Assembly (NCBI GenBank): GCA_016180645.1
Contig: JACPAV010000024.1
Span: forward strand, 1-64,000
Source of the DNA: Nitrospirota bacterium
GTDB lineage: Bacteria > JACPQY01
Reading direction: 5' to 3'
DNA: 64,000 nucleotides
The position numbers were made by a program, and so were the translations under genes. The notes below the pieces were generated by a model. That model ran no database searches and had not been told where the DNA came from. It saw only the letters and a program-made list of their open reading frames with translations. Below, piece by piece: positions 1-64,000 of this stretch; position 1 is the stretch's first letter; each line of letters opens with the position of its first letter.

Positions 1-2094
1 GTCGGTCGAGCCGTCGCAATCGTTGTCGAGCGCATCGCACTTCTCGGAGGAACTGGCGGTTGTTTGGGAGCATACGGAGGAGCCGTTGGAGCACGCGGTC
101 GTGCCTGCGGAGCAGACGCCCTGAAGACCCGTGGTGCAGGAGGTTGAAGTGATTCCATCATCGACCGTTCCGTTGCAATCGTTGTCCAGACCGTCGCAAG
201 TCTCGGCGGAAGAGGCGGTGGTTTGGGAGCAGACGGGAGTCCCGTTTGAGCACACGGTTGTGCCTGCGGCGCAGACGCCCTTGCCGCCCGTGGCGCAGGA
301 GGCGGACGGGATGGCGTCGTCGACCTTTCCGTTGCAATCGTTGTCCTTCGCGTCGCAGATCTCGACGCTGGACGCAAGACGCTGGACGCAAGTAAGAGCG
401 CCGTTCACGCAGGTTTGGGTTCCTTCGGAGCAGACGCCTTGGTTGCCGGTGGAGCAGGATGCCGACGGGATGTCCTCATCGGTTGTCCCGTCACAATCGT
501 TGTCTTTCGAGTCGCACACCTCGATGGAACTGCTGGTGGTTTGGGCGCACGCGAGAGCGCCGTTCACGCAGGTTTGGGTTCCTTCGGCGCAGACGCCGGG
601 CAGGCCGGTGTCGCAGGTCCCGGCGGTAGTCGCAGGCTTTATGCCTGCGTCCGAAGACGCACCCGTAAAGGGTGCGCCTGCGCCTACCAAGTCTTCATCC
701 ACCACGCCGTCGCAGTCGTTGTCTTTGCCGTCGCAGAGTTCGGGCGTGGGGACGCAGGAGGGGAGGACGGTGAAGGTGAGGGCCGCAGGAGAGGGGTCGC
801 GATTGCCCATCGCGTCCGAGGCGGCCACGGCGAACTTGTGCTCGCCCGACGCGGGACGCAGGACGTGGGACGCGGGGCACGGAGCGAAGGCTGAGTCGTC
901 CAACGCGCACCGGAATACGCATGCCGTCTCGGTACAGGTGAATGTGAACGTGATGTCTTGTCCTGCCTGCGCCTCGCGTCCTGCGCCCAGCGCCTCCGCC
1001 GACACGAACGTGTCGGGCGGTGTGAGATCTACCTGCTTGAGTTCGATCTTGACCTCGGCGGCGGGGGGGATTCCCGCGGACTTGAAATCCGCAACGACCT
1101 TCTGTTCCAGCTTCTTGGCAAGGTCTTCAAAGGCCTTTTGGGCCTGGGCCTCGGTAGGTTTGGACGCGGGATCGGCGGCGGCGGCGATGGCTTGGTCGAA
1201 GGACGCGGGCGTAAAGCCCGCGGCTACCGCGCCGGTTCCGATCAGAGAGGCCACCTCCGTGAGCGTGGCGATGCCGTCGCCGTCGAGGTCGGGGAGTTCG
1301 ACGTCGTTCATGGAGAGGGGGGTGTCTTCCACCTCAATCGTGAACCCGTGATCCAGTGATCCCGTGACCCCGCCAGGAGCACCCCCACCCGAACCCTCCC
1401 CCGTCGAGGGGGAGGGGGTTCCGGGCTGACCGCTGACCGCTGACTGCTGACTGCTGACTTTGATCTTCACCGTCGTTTTCACTTCGACGAGGGGCACGTC
1501 CTGATGTTTGCCGGGTCGCACGCGTGTGCGGATGGAGTTGGCGCCGTCGCGGGCGGATTTCTGGGGGAGGAGGAAGGTGATTTCGAAGGCGAAGGCGATG
1601 TCGCCTTCTGCAGGTTCCTGGTTCCTTGTTCCTAGTTCCTGGAACTGTGGTTGGAGGGTAGCCGCGGGCTTTATTCCCGTGTCCGAGGACGCACCCGTAA
1701 AGGGTGCGGCTACCACTCGGGATGGCGTCCCCCGCACCCACCTTCTCACGCTCCGCGCCGCGGCGCCGCGTCTCCCCCCTCGAATGCCGGATTCCACGTC
1801 TCCCCGGCGCCCCGCCCGGATGCCGCCACGAATGCCGGAAGCTTCCTCGCCTCTCCGACCGCTCCGAACGCCCCCGCGGATGCCCTCGGCGACGAGTTCC
1901 TCATTCACATAAACATCCGCCTCGAGTTCCTCCTGCTCCCCCACGCCCAACAGCGCCGCGGCGGCCTCGGGGGAGAGCGGAAGAACCACGTTCACCGGAG
2001 CAGAGTCGGCGGGTGTGGTTTCGGCTAGGACCCTTGCCTTGGAACAGGAGAAAAGGAGGAGCCCGAACACCAGCGAAATAGTGATAGCCCGCAT
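1..2094 (-). CDS. Partial surface lipoprotein with DNDCDG (MopE-like) repeats; C-terminus lies off the left edge
   Basis: The frame is open without a stop from the ATG at 2094 to base 1 (698 codons). It starts with a lipoprotein signal (hydrophobic stretch, then LLFSC), so the product is probably surface or outer-membrane anchored. An EF-hand-like DLDGDG near 1270-1290 is followed by an Ig-like module (FTCTETACVFRCALD, near 900-960). Then come at least five Cys/Asp repeats of the CDG-DNDC-DG type, spaced about 159 bp (53 residues) apart towards base 1, with conserved Cys pairs between them. Such repeats are known from MopE-like and myxobacterial surface proteins and are presumed metal-binding. 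Three dispersed palindromic elements and several degenerate tandem repeats lie inside the gene, all in frame. No clear ribosome-binding site precedes the ATG. Ligand and exact role are unknown. Confidence 0.8.
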   Translation of the reverse strand, partial: MRAITISLVFGLLLFSCSKARVLAETTPADSAPVNVVLPLSPEAAAALLGVGEQEELEADVYVNEELVAEGIRGGVRSGRRGEEASGIRGGIRAGRRGDVESGIRGGRRGAAARSVRRWVRGTPSRVVAAPFTGASSDTGIKPAATLQPQFQELGTRNQEPAEGDIAFAFEITFLLPQKSARDGANSIRTRVRPGKHQDVPLVEVKTTVKIKVSSQQSAVSGQPGTPSPSTGEGSGGGAPGGVTGSLDHGFTIEVEDTPLSMNDVELPDLDGDGIATLTEVASLIGTGAVAAGFTPASFDQAIAAAADPASKPTEAQAQKAFEDLAKKLEQKVVADFKSAGIPPAAEVKIELKQVDLTPPDTFVSAEALGAGREAQAGQDITFTFTCTETACVFRCALDDSAFAPCPASHVLRPASGEHKFAVAASDAMGNRDPSPAALTFTVLPSCVPTPELCDGKDNDCDGVVDEDLVGAGAPFTGASSDAGIKPATTAGTCDTGLPGVCAEGTQTCVNGALACAQTTSSSIEVCDSKDNDCDGTTDEDIPSASCSTGNQGVCSEGTQTCVNGALTCVQRLASSVEICDAKDNDCNGKVDDAIPSASCATGGKGVCAAGTTVCSNGTPVCSQTTASSAETCDGLDNDCNGTVDDGITSTSCTTGLQGVCSAGTTACSNGSSVCSQTTASSSEKCDALDNDCDGSTD
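625..688. repeat. Dispersed palindromic element, family A, inside the MopE-like gene
   Basis: Two linked hairpins: a GCAGGC-TTTA-GCCTGC arm pair and a GCACCC-GTAA-GGGTGC arm pair. The element is read in frame on the minus strand and encodes VGAGAPFTGASSDAGIKPAT. It sits directly after a DNDCDG repeat. Related copies are at 1657-1714, 1203-1228, 2194-2264, 17281-17344 and 28380-28453. Confidence 0.85.
1203..1228. repeat. Half copy of palindromic family A in coding sequence
   Basis: A single CGCGGGC-GTAAA-GCCCGCG hairpin followed by GCTACC. It is read in frame on the minus strand as VAAGFTPAS within the MopE-like gene. Confidence 0.7.
1394..1459. repeat. Palindrome plus heptamer tandem repeat in coding sequence
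   Basis: 1394-1416 is a CCCTCCCC...GGGGAGGG palindrome. 1425-1459 is a run of the 7-mer GCTGACC/GCTGACT. Both lie in frame inside the MopE-like gene and encode a low-complexity Ser/Gln/Gly-rich linker. A similar degenerate run (GTTCCTGG-like) lies at 1612-1642. Confidence 0.6.
1657..1714. repeat. Dispersed palindromic element, family A, inside the MopE-like gene
   Basis: Full two-hairpin copy (GTAGCCGCGGGC... to ...GGTGCGGCTACC). Read on the minus strand it stays open and encodes VAAPFTGASSDTGIKPAAT, nearly the same peptide as the copy at 625-688. Confidence 0.85.
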
Positions 2095-2281
2095 AGCGAA
2101 TTTCGCGGCCAGAATAGAACGGGGAGAACCACAGACAATCAGGTAAACCCTGTATTGGGGACTGCCGCAGTCGTGAAAGTGGTGCTGGGGAAAGACCGCA
2201 GGCGTAAAGCCTGCGCCTACCGTATGGAAAAGGCCTCCCCGGTAGCCGCGGGCTTCAGCCCGCGTTGTCTCGGTCGAGGAC
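2095..2281. repeat. Intergenic gap with two half copies of palindromic family A
   Basis: The gap between the response regulator stop and the MopE-like start contains two family A hairpins, at 2194-2221 and 2241-2264. They lie just downstream of the response regulator gene, where they could act as a transcript 3' structure. No gene is seen. The promoter of the MopE-like gene should lie here but no convincing -35/-10 pair was found. Confidence 0.6.
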
Positions 2282-2899
2282 TCAAACCAAGCCGGTTTCC
2301 ATTGCGTAGCGCACAAGATCGGCGGCCTTGTGGAGGTCCAGCTTGTCCATGATGTGTGTGCGGTGTGTCTCGACCGTCTTGGTGCTGATGGAGAGTTTCT
2401 TCCCGATCTGCCGATTGGTGAGACCTCTTGCGATCCATTGGAGGATCTCCCGTTCTCGGTCCGTGAGCGAGTCGCCTGGAGCACGGCCATCGAACACGAG
2501 GGCATCCAGCTTCGCGGCGACGGAGGCGCTGACGAACCTGCCGCCTGCGGCCACCGTCCGGATGGCCTGGACGAGGTCTTCGAAGGCGCTGTCCTTCAGC
2601 ACGAAGCCGGGGAGGCGTGCTCGGGCGGCGCGGGCGAGGGTGACGGGATCATCGTGCATCGTCAGGAGGACGACGCGCGAAGGGGTTCCTTCGAAGCCTC
2701 TCGCCACGTCCAAACCGTCCATGTCCGGCAGCGATACGTCCAGGATGACGGCGTCCGGGCGTAGGCGTTGCACGAGGTCGTGAGCCGATTTTCCGTTGTC
2801 TGCTTCGCCGACCACCACGATGTCTCCGGTGGCGCGGAGCATCTCCTTGAGTCCTTCCCGGAACATCTTGTGGTCGTCGACCAAGATCGCCCTAATCAT
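2282..2899 (-). CDS. NarL/FixJ-type response regulator
   Basis: Two-component response regulator of 205 residues. The N-terminal receiver domain has the acidic pair D8-D9, phospho-acceptor D54 (in ILDVSLPDMDG) and a Thr and Lys at the usual distal positions (LLTMH, VLKDS). A C-terminal LuxR/NarL helix-turn-helix follows (LTDREREILQWIARG...SISTKTVETH). It should bind DNA when phosphorylated by the kinase encoded immediately upstream, whose 3' end it overlaps by 8 bp, so the two are co-translated. Its targets cannot be read from the sequence. The GMC oxidoreductase genes upstream in the same run are candidates by position only. Confidence 0.93.
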   Translation of the reverse strand: MIRAILVDDHKMFREGLKEMLRATGDIVVVGEADNGKSAHDLVQRLRPDAVILDVSLPDMDGLDVARGFEGTPSRVVLLTMHDDPVTLARAARARLPGFVLKDSAFEDLVQAIRTVAAGGRFVSASVAAKLDALVFDGRAPGDSLTDREREILQWIARGLTNRQIGKKLSISTKTVETHRTHIMDKLDLHKAADLVRYAMETGLV

Positions 2900-4712
2900 G
2901 GGTGGGGATGGCGAGAACGAGCGTGGTGCCCCCGCCTGGAGCGGTCTTCAGCGCGACACTGCCGTTCAACAGTTCCGCTCTCTCCTTGATGGTGATGAGA
3001 CCCAGTCCCAAGCCGCGGTCGGCGCCATCCCCGCCTTTCATGCCCTTCCCATCGTCGTGAATTTCCAGGATGGCGGCGCGGCCTTCCTTGCGAAGGGAGA
3101 TTCGGATGGATTGCGCGCCCGAATGCTTCACGGCGTTTCCGAGCGCTTCCTGGAAGATGCGGTAAAAATGATCTTTCGCCGGGAGTGGAATATCGAACGA
3201 AGGATCGGCTTCCACGGAAATCCGAACTTCCGATCGCTCCCGAATCAGGCGCGCGTGCCAGCGGACGGCGTCGGCCATGGTCGTGCGCTCCAGCGCGGAC
3301 GGGCGCAAGTCAACGGCTACGGCACGCAGTTCGTCGATCGAGTGGGACAAATCCGCCACGGCCCGCGTGAAGGTCTCTACCTCCAATCGTTCACCCTTTC
3401 TCAGATTCGCTTCAGCCATCTGGAGCCCGAGTTTGACGGCCAGGAGAGACTGTCCCACGCCGTCGTGGAGTTCCCGCGAGAGCCGTTTCCGTTCGTCTTC
3501 ATAGGCGTTCAAGACGCGGGCCGAGAGGGAGCGCATGGTGTTTCGAATGCGGATGAATCTCGCGGCAAGGGCGAACGTGAGCAGCACGACGAAGAACCCC
3601 GCGGCGAGGTCGCCCAGATCCAACGGGCCGAGGAAATGATCGGGGTAGATGCCGAGGAAGGAGAGGACCTCGGCGTTTATTCCGAACACCACGCCGACCA
3701 CGCCGAGGAGAACGGTTCCCGATTCAGGCACGCGTCGACGGACCGCTTGCGCGGCGACCACAACAGGGGCGATCCCCGCGGCGGCGGCGTAGGCATAGAA
3801 AAGAAAGGCCATCGTGGTGTAGTGGCCGCCGGACCATGTGACCAAGGCGGCGGCGAGGGGGATGGAAAGGGCCACGATGGCCTTGTAGGCCCAATGGAAT
3901 CGGGCCTTGCAGAAGGAAATGACGAACACGAGGAACAAGGCTGGGAGCAGGCACCACAAGGCAAAAGATGCCCACTGTGGAACGGCGCCTTTCCAGCCGG
4001 TCTGGTAAAAAAGCAAGGTGTCCAAGAAGTAGATTGCCTCGTAAACCATGACCGTGGCGCAGAAGAGGAGCATCTCCCTCCCCCGGATGCCTCTCGCATA
4101 ACCCCACAGTGCGGCGAGGAGGAGGAAGGCAAACAGCGAGAGGAGCACGGACTCCACGGCGCCTCGGTCATTTTCCCGATCGAGTTCAATCTCGCGCAGG
4201 ACGGCGTAGTCGCCAATGGCGGCGGGACCATCCATGATCCCCCCGCTCAGCCAGGTGTTCAGCACGTGGATGGCCAGCACGTTTTCGCCCTCTGTCCGGA
4301 GGAGAGACGCGGGGACGGGGTAGAGGCGTTCGTCCCACGTGGCTTCGACCCACTTTCCCCGGACGGCGCCTGCCGATCCGATGCGGATGCCGTTCAGGAA
4401 AGTCTCATCGCTGTTGCCGATGCGACCGAGGAACAGAGCCGGCCGATGGGGCGAGAAGCCGCGAGGCAGCGTGAAATGAAGCCGGTACCAGCCGTGCCCG
4501 TTGTCGGTGTGAAGACCCTGCGATTGCAGACTGCCCGGAATGTGGACGGGGATCCAACCGGATTCGTCTGCTTCCGGCGCGGACCATGCGGGATCGTCAC
4601 CTGCACGGAACAGATGTGTTCCGTCGAGCAAGGCGATTTCTCCCGTCGGAGGGGGAGCCGAGAGAAGCGTCGCCGCAAGGATGAAGGCCGACGCGGTAAC
4701 CACGGGCGCCAC
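2892..4712 (-). CDS. Membrane sensor histidine kinase (7TM sensor, HisKA_3 type)
   Basis: 606-residue partner of the downstream response regulator. A signal-like N-terminus leads into an extracytoplasmic beta-sandwich (about residues 30-175, galactose-binding/7TMR-DISM-like, with GWYRLHFTLP and LFLGRIGNSDETFLNG). About seven hydrophobic segments follow (about 188-387). The HisKA_3 dimerisation helix carries phospho-acceptor H416 in RELHDGVGQ, and the GHKL ATPase domain has the N-box FQEALGNAVKHS and G-box DDGKGMKG/GLGLGL. The extracytoplasmic domain suggests that it senses a carbohydrate-like or membrane signal; this is inference. It starts 14 bp after the GMC oxidoreductase stop. Confidence 0.9.
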   Translation of the reverse strand: MAPVVTASAFILAATLLSAPPPTGEIALLDGTHLFRAGDDPAWSAPEADESGWIPVHIPGSLQSQGLHTDNGHGWYRLHFTLPRGFSPHRPALFLGRIGNSDETFLNGIRIGSAGAVRGKWVEATWDERLYPVPASLLRTEGENVLAIHVLNTWLSGGIMDGPAAIGDYAVLREIELDRENDRGAVESVLLSLFAFLLLAALWGYARGIRGREMLLFCATVMVYEAIYFLDTLLFYQTGWKGAVPQWASFALWCLLPALFLVFVISFCKARFHWAYKAIVALSIPLAAALVTWSGGHYTTMAFLFYAYAAAAGIAPVVVAAQAVRRRVPESGTVLLGVVGVVFGINAEVLSFLGIYPDHFLGPLDLGDLAAGFFVVLLTFALAARFIRIRNTMRSLSARVLNAYEDERKRLSRELHDGVGQSLLAVKLGLQMAEANLRKGERLEVETFTRAVADLSHSIDELRAVAVDLRPSALERTTMADAVRWHARLIRERSEVRISVEADPSFDIPLPAKDHFYRIFQEALGNAVKHSGAQSIRISLRKEGRAAILEIHDDGKGMKGGDGADRGLGLGLITIKERAELLNGSVALKTAPGGGTTLVLAIPTHD

Positions 4713-4726
4713 TATGCGGTCACCGT

Positions 4727-6274
4727 TTATGCGCGAATCCCGCGCGCCACGTGGAGGGCCAGCGTCATGATCGCCTGCTGCGGATTCACGATGGTGCAGG
4801 TGGGGAGGATGCCGCCGTCGGCGATGAAAAGGCCTTCTAACCCGTGAACTTCGCCGGAGGGGGAAACCACCGAACGCTTGGGATCGACTCCCATGGCGCA
4901 GGTGCCCATCGGGTGGAGACTTCCACCGATCAAACGGCTGCGGGGGATGGGCCGTTTCATCAGTGCGCGGAGACCATCCTCGTCATGCACCGCCGGCGCG
5001 CCGATGAACCCCGGGAAGACGGCGTTCGCTCCAGCCGCAAGGTAGATTTTGCACGTGAGTTCCAAGGCTTCTTGCATGCGGGCACGGTCGCCTTCCGGGA
5101 GAAGATATACGGCCTGCGCCCAACCAGCCGGGAGGCGGATCAATCGGCCTGTTGATGAATCGCTGATCAACGCGCCCCCATCGGTGAAGCCGCCGTACTG
5201 CGCCATCCACTGTTTGTGCTCTTGTCCGAATCCAGGAATGAGGAGTGAACCGACCGGAGGCGGAACCGCACCCACGAGGAAGATGAACCCCTTGTCCTCG
5301 AGAAATTGGTCTGAGAAGTAGCTTTGTGGAGTGCCCCGCCAGCAGGAGACGTCCTCATCGAAAATCGCGCCGGCCACGACTCCCGGATGGACGCGGAGAT
5401 TTCGTCCGATGGCATCGGCGCCGATCCCGCTCTTCCAAAGGATGCGGGGGGTGTTCAGCGCGCCGGCCGCGAGAACGACGGTGGGTGCTTCGATGAACAG
5501 AGGTTCGCATACCTCGCCCTTCGACAGGCTCAGGGTGAGCGGAGTGGTTTCCGCTCGTGCCGATCCCGTCGAAGCACGGCCATTGCCCGTGGTTAGTGCT
5601 CGCACGATCGCCTCCACTCCCACCGCGCGCCCATTCTTCATCACGACTCGCTCCACTTTGCAGCGGGTGACAAGCTTTGCGCCTGCGGCCACCGCCGCCG
5701 GAATCCAGCTCAAGTGCGGCGCGAGTTTGGCATCGTTCGGGCAACCGACGACGCACATTCCCGCTCCCTTGCACCCTCGGGCGTTGCGTTTGGTGGGGGC
5801 ACCCGACCAACCCAGTGCGCGGATTCCTCTCTCGAACACACGACCGTTCCCCCCGATGACTTCAGGTTCGATCTCGTGGATGTTCAGGAACCGCTCGATT
5901 TCCTGGTAGAGGCTCTCGACGTACCCCTTCTGGAACGCATCGAGGTGGAGATCTCGCGTCCATCTTTGTCGAATGGACTCCGGTACCCGGAAGGACGTGC
6001 CCGCGTTCAGGGCCGCCGAGCCGCCAACGCACCGCCCGGTGAAGATGGGCATGGGGGGAAGGCCGTGAGCCATATCGAGTCGAAACGCCCTTGTGCGACC
6101 AACGATGCGCAGGGCTCCGTCCACCAACGGTTCGCCGTGGTCGAGCCGGTCATATTCCATGCCGCGTTCGAGAATCACGACTTTGGCGCCGGCCTCGGCC
6201 AGCGTCTTGGCCACCACGCCTCCGCCGGGCCCGGACCCGACGACGCAGACATCGGCGTTCAAATGCTCAGTCAT
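4727..6274 (-). CDS. GMC-family FAD oxidoreductase (alcohol/sterol oxidase-like)
   Basis: 515-residue flavoprotein. It has an N-terminal Rossmann motif (VVGSGPGGG, residues 12-19), a GMC signature (GGSAALNAGTSFRVPE) and the C-terminal catalytic His region GGSLHPMGTCAMG, followed by ADGGILPTCTIVNPQQAIM. The family oxidises alcohols, including sterols, sugars and long-chain alcohols; this sequence looks closest to long-chain alcohol or cholesterol-oxidase-like members. No signal peptide is seen. A dispersed repeat of about 68 bp (5515-5582) is inserted in frame between the FAD and substrate regions and encodes TTPLTLSLSKG-like residues. The start overlaps the small partner gene by 4 bp (ATGA). 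The substrate is unknown. Confidence 0.88.
   Translation of the reverse strand: MTEHLNADVCVVGSGPGGGVVAKTLAEAGAKVVILERGMEYDRLDHGEPLVDGALRIVGRTRAFRLDMAHGLPPMPIFTGRCVGGSAALNAGTSFRVPESIRQRWTRDLHLDAFQKGYVESLYQEIERFLNIHEIEPEVIGGNGRVFERGIRALGWSGAPTKRNARGCKGAGMCVVGCPNDAKLAPHLSWIPAAVAAGAKLVTRCKVERVVMKNGRAVGVEAIVRALTTGNGRASTGSARAETTPLTLSLSKGEVCEPLFIEAPTVVLAAGALNTPRILWKSGIGADAIGRNLRVHPGVVAGAIFDEDVSCWRGTPQSYFSDQFLEDKGFIFLVGAVPPPVGSLLIPGFGQEHKQWMAQYGGFTDGGALISDSSTGRLIRLPAGWAQAVYLLPEGDRARMQEALELTCKIYLAAGANAVFPGFIGAPAVHDEDGLRALMKRPIPRSRLIGGSLHPMGTCAMGVDPKRSVVSPSGEVHGLEGLFIADGGILPTCTIVNPQQAIMTLALHVARGIRA
5515..5582. repeat. Dispersed repeat (CTTCGACAGGCTCAGG type) inserted in frame in the GMC gene
   Basis: CCCTTCGACAGGCTCAGGG, a GTGAGCGGAGTGGTTTCCGCTC hairpin and CCCGTCGAAGC form a composite palindromic element, since the outer TTCGAC and GTCGAA are complementary. 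It adds about 23 residues to the oxidoreductase without breaking the frame. Confidence 0.75.
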
Positions 6275-6684
6275 CTCGGGCTCACGGGCTCACGATTCAC
6301 GGGATCACGCTCCACCGTCCCCGGATACCCAATGGCGGCCCCGGCCAGAGGGTCCGAATAAAATATCGTCACCACCAGCGCCTTGATCCCGTAGAAGAGG
6401 ACTTGATGAATCAGCCACCGGCTCGTTGCCAATCGGGAGATGAACGCCTGACGCTCGTCCGGGGTCAGACATCTGAATCTGGACAATCTGAAAAAGAGGA
6501 GAATCGGGAGCCAATCTAGGAGCGTGAGCAGGAGGCGGATCGGCCACGATGGATAACCCAATCGGTGGGTCATCGATTCGAGCCGCTCCGCGAGGGGTAC
6601 GTCCCCTCCACCGAGGGGGAACGCACCCCCATGGGGCACGATTGTTTCGGCGAGCGCTTGGGCTACTGTTTCGTGGTAACGCAT
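6271..6684 (-). CDS. Small membrane-associated partner of the GMC oxidoreductase
   Basis: 137 residues, starting at the ATG at 6684 (MRYHETVAQALAETIVPHGG). The Ala-Leu-x-Glu-Thr-Ile-Val-Pro start resembles the accessory or N-terminal domain that accompanies GMC alcohol oxidases (gluconate 2-dehydrogenase subunit 3-like or long-chain alcohol oxidase N-domain). A hydrophobic helix pair (PIRLLLTLLDWLPILLFF; VLFYGIKALVVTIFY) could anchor the flavoprotein at the membrane. It overlaps the upstream gene by 22 bp and the downstream oxidoreductase by 4 bp. Its C-terminus (ERDPVNREPVSPR) is encoded by a degenerate tandem repeat around 6285-6315. Confidence 0.7.
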   Translation of the reverse strand: MRYHETVAQALAETIVPHGGAFPLGGGDVPLAERLESMTHRLGYPSWPIRLLLTLLDWLPILLFFRLSRFRCLTPDERQAFISRLATSRWLIHQVLFYGIKALVVTIFYSDPLAGAAIGYPGTVERDPVNREPVSPR

Positions 6685-8507
6685 TGGAGCAGGCCGTAGA
6701 TGTCGAAGGCCGGGAGGGTGGCATAGAGGACGGACGCTTCGATGCGAACCGGTACGGCGGTGGCCGGCAACTCCGGCGTTTCGAACGCGGCCTGGTCGCA
6801 ACGTGCTCCCGGCGGTATCGGAACCGAGATGGCGAAGGGACCTGCGGGGCGGAATCGGCCTGATTCTCTGTCGTAGTCGTAGTTGACAATGTGTACACCC
6901 AGCGTTCCGGCGGAATTCCTCACGACGCTGACGCCGACCTGTTCAGGGAGGCTGCCGGAAACGGACATCGACTCATCCAGTTCGGTGGCGCTGTGCACGA
7001 TCGTTCCGCCCCTCGACTTGAATTGCGCCAACACGCTCTCGTCCGCCTCGGTGAAGCCGCCCCCTGGGGGAATGACAAGCACGTCATACGCAGAGAGTCG
7101 GTTGAGGTCCAAACGGCGGGGTACCAGTTCCTCGTCACCGGCATAGATCACGTCGAAGAGCACGTGGCGCTTCTGGAGTTCCTCACCGATGGTGAGGAAC
7201 TCGTTGTGGGTGCCGGTTGTCGTGTAGGAGAACGCGTAGCCGATATCCAGGAATTCGCGGAGAACTTCATGGAAGGGATAGACCAAGCCCACGCGGGCGA
7301 CGAGGTTGGCCTCGCGGATCCCCCGGTGCCGCCAGGCAAGCAAGGACATGGGCCCGATGATTTCGGCGGGGACGGTGGCGGTACCGGTCACGGTGGAGGT
7401 GCCTCCGCCGAAAACATACGCCTCGTACGGAATCAGGAACGATTGCTGGGCGGCCCAGGATTCGGCGAAGCGCTGCGTGATGACGCTCCAGTCCTTGCCG
7501 GAATTGACCATATCGAGGAGGTTGACGATGTTGGGAAACATGGCCGTGATCCCGCCGCGCATGAGTTGGTAGCCGAGCCGGTGGAGAGCGAAGAGGCGTC
7601 CTTGCGGCGGGAGCGGAAGCATTGTCTCGAAGACGAGGAAGTCCAGCACCGCCGCCTGGACTTGGTATTGCGGCGCCAGATTGACCGTGTTCCCTGCGAA
7701 GGCGACGGGGCTCTGCGAGGTGGATCGCGCGTGGGCGATGAGATCGCGGAGTTGGTCTTGACGACTCTTGAGCTGGAAACGGACGAATTCGCGGCGCCGC
7801 TCCGGATTCGGATCTTCCGATAGGCCCTTCGCGCCGGCCGCCCGGAGTGAGGCCGCGTAGTCGAATGAGTCAATCCCTGCAATGCCGAGGCGGCTCGCGA
7901 GTTCCGAGCCCGTGAACCGGTTCTCCAAGTAGGCGCGAAATCCCGCCATTGAATCGGGATCGAAGCCGAAGAGGTAGAGATGGCCGCCGAGCCCTTCGAC
8001 CTCGTCGATATGGATGGCGTCCGCCCCGCCCTTGATTTGCTCATCGACGCGCCGCCTGAGATAGGCCTGCCACTCGGGATCATTGTGGGACGGAAGGGTG
8101 GGGGAATTGGGGGTGATCCAGAGGGCCAGGGCGGTGTTTCCACCCAGATCTTGACTTGCGATTCGCGTGAGAAATTCGGGATCGGCTGCCGCCGTGTCCC
8201 TGCCGAGGACGCTCAGCGAACCTTGCATGGTGGCGAAATTGGCCGCAACGTGGATTCCCCGCGATCGCAGTTCTCTGGTGTAGGCGAGTTGGTCGTCATT
8301 CAATCCGGAGTGGTACACCGACCATGCGATGCCGGTGCCTAAGACCGCTTCGAGATACGAGACCGGCGGCGTGCCGTACGCGAAGATCTGGAAATGCCGG
8401 GTCCAGTCGGGCCCGGCGGATCTGTCCCCGTCAATTCGGACGGGCTCGAAGGGATGGGCGCAGGACGCGATTAGGGAACAGACGGGAATCCAGCGCCGCC
8501 AAGTCAT
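6663..8507 (-). CDS. Lipoprotein with glycosidase-like TIM barrel
   Basis: 614 residues with a lipobox (LIASC, Cys16), so exported and lipid-anchored. The first ~350 residues look like a glycoside-hydrolase-type barrel (TGIAWSVYHSG, GIHVAANFATMQG, ADAIHIDEVEG with D168/E169). The C-terminal half (YDVLVIPPGGGFTEADESVLAQFKSRGGTIVHS) resembles the trimerisation/glutamine-amidotransferase-like domain of GH42-type beta-galactosidases. Whether it is catalytic is unclear, because a paired nucleophile Glu cannot be assigned by eye. It overlaps its neighbours on both sides: 4 bp with the next glycosidase-like gene and 22 bp with the GMC partner. Confidence 0.65.
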   Translation of the reverse strand: MTWRRWIPVCSLIASCAHPFEPVRIDGDRSAGPDWTRHFQIFAYGTPPVSYLEAVLGTGIAWSVYHSGLNDDQLAYTRELRSRGIHVAANFATMQGSLSVLGRDTAAADPEFLTRIASQDLGGNTALALWITPNSPTLPSHNDPEWQAYLRRRVDEQIKGGADAIHIDEVEGLGGHLYLFGFDPDSMAGFRAYLENRFTGSELASRLGIAGIDSFDYAASLRAAGAKGLSEDPNPERRREFVRFQLKSRQDQLRDLIAHARSTSQSPVAFAGNTVNLAPQYQVQAAVLDFLVFETMLPLPPQGRLFALHRLGYQLMRGGITAMFPNIVNLLDMVNSGKDWSVITQRFAESWAAQQSFLIPYEAYVFGGGTSTVTGTATVPAEIIGPMSLLAWRHRGIREANLVARVGLVYPFHEVLREFLDIGYAFSYTTTGTHNEFLTIGEELQKRHVLFDVIYAGDEELVPRRLDLNRLSAYDVLVIPPGGGFTEADESVLAQFKSRGGTIVHSATELDESMSVSGSLPEQVGVSVVRNSAGTLGVHIVNYDYDRESGRFRPAGPFAISVPIPPGARCDQAAFETPELPATAVPVRIEASVLYATLPAFDIYGLLQCVTTKQ

Positions 8508-9865
8508 CGGTAGATGAATACGACCGGCGTGGATCCGATCCTCGTGTGGACCCCCTTGCCTGCATCGGTTGGATCGAATTGTTCACCGCCCAGAGCGTGG
8601 ACTTCCTTCAATGTCGTGTCTCCCACGCGTCGAGGGGCTTCGATTTCGCTTTCACCATCCGCCCGGTAGGCTATCAAAACCTCCTCGGTGTTGCGAGAAA
8701 ATCGAAAAGTGCTGAGGGTCGGATCAGTAAAGAGAGCCGAGGTGCCCGAGTCGAATCGGGCGCGAGTAAGATCGCGCGCCAGATCGCTCCACGCGCGGTA
8801 GGCGGGCTTTTCCGCGGCCGGCGGATCGGTGGCGGGATCGGTGTCCTTCAGCATGCCGAAGAAACGCTCGCATTCGAACGTTCCGATGGAGGCGAACGTC
8901 CGAAAACCGGGACCGTGATCCAACAGGACCCAGGGGATCAGAACGTCGACGCCCTCTGCCGCAAGGAGGAGCGCGGCACGGGCCAGGTAGTCGCCCTGGG
9001 CGTTCAGGGTGAGGCGGTCGTGCGAGCAGAACCCGAACTCCGTCGCCCAAAGGGGCAATTCATCCGCTGCGCGGCGCTTCAGCACTTCGCGAAGCCGGCG
9101 GACCTGGGCGCGATAGTCCGCCCCATTCTCCTCCGGTGGATCTTGGGGTGGATAGAGTCCGTAGTTGTGGATTCCGATTCCGTCGAGATCGCGGGAAAGA
9201 TCCGGGTCGGCCGAGAGGACGGCGTCGAGGAACTCCGCATCGGAATACGAGAGCGGTGGAAGGGAGGGCGCGGGGGCCATGGCCCCGCTGATGACTTGAG
9301 CGGCGGGGTCGGCGGAACGTATGCTCCGGATCGATTCCCGAAGCAGCGATGCGTAGCGTGTGGCATCGGGGGTGGGCGACCAAAAGAAAAGTATGTTGGG
9401 CTCGTTCCATATCTCCCAAAAGGCGACTCGTCCCTTGAAGTGCGAAACGACTTCGGCGACGTATCGGCCGAACTCGGACGGGTCATCCGGCGGATAGAAA
9501 CCCATTTGGGACAGATCGGCCACGGGCGCGGTCAGGGTCCACGGCGTCGAACCGATCAGGACGCCGAGGACGTTGATTCCCTTCGATCTAAAGAGATCGA
9601 CCGAGCGGTCATGCCACGTGAAATCGTAGTCGCCCGGTTGTATCTCCATCTCGCCGCGGCGGAAGGCCATCCGCACGATCCCACCCGGAGGCGCCAGTTT
9701 CGCGGCCTCGAATTCGCGGAGCCTCCATCGTGATTCATCGAGCGTCCCGCCCCACCACTCCAACGACGAATTGACTCCGAAAGACAGGCCGGGGAGCGGC
9801 CGACGGTTCGGTCCGTCGCAGCCGGCAAGCACCCAGATGCACAAGGCGAGCAGCGTCAGTCTCAT
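8504..9865 (-). CDS. Clan GH-A glycosidase-like lipoprotein
   Basis: 453 residues from the ATG at 9865, chosen because it begins a lipoprotein signal (MRLTLLALCIWVLAGC, Cys16). The TIM barrel carries the clan GH-A acid/base motif WEIWNEPN (E155) and a plausible nucleophile in LPLWATEFGF (E276). WNEP and TEFG spacing fits GH5/GH39-like enzymes. The protein should act on a glycan outside the cytoplasm; the substrate is unknown. It is the first of a tightly packed minus-strand run (glycosidase-like, barrel lipoprotein, GMC partner, GMC, kinase, regulator), separated from the upstream TetR gene by 75 bp. Confidence 0.78.
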   Translation of the reverse strand: MRLTLLALCIWVLAGCDGPNRRPLPGLSFGVNSSLEWWGGTLDESRWRLREFEAAKLAPPGGIVRMAFRRGEMEIQPGDYDFTWHDRSVDLFRSKGINVLGVLIGSTPWTLTAPVADLSQMGFYPPDDPSEFGRYVAEVVSHFKGRVAFWEIWNEPNILFFWSPTPDATRYASLLRESIRSIRSADPAAQVISGAMAPAPSLPPLSYSDAEFLDAVLSADPDLSRDLDGIGIHNYGLYPPQDPPEENGADYRAQVRRLREVLKRRAADELPLWATEFGFCSHDRLTLNAQGDYLARAALLLAAEGVDVLIPWVLLDHGPGFRTFASIGTFECERFFGMLKDTDPATDPPAAEKPAYRAWSDLARDLTRARFDSGTSALFTDPTLSTFRFSRNTEEVLIAYRADGESEIEAPRRVGDTTLKEVHALGGEQFDPTDAGKGVHTRIGSTPVVFIYR

Positions 9866-9940
9866 ATCGCGTGAGAGGATACACCAAGGTGGGATGAGGG
9901 AGGACCGGGAGCCCGTGCGGTCTGCCGGCCTGTGCCCCAC

Positions 9941-10579
9941 CTACTTCGCGCGGATGTCGCGGCGCGCGAATGACGCGCGGTCGGTGCCGATGGCCTGAAG
10001 GATGATCTGGAACAGCTCGCTCATGCTCTCCTTGAGGCGCGTGGGGTGTCGCTTCTGGACGACGCACCGGTGAAAGATCTCTTTCAGCCCGCCCACGATA
10101 AAGTGGGCGGTAAGTCCCTCGTCGCACCGACGGATCAGGCCGAACCGGACGCCTTGAATCAGAGCATTACGCGTCATTTTGCAAAGGCTGTCATAGAATA
10201 CATCCACGCGCCGTTCCATGGCCGGATCGAGAGTGACCCTGCGATCCAGGAGAATGCTGGCGAGTTCCCGCTCGCTCTCGATGAGGGCGAGAACACGGGA
10301 CAAATTGGACTCGATCTGCTGCGAGAAAGGCGGGGCGTTTCGGCCCAGGTCGACCTTCTTGATCGCAGAGTCGAGCCGCGCGAGAAACACGTCGATCAGT
10401 TCATTCAGGATGTCCTGTTTTGAGTCGAAGTACAGGTAGAACGTGCCTCGGGCGATGCGCGCGCCATGAATGATGTCCGACACGTGCGTTTCGTGATAGC
10501 CGTTTCGTGAAAAAATCCGCGCTGCGACGGATAGGATCTTTTGGCGTCGAACGGGGCTTCCGGACACGGTTCCGACCAT
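9941..10579 (-). CDS. TetR-family transcriptional regulator
   Basis: 212 residues from the ATG at 10579. An in-frame extension to 10681 exists but encodes low-complexity, repeat-derived sequence, so the inner start is preferred. The N-terminal HTH is typical (RRQKILSVAARIFSRNGYHETHVSDIIHGARIARGTFYLYFDSKQDIL). The C-terminal helical domain should bind an effector, often an acyl-CoA or hydrophobic ligand in this family. It is divergent from the CoA-enzyme activase at 10923, with a perfect 20-bp palindrome between them, so I infer it represses that gene and possibly itself. Confidence 0.88.
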   Translation of the reverse strand: MVGTVSGSPVRRQKILSVAARIFSRNGYHETHVSDIIHGARIARGTFYLYFDSKQDILNELIDVFLARLDSAIKKVDLGRNAPPFSQQIESNLSRVLALIESERELASILLDRRVTLDPAMERRVDVFYDSLCKMTRNALIQGVRFGLIRRCDEGLTAHFIVGGLKEIFHRCVVQKRHPTRLKESMSELFQIILQAIGTDRASFARRDIRAK

Positions 10580-10922
10580 ATCGGGCAGCGCGTTTGCGGT
10601 CAACCCCGCACGTATTCTCACGAGCGTCAGCGGTGGGTGAGAGGTTGGAGCCGTAGGCGGCTTCGCCTTCCGGGCGTTCATCCAAGGGGAGCTTTCAACG
10701 GAATAGGTGCGGGGTCAACTCCGCACGTGGACTCGATGGGTCCACGAACGATCCGGCCGCGGCGATCCATCATTGACATGAAGGAAGGTCGACCCTAGAC
10801 TGACGCGTCAGTCTAAGGACCTCCAACGGAATGCGTGGGGAAGGGTCTTCAGACCCTCCCGACAAGAGGGAGCATCTGACGATGTTCCCCTACGAATCGG
10901 CATTCTGTTAGAGGCTCTAAGT
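10580..10922. promoter_or_regulatory. Divergent intergenic region between tetR and the activase gene
   Basis: 343 bp with no gene. It holds two near-identical direct repeats of the type GGGTCAACTCCGCACGT (about 10595-10612 and 10707-10729; the second sits in a GTGCGG...CCGCAC hairpin at 10707-10726). It also holds the operator-like palindrome listed separately. The ATAGGTGCGGGGT part at 10703-10715 recurs at 60105-60117 and, inverted, at 60004-60016, so it belongs to another dispersed family. Confidence 0.6.
10796..10815. promoter_or_regulatory. Perfect 20-bp palindrome, candidate TetR operator
   Basis: The half-site TAGACTGACG is followed immediately by its exact reverse complement. Length, symmetry and the position between a divergent tetR gene and its neighbour fit operators of TetR-family repressors. 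The target assignment is inference. Confidence 0.75.
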
Positions 10923-13900
10923 ATGGCTACGGACTTGGGACATCAAGTACTGGGCATTGACATCGGCATGACGGCCGTGAAGATGGCCCTCGTGGACGGC
11001 GACGGAAAGCTCGTCGCAGGCGTGTACCGCAGACACCACGGAAGTCCTCTCCAGGTGGTCCGGGAGGAGGCGGGGAAACTGGCTCTGGACGGCGGGGTTC
11101 GAGTCATCGCGACGGGAACGAACGTCGACGCGCTCCACCGGCAGACCGGTGTCCCGGTGATGGATTCGGTCCGGTCTGAAATCGCGGCGGTGAAAACGGC
11201 AATCCCCGGCGCGCGGAACATCATGAACGTCGGCGGAAGCACCGTAAGCCTCATTTCGCTGAGCGAAGCGGGAAATTTCCAGGGTTACTCGACCAATTCG
11301 CTGTGTGCCGCGGGGACCGGATCGTTCCTGGACGAGCAGGCGGGGCGCCTGGAGATCGCCTGCGGCGAGTCCTCGTCGTGCTCGCGAGAGAAGGAGATCC
11401 CCCAAGTGGCCACCCGATGCGCCGTGTTCGCAAAATCGGACATCATTCACCGTCAGCAGGAGGGTTACTCAAGGCCGGCCCTGTGGTCGGCCCTGTGCAA
11501 GGGGATGACGGAGACGATGCTTCAGACGCTTCTTAAGGGAAGGCCGCTGGACGGCTTGACGGTGCTGACGGGGGGGGTGTCGCTCAACGCGGAGGCCGTG
11601 TTCTGGTTGAAGACGCAGTACGGAGAGACGGTGCAGACGTTTCCGCAAGCTCACCTCTCGGGCGCGCTCGGCGCGGCGATCTTGGCGGACGGGATGGGTA
11701 TGCCGCACCGCCGGATCCGTTGGGACGCATTGACCGACGAAGAAGGCGGCAAGGAAAAGGACGAGATCCGCAAGCCGCTGGTCCTCGAGAAATCGAAATA
11801 TCCGGAGGTCGCTGTTCAGGAGGATGGCGTCGATGCCTACGGGACGGAGATCCGGATTTCAATCCGGCCGACGGGAACGACGGAGGTCTATCTAGGGATC
11901 GATGTCGGCTCCACGAGCACGAAGATGGCCGTGGTGGACGGGGAAGGGCGCGTGCTCATCGACCTCTATCGGAAGACGGCGGGAGATCCGATTGGAGCGA
12001 CGCAGAAGTTGTTCGTCGCCCTCGACGCCGTCCGCGGGGCCTGCGGCGCCTCGTGGGTTGTGAAGGGCGTGGGAACGACGGGCAGCGGGCGGAAACTGGC
12101 CGGGGCCGTGGTGGGAGCGGACGAGATCGTGAACGAAATCTCGGCCCACGTGGCCGGAGCGCTGAGGACGGACTCCACGATCGATACGATTTTCGAGATT
12201 GGAGGGCAGGACTCGAAGTACATGCGGATGAAGGATGGGCGCATCCATGATGCGAACATGAATTTCGTGTGCGCGGCGGGCACGGGATCGTTCGTGGAGG
12301 AGCAGGCCCGCAAGCTGGGCATTCCGCTTCGCGAGGTGGGCGATGCCGTGCTGGGGATCCGTCCTCCGCGCACGTCGGACCGGTGCACCGTCTTCATGGA
12401 GCAAGATATCCATCGTCTTCTGAAAAAAGGCTACTCGAAGCAGGAGTGCATGGCCGCCGTCATGTATTCGATCATTCAGAATTACTTGAATAAGGTTGTC
12501 GGCCGACGGCCCGTCTCCAAGGAAAAGATCTTTTTTCAAGGGGCGACGGCCCGGAACAAAGGGCTGGTGGCCGCCATCGAGAATCTCCTGGACGTCGAAG
12601 TCGTCGTGTCCCCGTTTTGCCACGTGATGGGAGCGTTCGGCGTGGCCTTGCTGACCCAGCGGGCGATGGAAAAGGCCGGGAGGCGGACCACCTTCAAGGG
12701 GCTCGATCTGGGCGGAAGGAGCGTCAGCGTCCGCCACGAGGAGTGCGATTTTTGCAGGGACCGGTGCAAGATTTCCTACGCGTCGATTGAGGGTGAAAAG
12801 GAGGAACCGTCCTGGGGCTACCGGTGCGGCCGCGAATCGGACGCACGGGAGAAGAAAGTCAGCCGGCATTTCGCGCCGTTCAAGAAGAGGGAGAAATTGT
12901 GGAGCGTGACTGGGGGGACGGGCAAAGTGCCTCCCGAGGCGAAGGTGGTCGGTCTGCCGAGGGCCCTCACGACGCACACCTTCTTTCCCCTTTGGAGCCA
13001 CTTCTTCAGACGCCTCGGGCTTCGAGTTGTGCTGTCGCCGCCCACGTCACCGGAGATCATCTCCGACGGTGTGAAACGGGCGGCGGCCGAGTTTTGCTTT
13101 CCGGTCAAGCTCTCCCTCGGCCACGTCTGCGCTCTCGCCATGAGGGATCGAATGGATTTCATATTCCTTCCGGCCATGATCAGCCATGAGCGCAACCCGA
13201 ATGCCAGCAACAGCTACTTCTGCCCTTACGTGCAGGGATTCGCATCCGTGGCGAAACAGGCCCTGTCCCTGGGCGGCGACGCAGGGATCTCATGGCGATT
13301 CCGACCGTCGTCCCCGGAGCGGAGCGGAGGGGGCAGCGATGTGGAGAAAATCCTTTCGCCTGTGGTCGACCTGAGCCTGGAGCGGGATGATCAGGTCAGC
13401 CTCCTTACCGCCGGCTTGGGGAAGAAGCTCGGGCGCAGCCGTCGGGACATCGGCGAGGCATGGGAGAGCGCGTGGCGCGCTCAGGCGGAGTTTCACAACG
13501 GCTGCCAGACGGAGGGCAAGCGGATCCTTGACGAGCTGGCGAAGAATGATCAGATCGGCGTTGTGGTCCTCGGGAGGCCGTACAATACAGCCGACCTGGG
13601 TGCGAACCTGGCTTTGCCGAGGAAGCTGGCGGACGCCGGGTACACCGTCGTCCCGATCGACATGATCCCCTGGCGGCAGGAGTCGATGCTGAGACCCGAT
13701 GATCCTTCCACTCATCGTCCCCGGAGCGAAGCGGAGGGGGCGATGGAGCCGTACTCCAACGTGTTTTGGTCGTATGGCCAGAAGATCCTGAACGCCGTGC
13801 GTCATGTCCGGCGTACGCCGAATCTCTTCGCCGTCTATTTCACGAACTTCAACTGCGGACCGGATTCGTTCCTCCTGAATTTCGCCGAGCACGAAATGGG

Positions 13901-15206
13901 AGACAAGCCGATGCTGGTGTTGGAGGTGGACGAGCACGGGGCGGACGCCGGCTATACGACGCGGATCGAAGCGTTTTTGGATGTCATTCGCTCCTGGCGG
14001 CCAAGGGAACGGGAGAGGAGGATTCACTTTCCGAAAGACGATGCGGCGGAGTTCAAGCGCCGCACGATTTGGATTCCACCCATGCACCCCGTTACCGGCC
14101 GTCTCTTCGCCGCCGCTTTCCGAGGGCACGGGTATCGTTGTGAGGCGTTGACGGTGGAGACGCGCGAGGACCTGGCCCTGGGGCGGAGTTTGGCCCGGGG
14201 GAGCGAATGCCTTCCCATGGCGGCGACCATCGGTTCCTTTGTGAATCAAATGCGGCGGATCGGGGCCGACGCACGAGAGCACGCGCTCTTCATGCCCACG
14301 GCGGATGGACCGTGCCGGTTCGGTCAATATGCCCTTTTACAGCGGATGATCCTGAATCGCGTGGGTTACAAGGACATCCCCATCCTTTCTCCATCGAGCA
14401 GGAACACGTATCAAGGAGTGGAAGAAGACCTCCGCCGGTATTTGTTCAAGGGCGTGTGCGTGTCCGACACGCTGACCAAGTGTGCGTGCAGGGTCAGGCC
14501 GTACGAGAGCATCGCGGGGCGAACCGATGAGGTTTTGGAACAGGGGATCCGAAGAATGGAGAGCGTGTTCGAACACCGGGGCGATCCGGTGAACGCATTG
14601 ACGGAAGCTGTTGGAGCCTTTCTTGCGGTGCCGGTCGCATCGCACAACGGAAAGCCGCTTGTGGGCGTGGTGGGTGAGATCTATGTGCGCTGCAATCCGT
14701 TCTGCAACGAGGACGTGATCCGAACGATTGAGCGGTTCGGGGGCGAGGCGTGGCTCTCACCCATTGCCGAATGGATTCTCTACACGAGCGAGATGGAAAA
14801 ACGCGAGGGCGGGTGGAGGCGCCGGAGCCTGGGCGCCCGCGCCATTTCGGCGATGAGGAACCACTTCATGCTCCGAGTAGAGCACAACCTGTCCAAACCG
14901 GCCCACGGGGTGCTTCGCGACCGGCGGGAGCCGGCCATGGAGGAGATCCTGGACGAGGGATCGAGATACCTCCCGTTGAATTTTGTCGGGGAGGCCGTCC
15001 TGACGCTGGGACGCGCGGCCCTCTTTGTGAGACAGGGAGCAAAATTGGTTGTGAATTGCGCTCCCTTCTCGTGCATGCCGGGCGCCATCACGGCGGCGTT
15101 GTTCCAGAGAATGGAGAAGCAGACGGGAATCCCGATGGTGAGCTTCTTTTACGACGGAGAAGGCGGCCTCAACGAGCGGCTCAAGTTCTTCATGCACAAC
15201 CTGTGA
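10923..15206 (+). CDS. Large acyl-CoA dehydratase/reductase activase (BadF/BcrA-type ATPase, double ASKHA)
   Basis: 1427 residues. It carries two tandem BadF/BadG/BcrA/BcrD ATPase domains. Each has a phosphate-binding loop (GIDIGMTAVKMALVDG near residue 11; GIDVGSTSTKMAVVDG near 328) and the cluster-binding CAAGTGSF motif (C128 and near 447). A DUF2229-type region follows (VVGLPRALTTHTFFPLWSHFF, near 680). The C-terminal half resembles the D-component of 2-hydroxyacyl-CoA dehydratases, with many Cys (FNCGPDSF, CAPFSCMPG). Related activases use ATP to drive a low-potential electron into radical dehydratases or benzoyl-CoA reductase. No separate dehydratase gene lies nearby. Two short repeats (near 13306-13340 and 13718-13744, CCCCGGAGCG-AGCGGAGGGGG) are read in frame. 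Start ATG at 10923; only a weak GAGG precedes it. Confidence 0.85.
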   Translation: MATDLGHQVLGIDIGMTAVKMALVDGDGKLVAGVYRRHHGSPLQVVREEAGKLALDGGVRVIATGTNVDALHRQTGVPVMDSVRSEIAAVKTAIPGARNIMNVGGSTVSLISLSEAGNFQGYSTNSLCAAGTGSFLDEQAGRLEIACGESSSCSREKEIPQVATRCAVFAKSDIIHRQQEGYSRPALWSALCKGMTETMLQTLLKGRPLDGLTVLTGGVSLNAEAVFWLKTQYGETVQTFPQAHLSGALGAAILADGMGMPHRRIRWDALTDEEGGKEKDEIRKPLVLEKSKYPEVAVQEDGVDAYGTEIRISIRPTGTTEVYLGIDVGSTSTKMAVVDGEGRVLIDLYRKTAGDPIGATQKLFVALDAVRGACGASWVVKGVGTTGSGRKLAGAVVGADEIVNEISAHVAGALRTDSTIDTIFEIGGQDSKYMRMKDGRIHDANMNFVCAAGTGSFVEEQARKLGIPLREVGDAVLGIRPPRTSDRCTVFMEQDIHRLLKKGYSKQECMAAVMYSIIQNYLNKVVGRRPVSKEKIFFQGATARNKGLVAAIENLLDVEVVVSPFCHVMGAFGVALLTQRAMEKAGRRTTFKGLDLGGRSVSVRHEECDFCRDRCKISYASIEGEKEEPSWGYRCGRESDAREKKVSRHFAPFKKREKLWSVTGGTGKVPPEAKVVGLPRALTTHTFFPLWSHFFRRLGLRVVLSPPTSPEIISDGVKRAAAEFCFPVKLSLGHVCALAMRDRMDFIFLPAMISHERNPNASNSYFCPYVQGFASVAKQALSLGGDAGISWRFRPSSPERSGGGSDVEKILSPVVDLSLERDDQVSLLTAGLGKKLGRSRRDIGEAWESAWRAQAEFHNGCQTEGKRILDELAKNDQIGVVVLGRPYNTADLGANLALPRKLADAGYTVVPIDMIPWRQESMLRPDDPSTHRPRSEAEGAMEPYSNVFWSYGQKILNAVRHVRRTPNLFAVYFTNFNCGPDSFLLNFAEHEMGDKPMLVLEVDEHGADAGYTTRIEAFLDVIRSWRPRERERRIHFPKDDAAEFKRRTIWIPPMHPVTGRLFAAAFRGHGYRCEALTVETREDLALGRSLARGSECLPMAATIGSFVNQMRRIGADAREHALFMPTADGPCRFGQYALLQRMILNRVGYKDIPILSPSSRNTYQGVEEDLRRYLFKGVCVSDTLTKCACRVRPYESIAGRTDEVLEQGIRRMESVFEHRGDPVNALTEAVGAFLAVPVASHNGKPLVGVVGEIYVRCNPFCNEDVIRTIERFGGEAWLSPIAEWILYTSEMEKREGGWRRRSLGARAISAMRNHFMLRVEHNLSKPAHGVLRDRREPAMEEILDEGSRYLPLNFVGEAVLTLGRAALFVRQGAKLVVNCAPFSCMPGAITAALFQRMEKQTGIPMVSFFYDGEGGLNERLKFFMHNL

Positions 15207-15235
15207 GGTGGAGGCAGCCGGAGGGAAGTTAGGTT

Positions 15236-15257
15236 GGGTCAAGTCAAGACTTGACCC
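15236..15257. terminator. Palindrome between convergent genes, possible bidirectional terminator
   Basis: 10-bp perfect arms (GGGTCAAGTC / GACTTGACCC) with a 2-base loop, lying between the convergent activase and Rrf2 genes. There is no clear T-run. The sequence resembles a dispersed repeat, so terminator function is tentative. Confidence 0.5.
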
Positions 15258-15287
15258 CATACTCAAAGTCGAACCGGGAAAACTATC

Positions 15288-15725
15288 TTAGGCCCGAGCG
15301 TGGAGGGCGGACACTTCGTTCTTGGTCCGCATGAGGTCGGCGAGGGAGACCTTCTTCATCGTATCGGTCAGCTCATTCACGAGCCGGGTCCATTCAGACG
15401 AAACACCGCACAGAGTCCGGTAGGTGCACTGCTTGGCGGGGAAGGGGCAGGCCGAGAGCACGGGCTCTTTTTCAACGGCATGAACGATGTCGAGCAGAGA
15501 AACCTTGGTGGGGTCCTTGCGGAGAATAACGCCGCCCTGCTTCCCTGTCCTTGTATCGACGATTCCCTTCTGTTTGAGGGCCGCGATGAGTTTCTTGAGG
15601 AAGGGAAGGGGAATGGATTCTTTTTCGGCAAGATCCTTGGCCTTCACGTATCCGTTTCCGGAGACCGCCAGAGCCATCGCCGCTTTGTGGGCGTATTCGC
15701 CGCGCTTGGTGAACATGCAAAACAT
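15288..15725 (-). CDS. Rrf2-family transcriptional regulator with three Fe-S-type cysteines
   Basis: 145 residues from the ATG at 15725 (MFCMFTKRGEYAHKAAMALA); an ATG at 15716 is an alternative. The winged helix is typical of Rrf2/IscR/NsrR (VKAKDLAEKESIPLPFLKKLIAALKQKGIVDTRTG). It is followed by C93, C100 and C106 (SACPFPAKQCTYRTLC), the usual ligand set for an Fe-S cluster that senses redox state, NO or iron-sulfur status. It lies directly downstream of the cytochrome oxidase operon on the same strand, 259 bp from coxB, and close to the NXR-like operon. NO or redox control of either is plausible but not shown. Confidence 0.88.
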   Translation of the reverse strand: MFCMFTKRGEYAHKAAMALAVSGNGYVKAKDLAEKESIPLPFLKKLIAALKQKGIVDTRTGKQGGVILRKDPTKVSLLDIVHAVEKEPVLSACPFPAKQCTYRTLCGVSSEWTRLVNELTDTMKKVSLADLMRTKNEVSALHARA

Positions 15726-15950
15726 TTTCGTTGACCTCGATACTCCATAAAGCAATCTCCATGCCATGGTTGCTTGTTTTCATTATGCGGCCGATTGTTG
15801 CGAGGCGCTTTTGGCTTCCTGCGAAGTCACAAAGGGTTAGTGCCCTTACAAGTCCACTTCAGGTAGGTTGGGAAATGACTGCGTAACTTCCTGTTGCCGC
15901 GCAATTTCCATGAACTGAGAATCGGACGAGATTGCCGCTCTCAGAATTGC

Positions 15951-15973
15951 CTATCGAGGCTAAGCCTCTATAG
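15951..15973 (-). terminator. Hairpin just downstream of coxB
   Basis: CTATCGAGGCT-A-AGCCTCTATAG: 11-bp arms with one mismatch, starting 12 bp after the coxB stop on the minus strand. It lacks a U-run, so it is a possible 3' structure or attenuator rather than a clear intrinsic terminator. Confidence 0.45.
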
Positions 15974-15984
15974 CGACTGCTGTG

Positions 15985-16794
15985 CTATTCCCAGAAGCTG
16001 TCTGAAGCAGAATCTGAGTCGGTCGAAGGGGCGTTGTCGGCCAGCCACTGGGCGAACTCTTCCTGCGTGTGGATCGTCAGAAAGCCGCGCATACGGGCGT
16101 GGCCGATGCCGCACAGTTGGGCGCAGGCGATTTCGTAGTTGGCCTTGTCATTCCCGATGGCCTGCCGCATGTCGGCCGTGGTGACGGAGGGAGTGAACCA
16201 AACGGGAATCACGATTCCGGGGAGCGCGTCCTGTTTGACCCTCATTTCGTTCAACATGAAACTGTGAATTACGTCCTTACTGGCCAGCTCGACAATGACG
16301 GGTTGATTCACGGGCAGGTGAAGCTGGTTGAGGGTGACGATATCGTCCTGCCCCATCGGGTCGGATCGGTCCAGTCCGAGCGGATTGGTCGTGGCGTCCA
16401 CCAGCTCCAAGCGTGTGGGTCCGAATCGCCCGTCGGCGCCGGGATAATGGATGTTCCATGCAAATTGTTCGGCCACCACTCGCACCACCACGGCCTCGGT
16501 GCGGCTGGGGAGGGCGTCGACGCGCTGGGACCAGAACGGGATCGAGAAGCCGACCAGGAGAATGACTTCCGCGATGGCTACGGCCACCTCCGCGTAGCTG
16601 GAGGCGTGGCTTTTGAGCCCGTGGTAATTCGCCTTGGCGTTTCGGGATCGGCGGAACCGGATCAGCATGTAAATGAAGAAGAGCGACCACCCGATGAAAA
16701 GGACTGCCATTAACCAGTGGACCCACACAATGAGTCGGTCAACCTCGCCGCCGTTTGCGGAGGCGAGGAAGGGTAGGCCGAGCAATTCTTTCAT
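15985..16794 (-). CDS. coxB: Cytochrome c oxidase subunit II (CuA)
   Basis: 269 residues with two N-terminal membrane helices (about 20-46 and 70-88) and a periplasmic cupredoxin domain. CuA ligands are visible: H177 (VIHSF), C224 and C228 (CAQLCGIGH), H232 and M235. Residue 226, usually Glu, is Gln here; that residue ligates through its backbone carbonyl, so the site should still form. The subunit accepts electrons from cytochrome c and passes them to haem a in subunit I. It is the last gene of the minus-strand oxidase operon. There is no C-terminal fused cytochrome c domain. Confidence 0.93.
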   Translation of the reverse strand: MKELLGLPFLASANGGEVDRLIVWVHWLMAVLFIGWSLFFIYMLIRFRRSRNAKANYHGLKSHASSYAEVAVAIAEVILLVGFSIPFWSQRVDALPSRTEAVVVRVVAEQFAWNIHYPGADGRFGPTRLELVDATTNPLGLDRSDPMGQDDIVTLNQLHLPVNQPVIVELASKDVIHSFMLNEMRVKQDALPGIVIPVWFTPSVTTADMRQAIGNDKANYEIACAQLCGIGHARMRGFLTIHTQEEFAQWLADNAPSTDSDSASDSFWE

Positions 16795-16797
16795 GGG

Positions 16798-17010
16798 TCA
16801 GTACGCTCCTTCGGAAGTGTTTGCGGCGAGGCGCACGCGCCGCCGCAGGACTACAAAGCAGGCCAGCAGTCCGATGATAACGAAGTATGTCACTCCGAGC
16901 AGGGCCAGGACAGACAATTGCAGTCCCCGGATGAAGGGGCCTTCTGCCGCTCCATAGCACACCGCGCACGCAAGCGCGGAAGAGGGCGAAGCCATGACGC
17001 AGAGGAGCAT
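16798..17010 (-). CDS. Small membrane protein of the oxidase operon (CAVC motif)
   Basis: 70 residues from the ATG at 17010; a longer reading from 17088 would overlap the previous gene by 40 bp. A signal-like start (MLLCVMASPSSALA) leads to ACAVCYG, a short linker and one hydrophobic helix (LSVLALLGVTYFVIIGLLACFVVL) ending in Arg residues. It lies 3 bp before coxB. The CxxC pair suggests metal handling or a redox role in oxidase assembly, but no family is recognised with certainty. Confidence 0.6.
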   Translation of the reverse strand: MLLCVMASPSSALACAVCYGAAEGPFIRGLQLSVLALLGVTYFVIIGLLACFVVLRRRVRLAANTSEGAY

Positions 17011-17048
17011 GGCCGGTATGGGAGCCCATGCGGAAGCCACGATCCGAA

Positions 17049-17255
17049 TCACAGGTAACGAACCCCCTTCAGCTTTCGGAGGAACCAAGCACCATAGACC
17101 AGGAGGCCGATCCCGCCGGCGAAGCAGGCAACCGCCACAAGGCGATAACCTTCGGGATCATGTGTGGCCGAATGCCGCCAGGCCCAGAAACCGCCCCCAG
17201 TCGCCAGTAGGCTCGAACAAACGATGAAGACAATGTGGAAGGCCTTCAGGGACAC
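17049..17255 (-). CDS. Small two-helix membrane protein of the oxidase operon
   Basis: 68 residues with two hydrophobic helices (residues ~4-24 and ~40-58) joined by WAWRHSATHDPEGYR and ending in RKLKGVRYL. It has the look of small unnamed proteins carried with cox genes. It starts 132 bp after the subunit IV gene, in the gap that contains a palindromic repeat. Its role is unknown; an assembly or structural accessory is the simplest guess. Confidence 0.6.
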   Translation of the reverse strand: MSLKAFHIVFIVCSSLLATGGGFWAWRHSATHDPEGYRLVAVACFAGGIGLLVYGAWFLRKLKGVRYL

Positions 17256-17280
17256 GACAGAACCCCCCCACGGGCCGCCG

Positions 17281-17344
17281 GACGCAGGCTAAAGCCTGCG
17301 GCTACCGCGGCCGCCATGGTAGCCGCACCCTTTATGGGTGCGCT
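17281..17344. repeat. Dispersed palindromic element, family A, inside the oxidase operon
   Basis: Two hairpins (GACGCAGGCTAAAGCCTGCGG and GCCGCACCCTTTATGGGTGCG) fill most of the 133-bp gap between the subunit IV gene and the 68-residue membrane protein gene. This is the only sizeable gap between genes in the operon. Confidence 0.8.
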
Positions 17345-17388
17345 CCGTGGTGCGACATGCAGATATTGGAGAATGACCGGGGACACGA

Positions 17389-17694
17389 TTACGCTCCCGC
17401 GGAGTTGATTTGAGTCATGACGGGTCCCAGGAGCATAGCCACGAAAAAGATCACCGTCACGATGAGAACGGTGTAGATGAATTTTCGTTCCGAGATCAGG
17501 TGCATGAAATAGCACGCGACGAGCGACCCTTTGATGGTTGCGATGAACAGGGCCACCGCCACGGCGAGCCGGGTCGTCAACTCCAAGTAGGACACGGCCA
17601 CGGTGACGACCGTCAGGATCATGAGAGCCGCAAACACTCGGAGGTACCATCGAACGTGTTTCTGGATGTCAACCGTGTGGCTTTCAGTGCTCAT
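17389..17694 (-). CDS. Cytochrome c oxidase subunit IV (prokaryotic type)
   Basis: 101 residues from the ATG at 17694 (MSTESHTVDIQKHVRWYLRV). Three hydrophobic helices match bacterial small COX subunit IV: FAALMILTVVTVAVSYL, LAVAVALFIATIKGSLVACYFMHL and FIYTVLIVTVIFFVAMLLGPV. SLVACYFMHL is typical of the family. It is structural or stabilising in the aa3 complex. It starts 8 bp after the subunit III stop. Confidence 0.88.
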   Translation of the reverse strand: MSTESHTVDIQKHVRWYLRVFAALMILTVVTVAVSYLELTTRLAVAVALFIATIKGSLVACYFMHLISERKFIYTVLIVTVIFFVAMLLGPVMTQINSAGA

Positions 17695-17702
17695 GGCTCC
17701 TC

Positions 17703-18293
17703 CTAGAGCAGGTAGAGAACGGGAAACAGGAAGATCCACACCAAGTCGACAAAGTGCCAGAAGAGCCCGGCTGTTTCGACCCGGTTGGTGAACTGTTGCG
17801 GGGCGCGTTCCCAAAGCTTGAGTCCAGGCCCCCAGAGGTACGCGTTGATGCCGATTCCACCCGCCACGTGCGCGGCATGGAGCCCGGTCAGCGTGAAGTA
17901 CAGCGCCATGAAAGTGCTCGTGGACGGATGGAGACCGTGGTGAAACTTGGCGCGGTATTCGAAGAACTTGATGACGAGGAACGCCAGGCCGAGCACAATC
18001 GTGAGCCCCATGAAGAGCCGGTAGCGGCCCAGTTTCTTTTCCATGAGCGAGGCCCACGCCATGACCATCGTCACGCTCGATGATATGAGGACCATGGTAT
18101 TGGTGAAGGCCATCGGGACGCTCAGGATGGACGAGCCGTCCGGCCACTTCGTCGCTCCGACGCGAAGAAGAATGTATGAGGCAAACAGCGCGCCGAAGAG
18201 CATGATTTCCGAGGCGAGAAACAGCCAGATGCCGATCTTGACGTTGTTCAGGCCCGTGTCGGGCCTCTCAGAGACGGTGTAGGGAATTTCCAT
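17703..18293 (-). CDS. coxC: Cytochrome c oxidase subunit III
   Basis: 196 residues with five predicted membrane helices, matching the shorter five-helix form. Family motifs include WLFLASEIMLFGALFASYILLR, the long helix around LVIKFFEYRAKFHHG, LYFTLTGLHAAHV and GLFWHFVDLVWIFLFPVLYLL. It stabilises subunit I. It lies 6 bp after coxA and overlaps nothing; its frame is intact. Confidence 0.93.
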   Translation of the reverse strand: MEIPYTVSERPDTGLNNVKIGIWLFLASEIMLFGALFASYILLRVGATKWPDGSSILSVPMAFTNTMVLISSSVTMVMAWASLMEKKLGRYRLFMGLTIVLGLAFLVIKFFEYRAKFHHGLHPSTSTFMALYFTLTGLHAAHVAGGIGINAYLWGPGLKLWERAPQQFTNRVETAGLFWHFVDLVWIFLFPVLYLL

Positions 18294-18299
18294 GGAGGG

Positions 18300-20081
18300 T
18301 TAGTGGGACGTTTTGCCGGCTTGCCCGGTCTTGGCCTTTTCCCCGGCGCCGGGGCTGAATTGGGGCAGAAAATCCGTCGGGTGGCCCGGCACGCTGTACT
18401 CGTAAGGCCCCCGGTAGGCCTGGGGCATCGACACGAAGTTGCCATGGGGCGGAGGAGAGGGCGCCGACCACTCGATGGTGGTCGCCTCCCAGGGGTTGTC
18501 GGAGGTCTTCTCTCCCTTGCGAAGACTCCAGAAGAAATTCACGATGAAGAAGACTTGGGTGAGAGCCAATCCCCACGCCGAATACGACATGATCTTGTTG
18601 AGGTGGAGGACCGGCTGGGCGTGGGCGTAGGCGGCGCCGCCATCGTAGAGCCGTCTCTGCACGCCGTGGAGTCCCTGGATCAGCATCGGGAGGAACACGC
18701 CGTTCATGAAAATGAAGCTCGGCCAGAAGTGGAGCTTCCCGAGAAACTCGCTCATTTTTCGACCCGTCGCCTTCGGGTACCAGTAGTAGATACCGGCGAA
18801 CAGGGCCAGGATTGTGCCGGGGGCCACCACGTAGTGGAAGTGGCCGATGACATAGTACGTGTCATGGAGGTGGATGTCGGCCGTGGCGAGGCCGAGAGGG
18901 AGCCCCGTCAGTCCGCCGATACCGAACATCGGGAGGAACGCCAGGGCGAACAGCATCGGCGTGTTGAACCGGATCGACCCACCCCAGAGGGAAATAATCA
19001 GGCAGCTCAAAATGATCACCGAAGGAATGGAGATGATCATGGTGGTCGTCTGGAAGAAGGACGACATCGCCGTCCCCATACCCGTGATGAACATATGATG
19101 AGCCCATACGATGAACGACATGAATCCGAGGAAGAGCAGCGAGTAGACCATGGACTTGTATCCCCAGAGAGGCTTGCGGGTATTGTTGGCGACGACTTCG
19201 GCGACGATGCCCATGGCCGGAAGAATCAGGACGTAGACTTCGGGATGGGCGAGGAACCAGAAGAGATGCTGCCACAGAATAGGTGATCCACCGCCCGTCG
19301 CCGCGATCGGCTGGCCGCTGACCACGAGTCCACTGGGAAGGAAGAAGCTTGTACCCGCCAACCGGTCCATCAATTGGAAGATGCCCGCTGCCTGCAAGGG
19401 GGGAAAACCGAGAAGAAGCAGGAACGCGGTGACGAACTGGGCCCAGACGAAGAAGGGGAAACGCATGAACGTGAGGCCGGGCGCGCGGAGCTGGAGAATC
19501 GTGGTGATGAAGTTGATGGCGCCGAGCAGGGACGAGACGATCAGGAAGAGCATTCCGACGAGCCAAATGGTTTGTCCCATGGGCGCGATGTCCGAGAGCG
19601 GTGGGTAGGAGGTCCATCCGGATTGGGCGGCGCCTCCAGGGACGAAGAAACTGGCGAACATGGTCACGCCGCCGAGGAAAAGAGCCCAGTAGCTGGCCAT
19701 ATTGAGTCGGGGGAACGCCATATCCGGAGCGCCGATCTGGAGAGGCACGACGAAGTTGCCGAATCCGCCCACGGCGAGGGGAACGACACCCAGAAAGACC
19801 ATGATCGTCCCGTGCATCGCGCCCAGTTGATTGTAGAAGTCGGGGAGCATGACGCCGCCGGGCATCCGGAGCTCCCCGAAGAGTCCGCCGATGATCGGCA
19901 GGGGTTGATCCGGATAGGCGAGCTGCCATCGCATGAGCAACATGAGCGAGAAGCCGAAGAACAGAAAGACGAGCGCGGTGATGGAATATTGAATCCCGAT
20001 CACCTTGTGATCGGTTGAAAAGACGTATCTCCGCCAGAAACTCATCTCGGCATGGTGGGTGCCGTGCGCGCTATCGGCCAT
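18300..20081 (-). CDS. coxA: Cytochrome c oxidase subunit I (aa3-type haem-copper oxidase)
   Basis: 593 residues with about 12 membrane helices. CuB/haem signatures are visible: AHPEVYVLILPAMG (CuB His and K/D/E-channel Glu region), WAHHMFITGM (CuB His pair) and GHFHYVVAPG (haem a and a3 ligands). The length and HPEVY motif place it with type A oxidases rather than cbb3. It reduces O2 to water and pumps protons at the inner membrane, so the organism has aerobic capacity. The C-terminus is Lys/Gly-rich (GAGEKAKTGQAGKTSH). The operon order is cupredoxin, I, III, IV, two small proteins, II. Confidence 0.95.
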   Translation of the reverse strand: MADSAHGTHHAEMSFWRRYVFSTDHKVIGIQYSITALVFLFFGFSLMLLMRWQLAYPDQPLPIIGGLFGELRMPGGVMLPDFYNQLGAMHGTIMVFLGVVPLAVGGFGNFVVPLQIGAPDMAFPRLNMASYWALFLGGVTMFASFFVPGGAAQSGWTSYPPLSDIAPMGQTIWLVGMLFLIVSSLLGAINFITTILQLRAPGLTFMRFPFFVWAQFVTAFLLLLGFPPLQAAGIFQLMDRLAGTSFFLPSGLVVSGQPIAATGGGSPILWQHLFWFLAHPEVYVLILPAMGIVAEVVANNTRKPLWGYKSMVYSLLFLGFMSFIVWAHHMFITGMGTAMSSFFQTTTMIISIPSVIILSCLIISLWGGSIRFNTPMLFALAFLPMFGIGGLTGLPLGLATADIHLHDTYYVIGHFHYVVAPGTILALFAGIYYWYPKATGRKMSEFLGKLHFWPSFIFMNGVFLPMLIQGLHGVQRRLYDGGAAYAHAQPVLHLNKIMSYSAWGLALTQVFFIVNFFWSLRKGEKTSDNPWEATTIEWSAPSPPPHGNFVSMPQAYRGPYEYSVPGHPTDFLPQFSPGAGEKAKTGQAGKTSH

Positions 20082-20114
20082 GAGGGTGATTTCCCTGGGC
20101 GGCTTTCGTGAGGA

Positions 20115-20834
20115 CTACTTCGCGGGGGCCTTGAAGGTGAAGCTGATCTGCTTCGAATCCGCGGCGCCGACGGTAATCTTCTGGGTCTGGGTCCCCAGCT
20201 TTTCGTGCCATGCTTCGATCTCGTACGTGCCCGCCGGAAGATCGGGGAGCTGGAACTTTCCATCGGTTTCGGTCACGTCGAAATAGGGATGCGTCATCAC
20301 GGCGATGTAGGCCTGCATCCACGGATGGACGTCGCACTTCATCGGAAAAAGAGGCTCCGGCGTGTTGAACACCCGCGTGGCCTCTTTCCGGGTCTTGGGC
20401 ATGGCGACGTTGTACTCCGGGTTCTTCTTGGGGAGTCCGTGGACGTTATGGAGGATTCCGTCGGAATTCTTGATTTTAAGGTTTTGGCCCACCATCACTC
20501 CGACCACGTGGGGAATGTAGATGCAGCCCTGCTGGTTGATCGTAGCGGCATCCGCCGGGGCGGGGTACGGCTTCTCAGGGGCGCCGCTCTTCACGCTGAT
20601 GAAGATATTCGCCATCGCGTTGCCCGCTCCAAGGACGAGCGTGTCCGGCGATACCGGCGAGGTGTGCTTGGACGCGCAGTCGGGATCGGCGTCCATGGCT
20701 ATGGGCTTCAATTTCGGGGCCTGACCGCTGTAGGTGACCGTTCCACTGATGGTCCCCGCATAGGTGGAACCGGTGCCGGCAAGGAAAAGGGCAAGGGAAG
20801 CCGCCGGCAAACTGCGGAATCTTAGCGTTTTCAT
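20115..20834 (-). CDS. Exported cupredoxin-like protein heading the oxidase operon
   Basis: 239 residues with a signal peptide (cleavage near STYA-GTI). The core looks like a plastocyanin-type domain with candidate copper ligands H129 (or H132), C167, H170 and M173 (ILHNVHGL ... FPMKCDVHPWMQAY). A C-terminal carboxypeptidase-regulatory-like beta-sandwich follows (DVTETDGKFQLPDLPAGTYEIEAWH). It lies 33 bp upstream of coxA in the same direction. It could carry electrons to CuA or deliver copper; which of these is not decided by sequence. Confidence 0.75.
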   Translation of the reverse strand: MKTLRFRSLPAASLALFLAGTGSTYAGTISGTVTYSGQAPKLKPIAMDADPDCASKHTSPVSPDTLVLGAGNAMANIFISVKSGAPEKPYPAPADAATINQQGCIYIPHVVGVMVGQNLKIKNSDGILHNVHGLPKKNPEYNVAMPKTRKEATRVFNTPEPLFPMKCDVHPWMQAYIAVMTHPYFDVTETDGKFQLPDLPAGTYEIEAWHEKLGTQTQKITVGAADSKQISFTFKAPAK

Positions 20835-21218
20835 GTGAAGAACTTCCTTTCTCTATCGCTCACGGCTAGCTACAAAATGTCCTATCCCGTTGGGCGGGGA
20901 TGGTAGCACCCGCCGCCGCCATGTCAAGTCATTTCCAGCGAATGAAAATGCGAACCCGTTGCGAGTGCTAAGGATGAGACGCATGCGTGGACCCGTCCGG
21001 GTGCTAAATGGGCCATCTCCGAGGGATATTGCTGACCGTCGTCAAGCATTTCCCGGAATTATGGCCGCTAAAGTCTCCATTACACCACGGCACGACTCTT
21101 GCGAAAAGGACTGACCGGGATCAGGCAGAATGTGTGACGGCTGTTGGCATACGGGCGATATTGTGAGCCGAACCCCTCGCTAGGTGCCCGGGCAAAGCAG
21201 GTAAAGGAGTCATGGTGC
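20835..21218. promoter_or_regulatory. Divergent intergenic region between the oxidase and NXR-like operons
   Basis: 384 bp with no gene, which must contain promoters for both operons. A strong ribosome-binding site (AAAGGAG, 21203-21209) stands 9 bases before the nxrA start at 21219. I looked for TTGAT-N4-ATCAA (FNR/NNR-like) boxes and saw none that were convincing. Confidence 0.5.
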
Positions 21219-24200
21219 ATGGATAAGTCCAAAAGAGAGTTCATCAAGATCGCGGGCATGGGATCGATCGCTGCCTGGGCGTCGTCGTGCACCTTCCGCT
21301 ATCTCAAGCCCATCGAGCAGATCCCGAACCCCCTCGCGCACTATCCGGATCGGGATTGGGAGCGGGTCTACCGCGCGCAATACGGTTACGACGATTCATT
21401 CGCGTGGGTCTGTTCACCCAACTGCACGCACGCCTGTCGGATGCGCGCGTTCACGCGGAACGGGGTTGTACTCTGGAGCGAGCAGAATTTCGACAGCCAT
21501 CGGGTGAAGGACCTTCTCGGGAATCAGGCCTCCGCCGAATGGAATCCGCGAGGCTGTTCAAATGGGTTCACGTTTCAGCGCCGTGTCTACGGCTCCTACC
21601 GATTGCGCCACCCCATCATCCGGAAAGGATGGAAGCGATGGGCGGACGACGGCTTCCCTGAACTCGACGCGGCGAACAAGGCGAAATATTTTTTCAGCGC
21701 GCGCGGCCAGGACGAATTCGAAAAGATTTCCTGGGAGAAAGTGTACGACTACATCGCGAAGGCGATGGTCAAGATCGCGACCACCTACAGCGGCGAGGAA
21801 GGCAAGAAGCGCCTTTTGGCTCAGGGCTATCCGGAAGAAATGCTGACGCATTGGGAGGGGGCGGGCACTCGCACGTTCAAGATGCGCGGCGGGATGGGAC
21901 TTCTCGGCGTGATCGGCAAGTACGGCATGTATCGGATGGCGAATCTGATGGCGGTGCTCGACGTTCATGTCCGGAAGGTGAACGAGAAAGATGCGAAAGG
22001 CGCGCGGGGGTGGTCGAACTACACCTGGCACGGCGATCAAGCACCGGGCTTCCCCTTTGTGCACGGCCTCCAGGCGTCGGACGTGGACTTCAACGAGCTG
22101 CGTCATACGCGTCTTCACATCCAGCTGGGCAAGAACATGATCGAGAACAAGCGAGCGGACAACCATTTTTTCACCGAAACCTTGGAGCGGGGAGGCAAGA
22201 TCGTCGTGATCACGCCGGAGTACAGCCCCGCGACCACGCGCGCCGACTACTGGATTCCCGTGCGGCCGCAATCGGACGCGGCGCTGTTCCTCGGCATTAC
22301 GAAAATACTGATCGACGAGAAGAAATACGACGAAGCGTTCGTGCGGAAGTTCACCGATTTCCCGGTGATCGTGCGAACCGACACGCTCCAGCGTTTGCGG
22401 GCCGGGGATGTCATCCCTGGCTACGCCCCGGGACTCTCGAAAGATGGCGCGAGTTTCAAACTCCACGGGCTGACGGCCGAGCAGTACGCGAAAATCGGCG
22501 ATTACGTGGTCTACGACGAGTATTCGAAATCTCTCAAGGCCCTCACTCGGGATGATGTGGGGGATGAGATCGCGAAGAAAGGGCTGAAACCGGCGTTGGA
22601 TTGGTCCGGTGAGGTCCACTTGACGGATGGCAAGAAAGTCCAGGCGGCCACGCTGCTGAATCTCTACAAGATCCATCTCAAGGACTACGACCTCGACTCC
22701 GTGGCCGAGATGACCGGCGCGCCCGCGACGTCCATCCGGCAGCTTGCCGAGGACATCGCCACGATCAAGCCCGCCGCCGTGCATCTGGGCGAGGGCATCA
22801 ACCACTGGTTTCACGCGACGGAGGTCAATCGGGCGGCGTACCTTCCGATGATTCTCACCGGGAACATCGGCGTGCCGGGCGGCGGATGCCACACTTGGGC
22901 CGGAAACTACAAAGCCGCCATCTTCCAAGGCTCCGAGTGGAGCGGTCCCGGCTTCAAGGGCTGGGTCGCGGAAGATCCGTTCCATCCGAATCTCGACCCA
23001 AACGCGGACGGGAAGGACATCCACGCCCATGCGTACACCTATGATGAGGAGCCCGCGTACTGGAACTACGGGGACCGTCCGCTCGCGGTGGACACGCCCA
23101 AGCAGGGTCGGAAAATATTCACCGGCAAGACTCACCTTCCGTCGCCCACGAAACTCCTCTGGTTCACCAACGTGAACCTTTTCAACAACGCCAAGTGGGC
23201 CTACGAGATGCTCAAGAACGTCAACCCGAATATCGAGCTCATCATTTCGCAGGACATTGAGATGACCTCCACGGTGGAGTATTCGGACATCGCGCTGCCG
23301 GCGCATTCCTGGATGGAATTCACCGTGCATGAAATCACGGCTTCCTGTTCGAACCCTTTCCTCCAGATCTGGAAGGGCGGGATGCCGCCGGTCTTCGACA
23401 CGAGAGACGACGTGGTGATCTACGCGGAGCTGTCGAAACGGCTCGGGGAGATCCTGAACGATGCGCGATTCCCCAACTATTGGAAGTTTGCGCTGGAGAA
23501 GCGAACCGATGTCTACATTCAGCGATTGCTGGACGCTTCCGCCACCACGCGCGGATACCAAGTATCGGACATCATGGCCGGGAAGTACGGCGAGCCGGGA
23601 GTGGCCCTTCTGCTTTTCCGGACCTATCCTCGCATCCCGTTCTGGGAGCAGATTCACGACTCGGTGCCGTTCTTCACGCCGACCGGGCGATTGCAGGCGT
23701 ACAACGATGAGCCTGAAGTGATTGAGTACGGTGAGAACTTCGTGGTCCATCGTGAAGGTCCGGAGGCCACGCCGTATCTGCCGAATGTGATCGTGTCGTC
23801 CAATCCGCACATCCGCCCGGACGACTACGGCATCCCGGTGGACCACATGGGCTGGCATGAGCGGCAGGTCCGGAACATCAAGCTGCCCTGGAGCAAGGTG
23901 AAGAACACGAAAAATCCCCTGTGGGAACAGGGATTCCACTTCTACTGCCTGACTCCCAAAACGCGCCACGCGACGCACTCCTCGTGGCAGGTCACCGACT
24001 GGCAGTTCATCTGGAACAATCAATTCGGCGATCCGTATCGGACGGACAAGCGCGCGCCAGGCGTTGGCGAGCACACGATCCACCTCAACCCCCAGGCCGC
24101 GCGGGATCTGGGCGTGGAAGACGGCGACTACGTGTACGTGGACGCCAATCCGGCCGATCGGCCGTACGTGGGCTGGAAGAAAGACGATCCGTTCTACAAA

Positions 24201-24638
24201 GTCTCGCGGCTCATGCTCCGGGTCAAATTCAATCCCGCGTATCCTTATCACATCGTCATGATGAAGCACGGGCCGTTCATCGCGACCGAAAGAAGCGTGA
24301 AGGCCCACGAGACGCGGCCGGATGGCCGGGCGCTGTCCGCGGGGACGGGCTACCAATCCAGTTTCCGTTACGGTTCGCAACAGTCCCTTACCCGCGGGTG
24401 GCTCATGCCGATGCACCAGCTCGACAGTCTGTTCCACAAGGCCAAGGTGCGGATGGGGTTCCTGTTCGGATTTGAGGCGGACAACCACGGTGTCAATACC
24501 ACACCGAAGGAGACACTGGTGAAGGTTACCAAGGCCGAGACGGGGAACTTCGCACCCGCGAAGTCCGGTCGGGCCCCCGCGCAGGAAGACCCCTTCATGC
24601 AGGCCTACCTGGCCGGGGATCTGATCAAGATCGCATGA
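21219..24638 (+). CDS. nxrA: NXR/nitrate-reductase-like catalytic molybdopterin subunit
   Basis: 1139 residues from the ATG at 21219, chosen for its Shine-Dalgarno and its Tat-like start (KSKREFIKIAGMGSIAAW, with KR in place of RR), followed by the lipobox-like ASSC. FS0 cluster ligands are C65, C69, C73 and C113 (CSPNCTHAC ... NPRGC). The stretch SNYTWHGDQAPGFPFVHGLQASDVDF and the overall length resemble catalytic subunits of the periplasmic nitrite oxidoreductase clade (Nitrospira, anammox, Nitrospina) and related nitrate reductases, not NarG. The Asp in QASDVDF is the likely Mo ligand. It acts as nitrite oxidase or nitrate reductase; sequence alone does not fix direction. It is the first gene of a five-gene operon. 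Confidence 0.85.
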   Translation: MDKSKREFIKIAGMGSIAAWASSCTFRYLKPIEQIPNPLAHYPDRDWERVYRAQYGYDDSFAWVCSPNCTHACRMRAFTRNGVVLWSEQNFDSHRVKDLLGNQASAEWNPRGCSNGFTFQRRVYGSYRLRHPIIRKGWKRWADDGFPELDAANKAKYFFSARGQDEFEKISWEKVYDYIAKAMVKIATTYSGEEGKKRLLAQGYPEEMLTHWEGAGTRTFKMRGGMGLLGVIGKYGMYRMANLMAVLDVHVRKVNEKDAKGARGWSNYTWHGDQAPGFPFVHGLQASDVDFNELRHTRLHIQLGKNMIENKRADNHFFTETLERGGKIVVITPEYSPATTRADYWIPVRPQSDAALFLGITKILIDEKKYDEAFVRKFTDFPVIVRTDTLQRLRAGDVIPGYAPGLSKDGASFKLHGLTAEQYAKIGDYVVYDEYSKSLKALTRDDVGDEIAKKGLKPALDWSGEVHLTDGKKVQAATLLNLYKIHLKDYDLDSVAEMTGAPATSIRQLAEDIATIKPAAVHLGEGINHWFHATEVNRAAYLPMILTGNIGVPGGGCHTWAGNYKAAIFQGSEWSGPGFKGWVAEDPFHPNLDPNADGKDIHAHAYTYDEEPAYWNYGDRPLAVDTPKQGRKIFTGKTHLPSPTKLLWFTNVNLFNNAKWAYEMLKNVNPNIELIISQDIEMTSTVEYSDIALPAHSWMEFTVHEITASCSNPFLQIWKGGMPPVFDTRDDVVIYAELSKRLGEILNDARFPNYWKFALEKRTDVYIQRLLDASATTRGYQVSDIMAGKYGEPGVALLLFRTYPRIPFWEQIHDSVPFFTPTGRLQAYNDEPEVIEYGENFVVHREGPEATPYLPNVIVSSNPHIRPDDYGIPVDHMGWHERQVRNIKLPWSKVKNTKNPLWEQGFHFYCLTPKTRHATHSSWQVTDWQFIWNNQFGDPYRTDKRAPGVGEHTIHLNPQAARDLGVEDGDYVYVDANPADRPYVGWKKDDPFYKVSRLMLRVKFNPAYPYHIVMMKHGPFIATERSVKAHETRPDGRALSAGTGYQSSFRYGSQQSLTRGWLMPMHQLDSLFHKAKVRMGFLFGFEADNHGVNTTPKETLVKVTKAETGNFAPAKSGRAPAQEDPFMQAYLAGDLIKIA

Positions 24639-24647
24639 GGTATCGCC

Positions 24648-24892
24648 ATGGCCTATGACGAGTTCGATGAAAGCGACCCCATGGAGTTCCAGGCGGTTTC
24701 CATTCCCGGCGACCCCGCCGTGATGGCTCGCGCCTTCATCGAGGAGTATGCGCTCGCGGGGATGGGGCCGGAGCGGATCCTGATGCTGTTCAAAACGCCT
24801 TTCTATCACGGGACGCACAGGCTCTACGGACAGCTCGGAGAGGGGTTTATCCGGAAGGAGATCCGGGCGGTTTTTAGAAGTGAGGTTTGCTC

Positions 24893-24896
<4 letters not shown>
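24648..24896 (+). CDS. 82-residue protein of unknown function between nxrA and nxrB
   Basis: It starts 9 bp after nxrA and overlaps the nxrB start by 4 bp (ATGA), so it is clearly part of the operon. It is acidic at the start (MAYDEFDESDPMEF), then DPAVMARAFIEEYALAGMGPERILMLFKTPFYHGTHRLYGQLGEGFIRKEI. It has no signal peptide, Cys or membrane helix and looks all-helical. I recall similar short ORFs (ERIL-LF--PFY-G-H--Y--GE-F) near Fe-S/Mo enzymes, but no function is known to me. It could be an assembly factor or small subunit. Confidence 0.75.
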
Positions 24897-26169
<1,273 letters not shown>

Positions 26170-26173
<4 letters not shown>

Positions 26174-26886
26174 AGCCGGGCGCGGGAATGGAGCCGATGC
26201 GGGAGCCGGAGGAGATTCTGAACCGAGTTCGGAATGGCATCACGGTTTGTCAACCTGCGCTGGTCTCAGGGTCTCCCGCGGAAAAGGCCCTCTGCCGCGC
26301 CTCCTTCTACCGTCTCCTCGCCGCCGGATACGCCTGCCCGAACGGTGATCCCCTGTTTCTGGAAGAAGCCATGGAAGCGGCACCGCTTGTTGGGTCGGTT
26401 GAGGTCGAGCGATTGACCGGCGAATTGGCGGACCTGCCCGCCGAAGCCGGGAACTCCCGGGTGGACGCCCACGCGAGACTCTTTGGGTTCGGAGGGGCGG
26501 GCGAGATCAGCCTCTATGAAACAGAACATGTCGGCCAGGAGATCTTCAGGAAATCGAGGGATTTGGCGGATATCACCGGCTTCTACCGCGCATTCGGAAT
26601 GGAGATCAATTCATCGGATCGGGAGCGGGTGGATCATCTTTCCGTGGAGGCCGAATTCCTATCGTGGTTGTGCGCCAAGCAGGCCGTCGCCCTTTTCGAT
26701 GGGATGATCGAGGAAGCGGGCGTGTGTCGTGAGGCGGAAGCCCGGTTCTTGAAAGATCATTTTCTTCGGTGGGTGCCGGGGCTGGCGGCGAGGATCGCCG
26801 GGAGGTCCGACGGCTTTTATCGAACCCTGAGCCTGCTCACGGTTGCGTTCTTGAGCGTTGTTTCAAAGGAGGAGGAGGCGTCGTGA
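26170..26886 (+). CDS. TorD-family chaperone for the NXR-like enzyme
   Basis: 238 residues overlapping nxrB by 4 bp (ATGA). Family features include LCRASFYRLLAAGYACP near the start, ARLFGFGGAGEISLYETEH, DLADITGFYRAFGMEI and DHLSVEAEFLSWLCAKQAVA. These cytoplasmic all-helical proteins bind the Tat signal of the catalytic subunit and help insert the molybdenum cofactor before export. Its place in the operon points to the 21219 catalytic subunit as client. The last bases contain the strong AAAGGAGGAGG ribosome-binding site of the next gene. Confidence 0.87.
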
Positions 26887-28337
26887 ATTCGGTTGTCGTT
26901 TGTGCTTTGTCCATTCTTGCCGCAACGGGCGGTTCGGAGAGAGCGGCCGCCGATCCGGGTGCCCTCGTGTATGCGGAACGGTGTGCGATCTGCCATGGTC
27001 AGAAAGGGCAGGGAGACGGGGCTGCCGCCCGTTTTCTATACCCGAAGCCGAGAGACTTCACGAAGGGGCTGTTCAAGTTCCGTTCGACGCCCGAGGGCTC
27101 GCTGCCGTCGGATGACGATCTTTTGCGCACCATTTCGAGCGGGCTCCCGGGGTCCGCCATGCCGTCGTTCACCGACCTATCGCAGGATCAGAAAATGTCC
27201 GCGATTCGAGTTGTGAAGTCCTTCTCGCCGAAGTTCTCATCGCAGACCCCCAAGCCGCCGATTGCGGTCGACTCCCCTCCGGCCGCTTCTCCAAAGCTCG
27301 TGGCTCAAGGCAAGCAGCTTTTCGCGGATCTGGACTGTGTGAAATGCCACGGCAAGGCCGGTCTGGGGGATGGTCCTTCGGCCGCGACTCTCAAAGACGA
27401 TTGGGGATTCGCGATTCGACCTCGCGATCTCACACGAGGGGTCTACAAAGGGGGAGGAAGGGACGAGGATCTTTTTCGGCGCATCATGGGCGGGATTCAG
27501 GGCACGCCCATGCCGTCGTTTGCGGATTCCATCGAGGGGGCGGATCGGTGGGCGGTTGCTGCGTATGTGAAATCGCTTGCCGGGGCGGTCGCCGCATCGG
27601 TCGACACCGTCTCTGAAATCCAGGCTGGGAAAGTATCCGGTGAGATCGCCAAGGACCCAAGCGACTCCAGGTGGGAGTCCATTCCCGCGGCGAACGTGCG
27701 CCTTATGCCACTCTGGGAGCGCGGCAAGTCGATCAGTACTGCGGCCGTTCGGGCCATGCACAACGGAAAAGAACTGGCGATTCAAGTGGAGTGGGAAGAT
27801 TCCGAAGTGGCGAGCAACTTTGTGTCTCCGGAGCAGTTTGTTGATGCCGCCGCGATCCAGTTCCCCGTTGGAGCCGGTCTGCCTTCGTTCACGATGGGTG
27901 AGGCCGGCAAACCGGTGAACGTGTGGTACTGGCGGGCGGACCGGGAGGTGAACGCGGCGCCGATCACCACAGTGTCGGCGCATCCCAACGTGGCCGAGGA
28001 CCAGAGGGTGAATCGTGATCCGGTCTACTACACCGGAGCGGCGGTCGGGAACCCGGTATCACTTCCTTCCACGGTGGAAGAATTGAATGCGGAGGGTTTT
28101 GGAACACTTACAACTCAGCCGAAAGCGCAACAGAGCGTCAAGGGTGGGGGGGCTTGGATCGAAGGGAGATGGGTGGTCGTCTTCACGCGAGCGCTCGGCA
28201 AGACGAGTGCGGCCGATGCGACGCTCAAGGCGGGCGGCCACACGCCGGTCGCGTTTGCTATCTGGGACGGCACTCAGCGCGACCGCAACGGCCAAAAGGC
28301 CGTCACGAACTGGCTGACCCTTCGCTTGGCGAAATAA
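26883..28337 (+). CDS. Dihaem cytochrome c fused to an ethylbenzene-dehydrogenase gamma-type haem-b domain
   Basis: 484 residues from a GTG at 26883 that overlaps the chaperone stop (GTGA) and follows AAAGGAGGAGG. A signal peptide (residues 1-24) precedes two cytochrome c domains with CAICH (C34/C37/H38) and CVKCH (C152/C155/H156). The C-terminal half (from ~245) is an EB_dh-type beta-sandwich, with likely haem-b ligands M338 (LPSFTMGEAGKPVNVWYW) and K472 (RNGQKAVTNW), by analogy to EbdC. It resembles NxrC-like subunits. The fusion gives a built-in path from the haem-b gamma site to soluble cytochrome c and the nearby oxidase. Confidence 0.87.
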   Translation: MNSVVVCALSILAATGGSERAAADPGALVYAERCAICHGQKGQGDGAAARFLYPKPRDFTKGLFKFRSTPEGSLPSDDDLLRTISSGLPGSAMPSFTDLSQDQKMSAIRVVKSFSPKFSSQTPKPPIAVDSPPAASPKLVAQGKQLFADLDCVKCHGKAGLGDGPSAATLKDDWGFAIRPRDLTRGVYKGGGRDEDLFRRIMGGIQGTPMPSFADSIEGADRWAVAAYVKSLAGAVAASVDTVSEIQAGKVSGEIAKDPSDSRWESIPAANVRLMPLWERGKSISTAAVRAMHNGKELAIQVEWEDSEVASNFVSPEQFVDAAAIQFPVGAGLPSFTMGEAGKPVNVWYWRADREVNAAPITTVSAHPNVAEDQRVNRDPVYYTGAAVGNPVSLPSTVEELNAEGFGTLTTQPKAQQSVKGGGAWIEGRWVVVFTRALGKTSAADATLKAGGHTPVAFAIWDGTQRDRNGQKAVTNWLTLRLAK

Positions 28338-28808
28338 TTCCGATTCGCATCAGGCTGTGCTTGACAACGCGCTGGACCCGTAGCCGCAGGCTTCAGCCTG
28401 CGTCCGAAGGCCCACCCGTCAACCCGCCGCGGCGGGTAAAGGGTGCGACTACCAAGAGATGCGCCCCGGCAATGATGGGTTTTTAAACAGAGCCTAACCC
28501 GGTCTCCGGCCAACAGCTTGGACTGTGGTATAGTTCCCACGTTTGAAGCCGTCGCCTTCCGCCGTCCGCGGTGCGATGGGCGTCGATCCATGCGGGGGCA
28601 GGTCTCTTGGTCTATTCGATTCTGCTTGCACTCGTATTTCCGCAAGAATCTGGATCTGCTGGAAGCGGAACAGGGCCGGGGAAAAGATCGCATCTACGAA
28701 CGATTGTCACATGCAGCCGCGGTCGCTCCTGGGACGCACCCTTTCCCAAGGCCGAACCAACCGTCGCTTCCACTGCTTTACGCTCCGCGATTCGGAGAGT
28801 AGGATCAG
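28338..28808. other. Gene-poor gap after the NXR-like operon with one palindromic element
   Basis: 471 bp. It contains family A at 28380-28453 and otherwise only short frames without recognisable domains or good starts; I see no supported gene. The GTAGCCGCAGG...GACTACC element may serve as the operon's 3' structure. Confidence 0.5.
28380..28453. repeat. Dispersed palindromic element, family A, with an extended loop
   Basis: As other full copies, but the second hairpin carries an extra self-complementary insert of about 18 bp (GTCAACCCGCCGCGGCGG) at its tip. This shows that the loop of the element varies. Confidence 0.8.
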
Positions 28809-29204
28809 ATGATGAGCAAGCCGATACGGGAGGTCACCATCCAGACCTTGGATGAGAAGGTGGCGCGTTTGCGGGCTGTCGTCGATTCCGGGTCCTTTTA
28901 CAGCATCATTCGCGAGGACAGGATTCCTCCTACCCAAACGATCGCCCGTCAAACCATGCCCACCCAACTGAGGGTCGCCCAAGGTGGACAGATCAGGGTC
29001 GTCGGGGAAGTGCCGCTGTTCATTACGCTTGAAGGCAGGATGATTCGCGATTCCGCGCTTGTGACCCCCGATCTGGTTCAAGACATGCTGGTGGGAGCGA
29101 AGACCATGCAGGCTTGGGACATCAGTGTTCTGAACGACAACGGGGAGACCACCGTTCGCGTCGGCCTCGACATGCGCGACCCCGACATCACCGAAGTCGA
29201 TTGA
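28809..29204 (+). CDS. Retropepsin-like aspartyl protease-fold protein
   Basis: 131 residues with tandem ATGs at 28809 and 28812. The pepsin-retropepsin signature VVDSGSFYSIIRED (D26) is followed by beta-rich sequence with hydrophobic-hydrophobic-Gly (MLVGAKTM), the second typical retropepsin feature. Single-domain bacterial proteins of this kind would act as dimers; many are of unknown function. No signal peptide is seen. It stands alone between the NXR-like operon and an orphan gene, and there is no evidence of cotranscription. Confidence 0.72.
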   Translation: MMSKPIREVTIQTLDEKVARLRAVVDSGSFYSIIREDRIPPTQTIARQTMPTQLRVAQGGQIRVVGEVPLFITLEGRMIRDSALVTPDLVQDMLVGAKTMQAWDISVLNDNGETTVRVGLDMRDPDITEVD

Positions 29205-29264
29205 GCGTGTCCGTGTTCAGGATCCGGCATCCAGTCAGTTTGGATCTTTTCCGGTTTGTCATCA

Positions 29265-29279
29265 CCCATGCCTGACCCT
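29265..29279. repeat. Left arm of inverted repeat flanking an orphan gene
   Basis: CCCATGCCTGACCCT. Its exact 15-bp reverse complement is at 30326-30340, and matching continues imperfectly outwards to about 22 bp. The pair encloses the orphan gene 29300-30184. Confidence 0.7.
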
Positions 29280-29299
29280 GGGCACTTGGGCACTCCTAA

Positions 29300-30184
29300 A
29301 TGAAACGCGAAGTAATCGTTGGAGCATTTCTGTTTTTGGTGGCAGGTGGATACATTTTGTCTAGCTCAACGCTTCCGACCCAATCAGCATGGAGCCTTGC
29401 CGGTCGAGGTCGATACAGTGGGAAGGCAACAACCGAGTTGGTGCGAATACTGGAAAACAAGGTACCACAAGAACGTGTCGATGGAGATTGGGTAGCGCAC
29501 GACCTATTTACAATCCACACCCCCGAGGCGGAAGCCGCTCTGAAGAAGATACTGGTCTCCGATAAGTTCAACGCGACGAACGGGTTCACTTACGCGCTTA
29601 ACGGGAAACTCAAGGACTGGGAGAAGGATGCGTTCATTAGTCAATACGTGCTGAGGTCCACCTCGACTGAGCTTGTGCTTAGCGCAATTGTAGAGGAGGA
29701 AACAACTGGAAACGGTCAGCAATTTGTTTTCGGCGTCACCCTGCACAACCAGTCGAAGAACCCTCTGAACTTGTACGGCGGACTGTCACTCGCCGTTCGG
29801 TCAAACATAGGACACTTCAGAAGGCATTTTCAATATATTTACTTTGAGCAGCTTTCAGCGCTCGACTCCGATCCAGCGAGTCACGAACTCGCGGTGAATG
29901 ACAAGAGGCGGTTTGAGGTTCATTGTGCCGCTCGTCGGGTCAGTGCGCCGAAGGGCGTCGCCCTGAGTGATTCGTTCTTCAACAGTCAGGGTCTATTCTT
30001 GTACGAGAACCCCGGCGTCCTCGCCCATTCCCTTGGACAGCCCGGAACATTCCAAGTCTACTTCATGTATGAACTGACTTGGAGGCTCTCGGAGTATTTC
30101 AGGTCAAGATTAGTCGGAAAGGAAATCTGGACCGGAAGAGTGGTATCGAAGCCCGTTGATATTGTGGTAAGGCCCGTGTTATGA
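29300..30184 (+). CDS. Orphan membrane-anchored protein of unknown function
   Basis: 294 residues with an N-terminal hydrophobic anchor or signal (MKREVIVGAFLFLVAGGYILSS), then a soluble region with no motif I recognise. VFGVTLHNQSKNPLNLYGGLSLAVRSN suggests a beta-sandwich. Base composition is visibly more A/T-rich than its neighbours, and codon use is looser (many AAA, TTT and CAA codons), which hints at transfer. The gene lies between 15-bp inverted repeats. No ribosome-binding site is obvious before the ATG. Confidence 0.6.
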   Translation: MKREVIVGAFLFLVAGGYILSSSTLPTQSAWSLAGRGRYSGKATTELVRILENKVPQERVDGDWVAHDLFTIHTPEAEAALKKILVSDKFNATNGFTYALNGKLKDWEKDAFISQYVLRSTSTELVLSAIVEEETTGNGQQFVFGVTLHNQSKNPLNLYGGLSLAVRSNIGHFRRHFQYIYFEQLSALDSDPASHELAVNDKRRFEVHCAARRVSAPKGVALSDSFFNSQGLFLYENPGVLAHSLGQPGTFQVYFMYELTWRLSEYFRSRLVGKEIWTGRVVSKPVDIVVRPVL

Positions 30185-30325
30185 GCCGGACTCTTCGCAT
30201 GCCCGAGGTCAGGCCTGTGGCAGCGGGAAGGCGGTGGGGTCAGGCTTCACTTATTGACTTATCTACAGGGGATCGCTTCTAAGAATGGAAGCGTTTGCGC
30301 GGCAGTTTCCCCTGCATGGGTCATG

Positions 30326-30340
30326 AGGGTCAGGCATGGG
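30326..30340. repeat. Right arm of inverted repeat flanking an orphan gene
   Basis: AGGGTCAGGCATGGG, the exact reverse complement of 29265-29279. Confidence 0.7.
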
Positions 30341-30364
30341 GGTTGACGCTTTGGAGCGGAACGG

Positions 30365-30457
30365 TCACTCCTTCGCGGCCGGTTTGGTTCCGATCAGGTA
30401 GGAAACGGAGCCGCCAAGAACATCGATGCGACGGACGCGCGGGAAGCTGGCCTCGCG
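30365..30457 (-). pseudogene. Remnant of a methyltransferase gene (C-terminal ~30 codons only)
   Basis: The minus strand reads ...REASFPRVRRIDVLGGSVSYLIGTKPAAKE followed by a stop. This is almost identical to the C-terminus of the intact methyltransferase at 31088 (REAGFPRVRRVDVLGGSVSYLIGTKPAVKA). Similarity stops sharply at 30457, about 45 bp before the toxin gene. It is most likely what is left of a second copy after an insertion or deletion event. Confidence 0.8.
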
Positions 30458-30502
30458 CCGGTCCAGGTGCAAAACATGGCCTGATGCGGTACGACAGGTC
30501 AG

Positions 30503-30817
30503 ATGGAGCGCGACATACTGCGCCGGGCCTTGGATTCCGATTCGTACGAATGGCGCAAGCATGCCCTGCAAAGGATGGCACAAAGGTCGATTTCCCAACC
30601 GGAGGTCGTTTCCATATTGCGAGACGGCGAGATTATTGAGGAGTACCCCGAATCCAAGCCGTTCCCCTCAGCTCTTTTTCTCGGAAGGCCGGCGGGCCGG
30701 GGTTTACATGTTGTGGCGGCTCTGGATTCGGCGGCGCCTTGGGCGTATATTGTTACCGTGTACGAACCCGATATCGAGCACTTTGAGGCCGATTTGAGAA
30801 CCAGGCGAAAGAGATGA
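30503..30817 (+). CDS. DUF4258-type putative toxin
   Basis: 104 residues: HALQRMAQRSISQPEVVSILRDGEIIEEYPESKPFPSALFLG ... HVVAALDSAAPWAYIVTVYEPD. The His-Ala-x-x-Arg-Met-xx-Arg-x-Ile start and the VVxALD...IVTVYEPD end are typical of DUF4258 proteins, which are small RNase-like toxins found with zinc-finger antitoxins. It overlaps the next gene by 4 bp (ATGA), the usual arrangement for a toxin-antitoxin pair. Confidence 0.8.
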   Translation: MERDILRRALDSDSYEWRKHALQRMAQRSISQPEVVSILRDGEIIEEYPESKPFPSALFLGRPAGRGLHVVAALDSAAPWAYIVTVYEPDIEHFEADLRTRRKR

Positions 30818-31050
30818 GGAAGATCCGTTCGCCGCGACCCTGCCCCTTGTGCGGGGGTGAAAAGGAATCGGGTCACACCACCTACACGGTCGACTATGGC
30901 GCCGGCGTGATTGTAGTTCGGGGAGTTCCTGCAACGATTTGCAGCCAGTGCGGGGAAGAGTGGATCGACGCCAAGACGGCTCGGCAACTGGAGCAATCGG
31001 TCTCGGAAGCCAAGAAAAAGAAGCCTCAGCTTGAGGTCATAGGCTTGTAA
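30814..31050 (+). CDS. YgiT-type zinc-finger antitoxin-like protein
   Basis: 78 residues. The zinc-binding pairs C10/C13 (CPLCGG) and C43/C46 (CSQCGEEWID) are as in the MqsA/YgiT N-terminal domain. A short charged tail follows and the C-terminal HTH of full MqsA is absent. It presumably neutralises the DUF4258 protein. Nearby it converges with the methyltransferase gene, 37 bp away. Confidence 0.8.
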   Translation: MRKIRSPRPCPLCGGEKESGHTTYTVDYGAGVIVVRGVPATICSQCGEEWIDAKTARQLEQSVSEAKKKKPQLEVIGL

Positions 31051-31087
31051 GGATCCCGCGATCGGCGGTCCTTCAGGCGGGAGATGG

Positions 31088-32323
31088 CTACGCCTTGACC
31101 GCCGGTTTGGTCCCGATTAAGTAGGAGACGGATCCGCCGAGAACATCGACGCGACGGACGCGCGGGAAGCCGGCTTCGCGCATGAGGGCCACGATTTCGT
31201 TCAGCGTGGGCGTCTGCCCACCTTGATTGAAGAAGAGATCCATTGCGGCCTGAACGGCCGATCCGCGGGGAGTGAGCTTGTCGTCATTCAGAATCGGTTC
31301 CCACACCACCGCGCGTCCACCCGGCTTCAAGCTTTGGAAAGCCTTGCCCAGAAACTTCTTGCCAAATTCAGAGAGCGGTTTGAGCGAAAGTTTCCGCGTG
31401 AGAAAAACCATGTCGTAGCCCTCGCCGGTATCGTCCCAGGTGTCTTTCCACGGGTCCCCGGAGTGGCGGTGGAAGCTATCGACTCTCGACGTGGCGATGC
31501 CATGGTCTTTCATGATGTCCGGGATCTCATCGACGAGGTGCGGCAGACAGGCGAACACCACCTGCGCCTTTGGATTCGCTTCCAGGAGTGCGGCCGCAAA
31601 GCTGACTCCGGCGGAACCGACGATGAATCGGCGCACACCCGAGACATCCACTCTCTCCATGAACGCCCTGTGCGCGGATCGGAGCTGAGCATTGACGACG
31701 TGTATGTAACCCCGGCTCGTGGGATTCTTCCGGTCGAAAATGTCCATTGCCTTCGGGCTCTTCCCGGTCCTGAGAGTGTCCGCAAGGTCCATGAAGGAAG
31801 TCCAGGACTGGCTGAGAAGCGCGAGGACGGGAGCCAAGCTGTACGGCGAATGTCCAACCAGAAACGTGCGGGAGAATTCACTCAAGTCGTAGGTGCCTTT
31901 CCCATCCCTTTGGAGATATCCCATGGCGGTCAGGGCATTGAGAAACGGTTCGAGGGCTCGACGATTCAGTTTGAACTTCCGTGCCAGAGCCTCCACCGAC
32001 CCGCCTTCCGCCGGAAATCGCTCGAAAATCTTTGACCTGAAAGCCGTGATCAGGAGAACGGTGGATTGGACTCCGCCGATTTGTTGCCCGAAGCGACGGA
32101 GGGCGCGCATGTGGGGCATGTACGTGAACAGATCATCCGCCTGCATCGAGGCGAGCAGGCCCACGCTGCGCAACGCCTTTCTACCGGGATCGGGTAGGGG
32201 AAAACGGGCGATCTGCTCCGCTAGTCCCGCAATCTGGCCGGCCACGGTTTGTGAGCCACCATTCGTAAACGGCGGTTTGATTTTTCGGATTCGATCGAGG
32301 ACGTCGGCTGCTGGATGGGTCAT
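31088..32323 (-). CDS. SAM-dependent O-methyltransferase-like protein
   Basis: 411 residues. The N-terminal half has a winged-helix dimerisation region (GGSVEALARKFKLNRRALEPFLNALTAMGYLQRDGKGTYDLSE). The C-terminal half is a class I methyltransferase fold like O-methyltransferase family 2: RFIVGSAGVSFAAALLEANPKAQVVFACLP, then FLTRKLSLKPLSEFGKKFLGKAFQSLKPGGRAVVWEPIL. The usual glycine-rich DVGGG motif is degenerate (VGSAG), so SAM binding is not certain. It lies 130 bp downstream of the nitroreductase gene and may be the last gene of the long operon or separately expressed. The substrate is unknown. Confidence 0.75.
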   Translation of the reverse strand: MTHPAADVLDRIRKIKPPFTNGGSQTVAGQIAGLAEQIARFPLPDPGRKALRSVGLLASMQADDLFTYMPHMRALRRFGQQIGGVQSTVLLITAFRSKIFERFPAEGGSVEALARKFKLNRRALEPFLNALTAMGYLQRDGKGTYDLSEFSRTFLVGHSPYSLAPVLALLSQSWTSFMDLADTLRTGKSPKAMDIFDRKNPTSRGYIHVVNAQLRSAHRAFMERVDVSGVRRFIVGSAGVSFAAALLEANPKAQVVFACLPHLVDEIPDIMKDHGIATSRVDSFHRHSGDPWKDTWDDTGEGYDMVFLTRKLSLKPLSEFGKKFLGKAFQSLKPGGRAVVWEPILNDDKLTPRGSAVQAAMDLFFNQGGQTPTLNEIVALMREAGFPRVRRVDVLGGSVSYLIGTKPAVKA

Positions 32324-32453
32324 GGGTGATTCCTCCCTTTGGCCGCTACCATAGCGAAGACGGGCATTGGCGACAAGCCGAATGCGCGGAGAGGGCAGGC
32401 CATCGGGTTCGCGTATCGCTCAAGGGTGACCTACGATGTCCGCAAAGATCCGC

Positions 32454-33230
32454 CTACAACCAGGAGATCTCCGGCTCCTTCCGGTCGGACGGCTGATCGT
32501 AAGCCGTTCCCTGCCAAGGATATCCGAGCGTGGACACCGAAGCGATCGTCCACCCGCGCGGCACGCGCAGCTTCTTCATCATATTGGGAGAATACTTGAT
32601 GAACTTGGCGAATCCAATCCAGCAGCTCCCGAGGCCCATGGCATGGGCGGCTAGGGCGAGGTTCTGTGTGGCGGCGGAACAGTCCTCCAGCCAAGTCTGG
32701 GCGCGTTTATTTCCCAGAATGAGGATGAGGACCGGCGCCTTGTGATACGTGTCGGCCGATTTCGATTCGCAGATTGAGCGCATCCCTTGGAGGATTCTTG
32801 GGTCCATCGTCTTGAAGAGTCCGGGATCGAAGATCCTGAAGAGAAGCTTGAGAAATCGCCACCTAAACTCTTTTCGCGTGAATGTTTTCAGGCAGAGGTC
32901 CATGCCCTTGAGGGTAACGGCCCGGATCTTGTCGATCATCTCCGTATCGCGGACGACGACAAACTTCCACGGTTGGGCGTTCATGCCGGACGGCGCCCAG
33001 TGGGCGAGATCGATGATCTTGCGGATAGTTTCTTCGGGAACGGGCGTTCTTTCGTAGAGGCGAACGCTCCGCCGGCTTCGGATGAGGCGCCCGATTTCCT
33101 CGACGGGGTAGGGGTGGAGTACTGCGGCGTCACCCTGAGCGGAGCGAAGGGTCTGTATGGGTGCGGTGTCGAGATTCTTCGCTTCGCTCAGAATGACCCC
33201 CGACGGTGAGACGACGCCCCTTTTCGTCAC
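32454..33230 (-). CDS. Nitroreductase-fold flavoprotein
   Basis: 258 residues if started at the GTG at 33230, which overlaps the ferredoxin stop (GTGA); no ATG precedes the domain. The FMN-binding nitroreductase fold begins IGRLIRSRRSVRLYERTPVPEETI and continues IIDLAHWAPSGMNAQPWKFVVVRD, QNLALAAHAMGLGSCWIG and LGYPWQ. Such enzymes reduce nitro groups, quinones, enones or flavins. Ferredoxin-nitroreductase fusions are common; here the halves are separate but overlapping genes. A dispersed repeat (33129-33197) makes up most of the first ~35 residues (GVILSEAKNL...TLRSAQGDAA), so the native N-terminus was altered. Confidence 0.78.
   Translation of the reverse strand: MTKRGVVSPSGVILSEAKNLDTAPIQTLRSAQGDAAVLHPYPVEEIGRLIRSRRSVRLYERTPVPEETIRKIIDLAHWAPSGMNAQPWKFVVVRDTEMIDKIRAVTLKGMDLCLKTFTRKEFRWRFLKLLFRIFDPGLFKTMDPRILQGMRSICESKSADTYHKAPVLILILGNKRAQTWLEDCSAATQNLALAAHAMGLGSCWIGFAKFIKYSPNMMKKLRVPRGWTIASVSTLGYPWQGTAYDQPSDRKEPEISWL
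33129..33197. repeat. Dispersed repeat (CCCTGAGCGGAGCGAAGGG type) in the nitroreductase N-terminus
   Basis: GTCACCCTGAGCGGAGCGAAGGG, a 15-bp spacer, then GATTCTTCGCTTCGCTCAGAATGAC: two related arms in inverted orientation. It is read in frame on the minus strand. Confidence 0.75.
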
Positions 33231-33544
33231 GCTCTGTCGGAAACGAGTTTTCGTTTCGCCTGAGACAACCCAGTGTACGGGGGGTAATTGTTCAGAGGGG
33301 CATATCCGATCGGCGGCGCGCCGGTGATGATGCGGTTCTGACCCCTGACCTCGATGGCGCCGGGCGAGCAACTCACCTTGCAATTGCGGCAGCCAATGCA
33401 GATGTTCGGAAGCCGCGCGACTTTCCGGTCGACGATCTTGAGGACGCCCATGGGGCAGGTGCGAGTACAGTTGGCGCACAAGTCGCACTTCGAGTGGTCA
33501 ATGATTACGTCGGGACTCTCAATTTGGCCATCGAGGATCAGCAT
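33227..33544 (-). CDS. 2[4Fe-4S] ferredoxin
   Basis: 105 residues. Two cluster motifs are seen: C20-x2-C23-x2-C26-x3-C30 (CDLCANCTRTCP) and C49-x2-C52-x2-C55-x3-C59 (CIGCRNCKVSCS). A tail of about 45 residues has no motif. It lies 3 bp after the acyl-CoA ligase remnant and overlaps the nitroreductase gene (GTGA), so the two should be made together, with electrons passing between ferredoxin and flavoprotein. Confidence 0.88.
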   Translation of the reverse strand: MLILDGQIESPDVIIDHSKCDLCANCTRTCPMGVLKIVDRKVARLPNICIGCRNCKVSCSPGAIEVRGQNRIITGAPPIGYAPLNNYPPYTGLSQAKRKLVSDRA

Positions 33545-33547
33545 GGG

Positions 33548-35097
33548 TCAGGCCAACCTGTGCACGTTTGGACCCGACGGGCTGAACGTGGATTTCAGGA
33601 ACTCGTCCTTTGGCTTCTCCGACGGGGTCTTCGGAATCTCGGATAGGATTTGGACGTAGGTCGGGATGAAGTTTGTCGGGAGGGAAGCCCTGCATCTCTC
33701 TCGAATTGCGGTGGGGAGGAGGGTGCGGCCATCATGAGTGGAAACGGCTGCCACGAGATCGACTTCGCCTGGTGCGCCGGAAGCCGCCGGAACGCCATAG
33801 ACGTAAACCTCCGAAACCTCATCCAGCTCTCCGATGACTTTCTCAACGAAATCGGTCGGCACGAAATCGCCCTGCCGCCTAAGGCTTCGGCCCTTCCGAT
33901 GATCGAAAAACATCCAGCCGTTCTCGTCCGCGTGCCCGATGTCGCCGCTTCTCAGCCATCCTCCGCGGGTCTTGTCCTTCGAGGCTTCAGGATTGCGCAG
34001 GTAGTCCACCTGCGTCGGCCCGAGCTTCATCCGCGACACGATTTCGCCCTGCACGCCGGCCGGCACGTCGCGATCGTTGTCATCTACAATCCGGAAATCG
34101 ATGATGCCGGGGATGCGTTTCTTTCCGAAGGTTCCGTGCGGTCCTTCTCCAATCGGCCGGAACGTGAATCCCCCTTCCACGCTTGCGTACCATTCCAGAA
34201 TGTTCAAGTTGAATCGTTGTTCGAAATCCTCCCAGGCGAGAAGGAGGTGATGCCGTAGCGCCGGGTGACATCCCAGATGCGTTTCTTCGTGAATCTGCGG
34301 CTGATCACGGCGGGGATGCCGAGTTCGAGGGCGGGGTAGACGGTTACGCCCTGCGAGTTACCGTGGGAGAGTGAAAGGCCGGTGTAGAGGATGTCCGATC
34401 GGCGATATCCGAAGAAATGGCCGAGCATGGACATGAAGAAAAAGCGGACATTCGGTTGCACGACCCCTTTCGGATTCCCGGTGGTGCCGGAGGTGTAAAT
34501 GATCTGGAAGGGTGCCCACATATCTTTGGCGCGATCCTGGGGATCGAGACCCTTGGCGCTGTTCAGGATCGGTAGAACGGGTGGGAACCCCGTGGAGCCG
34601 GGCGGCCGTTCCGATTCGATGACGAAGGTATGCTTGATGGCCGGAACTTTGGGAAGAACTTCCTTGGCTTCCGAATCAAGGTTGTCGGCGAAGATGAGCA
34701 GTTTCGACTGGCTGTGATCGAGGATGTAGGTGAGCAGGTCGCCTCGATTTCGTGGGTCGATCGGGACGGCAACCGTGCCCGTGAGGGACGCGGCGGCGAA
34801 GGCGTACAGCATCTCCGGGTAGTTTTGTGAAAAGACGGCGAAGCGGTCGCCTGGCTTGAGACCGCGGGCGAGGAGTTCATGCGCCAAGGCGTGAGACCGC
34901 TGGTTCAGCTGACGCCGAGTGATGCGTTCTTCCGGGTGGTCCCCGTTTTCGAAGATGTACGCGATCGCATCGGGGGACTTGCGCGCTTCCATCTCGATCC
35001 GGTGGCCGAGGATCGCCGGGTTTAGAGGGGAGAGGGCCGCGCGGACACGTCCCGTCAGCATCCGCCGGACGACGGTGAGGGTGGCGAGGGTGTACAC
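33548..35097 (-). pseudogene. Acyl-CoA synthetase (AMP-forming) broken by an out-of-frame internal deletion
   Basis: The N-terminal part (GTG at 35097, or ATG at 35061) is a normal ANL-superfamily ligase with the P-loop IIYTSGTTGNPKGVV, running to DVTRRYGITSF at about 34245. There it shifts frame and stops (SPGRISNNDST). In another frame the sequence resumes at WEDFEQRFNLNILEWYASVEGG and continues through LRSGDIGHADENGWMFFDHRKG to the C-terminal Lys domain (KTPSEKPKDEFLKS), stopping at 33548. About 45-60 codons normally found between these points are missing. Either the gene is dead or the assembly has a local deletion. It would have activated a carboxylic acid as a CoA ester. Confidence 0.8.
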
Positions 35098-35111
35098 GTT
35101 TCCGAGGCGTG

Positions 35112-36326
35112 TCACACGCTGAGTATGTGCACGGCCATCGCGGCGGCTTCGTTCCCGAGCGCGCCTCCGCCGTTCTGGGTGAGGCCGACATTGGCGCCCG
35201 CGACCTGCCGATCGCCGGCCTCGCCTCTGAGTTGCCACACGACCTCCGAGATCTGGGCGATGCCCGTGGCGCCGACCGGATGGCCTTTGGAGCAGAGTCC
35301 TCCGCTTGTGTTCACCGGAATTCGCCCTCCGAGCGTTGTGGCTCCTTCATCCACGAGCCGGCCTCCTTCACCTTCAGCACATAGCCCGAGTTCTTCGTAG
35401 GCGAGAAGCTCGGCGGTGGAAGTGGCATCGTGAACCTCGGCGACGCTGATCTCCTTGGGGCCCAGGCCGGCGATTTCGTAAGCCTTCCGCGCGGCCCGTT
35501 CGACGATGCCCGGCTCTCCGAACGATCGATCTTTCCCCGAAACGAGCACCGAAGCACGAACGTGGATGGGCTTCGTGGTGAATCGCCTGGCCGTGGCTTC
35601 ATCGCAGACGATCGCGGCGGCGGCGCCGTCGCCGATGGGCGACGTCATCATCCGCGTGAGCGGCTCGACGACGGGAGGAGAGCCCATGACTTCATCGACA
35701 GTCACGCGCTCCCGGTACTGGGCGTGTGGGTTGAGGCTTCCGTGGTAATGGTTCTTCACCGCGATCTTCGCAAAGTGTTCTTTCTTTGTGCCGAATCGAT
35801 CCATGTGCATCCGGGCGACCATCGCGTAGAAGTCCATGAACAGGCTCCGCTGTGATCCCGCCTCACCGGGCGCGGGTTTGTCGGACGAGGCCTTCAGGGC
35901 TTCGGCGATTTGCGCCATCATTTCGACATCCACCGCGCTGCCCAGAGCGCGAAAGGATTTCTTCTTGTCCTCATCATAAAGCTTCTCCACCCCGAGGGCG
36001 AGGGCGACATCGATCATCCCCGAAGCCACGGCCATCCAGCCGAGGTGGAACGCCGTCGAAGAGCTGGCGCATGCGTTTTCGGCGTTGACGATGGGGATCG
36101 CCTCGATGCCGAGGGGTCTGAGGAGTACTTGGCCACGTATGCATTCTTGTCCGGACATGAGGCCGGCCATCGCGTTGCCGACGTAGGCGGCTTGGAGTGC
36201 GCCCTTGTCCATTCCGGCATTCTTGAGCGCACTCTCCACGGCCTCGCGGGCGAGGTCTTTCAGAGAACGGTCGGGAAATTTCCCGAAGTGAGTCATGCCG
36301 ACTCCGACGACCATCACTTTTCTCAT
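35112..36326 (-). CDS. SCP2-type thiolase / lipid-transfer-like acyltransferase
   Basis: 404 residues from the ATG at 36326, which overlaps the acyl-CoA dehydrogenase stop (ATGA). Nucleophile C86 lies in AENACASSSTAFHLG. The second Cys (C345) and H349 lie in GGLCSKGHPVGATG, and the NEH-like motif is replaced by EVHDATSTAE, as in SCP-x/SCP2 thiolases. These enzymes cleave branched or steroid side-chain 3-ketoacyl-CoA, or carry out retro-aldol-type cleavage with a DUF35 partner; no DUF35 gene is seen nearby. Its place next to two acyl-CoA dehydrogenases supports a role in side-chain shortening. Confidence 0.87.
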   Translation of the reverse strand: MRKVMVVGVGMTHFGKFPDRSLKDLAREAVESALKNAGMDKGALQAAYVGNAMAGLMSGQECIRGQVLLRPLGIEAIPIVNAENACASSSTAFHLGWMAVASGMIDVALALGVEKLYDEDKKKSFRALGSAVDVEMMAQIAEALKASSDKPAPGEAGSQRSLFMDFYAMVARMHMDRFGTKKEHFAKIAVKNHYHGSLNPHAQYRERVTVDEVMGSPPVVEPLTRMMTSPIGDGAAAAIVCDEATARRFTTKPIHVRASVLVSGKDRSFGEPGIVERAARKAYEIAGLGPKEISVAEVHDATSTAELLAYEELGLCAEGEGGRLVDEGATTLGGRIPVNTSGGLCSKGHPVGATGIAQISEVVWQLRGEAGDRQVAGANVGLTQNGGGALGNEAAAMAVHILSV

Positions 36327-37564
36327 GAATCCTCCCACGATTCGGCAATTCTCATTCGCTGGATTTGGTTGGTGCCTTCATAAATCTGAGTGAGCTTTAC
36401 GTCACGGAACGCCTTCTCGACTCCTGCCGCCGCTGTGACGCCGCTCTCCCCAAGGAGATCGATGACACGAGAACAGACCTCCATGGAGACGTCGCTGGCA
36501 AAGCATTTCGACATGGCCGACAAGGCCGGATCGGGCGGGAAAGTTGAGGCGGCCCTCCAGACGAGAGTCCGGGCGGCCTCGATCTTCATGGCGAGATCGG
36601 CCAGTTCGTACTTCAAACTGCGATCGGCCATGCCTCCCGACGTTCGCGCGATCGCCATGGCCTTCTCGAAGGCGAATCGCGCCGACCCGAGCGCAATTGC
36701 GCCCACGGCGGGGCGTGAGAGGTCCAAAGTCTGGTGATTCAGGCGCCATCCCTCGCCTTCGGCGCCTACGCGGTGATCCTCCGGAATGTGCACATCTTCC
36801 AAGATCAGCTCGGCCGCCGGACTGGCGCGCTGCCCCATCTTGTGTTCGACGCGGCCGATGGAAAACCCCTTGGAGTCGGTGGGGACGACGAATGCCGTCC
36901 ACGAGGAGATTCCCTTCTCTTTGTCGAGGGCGGCGAAGACCGTGACGTGCGTCGCCAGGTTCCCCCCCGAGATGAAACATTTGCATCCGTTCAAAACGTA
37001 CCCACCGTTCTCGCGACGGGCAAACGTCGACAGTTTCGCCTTGCGGCTGCCTTCGGTGTCCTCAACATCGGAGCCCGCGGACGGCTCGGTGATGGCGAAG
37101 GCGAAGAGGGCAGGCCGTTCCGTGCGCGACCGCTCCGCCACGAGCCGAAGGAATTTCTTGAGGATGCGTGGATCGAACGAGATGAACAACGGGAGCAGCC
37201 CGAGCGTATGTGCGCCGAACAGGACGCAGACGCCGGGACAGACCGCCGCGATCTCTTCCGTGAAAACGGCGGCCTTGAGGAGTCCGAAACGGAAGAAGTC
37301 GATCATGCTCAAATCGCCTCCGTACCGTTTCGGTACCAGCATCGTCAGCCAACCGGCGTGGCCGGCTTTTCGGATCAGTTCGAGTTGCAACGCGTCGGTG
37401 GGATGACGGTCCAGCTCTGGAACATGCGGCGCGATCTCCTTGTCCAGCCAGATTCGCAATTCGGTCCGGAACCGCTCCAATGCCTTCGGTGTTTTCAGGG
37501 GGTCGCGCAGCCCGGGTTTCGAGAAGAGTTTCTTCCCAAGCCAGTTGTAGAAGTCAGTTGCCAT
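36323..37564 (-). CDS. Acyl-CoA dehydrogenase, catalytic type
   Basis: 413 residues from the ATG at 37564, which overlaps the upstream gene by 11 bp. Typical features are FAITEPSAGSDVEDTEGS (FAD/substrate region), CKCFISGG, ATHVTVFAALD, and the C-terminal motif IYEGTNQIQR, whose Glu (E396) matches the catalytic base of medium/short-chain enzymes. It introduces a 2,3-double bond into an acyl-CoA. It is encoded directly with a second, degenerate member, suggesting a mixed complex. Confidence 0.9.
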   Translation of the reverse strand: MATDFYNWLGKKLFSKPGLRDPLKTPKALERFRTELRIWLDKEIAPHVPELDRHPTDALQLELIRKAGHAGWLTMLVPKRYGGDLSMIDFFRFGLLKAAVFTEEIAAVCPGVCVLFGAHTLGLLPLFISFDPRILKKFLRLVAERSRTERPALFAFAITEPSAGSDVEDTEGSRKAKLSTFARRENGGYVLNGCKCFISGGNLATHVTVFAALDKEKGISSWTAFVVPTDSKGFSIGRVEHKMGQRASPAAELILEDVHIPEDHRVGAEGEGWRLNHQTLDLSRPAVGAIALGSARFAFEKAMAIARTSGGMADRSLKYELADLAMKIEAARTLVWRAASTFPPDPALSAMSKCFASDVSMEVCSRVIDLLGESGVTAAAGVEKAFRDVKLTQIYEGTNQIQRMRIAESWEDS

Positions 37565-38591
37565 GGTGGTCTTCGTCCAGCCGGGCCCCGGCCCGATCGA
37601 CCAGATTGCGGTTGGATCGGCCGATGATGCAGAGCGTCTTGGCGTCCCGCAGTCGTTTTTCCAGCCCATAGTCCTCCATGTAGCCGTATCCGCCGAGGAC
37701 TTGAATCGCCTCCGAGCAAATCTGTTCAGCCGATTGGGTGGCGAACGCCTTGGCGAGTCCGGCTTGGACCGGATCCCTCGATTCGATGGCCTTGTCGACC
37801 AAAGCGCGTGTGGCTGCATTCAGCATGGTCATCCGACCGAGCATCGTCCGAATGACCGGATGATCGATGATCAGACCGCATCCCTGGTATCGGCTCCGGG
37901 CGTAGTCCGTTGCTTCACGGATGGCCGATTCCGCATTGGAGGCGGCGACGGCGGCCAGCCAAGGGAGGGAAATCGCCTCGGTGGAGCGGGCAAGGGCGCG
38001 CGCCGACGAAATGTCGAGCGTCAGGATCGAACTCTTCTCCTGCCGGTCGTTCTCGGCCCCGAAATCTCCAAAGCGGCAGGCACGCAGCCCCAGCAATCCA
38101 TCCGTCGAATCCTGCGTGAGGAGGGGGAGCAGGCTGAAGGATCCGGTTGTTCCGCTCTCGGAGTAGTCCACCGCCTGGATCGACGCCGTGGAGCCGAAGG
38201 AGCGGTGCGGGACTCCCGGCGCCAATCCCGCGGAACTGCATGCTGTGAGCTCCGTCCTGTTAATGGATTGGCCCGATAGCCAGAAGGGGAGGCAGCCGGA
38301 GTAATGCGACCAGAGTGCCGCGGCGACCCCCGGACACGTTGCCGCGATTTCCCGAAGAATCGCGGCGATCAATCCCGGGCTCGAGGGATCCGCAGCGTCA
38401 AACGGAGGATCGAGGAGCCCGTTGGCGCCAAGTTGGGAGGATATCTCGCCCCACGCCCGCGCGGATTGATCCGAGTCGAATGCTCGCAATTGTGGAAGGA
38501 TCACGGACTGGGCCAGCCGGCGCGCTGTGGCCCCGACTTGGACGAGTAGATCAGCGGAATCGGGGAGTCGGGAAATCGGCGTGGCGCTCAC
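37554..38591 (-). CDS. Acyl-CoA dehydrogenase-like partner lacking the usual catalytic Glu
   Basis: 345 residues from a GTG at 38591 that overlaps the upstream stop (GTGA). The fold is recognisable (LGGYGYMEDYGLEKRLRDAKTL, YARSRYQGCGLIIDHPVIRTMLGRM), but where catalytic members have YEGTN this one has CIIGRSNRNL, so no acidic base is present there. The protein is also shorter. Heteromeric acyl-CoA dehydrogenases of steroid side-chain degradation (alpha2beta2, for example FadE28-FadE29/ChsE1-ChsE2) likewise pair complete and incomplete subunits. I infer a complex with the gene product encoded at 36323-37564. Confidence 0.82.
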   Translation of the reverse strand: MSATPISRLPDSADLLVQVGATARRLAQSVILPQLRAFDSDQSARAWGEISSQLGANGLLDPPFDAADPSSPGLIAAILREIAATCPGVAAALWSHYSGCLPFWLSGQSINRTELTACSSAGLAPGVPHRSFGSTASIQAVDYSESGTTGSFSLLPLLTQDSTDGLLGLRACRFGDFGAENDRQEKSSILTLDISSARALARSTEAISLPWLAAVAASNAESAIREATDYARSRYQGCGLIIDHPVIRTMLGRMTMLNAATRALVDKAIESRDPVQAGLAKAFATQSAEQICSEAIQVLGGYGYMEDYGLEKRLRDAKTLCIIGRSNRNLVDRAGARLDEDHHGN

Positions 38592-39169
38592 GATTGCTCA
38601 CCTCCGAAGTGTCGTTCAATATCCGTCAGCACCGCGGAGACGATGGCACCCAGCACGCCGGATTCCAGCGTGGGAAACCGGTCGAGGAGGGCCCGGACGG
38701 GCCAGCCGAGATAGCGCACCTCGCCGCCGAGACCGAACGTGACGATCGAGGACCCGTGACCATCGGCCATGAGTCCCCAGTATCCACGGAACTTCTGCGA
38801 AGAGCCGTCCTTGAGTTCGAAGTCAATCCGACGTCCCGGATGCTCCATGACGTGCATGGTGAGGTCCACGCCGATCTTGATGAACGACACGTGCGCGCCG
38901 AACTTCATGCGGACTTCCGCGTGATGACCGTTCCGTTTGAGGAGCTTCTCGGCGGCGATGACGTGGAGGACGTCCGGGTGGCTTCCGTAGTCGGTGAGGA
39001 ACTTCCAGATCTCCTCGGAGTTCGCCTGGGCGGAAACCGCGCCGCCGGATGCCGGCTCGACGCCGAGCCGACTTTTCAGGACGACCGGCCCGTGCTTGAG
39101 GGCGTTTCGGAGCGCCTTCGCCGACAGGATCTTGTGAACCTCGATCATTGTGTTTTCGTCATGGACCAT
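38588..39169 (-). CDS. SRPBCC (START-like) fold protein
   Basis: 193 residues if started at the ATG at 39169; an ATG at 39148 lies just after the upstream stop and is equally possible. The core SAQANSEEIWKFLTDYGSHPDVLHVIAAEKLL ... DLTMHVMEHPGRRIDFELKDGSSQKFRGYWGLMADGHGSSIVTFGLGGEVRYLGWPVRALLDRF is a typical coenzyme Q-binding/polyketide-cyclase-like START domain with a hydrophobic pocket. It may bind or carry a lipid-like pathway intermediate. It overlaps the acyl-CoA dehydrogenase partner gene by 4 bp. Confidence 0.75.
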   Translation of the reverse strand: MVHDENTMIEVHKILSAKALRNALKHGPVVLKSRLGVEPASGGAVSAQANSEEIWKFLTDYGSHPDVLHVIAAEKLLKRNGHHAEVRMKFGAHVSFIKIGVDLTMHVMEHPGRRIDFELKDGSSQKFRGYWGLMADGHGSSIVTFGLGGEVRYLGWPVRALLDRFPTLESGVLGAIVSAVLTDIERHFGGEQS

Positions 39170-42041
39170 GACCCATGACTCTTCGATAGTCGATCCGCGT
39201 GTCGCGATCGCTTTGTCCCGGTTGGAGAATGGCGGGGACGGGTCGGATGTGGCCATAGTCCCCGACCAATTCGATCGGATTGATCGGGCTGGGCAGCACG
39301 TTTCGGTAACCCATCCCGCCCTCGAACTGATAATTTTCCCAAGCGTGGTAGATCATGGCCTGCCCCGGCCGGACGGCGGGCGACGTTTTGGCCATGATCA
39401 CGAACGATCCGATATCATTGCGCACGGTGACGCGGTCGCCATCGCGAACTCCCCGGCGCCGAGCATCGGCCCCGTTTACGTACATGACGGGAAGCCCGCG
39501 TTGGAGCCGGAGCATGGACGCATCCGAGCGCCAGGTAGAGTGGATGCTCCAGCGGGTGTGCCCGCCGGTCAACGTTACCGGGTAGTCACCCGCGGCTTTC
39601 GGTGGGTCCTTGTGCACCGGCAATTCCTCGCCGAGTTCCAGGTAGAGGTCGTGGTCGATGTAGAACTGGACGCGGCCCGTGAGCGTGGGCCACGGCATTT
39701 TCTTCTCGGTAAACCACGTATGCGGGCTGATTGTTTCCCCCGGCTTGATATCACACGCGTTCCCCCAGTTTCCGGGGTTGCGCCCCAGCCCGGTGAAGCG
39801 CGCGTAGCCTTTCTCCTTCAGTTCCTTCCAACGCGTCTTGCCAAGGTTGGTCGAGGCGTTCACCACGTTCTCGGAAATCTTGTCCCCGCGGTCGGGTGGA
39901 AGATCGCCGCCGTCCGTCATCTCCCTAAACACCCGGTCGAGGCGGCGTTCGCGTCCCATTCGATCGACGTAGGGCTTCAGGCGCCGCTCGCGCGCGACCC
40001 TCTGGAGGTGTTTCGCCAGAGCACAGAAGATTTCCCATTCATCCTTGGCTTCGAAATACGACGTTGCCTTCTGTGTGATGTGGTCGAATGGAGCCAGAGA
40101 GTTGGTGTTCCCGCCGATGAGGGTCGTCTTTTCGTAGGCGGAGGCGACGGGGAGGACGAAATCGGAATACAAGGCCGTCGAACTCATCCGGAGCTCCGTG
40201 GATACGATGAGGTCGAGCTTCGGGAAGAAGTGCTCCAGAAGCTTGTGGGCGCTACGCACGCGCCGCAGCGGATTGCCCATGAGACTCCAGTAGACGTTGG
40301 GACGCTTCGGCGGTCGTGGATCGACCACCTGCCAATTCTTCTTCCAAGCCTCGCGGATGTATTCGTCCACGTCTTTCTTGAGATGCGGATCCCACTCGCG
40401 CGAGCGGCCGCTCACTTCCGCGAGCCCGCCGTGGACGTACCAGAAAAGCGTCGAGTTGGTCAGAAAGCGATCGTGGATATACGTTTCGCGCATCAGCTCG
40501 AGCACCGCGTCTCTCCAACCCCGGCCCTGCCGGATCATTTTATAGATGGCGGGGGAGTTTCGGAGCAGAATACGGGCGAGCCGTCCGGGTCGGGCCGAGA
40601 GGTACTGCGTGAATCCATCCGGCAGGAGGAAGGAGGCCGACACATAGCCGGCGCCCTTCCGGCCGAGATGCCCGCACAAAACGTAGATGAGAATCTGCGC
40701 CCGCATCATGAGATCGCCGTGGTAGAACTTCGAGATATTGCTGGTGCAGACGTTGGTGGCCGCCTTGGCATCCGCCATCATGTGGGCGAGCTTGCGAATC
40801 AGGTCCGGGGGGGTGCCGCAGATCCTGGATGCAGGCTCCGGATCGTAGGAACGGAGCATGTCCTTCAGAAGCTCGAAGGCCGGGCGGACCTTCACGCGGC
40901 CATGGAGAGTTTCGACTTCGAATTCCCCTTCAAGCGCGGGGAGGATCTTGCCGAGTTTCAGCGTATCCGTCCGCGCGGGGACCACGCTGCGACCGGTCAG
41001 GTCGAACAGGTGGAAGAGGGCGTCATCACCCCCACTCTTCATGTCCGATTCGCGCAGGAATTTGCGGTTGTCCATGCGCACGAGGAAGGGGAGATCGGTT
41101 TGCTCACGGATCAGATCGGCGTTGTATCGCTTCTCGGAAACAACCACGTGCGCCATGGAAAGGGCGAGAGCGGCATCGGTGCCGGGTTTCACGGGGACCC
41201 AGAGGTCCGTGTGGACGCTGGAGGGACTGAAGTCCGGGCAGACCGAGACGATTTTCGTGCCGTTGTAGCGGGCTTCGAGCAGGAAGTGCATGTTGGGGAT
41301 CTGGGTGTAGACGGGATTCCCGCCCCACACGAGGATGAGGTCCGAATTGAACCAGTCGTCCGCCGACCGGTCGCATCCGGGGTGCCCATACGTAACGGCG
41401 GCGCCCTGCTGCTCGTCACCGATCTCGCAATTGATGTCCATGAACACGGTACCCATGTGGTCGGAGAGGAGCCAGGCGCTTGCAAAGGAGATCACGGAAA
41501 CGGGATTGCCGCCGGGATCCCAGACGACGGAATCCGGGCCGTCCTTCTGGATCGAGTCGACGATCCGCTCCGCGATTTCACCGAGCGCTTCATCCCATGA
41601 AACCCTCTGCCATTTGCCGTTCCCCCTGGGCCCCACGCGTTTCAAGGGATATTTGAGGCGGCTCGGGTTGATCATCATGGCCGCGTAGCAGGCGCCCTTG
41701 TTGCAGCCACGGGGATTGAAATCCGGAACCTGATCGTTCGTTTGCGGATAGTCGGCTACCTGTTCTTCGCGAAGGACCACGCCGTCTTTGACATACAGGT
41801 GGAAGAGGCAATTCTGTTGGTACCAGCAGTTGAGGTTGTGAGTGCTTTTGACGACGGAATCCCACGTCCAACTCTGACGGTAGAGGTCTTGGTAGCCGGA
41901 ATAGGATCGTGGCTCGTGGTTCGTCGCTCGTGGCTCGTGAGGAGTGGGCTTCGAACATGAGGGGAGGAAATGGGGGAGGCTGAGGGCGAGAGACCCGGTT
42001 CCGGTGATCTCGAGAAATTGCCTGCGGGAAACGAGTCCCAT
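39159..42041 (-). CDS. Ethylbenzene/steroid-C25-dehydrogenase-like Mo catalytic subunit, paralogue 1
   Basis: 960 residues with a Tat signal (SRRQFLEITGTGSLALSL) followed by lipobox-like FLPSC (C29). FS0 ligand candidates are H68, C72, C78 and C113 (H-x3-C-x5-C ... NPRGC). D224 in PGCDRSADDWFNSD aligns with the Mo-ligating Asp of EBDH/NarG. The length and the motifs QDLYR..WTWD, GGHTRWSIHSTWR and IYHAWENYQF are typical of type II DMSO-reductase hydroxylases acting on C-H bonds with water as oxygen source. Residues ~34-46 (HEPRATNHEPRS) come from a degenerate tandem DNA repeat (41905-41941). It lacks its own beta gene and lies 1 bp from paralogue 2. Confidence 0.87.
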   Translation of the reverse strand: MGLVSRRQFLEITGTGSLALSLPHFLPSCSKPTPHEPRATNHEPRSYSGYQDLYRQSWTWDSVVKSTHNLNCWYQQNCLFHLYVKDGVVLREEQVADYPQTNDQVPDFNPRGCNKGACYAAMMINPSRLKYPLKRVGPRGNGKWQRVSWDEALGEIAERIVDSIQKDGPDSVVWDPGGNPVSVISFASAWLLSDHMGTVFMDINCEIGDEQQGAAVTYGHPGCDRSADDWFNSDLILVWGGNPVYTQIPNMHFLLEARYNGTKIVSVCPDFSPSSVHTDLWVPVKPGTDAALALSMAHVVVSEKRYNADLIREQTDLPFLVRMDNRKFLRESDMKSGGDDALFHLFDLTGRSVVPARTDTLKLGKILPALEGEFEVETLHGRVKVRPAFELLKDMLRSYDPEPASRICGTPPDLIRKLAHMMADAKAATNVCTSNISKFYHGDLMMRAQILIYVLCGHLGRKGAGYVSASFLLPDGFTQYLSARPGRLARILLRNSPAIYKMIRQGRGWRDAVLELMRETYIHDRFLTNSTLFWYVHGGLAEVSGRSREWDPHLKKDVDEYIREAWKKNWQVVDPRPPKRPNVYWSLMGNPLRRVRSAHKLLEHFFPKLDLIVSTELRMSSTALYSDFVLPVASAYEKTTLIGGNTNSLAPFDHITQKATSYFEAKDEWEIFCALAKHLQRVARERRLKPYVDRMGRERRLDRVFREMTDGGDLPPDRGDKISENVVNASTNLGKTRWKELKEKGYARFTGLGRNPGNWGNACDIKPGETISPHTWFTEKKMPWPTLTGRVQFYIDHDLYLELGEELPVHKDPPKAAGDYPVTLTGGHTRWSIHSTWRSDASMLRLQRGLPVMYVNGADARRRGVRDGDRVTVRNDIGSFVIMAKTSPAVRPGQAMIYHAWENYQFEGGMGYRNVLPSPINPIELVGDYGHIRPVPAILQPGQSDRDTRIDYRRVMGHGP
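41905..41941. repeat. Degenerate tandem repeat (CGTGGCT) in the hinge of paralogue 1
   Basis: About five imperfect copies of a (T)CGTGGCT unit, read in frame just after the lipobox Cys. A related run is at the matching position of paralogue 2 (44815-44850). Confidence 0.7.
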
Positions 42042-42042
42042 G

Positions 42043-44949
42043 CTAGACCTTCCGGATTTCCACGCGCGTGTCGCGATCGAACTGGCCGGGGGAGAGCATG
42101 GCGGACATGGGGCGCAGTTGAAGTTGCCCCCCCGCGAGTTCGACGGGATTGATGGGCGAGGGAATCAGATTTTGGAAACCGTCGCCGTTCTTGAATTGGA
42201 AGTTCTCCCAGGCGTGATAGATGATGATCTGTCCTGGTCGCAGGCTGGGTGAGACTTTCGCGTGAATCCGAAATCGGTTGAGGTCGTTGCGGACTTCGAT
42301 TTCGTCCCCGTCGCGGATTCCGCGGTGGTGCGCATCCGTCGAGCTGAGGTAGGCGACGGGCACTCCCCGCTGGAGCCTGAGCATGTACGCATTGTCCCGC
42401 CACGCCGCGTGGATGCTCCATCGCGTGTGGCCCCCACCGAGCATGAGCGGGTACGTTCCCCCCGCGGTCGGGGGATCCTTCTGGACGGGCAGTTCTTCGC
42501 CCAGTTCCAGGTACAGGGGATGATCTTGATAGAACTGAATTCGCCTTGTAGCGGTGGAGTAGGGGATCTTCTTCTCCGTATGATGCGTGAAGGGCGTGAT
42601 CGTTTCATTCGGTTTGATATCGCAGGCGTTGCCATTGGAGAGAATCCCGTTCCCGGGGGAGGTAAATCGGGCGAACCCTTTCTTCTTGAGTTCTTCCCAT
42701 TCGATTCCGCCGAGATTGGTGCTTTTCTTGATGAGGAGGCCGGCCAGGGCGTCGTCGCCCCCTTCGTCGAACCGGCCGCCGGCCGAGACTTCATCATAGG
42801 CGGTTTCGAAGTGGCGCGTTTTTCCCCACCGGTCCTTGAATGTCTCGAGACCTCGCTCGCGTGCGCGGTCCCGGATCTTCTTCGCGATGAGCAGGCAGAT
42901 CTCCCAGTCTGAACGGGCCTCGAAGAACTGCGTCATCTTGGAACCGACGTGGATGAAAGGCGTGAGCGGAGTAACCCATTTGTGTTCCGTCTTCTCGTAC
43001 CAGCCGGCTGCGGGCAGGACGATGTCCGCCCATTGGGTGGTGGAGGTCATTCTCCAATCAATCGCGACGAACTTGTGGAGCTTCGGCAAGAGCGTCTTGT
43101 TGAGAAACGTGTAGGCTCGGAGGCGCCGCCAGATGTTGCCGCCGTAGGTGAAGAGGACGCGGGGCTTTTTGTTGACCGGCGGCCAGATGGACTGCCATTT
43201 TTCCTTGAACGATTCGTGGAGGAAGTCGCCGAGGTCGCGCTTCATGGCCGGGTCCCACTCGCGGGATCGTCCGCTGGCTTCGATCACACCCCCGTGTATC
43301 GCCCAGAAAAGGGTGCCGGAAGTCAGGAGCCCTTTTTCGTGCAGACCTTCGCGGGCAAGCTCGTACACGACCATTTCCTTCGTGTAGTCCTCGGTGAACC
43401 GCTTCTTGATGGCGGAAGGCAGGATCGCTCCGTTGAGGGCAAGGATCTGCTTGGCGCCTTCAAGGGAGTAGGGAGTCATGAGGAACTTCTCGATGCCGTC
43501 CTGGTAGATGAACGGAAAGGCCGAGTATCCGCCGCCCTTCCTGCCGATGTGTCCGCAAAGGGAGAGAAGGAGGATGATCGAACGTTCGACGAGGTTGCCG
43601 TGATAATATTTTCCGAAATTGCTGCTCGTGACGTTGCAGACCGCTTCGGCCCTGGCGATGTCTCGCGCGAGCGCGGTGATCCGGGTGGCGGGGATGCCGG
43701 TCGTTTTCTCGACGGACTCGGCTCCGTATCCGCGGAGTGTCTCCTTTAGAAGATCGAAGACCGGGCGCACGCGGACAGCGCCAGCCGGGGTCTGAACCAC
43801 GTGCGAACCGGAAAGGGAGGGGACGACCTTGCCCCACTTGAGCCGGCGTCTCGGGGCTTTTCGCAGGGACTGGGAGGTCTCGTCCCAGACGTAAAACTTC
43901 TCCGCTCCGACGCGTTCCTTCTCTGAGGCGGCCGATCGATCGGTTTCAGGCTTGAAGTCGCTATCGCGAAGGAACCGGCGGGTGTCCTCTCTCACCAAGA
44001 GGGGGAGGTCCGTTTGCTCGCGGATGAAATCGGCGTTCTGCAAGTTCTCATCGATGATGGTTTTGCACAGGCCCAGCGCCAGGGCGGCATCCGTGCCCGG
44101 CCGGATCGAGAGCCATTGGTCAGTGTGGATGGACGACGCATTCAGGTCGGGGGCGATGGAAACGATTCGCGTTCCCTTGTACCGGGCCTCGTTTAGAAAG
44201 TGGACGTTCGGAATTTGCGTGTAGACGGGATTGCATCCCCAGATGAGGATGATGTCGGAATTGAACCAGTCGTCCGCCGATCGTTCGCAGATGACGTTGC
44301 CGAACGTGACGGCCGCCCCGTGGTGGGCGTCCCCGATCTCGGGGTTCATATCGAGGGTGACTTGGTCCAGGTGGACGGCCAGTTTCATCTGGCCCGCGGT
44401 GAAGGTGCCCATCGTGATCAGGGGGCCGATTTCCCAGACGATCGTGTCGGAGCCGTCCTGGAGCGTTGTGTCGATGACCGCATCGGCGATTTCGGTCAGC
44501 GCCTCGTCCCATGAAATTCTTTTCCATCGGCCGCTGCCGCGTTCGCCGATCCGTTTCAGCGGGTACTTGACCCGAGTGGGCTCGTACATGCGCTGGCTGT
44601 AGCAGACCCCCTTTTGACAGCCACGCGGGTTGAAGTCGGGGACGCCCGCATGGGTCTGCGGATACTCCCCGGCCTGTTCTTCGCGGAGCACGATCCCGTC
44701 CTTCACGTAGACGTCATAGGCGCAATGGGCCTGGTACCAGCAGTTGACGAAGTGAGTGGAGCGAACGGTCTTGTCCCAGGTCCATTTGGAGCGGTAGAGA
44801 TCTTGGAAGCTGTGGTACGTGGCTCGTGGCTCGTGGCCCGTGGCTCGCGGTTTACCGGAATCAGGCGAGACACAAGAGGGGGTGAGATGGAGGAGGGTAA
44901 GGCTGAGTGCGCCTGTCCCCGTCAGCTCGAGAAATTCTCTACGTTCCAT
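42043..44949 (-). CDS. Ethylbenzene/steroid-C25-dehydrogenase-like Mo catalytic subunit, paralogue 2
   Basis: 968 residues from the ATG at 44949 (MERREFLELTGTGALSLTLL), chosen because it begins the Tat motif; it overlaps the upstream gene by 11 bp. Lipobox-like LTPSC (C26). FS0 candidates H66, C70, C76 and C111, with the same H-x3-C-x5-C spacing as paralogue 1. At the Mo-ligand position it has Glu (E222, ICERSADDWFNSD) where EBDH-type enzymes have Asp. Late motifs GGHTRWSIHAAWR and IYHAWENFQFK are kept. It is probably a water-dependent hydroxylase with altered Mo site or substrate. Beta and gamma subunits must come from elsewhere in the operon. Confidence 0.86.
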   Translation of the reverse strand: MERREFLELTGTGALSLTLLHLTPSCVSPDSGKPRATGHEPRATYHSFQDLYRSKWTWDKTVRSTHFVNCWYQAHCAYDVYVKDGIVLREEQAGEYPQTHAGVPDFNPRGCQKGVCYSQRMYEPTRVKYPLKRIGERGSGRWKRISWDEALTEIADAVIDTTLQDGSDTIVWEIGPLITMGTFTAGQMKLAVHLDQVTLDMNPEIGDAHHGAAVTFGNVICERSADDWFNSDIILIWGCNPVYTQIPNVHFLNEARYKGTRIVSIAPDLNASSIHTDQWLSIRPGTDAALALGLCKTIIDENLQNADFIREQTDLPLLVREDTRRFLRDSDFKPETDRSAASEKERVGAEKFYVWDETSQSLRKAPRRRLKWGKVVPSLSGSHVVQTPAGAVRVRPVFDLLKETLRGYGAESVEKTTGIPATRITALARDIARAEAVCNVTSSNFGKYYHGNLVERSIILLLSLCGHIGRKGGGYSAFPFIYQDGIEKFLMTPYSLEGAKQILALNGAILPSAIKKRFTEDYTKEMVVYELAREGLHEKGLLTSGTLFWAIHGGVIEASGRSREWDPAMKRDLGDFLHESFKEKWQSIWPPVNKKPRVLFTYGGNIWRRLRAYTFLNKTLLPKLHKFVAIDWRMTSTTQWADIVLPAAGWYEKTEHKWVTPLTPFIHVGSKMTQFFEARSDWEICLLIAKKIRDRARERGLETFKDRWGKTRHFETAYDEVSAGGRFDEGGDDALAGLLIKKSTNLGGIEWEELKKKGFARFTSPGNGILSNGNACDIKPNETITPFTHHTEKKIPYSTATRRIQFYQDHPLYLELGEELPVQKDPPTAGGTYPLMLGGGHTRWSIHAAWRDNAYMLRLQRGVPVAYLSSTDAHHRGIRDGDEIEVRNDLNRFRIHAKVSPSLRPGQIIIYHAWENFQFKNGDGFQNLIPSPINPVELAGGQLQLRPMSAMLSPGQFDRDTRVEIRKV
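44815..44850. repeat. Degenerate tandem repeat (CGTGGCT) in the hinge of paralogue 2
   Basis: Imperfect copies of CGTGGCT/CGTGGCC read in frame as GKPRATGHEPRATYH, between the lipobox Cys and the conserved FQDLYRSKWTWD. Confidence 0.7.
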
Positions 44950-46000
44950 AGTGCAGTTCGAAAACCCCGCGGCCGGCGCCGTCCTTTCCCTCAAAGCGAG
45001 AGGCGTGGTCGTTCAGGCCGGTGACCGACTGCCGGAGTTGGGGGTCCAGACGAGAATTCCACGATTCGCCCTCGACGACCGAAGGGCCGCGATCCGTTCC
45101 GTGGTAGACGCCGTTCAGCCCATCGTACAGGCCTCCTCGGAGATACACAGTAGAAAAGGGAGTTACAGTTATTTCCTCGATATGACTTGAAGTGTGAATT
45201 CTCAGGTGTGCCTTCTGAAAACGAGCGGACTCCGGATCAAGGATCACGTCGTGCTCGACGTCGATAATGGGAGTCACGCGGCCGTCCTTCTCCGTGATGA
45301 ATCCCGTGAAATGGCGGTTTCCACCTCCGGGATCGTGAGTGCCGAAATACCAGAATTGTCGGTTCGGCGTACTGAATAACACCCAGTAGAGCAGAAAGCC
45401 CCAGTGAAGTTTCTGGAAAGCACCGAGCCATTCGAGTTCCCCGCCGCCTCCGATTCCCGGGCGAACTCCCCAAGACCGATCCCGACCGGCCCACCAGGAG
45501 TCTGGACGGACATCGATCTTCCGGGAGCCGAGGCGAATGACGCCCCGCGGACGGCCGGTTTGAGCGAAGGTACACCATCGGATGGGAAGGCTATTGACCG
45601 TTTCCGGCTCTCCATGAGGCAAGGTGTGTGGGGCCGGTTGCAGGTCGGAGTCGAATTCGATCTCGTAAGAGAAATCCGCTGCGCCGGAATTCGATGCGAA
45701 GAGCCATTTCCGCCCGCCGCTCTTGATCTCGGCCCGAACGGGTCCCACTCGGAGATCGGAACCGGAGCATCCGGGGCGGACGGCTGCCCGCAGGTTGTAC
45801 TGGATATTCGAATCGACGAGCAGGGCGAAGGCATCCATGGTGCCCAAGTTCGGGTAGACGCCGATCCCCTGCCCAAGGGCGTATCGGCCGTCGTGCGAAT
45901 GCACGTTGAGCCAGTAGCGCTCGAACCATCGAAGATCCGCGGCGCTGACGTTGGGCCACCGATCCGAGGGGAAGTGTCGAAACTCATCGTCCAAGAACAC
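44939..46000 (-). CDS. Beta-rich conserved protein, tentatively AttH/lipocalin-like
   Basis: 353 residues from a GTG at 46000 that overlaps the previous stop by one base (TAGTG); a longer reading from 46033 would overlap more. Trp/Tyr/Gly-rich: DLRWFERYWLNVHSHDGRYALGQGIGVYPNLGTMDAFALLVD, RKIDVRPDSWWAGRDRSWGVRPG and LLYWVLFSTPNRQFWYFGTHDPGG. The WWAGRDRSWGVRP and paired beta-strand pattern suggest a CrtC/AttH-type double lipocalin that binds a hydrophobic ligand (DUF7064/7065-like; not certain). It has no signal peptide. It is cotranslated with the 141-residue protein and paralogue 2, so a role in handling the lipid substrate is plausible. Confidence 0.65.
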   Translation of the reverse strand: MFLDDEFRHFPSDRWPNVSAADLRWFERYWLNVHSHDGRYALGQGIGVYPNLGTMDAFALLVDSNIQYNLRAAVRPGCSGSDLRVGPVRAEIKSGGRKWLFASNSGAADFSYEIEFDSDLQPAPHTLPHGEPETVNSLPIRWCTFAQTGRPRGVIRLGSRKIDVRPDSWWAGRDRSWGVRPGIGGGGELEWLGAFQKLHWGFLLYWVLFSTPNRQFWYFGTHDPGGGNRHFTGFITEKDGRVTPIIDVEHDVILDPESARFQKAHLRIHTSSHIEEITVTPFSTVYLRGGLYDGLNGVYHGTDRGPSVVEGESWNSRLDPQLRQSVTGLNDHASRFEGKDGAGRGVFELHYGT

Positions 46001-46425
46001 TAGTCCCAAAGGACCTCTCCGACTTTGATCCACTCTTTTTCACGTTCGACGAGTTGGGCGAGGGATTTCTCCGCCTCGGAGCGAAGGGCGGCCGGCAGGG
46101 CCTGAAGAAGTGTGGCGATTCGTTCTTTGACCTTGGAGTTGATCTCCCACATGGCCGAAAGGTCGACACCCAGGGCGGACGGCTGCGGGGGGTTGTTGGA
46201 GATCTTGGAAAGCAGTGCGGTGAGTTCCCGGTTCTCCTCCGCGAGGAACAAATGGGCCTTGTCCCATCGCTGTGCCGCGTGTTCGAGGAGCACCATGAGG
46301 CTGAGGAGGTTTTCCATGACGGCGGGCTGTTCGGGATGGTTCGGGTGTTCGGCGACGAACGGGAACACGACTTCCTGAATGATGCGCTTTGTACCGTTGA
46401 TGATGTCGCCGATTGTGGGGCGCAT
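46000..46425 (-). CDS. 141-residue helical protein of unknown function
   Basis: ATG at 46425, 2 bp after the kinase-like gene. The sequence is entirely helical in character (TIGDIINGTKRIIQEVVFPFVAEHPNHPEQPAVMENLLSLMVLLEHAAQRWDKAHLFLAEENRELTALLSKI), with no Cys, signal or membrane segment. I do not recognise a family. The strict coupling to an APH-fold protein upstream and the beta-rich protein downstream suggests that the three work together. Confidence 0.65.
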   Translation of the reverse strand: MRPTIGDIINGTKRIIQEVVFPFVAEHPNHPEQPAVMENLLSLMVLLEHAAQRWDKAHLFLAEENRELTALLSKISNNPPQPSALGVDLSAMWEINSKVKERIATLLQALPAALRSEAEKSLAQLVEREKEWIKVGEVLWD

Positions 46426-46427
46426 GG

Positions 46428-47462
46428 TCAGTTGGAAATGAGGCTTAGGGTGTCCTCGACAATGCGGGGAATGAGAAATCCCAGGATGCCGAGCTGCGCG
46501 GAGGGTCGCGTACCCTCGCAGAAGACGCGGACTCCGGAAAGAAAGATGGCGGTCGTCTTGACGTTCGCGAGGACGCGATAGAATCGGAACTTGCCAGGAT
46601 CGACTTCCCGGCCGGAACGCCGGGCGTATTCCCGGCAGAACTCGTCAACGGGCAGGAGGCCCGATGCCCAGCCGTCGCGGTTCGCCCAGAACTTCAGGCA
46701 GGCCCAGGCCACGTCTTCGACAGGATCGCCGAGATGCGTGAGCTCCCAATCCAGCACGGCATGAAGAGTGCCGGCGTCGTCATAGAGGTAATTCCCCGAG
46801 CGATAATCTCCGTGGACGATGGTGACTTCTCCTTTTTTGGGAAGGTGTTCGTTCAGCCAGCGGAGGGCGAGATCGACGGGGGGGAGCGGTTCCGTCCGGT
46901 CTTTCAAATAGACCTTCGTCCAGAGATCCACCTGCTGTTGGGCTGCCGCGCGCCCATTTTCCGGGACTTTGAAGACCGTGCCGAGGCCGCAGTTCCTCCA
47001 ATCCACCGCGTGGATGTTGCATAGGAGTTGAATGAACTGATCCGCCAGTTTCGTTTTCAACTCCGCCGGCTCGTAGCTCGGAAGCGTGCTGGTTGGAGAG
47101 GCGTGGCCTTCCATGCGATGCATGATGATCGATGGGCGTTCAAGCCGGGAGCCGTCCGCATCGAGCCAGTAGACGCGGGGTGCGCGCACGGGGAAGCGTT
47201 CCAGTGTTTTCAGGAGCGCGAACTCGACGGTGCGGTCGGTGGTGACGCCCGCTTCAAGGAGCGATTTCGGCGGATCGCGGCGGAGGATGCAGGCGCGCCG
47301 CTCGCCGATCGCCCCGTTGGCCGGGACCAGGTCGAATACCCAATTCTCGCGCGAGGCGCCGGCGGATCCCGTCCCAAGGCGGCGCAGACCTTCGACCCTG
47401 GGGGCTTGTCCGGGTGGGGAACTCTCGGTGATGAACCTGGAGATCCGCTCCTGGAGATCCAT
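46428..47462 (-). CDS. Aminoglycoside-phosphotransferase-fold kinase (ACAD10/FadE36-like)
   Basis: 344 residues from the ATG at 47462, overlapping the paralogue 3 stop (ATGA). The APH fold has catalytic IVHGDYRSGN (D219, N224) and the Mg-binding LDWELTHLGDP. In lipid and steroid catabolism such proteins occur beside acyl-CoA dehydrogenases and phosphorylate hydroxylated acyl-CoAs (as the ACAD10/11 kinase domain does to 4-hydroxyacyl-CoA). Here a product hydroxylated by the Mo enzymes would be a logical substrate; that is inference. No antibiotic-resistance role is suggested by the context. Confidence 0.82.
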   Translation of the reverse strand: MDLQERISRFITESSPPGQAPRVEGLRRLGTGSAGASRENWVFDLVPANGAIGERRACILRRDPPKSLLEAGVTTDRTVEFALLKTLERFPVRAPRVYWLDADGSRLERPSIIMHRMEGHASPTSTLPSYEPAELKTKLADQFIQLLCNIHAVDWRNCGLGTVFKVPENGRAAAQQQVDLWTKVYLKDRTEPLPPVDLALRWLNEHLPKKGEVTIVHGDYRSGNYLYDDAGTLHAVLDWELTHLGDPVEDVAWACLKFWANRDGWASGLLPVDEFCREYARRSGREVDPGKFRFYRVLANVKTTAIFLSGVRVFCEGTRPSAQLGILGFLIPRIVEDTLSLISN

Positions 47463-50401
47463 CAGCCAATTTTCACCACGTCCAGCGTCTGCATGCGCGG
47501 AGTGTGGGAAGGGGCCGCGTAGTAGGCCCGGTAGTAGAGATGGCCGAACTCGCCGGCGAGGTGAAGCGCCTTGTACGGGGAGGGCACGATCTCCTGATTT
47601 CCACGGCCATCCTTGAACTGGTACGGCTCCCAGGCGTGGTAGCAAATGACCTGGCCCGGCTTCACGGCAGGCGAAATCTTCACCATGGCGATGAAGGAAC
47701 CGACGTCGTTCAGAAGTTTGGCGCGCTCGCCGTCCCGGATTTTTCGAGAGCGCGCATCCTCGACGCTCATGTACACCACCGGCTCGCCTCGTTGCAGCCG
47801 CATCATGTGGCGCTGGTCGCGCCAGATGGAGTGGATGCTCCATCGGGTGTGTCCGCCCGAGAGCCGGAGCGGGTATTTCCCACCGGCGTCCGGCGCGGGC
47901 TTGTGCATCGGCAGATGTTCACCCGCTTCCAGGTACCAGTCGTGATCGATGTAGAATTGCTGACGGCCCGTCATCGTCGGATACGGTTCTTTGCCTTCGC
48001 GGTTCCATTGGAGCGGGTAGACGGTCTTTCCGTCCTCATAATCGCCGCAGACGTGGTTCAGGAGCATGTAGCCCCCGGTGTGCTTGATCCGCACGGCGCC
48101 GCGGCGCGACAGTTCCTTCCAGTCGGTGCCCCGGATAGGTTTGGATCGTTCCAGGATCCAGTCCATGGCCCGATCGGCGTTTCCCTCGGTCAGTTTGCCT
48201 TTGTGCGTGAACCGCTCGTAGATCCGGCTCAGATCGTGCTCGTTGCCCAGAAGATTCCGGTACGGTTTCACGCCTTGTGCCCTCGCCCGTTCCTGAATCT
48301 TCTTGGCCAGGAGCGCCGCGATGTCCCACTCCCGTTTCGATTCGTGGAGCGGCGGCACCGCCTGGTCGCCGGCGATGATGTAGGGAACGTAGCTCATCGT
48401 GAACTTGATGCCGGTCTTCTCGTAGTAGCCCGCGCAGGGGAGGACGATGTCCGACCAGAGGGTGGACGTGGACATTCGGACGTTCAGGGAGACGATGAGA
48501 TCCAGCTTGGGCCAGAGCACTTCCCGGATCCGGGTTGGCGAAGGCCATCGGCGCAGTGGATTGACGCCGGAGAAGACGAGAACCTTGGGATCCTTTCCGG
48601 GGGGGGGGTAGACCGGCATCCAGTCCTTTTTGATGGATTCCGTCATGCAGTCGGCGTGCGGGCGCTTGAAAGTGGGATCATTGTAGTCCTTTCGGTCGGA
48701 CACTTGGGAGAGGCCGCCGTGGACGTTGAGCCACGGAATCAGAGGCGTGTGAAGGCTGTACTGGCGCGTGAGGACCTTCATGAGGTCGTCGTTCCGGCGG
48801 GCGGTCGAGCGGATCCAATTGGGCGCCCGGGCGAGACTTTCCAGCGCCGGGTGGACCATCGCAGGAAGCATGTGAGCGAGGTCGAACGCGAGAAGTTCGA
48901 ATCCGTGGAGCGTCCACCACGCGCCCACCCGCATGCCCGCGCCCGGTTTACCGAAGTTGCCGGTGAGGGCAAGAACGAGGAGGGCGGCCCTTTGCATGAG
49001 ATCGCTGTGGTAGTGTTTGCACGCGCCCCAGGACATGAAGATCATGGCCGATTTTGCGGCAGCGACTTCGCGCGCCATGGCGACGGTTGTATTCGGATGG
49101 ATTCCGGTGATGGACTGGACGTGTTCGGGGGTGTAGGGGGCCAGCCGTTCCTTGAGGAGTTCGAAGACCGGCCGGACGGCGACGCTTTCGCCGCCCTTGA
49201 GCGTCACGGCGAAGGATCCTTCGAGAGCGGGATCCAGGTCACCCAGTCGGATGGAATAGAAATGACGTGAACCGAGGGCCTGGATGGCCTTCGTCACGCT
49301 TAACTTGTCGTGGACCGGTTTCGGGTTGCCTTCGACGCCTGGGGCGGAGGCGGGGCGATTTTTCCGTGTGTCCCACATGAAATACTCCGTGTCACGGCCC
49401 CGTTTTGAGAGGTCCGAGCCGCGGAGGAGTTTCCCCGTGTCGGATCGTACGAGCAGCGGGAGGTCCGTCTGTTCCTTGATGACGTCCGCCTTGAAAAGAT
49501 TCTCTTTGATGATGATGTGCGCGAGTCCGAGTCCGAAGGCGGCGTCCGTTCCGGGATTGACGTTGACCCAGCGGTCGGCGTGAATGGCGGTGGCGTTGAG
49601 GTCGGGAGAGATGTGGACCACCCTGGCGCCCTTGTATCGGGCCTCGGCCATGAAATGATATTCCGGGATGCGTGTGTAGGCCGGATTGCCGATCCAGGCG
49701 ATGATGTAGTCCGAGTTGAACCAATCATCCGACGTGCCGTCCATGTTGTAGAGGCCGAGGGTTTGGACGACGCCCATCGGCAGGTCCCCCACGCCCGCCC
49801 AGGAGTCCAGCATGGTGGTGCCCATGAGGGCGAAGAGTCGAATTTCGCCCGCGGTGTCCGGCCCCATGTCGATCTGCGTGGTGCCGTGATCGTAGACGAC
49901 CGTGTCCGAGCCGTGCTTCGCGCAGGTGTCGATGAGCTTGTCGGCAATTTCGGTGAGGGCTTCGTCCCAACTGATCCGTTTCCAGCGGCCGCTGCCTCGC
50001 TCGCCCACCCTCTTGAGTGGATACTTGATCCGGGAGGGCGCATAGGTGAGATCCGAATAGCAGGCGCCCTTGTTGCAGCCTCTCGGATTGAAGTCGGGCG
50101 TATCCGGGTTCGTTTGGGGGTAGATGGTGTTTTGTTCCTCGCGGATGACGACGCCGTCGCGAACGTAGAGGTCCCAGGAACATGCCGCGATACAGTCCGT
50201 CCGGAGATGAGTGCCTTTGACGATTTTGTCCCACGACCATTTCGTTCGATAGAGATCTTGCCAGCCACCGTACGACGGACGAGAGGCGGGAGGCGAGAGG
50301 CGCGAGGTGGTACTGGTGGGTCCGGAGCATGCGCCGGCTTGGAACGCTGAGAGAGCGAGGGCGCTGGTTCCCGCGAGTTCGAGGAACTCCCGGCGTCTCA
50401 T
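47462..50401 (-). CDS. Ethylbenzene/steroid-C25-dehydrogenase-like Mo catalytic subunit, paralogue 3
   Basis: 979 residues with the Tat signal MRRREFLELAGTSALALSAF and a lipobox-like AGAC (C25). FS0 candidates are H65, C70, C74 and C109, with H-x4-C-x3-C spacing, unlike paralogues 1, 2 and 4. D221 (NMDGTSDDWFNSD) aligns with the Mo-ligating Asp. It ends one gene set: cytochrome b, gamma, beta, TorD and this alpha are joined mostly by 4-bp overlaps, so this paralogue has the complete complement of partners. Residues ~30-43 (STTSRLSPPASRPS) are encoded by a degenerate GAGGCGGGAGGCGAGAGG-type repeat. Confidence 0.88.
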   Translation of the reverse strand: MRRREFLELAGTSALALSAFQAGACSGPTSTTSRLSPPASRPSYGGWQDLYRTKWSWDKIVKGTHLRTDCIAACSWDLYVRDGVVIREEQNTIYPQTNPDTPDFNPRGCNKGACYSDLTYAPSRIKYPLKRVGERGSGRWKRISWDEALTEIADKLIDTCAKHGSDTVVYDHGTTQIDMGPDTAGEIRLFALMGTTMLDSWAGVGDLPMGVVQTLGLYNMDGTSDDWFNSDYIIAWIGNPAYTRIPEYHFMAEARYKGARVVHISPDLNATAIHADRWVNVNPGTDAAFGLGLAHIIIKENLFKADVIKEQTDLPLLVRSDTGKLLRGSDLSKRGRDTEYFMWDTRKNRPASAPGVEGNPKPVHDKLSVTKAIQALGSRHFYSIRLGDLDPALEGSFAVTLKGGESVAVRPVFELLKERLAPYTPEHVQSITGIHPNTTVAMAREVAAAKSAMIFMSWGACKHYHSDLMQRAALLVLALTGNFGKPGAGMRVGAWWTLHGFELLAFDLAHMLPAMVHPALESLARAPNWIRSTARRNDDLMKVLTRQYSLHTPLIPWLNVHGGLSQVSDRKDYNDPTFKRPHADCMTESIKKDWMPVYPPPGKDPKVLVFSGVNPLRRWPSPTRIREVLWPKLDLIVSLNVRMSTSTLWSDIVLPCAGYYEKTGIKFTMSYVPYIIAGDQAVPPLHESKREWDIAALLAKKIQERARAQGVKPYRNLLGNEHDLSRIYERFTHKGKLTEGNADRAMDWILERSKPIRGTDWKELSRRGAVRIKHTGGYMLLNHVCGDYEDGKTVYPLQWNREGKEPYPTMTGRQQFYIDHDWYLEAGEHLPMHKPAPDAGGKYPLRLSGGHTRWSIHSIWRDQRHMMRLQRGEPVVYMSVEDARSRKIRDGERAKLLNDVGSFIAMVKISPAVKPGQVICYHAWEPYQFKDGRGNQEIVPSPYKALHLAGEFGHLYYRAYYAAPSHTPRMQTLDVVKIG

Positions 50402-51153
50402 GTGGCCCGCAGGTAGCCGAGGTCTTGTTTCATGAATCGTTCCGTCATCTCCACGAGGGTGGCGTAGAATGGCGGTGGTTTCTGCCCGGCGAGTTTCTTG
50501 GCGAGCAGAGGCAGCCAGCGAACCGGTTGGCGGTCGAGAAAGTCCGACTGGGCGTGCCGAAGGGATTGGATTGATTCGGGGTCCGCAGGGGCCTGGGCCT
50601 CCTGAAAACTGAGGAAGTGCATGAACTCGAGCTCCACGGTGAGGTGATCGGGCAGTTCGCGCCCATCGCCCTCATTCAGCTTGAGACCGAAGAAATTGTA
50701 GAAGCGGAGGTGCTCTTCCATCGTCTTCATCCGGGCGCCGAGATACTCGCCGGCGTAGAGCGGGCAGGGCGGCCCTCCGCCGAGTCCAACCTCGAACAGC
50801 CGGATGTACTCTGCTTCGAAGTCGTCATAGGCGGGTGGAAGGGGATCGGTGGGGAGGGACGCCTCCAGGGCATACGGCAGAGAACGGGCGCACTCTTCGA
50901 CGGCTGATCGAAACCGGCCGTTTCCGATGTCCTCAAAAAATTCGTGGTCGGGAAAAGCGAAGGCGGAGGCGAGAAGCCGGTAGAACCGGCAGCGAGATGC
51001 GGCTGGGGAGGTTGCCTGGAGCTCCCTACCCTGACCCTCTCCCGTTTCTTGTAGGGGCGAGGCATGCCTCGCCCCTACGGGACCTGCCGAGGGTGAGGGT
51101 TCTGTGATGGTGTCTGTCGATTGCGCAGGGGTATCCGCCATGGCTTGGGTCAT
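50398..51153 (-). CDS. TorD-family chaperone of the hydroxylase cluster
   Basis: 251 residues from the ATG at 51153 (ATGA overlap with the beta gene); it also overlaps paralogue 3 by 4 bp. Family features are SRCRFYRLLASAFAFPDHEFF, YDDFEAEYIRLFEVGLGGGPPCPLYAGEY, EEHLRFYNFFGLKL and DHLTVELEFMHFLSFQEA. It inserts the Mo cofactor and proofreads Tat export; as the only such gene in the operon it may serve all four catalytic subunits. The N-terminal ~55 residues are low-complexity and include a perfect 28-bp palindrome (VGARHASPLQ) absent from the other TorD here. Confidence 0.87.
   Translation of the reverse strand: MTQAMADTPAQSTDTITEPSPSAGPVGARHASPLQETGEGQGRELQATSPAASRCRFYRLLASAFAFPDHEFFEDIGNGRFRSAVEECARSLPYALEASLPTDPLPPAYDDFEAEYIRLFEVGLGGGPPCPLYAGEYLGARMKTMEEHLRFYNFFGLKLNEGDGRELPDHLTVELEFMHFLSFQEAQAPADPESIQSLRHAQSDFLDRQPVRWLPLLAKKLAGQKPPPFYATLVEMTERFMKQDLGYLRAT
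51050..51077. repeat. Perfect 28-bp palindrome inside the TorD gene
   Basis: GTAGGGGCGAGGCA followed by its exact reverse complement. It is read in frame (VGARHASPL) and lies in the variable N-terminal extension. It looks like a mobile palindromic element of a different family from A. Confidence 0.85.
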
Positions 51154-52169
51154 GCCTCGATCTGCGCCGGATTCTGATCGAAGGGCTTGAGCATATCGTG
51201 CCATCGCCGGGAGATGAGGATGTCCATCAGATCGGACTTTTGGCCGGCCCGCGTTTTATCCCATTCGGCATTCAGGATCCGAAGCGCCTCGTCCGCGGCA
51301 GGACCGAACAGCGAACGGAGATATTCCGCCGGCACTCTGGGCTTGGCTTCAAGCGGATTCCCCGTGGAGTCGAACGGAGGCGGCAGCACGGGCGGCACGT
51401 AGTAGATGTTCGGCTGGGTCCCGTACTCGGGATGCAGAGGGATTGCCACGCGCCACTTGCTCACGAGTTGGAACACCTGGCCCGCCTCGTCATCGAGGTA
51501 CCCGAAATGGCGCGCGCGTCCGGGGCACATGCGGACGCAACCCGGCGCGACGCCTTTCTCCACCCGCGGAAAGCACAGAATGCACTTCTGGCCGATGAAC
51601 CGCTTGGGGTTGAAGTAAATCCGTTTGTACGGGCAGGCCTCCATGCAGAAGCGGTAGCCGTGGCACTTGTCCTCGTCGATCAGGACCGTGCCGTTCTCCT
51701 CGTTCTTGACGATGGCCTTGCGGGGGCAGGCTTCAAGACAGGCCGGCCGCGTGCAGTGGTTGCACAGACGCGGGAGGTAAAAGTAGTAGGAGTTCGGATA
51801 TTCGCCCGCGCCCTGATCTTCTTCCCAGTTGGGCCCCCACGTGGGCTCGGGCGTGGGCTTCAGATGGACGCTCGTGCCCTTGCCCTCGAAGAACACTTCC
51901 TCATAGTTGAAGTTCCACGCGATGCCGAACTCTTCGTTGGTGGGAAGTCGTCCGGTCCGGGCTTTTCCATCGGCATCGAATCCGCCGCCCATTTTTTCCC
52001 AATCGCGGGGAGTGCCGCGACCGGGCACGGTGGTGACGATGTTCCACCACATGTATTCCATGGCGGGATCGTTGGTCCAGAGTTGTTTGCAGCCGACGGT
52101 GCAGGTCTGGCATCCGATACACTTGTTTAGGTCGATCACCATCGCCAATTGGCGCTTCGATGGGCTCAC
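51150..52169 (-). CDS. Fe-S beta subunit 1 of the hydroxylase cluster
   Basis: 339 residues from a GTG at 52169 that overlaps the gamma stop (GTGA). Four Cys groups are seen: C17/C20/C23/C27 (CIGCQTCTVGC), LCNHCTRPACLEACP, CHGYRFCMEACPYK, and CILCFPR...GCVRMCPGRAR. EYMWWNIV and IPLHPEYGTQPNIYYVPP are typical of EbdB-type subunits. It transfers electrons from the Mo subunit to the gamma haem. It has no signal peptide and is probably exported bound to a Tat-signal alpha subunit. Confidence 0.9.
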   Translation of the reverse strand: MSPSKRQLAMVIDLNKCIGCQTCTVGCKQLWTNDPAMEYMWWNIVTTVPGRGTPRDWEKMGGGFDADGKARTGRLPTNEEFGIAWNFNYEEVFFEGKGTSVHLKPTPEPTWGPNWEEDQGAGEYPNSYYFYLPRLCNHCTRPACLEACPRKAIVKNEENGTVLIDEDKCHGYRFCMEACPYKRIYFNPKRFIGQKCILCFPRVEKGVAPGCVRMCPGRARHFGYLDDEAGQVFQLVSKWRVAIPLHPEYGTQPNIYYVPPVLPPPFDSTGNPLEAKPRVPAEYLRSLFGPAADEALRILNAEWDKTRAGQKSDLMDILISRRWHDMLKPFDQNPAQIEA

Positions 52170-52837
52170 GCCTTCACCTCCAGGAGGAGCCAACCTGGAA
52201 CGGTGGACTTGAGGCCGGCGCGCTCCTTGTTCGAGCCTTCCCATACGGCGAAGGCAATCGGGACGGTGCCCTGAGCGGGCAGCGCGGCGACCTCCTTCTC
52301 AGCGTCCGGCGCCGCCAGGGTGCGGCTCAGAACCACCTGCCAGCGGCCGTTCTTCCATTCGCCTCGGGCGGCAATCGTGCTGTCGGGCAGTCGCTTGGAT
52401 GTTCCGAATCCGCGCGCGCGCACGTCCTTGGCTTTATCGCCAAAGTCCGCCCTCCAGAGCCAGGCATTCACGGGAATATCGTCCGCTCCCATGGAGATGG
52501 GATCGTTTTCGAAGACGCTGGGGAGGCCTTCCTGACCGGGGAACATCACGGCCGCCGCGTCCGGGAAAGGATCGGAATCGGAGGGCGCCGCGTCCTTCTT
52601 GCTGTCGTTCCACTCGAGGCGGACATAAATCGATTTGCCGTCGTGCGCGATCTTCACGGATATTTCGTGGATGGCTCCGTGTTTCTTGGGCAGGTTCCGC
52701 ACGTACTCCGAGGGCTGGTTCTCCAAGGGAGAAGGATCGAGTTTGAGTCGCGATGCGGGCACGTGGCCCCACAGGCCGGAATCCGGCGCCAGAGCCTGTT
52801 GCGGATCGAGTTCCAATTTCTTTGCCGTGATCTTCAT
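52166..52837 (-). CDS. Haem-b gamma subunit of the hydroxylase cluster (EB_dh type)
   Basis: 223 residues from the ATG at 52837 with a strong ribosome-binding site (GAGGAGGTG). The ethylbenzene-dehydrogenase gamma fold is seen in KSIYVRLEWNDSKKD, AAVMFPGQEGLPSVFENDPISMGADDIPVNAWLWRAD and AFAVWEGSNKERAGLKSTVPGWLLLE. By analogy to EbdC, M116 and K210 are the likely haem-b ligands. There is no signal peptide, so it must travel with the alpha subunit or remain cytoplasmic. It is the only gamma gene for four catalytic subunits, and it overlaps the cytochrome b gene by 4 bp. Confidence 0.86.
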   Translation of the reverse strand: MKITAKKLELDPQQALAPDSGLWGHVPASRLKLDPSPLENQPSEYVRNLPKKHGAIHEISVKIAHDGKSIYVRLEWNDSKKDAAPSDSDPFPDAAAVMFPGQEGLPSVFENDPISMGADDIPVNAWLWRADFGDKAKDVRARGFGTSKRLPDSTIAARGEWKNGRWQVVLSRTLAAPDAEKEVAALPAQGTVPIAFAVWEGSNKERAGLKSTVPGWLLLEVKA

Positions 52838-53361
52838 GGTGTCTTCACCTCCTCGGTACAAACGGGAAGGGCTTGACCTGCCGCAAGGACAGGAATGGTT
52901 GAGGAGAAGGAAAATCGCCTCCTCCTGCGATACATCCAGCGCATGCCTTCCACCGAGGCGTGCAAGAGCACCCACGGAAGGACGGCCCAGGTCGACCAGA
53001 CGTGAATGCTTCGACTGATGGGGAGCCATCCCGCGGCCGCTTCGGGCTCGATCCAGAGCAGCACCCCCGTTGCGAAGAGCAGGATACTCAGCGCCAGCGC
53101 CAGGATCGAATTGAGCTTCTTCCAGCCCACCAGGGCCGTGAGCCTCCTGATTTTCAGGATGGCCCAGCCGCGGAGGGCGTATACGGCGATGAGCGTGATT
53201 CCGAAGGGTACGGCCGACCACAGGTGGACATCCCGGACAACCTCGAATCGACCGCCCAACAAGATTTCCCTCAGACTGGAGAAGGGAGCGGGCAGGAGGA
53301 GGATGCCGGTGATTCCAAGCGTGAGGAACGCCGCGGCGTTCGCCACGTGGGTGTTCGTCAT
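52834..53361 (-). CDS. Small membrane cytochrome b-like protein
   Basis: 175 residues from the ATG at 53361, 20 bp after paralogue 4. Four hydrophobic helices carry His residues placed to bind haem: NTHVANAAAFLTLGITGILLLP, EVVRDVHLWSAVPFGITLIAVYAL, LNSILALALSILLFATGVLLW and SIHVWSTWAVLPWVLLHASVEGMRW. It resembles DUF4405/cytochrome b561-like anchors. It could take electrons from the gamma haem to the quinone pool, giving a membrane route separate from soluble cytochrome c. The C-terminal tail is cytoplasmic and basic. Confidence 0.75.
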   Translation of the reverse strand: MTNTHVANAAAFLTLGITGILLLPAPFSSLREILLGGRFEVVRDVHLWSAVPFGITLIAVYALRGWAILKIRRLTALVGWKKLNSILALALSILLFATGVLLWIEPEAAAGWLPISRSIHVWSTWAVLPWVLLHASVEGMRWMYRRRRRFSFSSTIPVLAAGQALPVCTEEVKTP

Positions 53362-53381
53362 CGAAAGGATCCGGCTCCCCC

Positions 53382-56300
53382 TCAAACGACGCTCGCTTTG
53401 CGGATGTCCACGAAAACATGCCGGTCCGATTGGACGGGCTGCCAATTCCACACCCAGAACTTGAGGTGACCGTAGCCTCCCGCCAGGTGAAGCCACTTCA
53501 CCATTCCCGGAATCGCGGTGTCGTAGCTTTTCCAATCCTTGTATTGGTACGGATCCCATGCGTGATAGACGATCACCTGCCCGCGCCGGGGCAGGGCGCT
53601 GACCTTGGCCTGGATGGTGAAGTGGTCGATGTCGTTCTGGACGTGCACGTATTCGCCGTCCTCGATGTCCTTCTCTTTCGCATCCATCGCGTTGATGAAC
53701 ATGAACGGCTCGCCCCGGTGCAGGGCGAGGGCCAGTTCGTTGGCCACATTCGAGGCGTGGATACTCCAGCGAAGGTGACCGCTGGTCATGATGAACGGAT
53801 AGTCCCCTCCGGCTTTGGGCGGGACCTTGTGGGTCGGGAGTTCTTCACCGCCCTCGATGAACCACGGATGGTCGATGTAAAACTGTGCCCTCCGGGCATA
53901 CGTCGGGTAGGGGATCTTCTTCTCCGTGTGCCACGAGAACGGGTTCACGGTCTCATCCGGCTTGACGTCCGTCGCCACGTTCTGCCCGTGGGGGGTGTGG
54001 CCCAAGCCCGTGTATTTCACGAAGCCGTCTTTCCGCAATTTGGCGAGGTCCGTGTCCTTGGCGACCATCCCTCCTTCGGTGAAGATTTCGAGGGCATCCC
54101 CGAAAATCTTCTCGCTCTCCCCGTCGGTATAGTACCCGTTTGCCGTGAATCGCTTGTACACGCTTTCAAACTTGCGAGTGGGCCCGTAGAACTCCCGGAA
54201 CTGCTTTGAGATTCGCTCGTGGAACAGCCGGTTGCCGATCTTGCCGAGGATACCGGGCGGGATGAAGGAGTCGATGACCTTGTCGACGTCCACCATCTGC
54301 CGGATGCGATACTCCTCCTTGCCGCGCTCTCTCGCCCGATCGGAGACCTTCTTCGCGAGCAACGCGAAGATGTCCCACTCGTTTTTCGACTCGTGCACCG
54401 GATCGATCGCCTTGTCCGCAAACGCCCAGAACCGGATGTGAGGACTGGTGATCGAGTGCATCTGGGTTTTCTCGTAGAAGAACGCCGCCGGAAGGACGAT
54501 GTCGGAATACATCGCGCTCGTGGACATGCGGACGTCGACGGCGACAACCATCTTGAGTTTGGGCCAGAGGTTTTCGAGCAGCCGTTTCGGGCCGCCGCGC
54601 GTGCGGCGAAGAGTGTTGGATCCGCATAGGATGTAGACCTGCGGAGGGATATCCTGCCGCGGGCGGACGTAGTCCTCCCACCAACCTTTGTCCACGGCTT
54701 CCTGGAGGTACTCGTCGAAGGTGCGCTTCATCGAAGTATCGCCCCATTCCTTGGTGTTCCACACTTCGCGGTAGCCGGCGTGGTAGTACCAGAAGAAGGC
54801 GGGCGGGACCTGACCGACCAGCTTGGCCATGATGTTTTCGATATCGATGTGGGCCATTTCGTCGGTCATCGACGGATCTTTCCTTTTCAGCAGCGAGACC
54901 AGTCGCTTCACTTCCGTCAACGTTTCCTTGAATGCGCCCTTGCCGCCCTCGCGTATCGGCATGCTGTAGATAGAGGCGTCGGCCAGCACGGTCCAGCCGC
55001 GCACGCCGGTCCCTTTGCGCCCCCAGTTTCCGGTAAGCCCGAGGCAGAGACACATGGCGCGCTCGATGAGATCGCCATGGTAGATTTTCGGGGGGCACCA
55101 GCCGACGAGGATGTTTGTCCTTTTCGCGGCCATCTTGCGTGCGAGATCGCGAATCACATCCGGATGAATTCCCGTGATCGAGTGGACCTTGTCGAGGTCG
55201 TATTCCGCATTGAGCTTCTGTTTCAGGATTTCGAATACGGGCGTGACGGCGACCTCCGTCCCGTCGGCCAGCTTCACGAGATGCTCGCCTTCGAGTTCCG
55301 GCACCACCTTGCCGAGGGACAGCTTCTTCCGGGGCGCGGCGGACAGGGATTGGGTTGCTCCGTCCCAGAAGTAGAGCTGTTCGTCGCTCCCGCCTTTCTT
55401 GAGATCGCTTTGACGCAGGAAACGTCGGGTGTCTTTTCGCACGAGGAACGCGAGGTCCGTCTGCTCGCGAACGAAATCCGCTTTGTAGAGTTTCTCTTCG
55501 ATGAGCACTCGCGCCACGCCCAAGGCCAGCGCGGCATCGGTCCCGATCTTGACGGGAACGTAGTAGTCCGCATGGCCGGCGGAAGGACTGAAGTCCGGAG
55601 CGATGGTCCAGACTTCCCCGCCGTTGTAACGGGACTCCGACACGAAATGGTAGCCCGGGATCCGCGTGTAGACGGGATTCATGAGCCAGATGAGCGTGAG
55701 TTCGGCTTTGAACCAGTCGTCCTGTGAACTGACGCCGTGGAACTTCCCGAAAGTCATGTACTGGCCGATGTTGTAGTCGTTGATGATTCCGTTCGCGTCG
55801 AGCATCGTTCCGCCGAGAATCGCGGCGAAGCGGAGCGGGGGATACACGCCGTGCGGGAAGGCGCCGCCCTGGCCCGGCTGCTCGTCCACCACGACGGATT
55901 CCGGCCCAACGTTCTCGGCCGCGTCGATGATGGCGTCGGCCACCTCGGTGAGCGCCTCGTCCCAACTGATGCGCTTCCACTGGCCGCTCCCGCGGGGACC
56001 CACGCGTTTCATGGGAAACTTCAACCGCTCGCCTCCGTAGGTGACGCGGGAGTACATGCAGCCTTTCTGGCAGCCGCGTGGGTTCCAGTCGGGCGTGGTG
56101 GGGTCCACCACCGGGTACCGGCCGGTCTGCTCTTCGCGCCAGAACACGCCGTTCTTGAGGTAGCCTACCCAGGAGCAGTTTCCGGGGTAGCAATCCTGGG
56201 GGTGCGTGACGAAAACGGTCTTGTCCCACGACCATTTCTCGCGCATGGCGTCTTCCCAGTTGCCCGTATGCTTGAGCGCCGGAGGGAGCGCGGCCTTGCG

Positions 56301-56390
56301 TTCGCAACTGGTGACCGTGAACTGGGAGAGGGACAGGGTGGCGGCGGCCACGCCGGTGGTCTGGAGAAATTCGCGGCGGTCGAGTTTCAA
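53382..56390 (-). CDS. Ethylbenzene/steroid-C25-dehydrogenase-like Mo catalytic subunit, paralogue 4
   Basis: 1002 residues with the Tat signal DRREFLQTTGVAAATLSL and a lipobox-like TVTSC (C29). FS0 candidates are H63, C67, C72 and C107, with H-x3-C-x4-C spacing. The region matching the Mo-ligand Asp reads KFHGVSSQDDWFKAE: the aligned residue is V220, so the usual protein ligand appears absent or shifted (H218 is near). It is the most divergent of the four and is paired with its own beta gene upstream (ATGA overlap). Late motifs SGHLRWSIHAS and VYHAWDPYQYKD remain. Its function could differ from the other three. Confidence 0.85.
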   Translation of the reverse strand: MKLDRREFLQTTGVAAATLSLSQFTVTSCERKAALPPALKHTGNWEDAMREKWSWDKTVFVTHPQDCYPGNCSWVGYLKNGVFWREEQTGRYPVVDPTTPDWNPRGCQKGCMYSRVTYGGERLKFPMKRVGPRGSGQWKRISWDEALTEVADAIIDAAENVGPESVVVDEQPGQGGAFPHGVYPPLRFAAILGGTMLDANGIINDYNIGQYMTFGKFHGVSSQDDWFKAELTLIWLMNPVYTRIPGYHFVSESRYNGGEVWTIAPDFSPSAGHADYYVPVKIGTDAALALGVARVLIEEKLYKADFVREQTDLAFLVRKDTRRFLRQSDLKKGGSDEQLYFWDGATQSLSAAPRKKLSLGKVVPELEGEHLVKLADGTEVAVTPVFEILKQKLNAEYDLDKVHSITGIHPDVIRDLARKMAAKRTNILVGWCPPKIYHGDLIERAMCLCLGLTGNWGRKGTGVRGWTVLADASIYSMPIREGGKGAFKETLTEVKRLVSLLKRKDPSMTDEMAHIDIENIMAKLVGQVPPAFFWYYHAGYREVWNTKEWGDTSMKRTFDEYLQEAVDKGWWEDYVRPRQDIPPQVYILCGSNTLRRTRGGPKRLLENLWPKLKMVVAVDVRMSTSAMYSDIVLPAAFFYEKTQMHSITSPHIRFWAFADKAIDPVHESKNEWDIFALLAKKVSDRARERGKEEYRIRQMVDVDKVIDSFIPPGILGKIGNRLFHERISKQFREFYGPTRKFESVYKRFTANGYYTDGESEKIFGDALEIFTEGGMVAKDTDLAKLRKDGFVKYTGLGHTPHGQNVATDVKPDETVNPFSWHTEKKIPYPTYARRAQFYIDHPWFIEGGEELPTHKVPPKAGGDYPFIMTSGHLRWSIHASNVANELALALHRGEPFMFINAMDAKEKDIEDGEYVHVQNDIDHFTIQAKVSALPRRGQVIVYHAWDPYQYKDWKSYDTAIPGMVKWLHLAGGYGHLKFWVWNWQPVQSDRHVFVDIRKASVV

Positions 56391-57433
56391 GAGGGCACGC
56401 CTCCCTTCGCCGTCACGGGGTCGTTCGTGAACGGCTTGAAGAAGTCATCGGGCCATCGCCAGCCGATGAGGATGTCCATCAACTCCGATTTCTCACCCTT
56501 GCGGCGGCGGTCCATCTCGGCCTGGACGATCGCCAGCGTCTCGGAGACATTCGGCCCGAAGAGCGATTGTAGGTACTCGATCGGGATGCGCGCTTGGGTG
56601 GTATCGAAATTTCCATTCTGCCCGACGCGAGCCGGACCGATCGGCGGTACATAGTAAATATTGGGTTCAGTCCCGTATTCCGGGTGCAGTGGGATCGCCA
56701 CTTTCCACTCGTTGACCAGCTTGTGAATGGGGCCGGCCGTGTCGTCGAGGTAGCCCACGAATCGAACCCGTCCGGGACACTGTCTCGCGCAGGCGTTCGC
56801 CACTCCTTTTTCGAGGCGCGGGAAGCAAAAAATGCACTTGTTCGCCGTGAGCGTCACGTAGTTGAAATAGATCTTCTTGTACGGGCACGCTTCCATGCAG
56901 TAGCGGTAGCCTCGGCATTTCCCCTGATCGACGAGCACGATTCCGTCTTCCTTGCGCTTGTAGATCGCCTTGATGGGGCAGGCCTCGGCGCAGGCGGGGT
57001 AGGTGCAGTGGTTGCAGAGCCGCGGGAGGTAGAAAAAATAGGAGTTGGGAAACTCACCCGCGCCTTGATCTTCATCCCAGTTGAACATCCATTTCGGCTT
57101 TTTCGGCGGGTGGAGGTACTCACCCGCGCCCTTGCCCTGATAGAAGACTTTGTCGTAGTCGTATTTGGGCGCCTCGCCGAAATCCTCGATGGATGGGAGT
57201 TTTCCCGATCGCGCTTTTCCGTCTGCGTCGAACCCACCGCCCATGGTTTCCCAATCCTTCGGCGTGCCGCGGCCCGGCTGTGTGTTTACGCTGTTCCAGA
57301 ACATATGGCGCTGGCCTTCTTCGTCGGTCCACAGCGTCTTGCAGGCGACGGTACAGGTCTGGCATCCGATGCATTTGTTCAGGTCGATCACCATGGCGAC
57401 CTGTCTTTGCGGCTTCCACGTTTCTTTCGGCAA
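56387..57433 (-). CDS. Fe-S beta subunit 2 of the hydroxylase cluster
   Basis: 348 residues, paired with paralogue 4. Four Cys groups are seen: C21/C24/C27/C31 (CIGCQTCTVAC), LCNHCTYPACAEACP, CRGYRYCMEACPYK, and CIFCFPR...ACARQCPGRVR. It has the same EbdB-like layout as beta subunit 1 (IPLHPEYGTEPNIYYVPP; C-terminal DILIGWRW versus DILISRRW), so the two are recent relatives. It starts 25 bp after the tetR stop and has no signal peptide. Confidence 0.9.
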   Translation of the reverse strand: MPKETWKPQRQVAMVIDLNKCIGCQTCTVACKTLWTDEEGQRHMFWNSVNTQPGRGTPKDWETMGGGFDADGKARSGKLPSIEDFGEAPKYDYDKVFYQGKGAGEYLHPPKKPKWMFNWDEDQGAGEFPNSYFFYLPRLCNHCTYPACAEACPIKAIYKRKEDGIVLVDQGKCRGYRYCMEACPYKKIYFNYVTLTANKCIFCFPRLEKGVANACARQCPGRVRFVGYLDDTAGPIHKLVNEWKVAIPLHPEYGTEPNIYYVPPIGPARVGQNGNFDTTQARIPIEYLQSLFGPNVSETLAIVQAEMDRRRKGEKSELMDILIGWRWPDDFFKPFTNDPVTAKGGVPS

Positions 57434-57458
57434 CGTTCCCCCCTTTAGGTGTTACGGC

Positions 57459-58085
57459 TCACGCGTGCGCTCCGTTCGTTTGAGCGACTCCGCCCACGGA
57501 GAATTCGACCAGTGACTGTATGGCTTGTTCCCGCGTGAGATCGGGATGGGTGAGATAGTAGTGGCCGGCCTGTTCGAGGAGTCCGGTCAGCGCGCGTGCA
57601 ATCAGGCCGTAGTGGAGCGCCGGCCGGAGAAGGCCTTCCCGAAGGCCGCGCTCGAACTGGCCGTAGGCGAGGCTTTCGAGCCGATCAAACATGAGATGAA
57701 TGACGCGGCCGAGTCCCACGCTTACGCTTCGCCCTTCGCGCGCGAAGAAAAGGGCGAGGTTCCGATTGCGGTCGATCGTGCTGAAATACGCCTCGATGGC
57801 CGAGCGGAAAACGCTACGCGGATCGGCGAAGGATTGGCTCTCCAAAACGGAGCTGATGTTCTGGAAAATCTCGTTTCCCACTTGGAGAGCGAATTGGCGG
57901 ACGATGTCTTCCTTGTTCTTGAAGTGCTCGTAGAACAGGCCCTTGGCGACCTGGGCCACCTGGGCGATGTCCTCGATTCGGGATGCGTCGAACCCCTTGT
58001 CCCCGAAGACTTCGCGCGCGGCGTCAAGGATCTTGCTGCGCGTCCTTGCCCGCATTTCCTTGTTCTGCTCTGCGTTTCTCCCCAT
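57459..58085 (-). CDS. TetR-family regulator heading the long hydroxylase operon
   Basis: 208 residues from the ATG at 58085. An ATG at 58109 is possible but lies inside an operator-like palindrome, so the inner start is preferred. The HTH is RARTRSKILDAAREVFGDKGFDASRIEDIAQVAQVAKGLFYEHFKNKEDIV. The C-terminal domain is helical. As first gene of the ~27-kb run it should be autoregulatory, derepressed by the pathway substrate or a CoA ester. It is divergent from the MBL-fold gene at 58327. Confidence 0.88.
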   Translation of the reverse strand: MGRNAEQNKEMRARTRSKILDAAREVFGDKGFDASRIEDIAQVAQVAKGLFYEHFKNKEDIVRQFALQVGNEIFQNISSVLESQSFADPRSVFRSAIEAYFSTIDRNRNLALFFAREGRSVSVGLGRVIHLMFDRLESLAYGQFERGLREGLLRPALHYGLIARALTGLLEQAGHYYLTHPDLTREQAIQSLVEFSVGGVAQTNGAHA

Positions 58086-58089
58086 GCGA

Positions 58090-58110
58090 ATTGACTGACC
58101 ATCGGTCAAT
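58090..58110. promoter_or_regulatory. Imperfect 21-bp palindrome at the tetR start, candidate operator
   Basis: ATTGACTGAC-C-ATCGGTCAAT: 8 of 10 arm positions pair. It lies immediately upstream of the preferred tetR start at 58085, a usual place for autorepression. Confidence 0.6.
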
Positions 58111-58326
58111 GAGCAAGGGCGGTGCCAATCCTCAGAAAGAACTTGACGTTCCTCTATAGATTTACCGGTTAGTTAAACGGTGACTGGAAGAGTCCCCATC
58201 TTTGTGTAGAATTGGGGGCGATTTCGTGTTTCACGGATGAGAGGATTTCTGCGCAGAGAAATTGATTCTCGTCATGTCGATATCGTGACGCACAGTGATA
58301 GTCGGATAACAAAGAGGAGGTAGGTT
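58111..58326. promoter_or_regulatory. Divergent promoter region with a second inverted repeat
   Basis: An inverted repeat at 58162-58183 (TTACCGGTTAG / TTAAACGGTGA, 8 of 11 positions pair) resembles TetR-type sites. A possible -35 TTGACG lies at 58143-58148, without a well-spaced -10. The plus-strand gene has a strong GAGGAGG at 58314-58320. Confidence 0.5.
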
Positions 58327-59046
58327 ATGAAGGCGAGTGGACTTTCGGTTACGTATTTGGGGCATGGAACGATGTTGTTCCAGACGTCGAGCGGCAAGAG
58401 GATCCTCATCGATCCGTGGGTCCAGGGAAACCCGGGGTGTCCGGAGGACAAGAAGAAACTTGAACGGGTAGACCTGGTCCTGATCACGCACGGTCACTTC
58501 GATCACATCGGCGATGCCGTGGCCATTGCGAAGGAGCACAGTCCGACCGTGGTGGGGATCTACGAGACGTGTGCGTGGCTGGAAAGCAAAGGCGTGCAGA
58601 AACTTTCCGGGATGAACAAAGGCGGATCGCAGATCGTTGAGGGTGTGAAGATCACGATGGTTCACGCCGATCACAGTTGCGGTATCTTGGACGATGGGAA
58701 AATCATCTATGGTGGTGAGGCGGTCGGCTATATCCTGAAGTTTGAGAACGGCCCCACGGTTTATCACTCCGGCGACACGGCGGTGTTCGGCGATATGGCG
58801 CTGATCGCGAAACTGTACAAGCCGCAGATCGCGTGCCTCCCGATCGGTGATTTCTACACGATGTCGCCCTATGAAGCGGGTTTCGCCGTGCGGATGATCA
58901 AGCCGAAGACGGTGATCCCCATGCACTACGGCACGTTCCCCGTCCTGATCGGCACGCCGGACGCCCTGCGCAAGGAGATCAAGGGCGTGAAAGGCGTCAA
59001 GGTTCTCGGCCTCAAACCCGGCGAATCCTCGGCGTATAATCGGTGA
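58327..59046 (+). CDS. MBL-fold metal-dependent hydrolase (UPF0173 type)
   Basis: 239 residues preceded by GAGGAGG. The metallo-beta-lactamase fold has the metal motif THGHFDH (H55, H57, D59, H60), then MVHADHSCG, YHSGDTAVFGDM and VIPMHYGTFP. Its length and SVTYLGHGTMLFQT start match the UPF0173 family, whose members are zinc hydrolases of uncertain substrate. It is divergent from the long operon with shared operator-like sequence between, so co-regulation is possible. Confidence 0.9.
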   Translation: MKASGLSVTYLGHGTMLFQTSSGKRILIDPWVQGNPGCPEDKKKLERVDLVLITHGHFDHIGDAVAIAKEHSPTVVGIYETCAWLESKGVQKLSGMNKGGSQIVEGVKITMVHADHSCGILDDGKIIYGGEAVGYILKFENGPTVYHSGDTAVFGDMALIAKLYKPQIACLPIGDFYTMSPYEAGFAVRMIKPKTVIPMHYGTFPVLIGTPDALRKEIKGVKGVKVLGLKPGESSAYNR

Positions 59047-59059
59047 CAGTATACTCTAT

Positions 59060-59755
59060 TTGATTCTCACGGAATCTGCTCTCACGAAACAGGTTCACGT
59101 GGCGTGCCTCTGCGCCATCCTGGCGGCTGCTCGCGTGGGTGCGGCGTGGGGGGAATCGCCGGGCGCGCCGTCATCCATCGAATCATCCGGTGACGTTGAG
59201 GTTGCTTCCCGCATAGACTTCATTCAGGCGAGGTTGGATAGGGCGGAGGCTCCCGCTCGGAAATGGCGGACGGGGTGGTTGATCGGATTCGGGGTTCTCA
59301 CGGTGGGACAAGGGGCGATCAGTGTCATCACCGATGACCCGGGGCTTCGGATTGACAACCGGGTGGGTGGGGCCGGCTCGCTTCTGGGCTTCGTGAATGT
59401 CCTGGTCGTTCCCATGCACACCCGCTCGGCCGCCGGCGAATTACGCAGCATTCCTGATGAAACGCCCGAACAGCGGAGGGAGAAACTTCAGAAGGCGGAG
59501 GGACTTCTCTCACGAAACGCGAAGGAGGCACGTCTGGCCACGGCATGGTGGTCGAGATCCCTCAGTGCGAGTGTTCCGACGGCCTCCAGTCTGCTCCTTT
59601 GGCTTCGGTATGATCGGCCCGCATCGGCCGCACTGAACTTGGGCGCGGGACTCCTCATCGGGCAGTCACAGATTTCCACCTATCCGCGATATGCCATTCG
59701 GGACTGGAGCGATTATTCAGGTTTCAGCCTGAGGGCTGGCGAGGACCATCAGTGA
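59060..59755 (+). CDS. Exported or membrane protein of unknown function
   Basis: 231 residues if started at the TTG at 59060, 13 bp after the MBL-fold gene; later GTG or ATG starts are possible. A signal-like stretch (VHVACLCAILAAARVGAAWG) is followed by a helical region and two hydrophobic segments (WLIGFGVLTVGQGAISVI; ASLLLWL...LNLGAGLLIGQSQI). I recognise no motif. The close spacing suggests cotranscription with the MBL-fold gene. Confidence 0.6.
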   Translation: MILTESALTKQVHVACLCAILAAARVGAAWGESPGAPSSIESSGDVEVASRIDFIQARLDRAEAPARKWRTGWLIGFGVLTVGQGAISVITDDPGLRIDNRVGGAGSLLGFVNVLVVPMHTRSAAGELRSIPDETPEQRREKLQKAEGLLSRNAKEARLATAWWSRSLSASVPTASSLLLWLRYDRPASAALNLGAGLLIGQSQISTYPRYAIRDWSDYSGFSLRAGEDHQ

Positions 59756-60164
59756 CTGCATCCGGCATTCGATCCTGGTAAGGCACACTCTCACTGATCC
59801 TACTGCCCGGGACTCATTAAGGAGCAAACTTCTGCCGATTCCACTCTGTTGTAAGCAACAACACATCGTTTAATTGATTCACGGAGGCGTCGATTGAATT
59901 GTGGCAAAATGTCGCACTATCATATAAGGTATTGTTATAAGATAGATATTGCATCGGAATTCAGTGTCATGTGGTATGGGCGTTGCGTATGGGCTGCGCA
60001 TGGACCCCGCACCTATCCCGGCTCAAGATGCTTTCTGGTATTGGAGCTGGAAGTGAAGCCAACCCTTCGCTGCAATCGTTCGAGTGCGCGGGGATCTGCA
60101 CAGGATAGGTGCGGGGTGGATAGACAGTCAATGATGGATCGAATGCAGATACGAGGAGGCAACG
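59756..60164. other. Gene-poor gap with an A/T-rich stretch and an inverted repeat
   Basis: 409 bp. 59820-59990 is strikingly A/T-rich for this window (ATATAAGGTATTGTTATAAGATAGATATTG) and may hold a promoter or foreign DNA. 60004-60016 (ACCCCGCACCTAT) and 60105-60117 are exact inverted copies of a 13-mer that also occurs at 10703-10715. No supported gene. A good GAGGAGG stands before the methyltransferase at 60165. Confidence 0.55.
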
Positions 60165-60953
60165 ATGAATCCAAATGACGTAACGGTGAGGTCTGCCGAA
60201 GGCGGCGGGCTTCTCTCGGGATGGGGGATGGATTTGGTTCCGTCCGGCGGGGAATCGGAATCGGTCCTCGATGCCCTCGGGGAAGAGGCGTTCCAGGTCG
60301 AAGCGGGACAGAAAGTCTTGGTTCTCGGATGCGGCAATGAGCCGGCCATCTTCAGGTTTCCGAGCGGAGTGGAACTGTGCTGGGTGGACCTGCTCCGACC
60401 GCACCTTTTTCTCGCCCGGGCCCAACTCCGCGACGCGGGGGTCATCTTGGCGCAGCCTACGGATCTGCCCTTCAAGAGCGTGTTTGACGTTGTGATCGTC
60501 CCTCCCTCGTGTGTGGCCAGGTTCAACGTTACGGAGAGCATCCGCCTGATGAGAGGGGCGCAGGGCGTTCTCAAAGAAGGTGGGCGGCTGATCATCGAGT
60601 TTCCCAGCCGTGAACTGCTGGCCGCATCCCCCCCGAAACTCCAGGCGCAACGATTCGGCGATGTGATCGTATTGGAGGAGAAGCGGCTCGAAGCGTCATC
60701 CACGCGGGTTCTCATCAAGAAGACCTACATTGAAAGGATGGGCGCCTCGCACCGGGTGGAATGCGAAATCCATGCCCACACGGCGAAGTTCATGGCCCAG
60801 CTTCTTCAGAAGATGGGTCTGGATGTTGTTGAACAGGAAAAGGGCGTCCTCGACCCCACGCTGCCGTGCCAACGGCTGGTGGCGCGGAAGAGACAGACCC
60901 AGCAAAAAGGCGGCGACTTCTCTCAGAAGATGGCGGCCGCCCTGGCTTCATAA
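60165..60953 (+). CDS. Class I SAM-dependent methyltransferase-like protein
   Basis: 262 residues. The Rossmann-like motif is VLVLGCGNEPAIF (residues 51-63), then ELCWVDLLRPHLFLARAQLRD, LPFKSVFDVVIVPPSCVARFNVTES, GVLKEGGRLIIEFPS and C-terminal VECEIHAHTAKFMAQLLQKMGLDVVEQE. SAM-binding features are present, but the acidic residue after strand 2 is within WVDLLRP. The substrate is unknown. It precedes the large surface protein by 11 bp, so the two may be coexpressed. Confidence 0.75.
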   Translation: MNPNDVTVRSAEGGGLLSGWGMDLVPSGGESESVLDALGEEAFQVEAGQKVLVLGCGNEPAIFRFPSGVELCWVDLLRPHLFLARAQLRDAGVILAQPTDLPFKSVFDVVIVPPSCVARFNVTESIRLMRGAQGVLKEGGRLIIEFPSRELLAASPPKLQAQRFGDVIVLEEKRLEASSTRVLIKKTYIERMGASHRVECEIHAHTAKFMAQLLQKMGLDVVEQEKGVLDPTLPCQRLVARKRQTQQKGGDFSQKMAAALAS

Positions 60954-60964
60954 GGAGGATCTTC

Positions 60965-63900
60965 ATGAACCATTTCACGAGACACAGATTTCAAATCCTT
61001 GCCGCAGTCCTCTCGACCGCGATGATATGCGGCGGCAGAGCGGCCCGGGCTCAATCTTCCTCGCCTCCTTCCGCACCGGACGCGAGCAGGATGACCGTGA
61101 CCATGAACCCCCCGGGGATCCACGATACGCTCACGGGATCGGCCGGCGCGGTGGGACCCTGGCTGTCGGTCTGGGTCTTCAAGGATTCCTCGTTGACGGT
61201 TCAAATCGGATCCGGCATCGGACAAGAGGATGGTTCTTTCCCCGCCATCGACATCGGGGACAATCAGGCCGACTCGTGGAACAAGGTCTATGTGGTTGCG
61301 GCGGACGCGATCTTTGTGAAGAGCCCGGCAACCACCATGATCAACGATGTCACCCCTCCGAATACCGGTATTACGTCGAGTCCGCCATACTCGACCAACC
61401 TCACGTACGCAAACCTCTATTTCACCGCCACACAGACCGGGTCAACGTTCCAGTGCAAGCTGGATGCTCAAAGCTACGCCGTTTGCACCTCGCCGGCGTC
61501 CTACTCGGGTCTCGGCGTGGGAACGCATAGGTTCTACGTCAAGGCCACCGACGTGGCAGGGAACATGGATGCGACGCCGGCAATCAAGTCTTGGACGATC
61601 GACTTGACCCCGCCGAACACTACGATGACGTCCTTCCCGCCGAGCCCGACCAACCAGACCACGGCGGCCTTCTCATTCAGTTCGAACGAATCCGGATCGA
61701 GTTTCCGCTGCCGAATGGATTCCGCGGCCTCTTATTCGGTGTGCTCTTCGCCCAAAACCACCTCGAACCTGGCCGCCGGAGTGCACACCTTCTACGTCTA
61801 CGCCGTCGATCGCGCCGGCAACTCGGATGCCACGCCCGCGAGCTACAGTTGGACGATAGACCTCACGTCTCCCGACACGACCCTGAGCGCCACCGACGGT
61901 TTTTCCGTGTTGAGCTCGGGTGAGATCACCACGTCGACGTTCGTCCAATTCACTTTCGGCAGCACCGAATCCTCATCCTTCTTCTGTCAACTCGACATTG
62001 GCACGCCCGCCCCGTGCGGCTCTCCCGTTGAATTCACCGTCAGCCAGGGAGCCCACGCGTTCAGCGTCTACGCCGTTGACCAGGCGGGAAACAATGACCC
62101 GACCCCGGCCGGCATTACCTGGACGGTCGATACCCCTCCGACGGTCCGGCTGCTGACGGCCCCTCCGCCGTGGACAAACACGGCTGAAGCCACGTTCGCG
62201 TTCTCCGCCTCGGAAGAGGGCTGCCTGTTCGAATGTGCACTGGACACCGAATCCTTCTCACCGTGCGTGTCGCCTTTTCCCTCGCCCGCCCAATCGGATG
62301 GCAACCATGCCTTCCACGTGAAGGCGACCGACACGGGCGGCGCCGTGTCCCCTACCGTGCATCACACCTGGTCGGTGGATACGGTCGTTCCTGATACCCT
62401 CATGACTCCTGATCCCCCCCTGACGACGGGACCCGACGCGACGTTCGGATTCGTCTCGTCCGAGCCGAGCACGTCGTCGTTCGAATGCTCCCTGGATGGG
62501 GGGCTGTATCGGGCGTGTGTGCCCGCCGCGTCCTACACCTTCCTGCCCGCGGGGAGCCACGCGTTTTCGGTCCGCGCGCGCGACCTCGCCGGGAACGTGG
62601 ATCCCATGCCCGCCTCGCATGCGTGGACCGTGGATGTGGAGCGGCCGAGTTTCGGAGGAGTGATTTCTGCGACCGCCATTTCGGCGTCCATGATGGCGCT
62701 TTCATGGGAGCCGGCAACGGACAACCTCAGCCCATCGGATCGGATCTCGTACAGAATCTGTCAGTCGTCTTTCTCCGGCGACTGCGGGTCGAATTTCGTC
62801 GCCACGGCCACGGCCCCCTCCGGCGCCACGTCCTATTCCCAAGAGGCATTGATGGCCTCAACGTCCTACTTCTTCGTCGTTCGCGCCGTGGATGAAGCCG
62901 GGAACGAGGATTGGAATGTCAATGAGGTCACGGCCCGCACCCTTGCTGCGCCCGGCTCGCTGCTCATGACCCTGAATGGCGATCGCGCCGGCGGGAACTT
63001 CGGCACGGCGGGGACGGTTCTGGGCGACATCGATGGGGATGGCAAGGATGAGTTCGCCGTGAGCCAGCCCGGTTCCTGGGATGGGTCGGGCCAAGTCTTT
63101 GTGTATTCCTGGGCGGACCCGATGGCCTCGCCAAGTGGACTGGACCTGCGCTATCAGATCCCGAATCCGGGCAATTCCAGGGCTTTCGGCGACATGGTGC
63201 AAGGGGGTGGGGATGTCAACGGGGACGGCACGCCCGACCTCCTCATCTCGGGGCGGTGGGATACCGAAGGCGGTGACAGCGTGTACGTACACTCCGGTCG
63301 CGATGGCTCGCTGCTGTTCCGGCTGCAATCGCCCGCCTTGGACGATGGGTTCGGCTGGTCGGCCGCGATACTTGACGATCTCGATCGAGACGGCCATGCC
63401 GAGGTTCTGGTCGGCGCGCCCCGCGCCTATGACATGTTCGGGCGGGCCGGCCTCGCCTACCTTTACTCCGGAGCCGACGGCACACTTCTGCGTGCGCCGT
63501 GCAACATGGCGTACAGCGAGACCGAATTCGGGTACTCCGTGTCAGCGATCGGCGACGTGGACGGCGATGGCACGGGCGACTACGCCATCGGTGCGCCGCG
63601 CGACCTTTCGGACGGTCCCTCGCCGAATCGGACCGGTGTGGTCTGGGTATTCTCCGGGGCGGAGGGCAATCTGCTGTACCACAAGACCGGGACGAACGAC
63701 TTGGAGAGATTCGGGCACGTCGTCTCCGGCGGTTTCGATTTGAAGGGGGATGGCTCACCGGACTTGGTGGTGGCTTCCTCCCAGTGGGGAAACGTCACGC
63801 TTCATGCCCTCTCGGGTAGGGACGGATCGGTGCTGTGGCAGAAGACCGATGTCGCCCTGCCCATCTCCATCTCTCGCGACCTCAACGGCGACGGCTTTGC

Positions 63901-64000
63901 CGACATTCTGATCCGATCCAACGCCTTGTCCGGCGTGGACGGCTCGTGGCTTTTCAACATGCCGATGCCCGTCCCATCGATTCAGCCCATGATGGGAGAT
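60965..64000 (+). CDS. Partial large surface protein: Ig-like repeats, FN3 domain and FG-GAP repeats; C-terminus off the right edge
   Basis: The frame is open from the ATG at 60965 (AAGGAGGATCTTC before it) to base 64000 (1012 codons). A signal peptide (residues 1-~30, ARAQ) is followed by five or more Ig-like repeats of ~90 residues, each with F-C-LD ... C--P ... G-H-F-V-A-D-AGN ... PA---W-(I/V)D and a disulfide-type Cys pair. Then come an FN3-like domain (MMALSWEPATDNLSPSDRISYRI) and integrin-like FG-GAP repeats with Ca-binding DxDxDG loops (LGDIDGDGKDEFAVSQPGS; GGDVNGDGTPDLLISG; IGDVDGDGTGDYAIGAPR). It is secreted or cell-surface, probably adhesive. The Ig-like module resembles one in the protein at 1-2094. 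Confidence 0.85.
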   Translation, partial: MNHFTRHRFQILAAVLSTAMICGGRAARAQSSSPPSAPDASRMTVTMNPPGIHDTLTGSAGAVGPWLSVWVFKDSSLTVQIGSGIGQEDGSFPAIDIGDNQADSWNKVYVVAADAIFVKSPATTMINDVTPPNTGITSSPPYSTNLTYANLYFTATQTGSTFQCKLDAQSYAVCTSPASYSGLGVGTHRFYVKATDVAGNMDATPAIKSWTIDLTPPNTTMTSFPPSPTNQTTAAFSFSSNESGSSFRCRMDSAASYSVCSSPKTTSNLAAGVHTFYVYAVDRAGNSDATPASYSWTIDLTSPDTTLSATDGFSVLSSGEITTSTFVQFTFGSTESSSFFCQLDIGTPAPCGSPVEFTVSQGAHAFSVYAVDQAGNNDPTPAGITWTVDTPPTVRLLTAPPPWTNTAEATFAFSASEEGCLFECALDTESFSPCVSPFPSPAQSDGNHAFHVKATDTGGAVSPTVHHTWSVDTVVPDTLMTPDPPLTTGPDATFGFVSSEPSTSSFECSLDGGLYRACVPAASYTFLPAGSHAFSVRARDLAGNVDPMPASHAWTVDVERPSFGGVISATAISASMMALSWEPATDNLSPSDRISYRICQSSFSGDCGSNFVATATAPSGATSYSQEALMASTSYFFVVRAVDEAGNEDWNVNEVTARTLAAPGSLLMTLNGDRAGGNFGTAGTVLGDIDGDGKDEFAVSQPGSWDGSGQVFVYSWADPMASPSGLDLRYQIPNPGNSRAFGDMVQGGGDVNGDGTPDLLISGRWDTEGGDSVYVHSGRDGSLLFRLQSPALDDGFGWSAAILDDLDRDGHAEVLVGAPRAYDMFGRAGLAYLYSGADGTLLRAPCNMAYSETEFGYSVSAIGDVDGDGTGDYAIGAPRDLSDGPSPNRTGVVWVFSGAEGNLLYHKTGTNDLERFGHVVSGGFDLKGDGSPDLVVASSQWGNVTLHALSGRDGSVLWQKTDVALPISISRDLNGDGFADILIRSNALSGVDGSWLFNMPMPVPSIQPMMGD

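Follow-up and report, generated by a model that had tools for sequence, protein, structure and literature searches.

Two overlapping acyl-CoA dehydrogenase genes in a Nitrospirota bacterium probably encode one enzyme with a composite active site

The gene pair and its operon

We analyzed a stretch of 64,000 nucleotides from a Nitrospirota bacterium (contig JACPAV010000024.1), which we call the window. On its minus strand are two overlapping genes for relatives of acyl-CoA dehydrogenases (ACADs). The upstream gene encodes a protein that we call D, and the downstream gene encodes a protein that we call C. The features of the pair are:

37554 to 38591, minus strand: D subunit, ACAD-like protein without the catalytic Glu (GTG start, 345 amino acids; open reading frame and Pfam)
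36323 to 37564, minus strand: C subunit, catalytic ACAD (ATG start at 37564, 413 amino acids; open reading frame and Pfam)
37554 to 37564, minus strand: overlap of the D stop and the C start, 11 nucleotides (sequence)
37602 to 37631, minus strand: CIIGRSNRNL in D, which replaces the YEGTN loop (sequence and alignment)
36377 to 36379, minus strand: codon of Glu396 of C, the predicted catalytic base in the J-K loop (invariant in the family alignment and in 30 of 30 C proteins)
37881 to 37892, minus strand: RYQG in D, cross-subunit FAD motif (R234 corresponds to MCAD R281; R234, Q236, and G237 are invariant in 28 D proteins)
37683 to 37703, minus strand: QVLGGYG in D, cross-subunit FAD motif (Q297, G300, and G301 correspond to MCAD Q349, G352, and G353; invariant in 28 D proteins)

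A sequence-only reading of this DNA had placed an ACAD pair at 36323 to 38591, with overlapping genes and a shorter upstream member. The coordinates proved to be exact, D is indeed shorter than C (345 versus 413 amino acids), and the two genes do overlap. The start codon of C is internal to a longer open reading frame that opens at 37819. There are also 4-nucleotide overlaps at both flanks of the pair (between the SRPBCC gene and D, and between C and the thiolase gene), so by its layout this is one transcription unit. The neighboring genes are:

32454 to 33544, minus strand: ferredoxin and nitroreductase genes (Pfam; conserved in the related genome G001)
33548 to 35238, minus strand: AMP-forming CoA ligase, split in two open reading frames (Pfam; compared with the intact G001 gene)
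35112 to 36326, minus strand: SCP2/Ltp-type thiolase (Pfam and NCBIfam; the NACAS cysteine is kept, by inspection)
38588 to 39256, minus strand: SRPBCC/polyketide-cyclase-fold protein (Pfam)
39159 to 44994, minus strand: two type II DMSO-reductase alpha subunits, ethylbenzene-dehydrogenase-like (NCBIfam for the second; both are orthologous in G001)
46428 to 47843, minus strand: APH-family kinase (Pfam APH, 103 bits)
47462 to 57433, minus strand: two further molybdenum hydroxylase alpha subunits, with chaperone, Fe-S beta subunits, and EB_dh gamma (Pfam, NCBIfam)

The gene order of the whole operon is conserved in G001. In total, the cluster has genes for four alpha subunits that resemble that of ethylbenzene dehydrogenase, for beta and gamma subunits and chaperones, and for an Rv3169-family protein. 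For the two further alpha subunits, the closest PDB chain was ethylbenzene dehydrogenase (2IVF), in a comparison set without S25DH. The suggestion that the pair lies in a different context from the actinobacterial steroid enzymes was borne out: its neighbors are molybdenum enzymes that resemble ethylbenzene and steroid C25 dehydrogenases, and an APH-family kinase.

The intact CoA ligase of G001 has 574 amino acids (L101 5870-7591). In the window, the counterpart of its residues 312-343 is missing and the frame changes, because of either a lesion or an assembly error. Elsewhere in the window, the plus strand at 21144-28337 has the gene for another type II DMSO-reductase alpha subunit, a remote one (1164 amino acids, 321 bits), followed by genes for an Fe-S beta subunit, a chaperone-like protein, and an EB_dh gamma subunit with cytochrome c domains fused to it. 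The minus strand has cytochrome oxidase genes at 15985-20081.

D lacks the catalytic glutamate

The D sequence RDAKTLCIIGRSNRNL aligned opposite the C sequence RDVKLTQIYEGTNQIQR. As had been noted from the sequence, one partner is without the catalytic Glu: D has CIIGRSNRNL, versus IYEGTNQIQR, which is retained in C. ACADs carry their catalytic base at one of two sites, the J-K loop (Glu376 in the mature numbering of MCAD) or helix G, as in LCAD and IVD (PMC11153573). An alternative active-site Glu in D, which would have refuted the sequence-only reading, is absent at both positions: a phmmer alignment to the MCAD T255E/E376G protein placed Ser208 at the helix-G position, and the multiple alignment has Ser at that position and Gly at the 376 position.

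FAD-binding residues are divided between the two proteins

In ordinary ACADs such as MCAD, R281, Q349, and G353 reach from the neighboring subunit to the FAD pyrophosphate. We gathered related pairs from 60 genomes and from GTDB contigs, with paired open reading frames identified by position, and aligned the window pair and 29 relatives with canonical ACADs (MCAD numbering). D keeps R281, Q349, G352, and G353 in all 30 pairs and has Glu376 in none of them. C is the opposite: Glu376 and the Asp of TExxAGSD, a motif that D has lost, are kept in 30 of 30, while Q349 and G353 are lost in 30 of 30 and R281 in 29. Where D has QVLGGYG, the window's C reads DLLGESG. The FAD residues are thus divided between the chains in every pair at Q349, G353, and E376. 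Pairs were selected on the absence of [YF]EG[TS] from one member, which means that the Glu column is partly a product of the selection; the R281, Q349, and G353 columns are not. Also, the 30 rows count loci and cannot be taken as independent events: close relatives are included (for example, L023, L024, L025, and L029), and a single ancestral change could be inherited by many of them.

As judged from these alignments, the loss is reciprocal, with each partner retaining what the other lost. This loss and its conservation were observed directly, as were the gene overlap in the window and the mirrored trees described below. Local decay of one gene was ruled out, as the same split recurs at about 30 loci. 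D does evolve faster (39% identity to its G001 relative, versus 70% for C), but it is not simply decaying, because its invariant columns (across 28 proteins) are mainly the FAD motifs.

The genes of the related pairs are adjacent and mostly overlapping. Across 28 pairs, the trees of C and D mirror each other (r = 0.893, with none of 2000 permutations as high), and 17 of 25 splits are common to both trees. This supports a complex without proving it: co-inheritance of neighbors gives the same signal.

Domains and predicted structures

In Pfam, the match of D is confined to the C-terminal ACAD domain (2e-23), and C matches the N-terminal, middle, and C-terminal domains. For both proteins, no NCBIfam model scored above its cut-off. 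In searches of plasmid sequences, there was no high-coverage match for D, and the only matches for C were ACADs with under 40% identity. We built AF2 models of the single chains from the family alignments. The model of D (pLDDT 82, pTM 0.87) has the ACAD fold, with ACADs as its PDB matches and a shortened middle domain of six strands (residues about 118-193). The model of C (pLDDT 90, pTM 0.89) best matches MCAD/BCAD-type structures in the PDB.

Other ACAD pairs

The same genome has a second heteromeric-looking pair, on contig C7 (L106 856-1938, L121 756-3302), with a P450 gene between the subunits. Its C matches 4X28_A at 213 bits, and its D matches Tcur3481 and FadE27. As this pair is FadE26/27-like, the steroid-like and window types coexist in this genome. 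Contigs C35 and C11 each carry a further pair, in which a small ACAD accompanies a full one (L122 8399-10699, L123 8076-10348). The C members of these two pairs form a clade next to OWN_L113, an ordinary ACAD that this genome also encodes, and fall outside both the window type and the steroid type, which suggests another separate origin.

The same search found pairs from Chloroflexota in which the Glu is all that the partner has lost (IGGPTE) and every FAD residue is still present in the catalytic member (L057, L058, L059, L061, L062, L068, L074, L075, L077, L079, and L090). These are a different and less split kind, and were left out of the count of 30. Finally, L105 8149-9291 encodes an ACAD with RYQGG and QVLGGYG but without the Glu of YEGT; a catalytic partner was not seen among the ACAD matches in its stretch.

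A two-subunit enzyme with a composite active site

Our best explanation, to which we give a probability of roughly 80%, is that D and C form one conserved two-subunit ACAD of the alpha2beta2 type, with a composite active site. C would supply the substrate site, the flavin site of the middle domain, and the catalytic Glu396. D, no longer catalytic and with little left of the flavin site of its middle domain, would contribute the Arg, Gln, and Gly-Gly that in ordinary ACADs reach the FAD pyrophosphate from the other side of the dimer. There would be one FAD per C/D interface, which would lead to an alpha2beta2 tetramer with two active sites; other subunit arrangements, such as an alpha-beta dimer, are possible. 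Judging by the residues that each has kept, neither D nor C looks able to work alone. We favor this explanation because of the reciprocal residues, the mirrored trees, the adjacent genes, the ACAD folds, the precedent of ChsE4-ChsE5, and the conservation of the operon in G001; the formation of the complex, its stoichiometry, and its activity are what we infer.

We considered whether C might instead be an ordinary homotetrameric ACAD, with D as a decaying or regulatory paralogue. C is full-length and has all three ACAD domains, and D diverges faster, which would fit. However, at all 30 loci C is without the FAD residues that each chain of a homotetramer would have to supply to its neighbor; D keeps exactly those residues, and its reading frame is intact at every locus. 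This makes an ordinary homotetramer very improbable.

The sequence-only reading had matched the pair to the alpha2beta2 ACADs of steroid side-chain degradation. The match holds for the architecture (adjacent ACAD genes, only one of them with the catalytic Glu, and a reciprocal split of the FAD residues) but not for the clade. If the pair were a true member of the steroid FadE26/27-FadE28/29 clade, then the shared architecture and a context that resembles side-chain oxidation would be expected. Also, the proposed phylogenetic check did not separate D from the steroid D proteins: grouping it with FadE27 and Tcur3481 gave p-AU 0.706, with long branches. On the other hand, the Glu of C is in the J-K loop and not in helix G, and C groups in a clade of 28 members (100/100), separate from that of the steroid C proteins FadE26 and Tcur3483 (100/100). 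Forcing their union was 37 log units worse, with a modest p-AU of 0.035. Furthermore, the solved steroid chains are absent from the best 60 profile matches and the best 50 fold matches, and another pair in the same genome does match them. We therefore rejected C as a member of the sequenced FadE26/27 clade and consider membership of the pair unlikely. This comparison covers two solved pairs, and some of the other Mtb and proteobacterial pairs may use the J-K loop. From its sequences, the window pair appears to belong to a branch that is distinct from the sequenced steroid pairs and is found in many uncultured bacteria.

Pathway and substrate

The content of the operon suggests, without proving it, that a side chain of a steroid- or isoprenoid-like kind is oxidized without oxygen. 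Anaerobic cholesterol degradation uses two molybdenum-dependent hydroxylations, the first at C25 and the second at C26, together with a phosphotransferase-family kinase (PMC7411048, PMC8449060). The cluster has molybdenum hydroxylases of the ethylbenzene dehydrogenase family with beta, gamma, and chaperone genes, as this route would lead one to expect, and its kinase falls under the same broad family description as 25-hydroxysteroid kinase, a likeness of description only (PMC8449060). In the scheme for S. denitrificans (PMC8449060), dehydration has already introduced the Delta24 double bond, which would leave work for an ACAD only in later rounds of beta-oxidation.

The substrate could be a bulky side chain, isoprenoid- or steroid-like, in the form of its CoA ester, after oxidation without oxygen by the neighboring molybdenum hydroxylases and the kinase; we would put this somewhat below even odds. 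Alternatively, the heteromer might be real but the substrate of the operon might be a hydrocarbon or aromatic side chain (an alkylbenzene, alkane, or terpene). This is a serious possibility, although we would not quite bet on it: among solved structures and NCBIfam models, with S25DH absent, the molybdenum alpha subunits match ethylbenzene dehydrogenase best, and the fold of C resembles MCAD and cyclohexene-carboxyl-CoA dehydrogenases. Against a hydrocarbon or aromatic side chain, an APH-family kinase suits the tertiary-alcohol dehydration route of sterol side chains (PMC8449060), and the same genome has the FadE26/27-like pair beside a P450. We also asked whether a Pro that begins helix E might indicate a bulky substrate. 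This Pro is present in C from the window and from G015 but is Ser in G001, and we did not use it.

In other phyla, the genes near the pairs show no shared pathway. There were no molybdenum genes in the examined flanks of these pairs, so this type of enzyme is not tied to that pathway. At L033 7882-14454 and L051 9386-15131 (MAGs from Actinomycetes and Myxococcales), the pair has a CoA ligase and a thiolase as neighbors, and this thiolase shares 48-50% identity with the one in the window. The L033 neighborhood additionally has a nitroreductase. Together, these neighborhoods hint at a core module that does without the molybdenum genes.

Implications

Composite-site ACADs have been described as a feature of steroid catabolism. 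Our most ambitious reading is a tentative one, which we think is more probably wrong than right: that composite-site ACADs evolved a second time, independently, as a family that has an MCAD-type catalytic loop, is widespread in uncultured bacteria, and works here in an oxygen-independent operon for sterol or isoprenoid side chains in a poorly sampled lineage. If the clade does represent a second origin outside of steroid catabolism, then the composite architecture would be a recurrent remodelling of the ACAD site, and many proteins from uncultured bacteria that are annotated as single ACADs would be half-enzymes, inactive when expressed alone. It would also link a composite ACAD to the molybdenum hydroxylase route for oxygen-independent attack on side chains, which has been studied in only a handful of organisms.

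Comparison with known systems

The operon resembles the sterol side-chain route of Sterolibacterium (S25DH, 25-HSK, S26DH) in having several ethylbenzene-dehydrogenase-like molybdenum enzymes and a phosphotransferase-family kinase, a likeness drawn from the kinds of genes and not from orthology. Unlike in that route, the kinase, the hydroxylases, and the ACAD pair share one cluster.

In ChsE4-ChsE5, ChsE1-ChsE2, and the bile-acid pairs, which reviews describe as heterotetramers, each heterodimer has a single catalytic Glu and a single FAD; the Glu and the site for the isoalloxazine are in the alpha chain, and the beta chain contacts the ADP-ribose (PMC8399759, PMC11153573, PMC6678751). Like the window pair, ChsE4-ChsE5 (FadE26-FadE27, PDB 4X28) and Tcur3483-Tcur3481 (PDB 6WY8/6WY9) have two subunits, of which one is catalytic, and a small partner (345-370 amino acids) that keeps the cross-subunit FAD residues. 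They differ in the location of the Glu: in helix G, FadE26 (4X28_A) and Tcur3483 have LNHER, with a Glu that in FadE26 (ChsE4) is presumably the catalytic base, whereas C has LDLSR, with Ser; in the J-K loop, the steroid proteins have Gly, whereas C has the Glu of YEGTN.

In its fold, its J-K-loop YEGTN, and its TExxAGSD motif, C is like the MCAD/BCAD-type homotetramers (1UKW, 3PFD, 7P98). In those enzymes, however, all of the FAD residues are in one chain, whereas in the window they are spread over two genes. As best we can read these sequences, the split design is the one known from steroid degraders, and what seems to be new is a separate branch of C that uses an MCAD-type catalytic loop.
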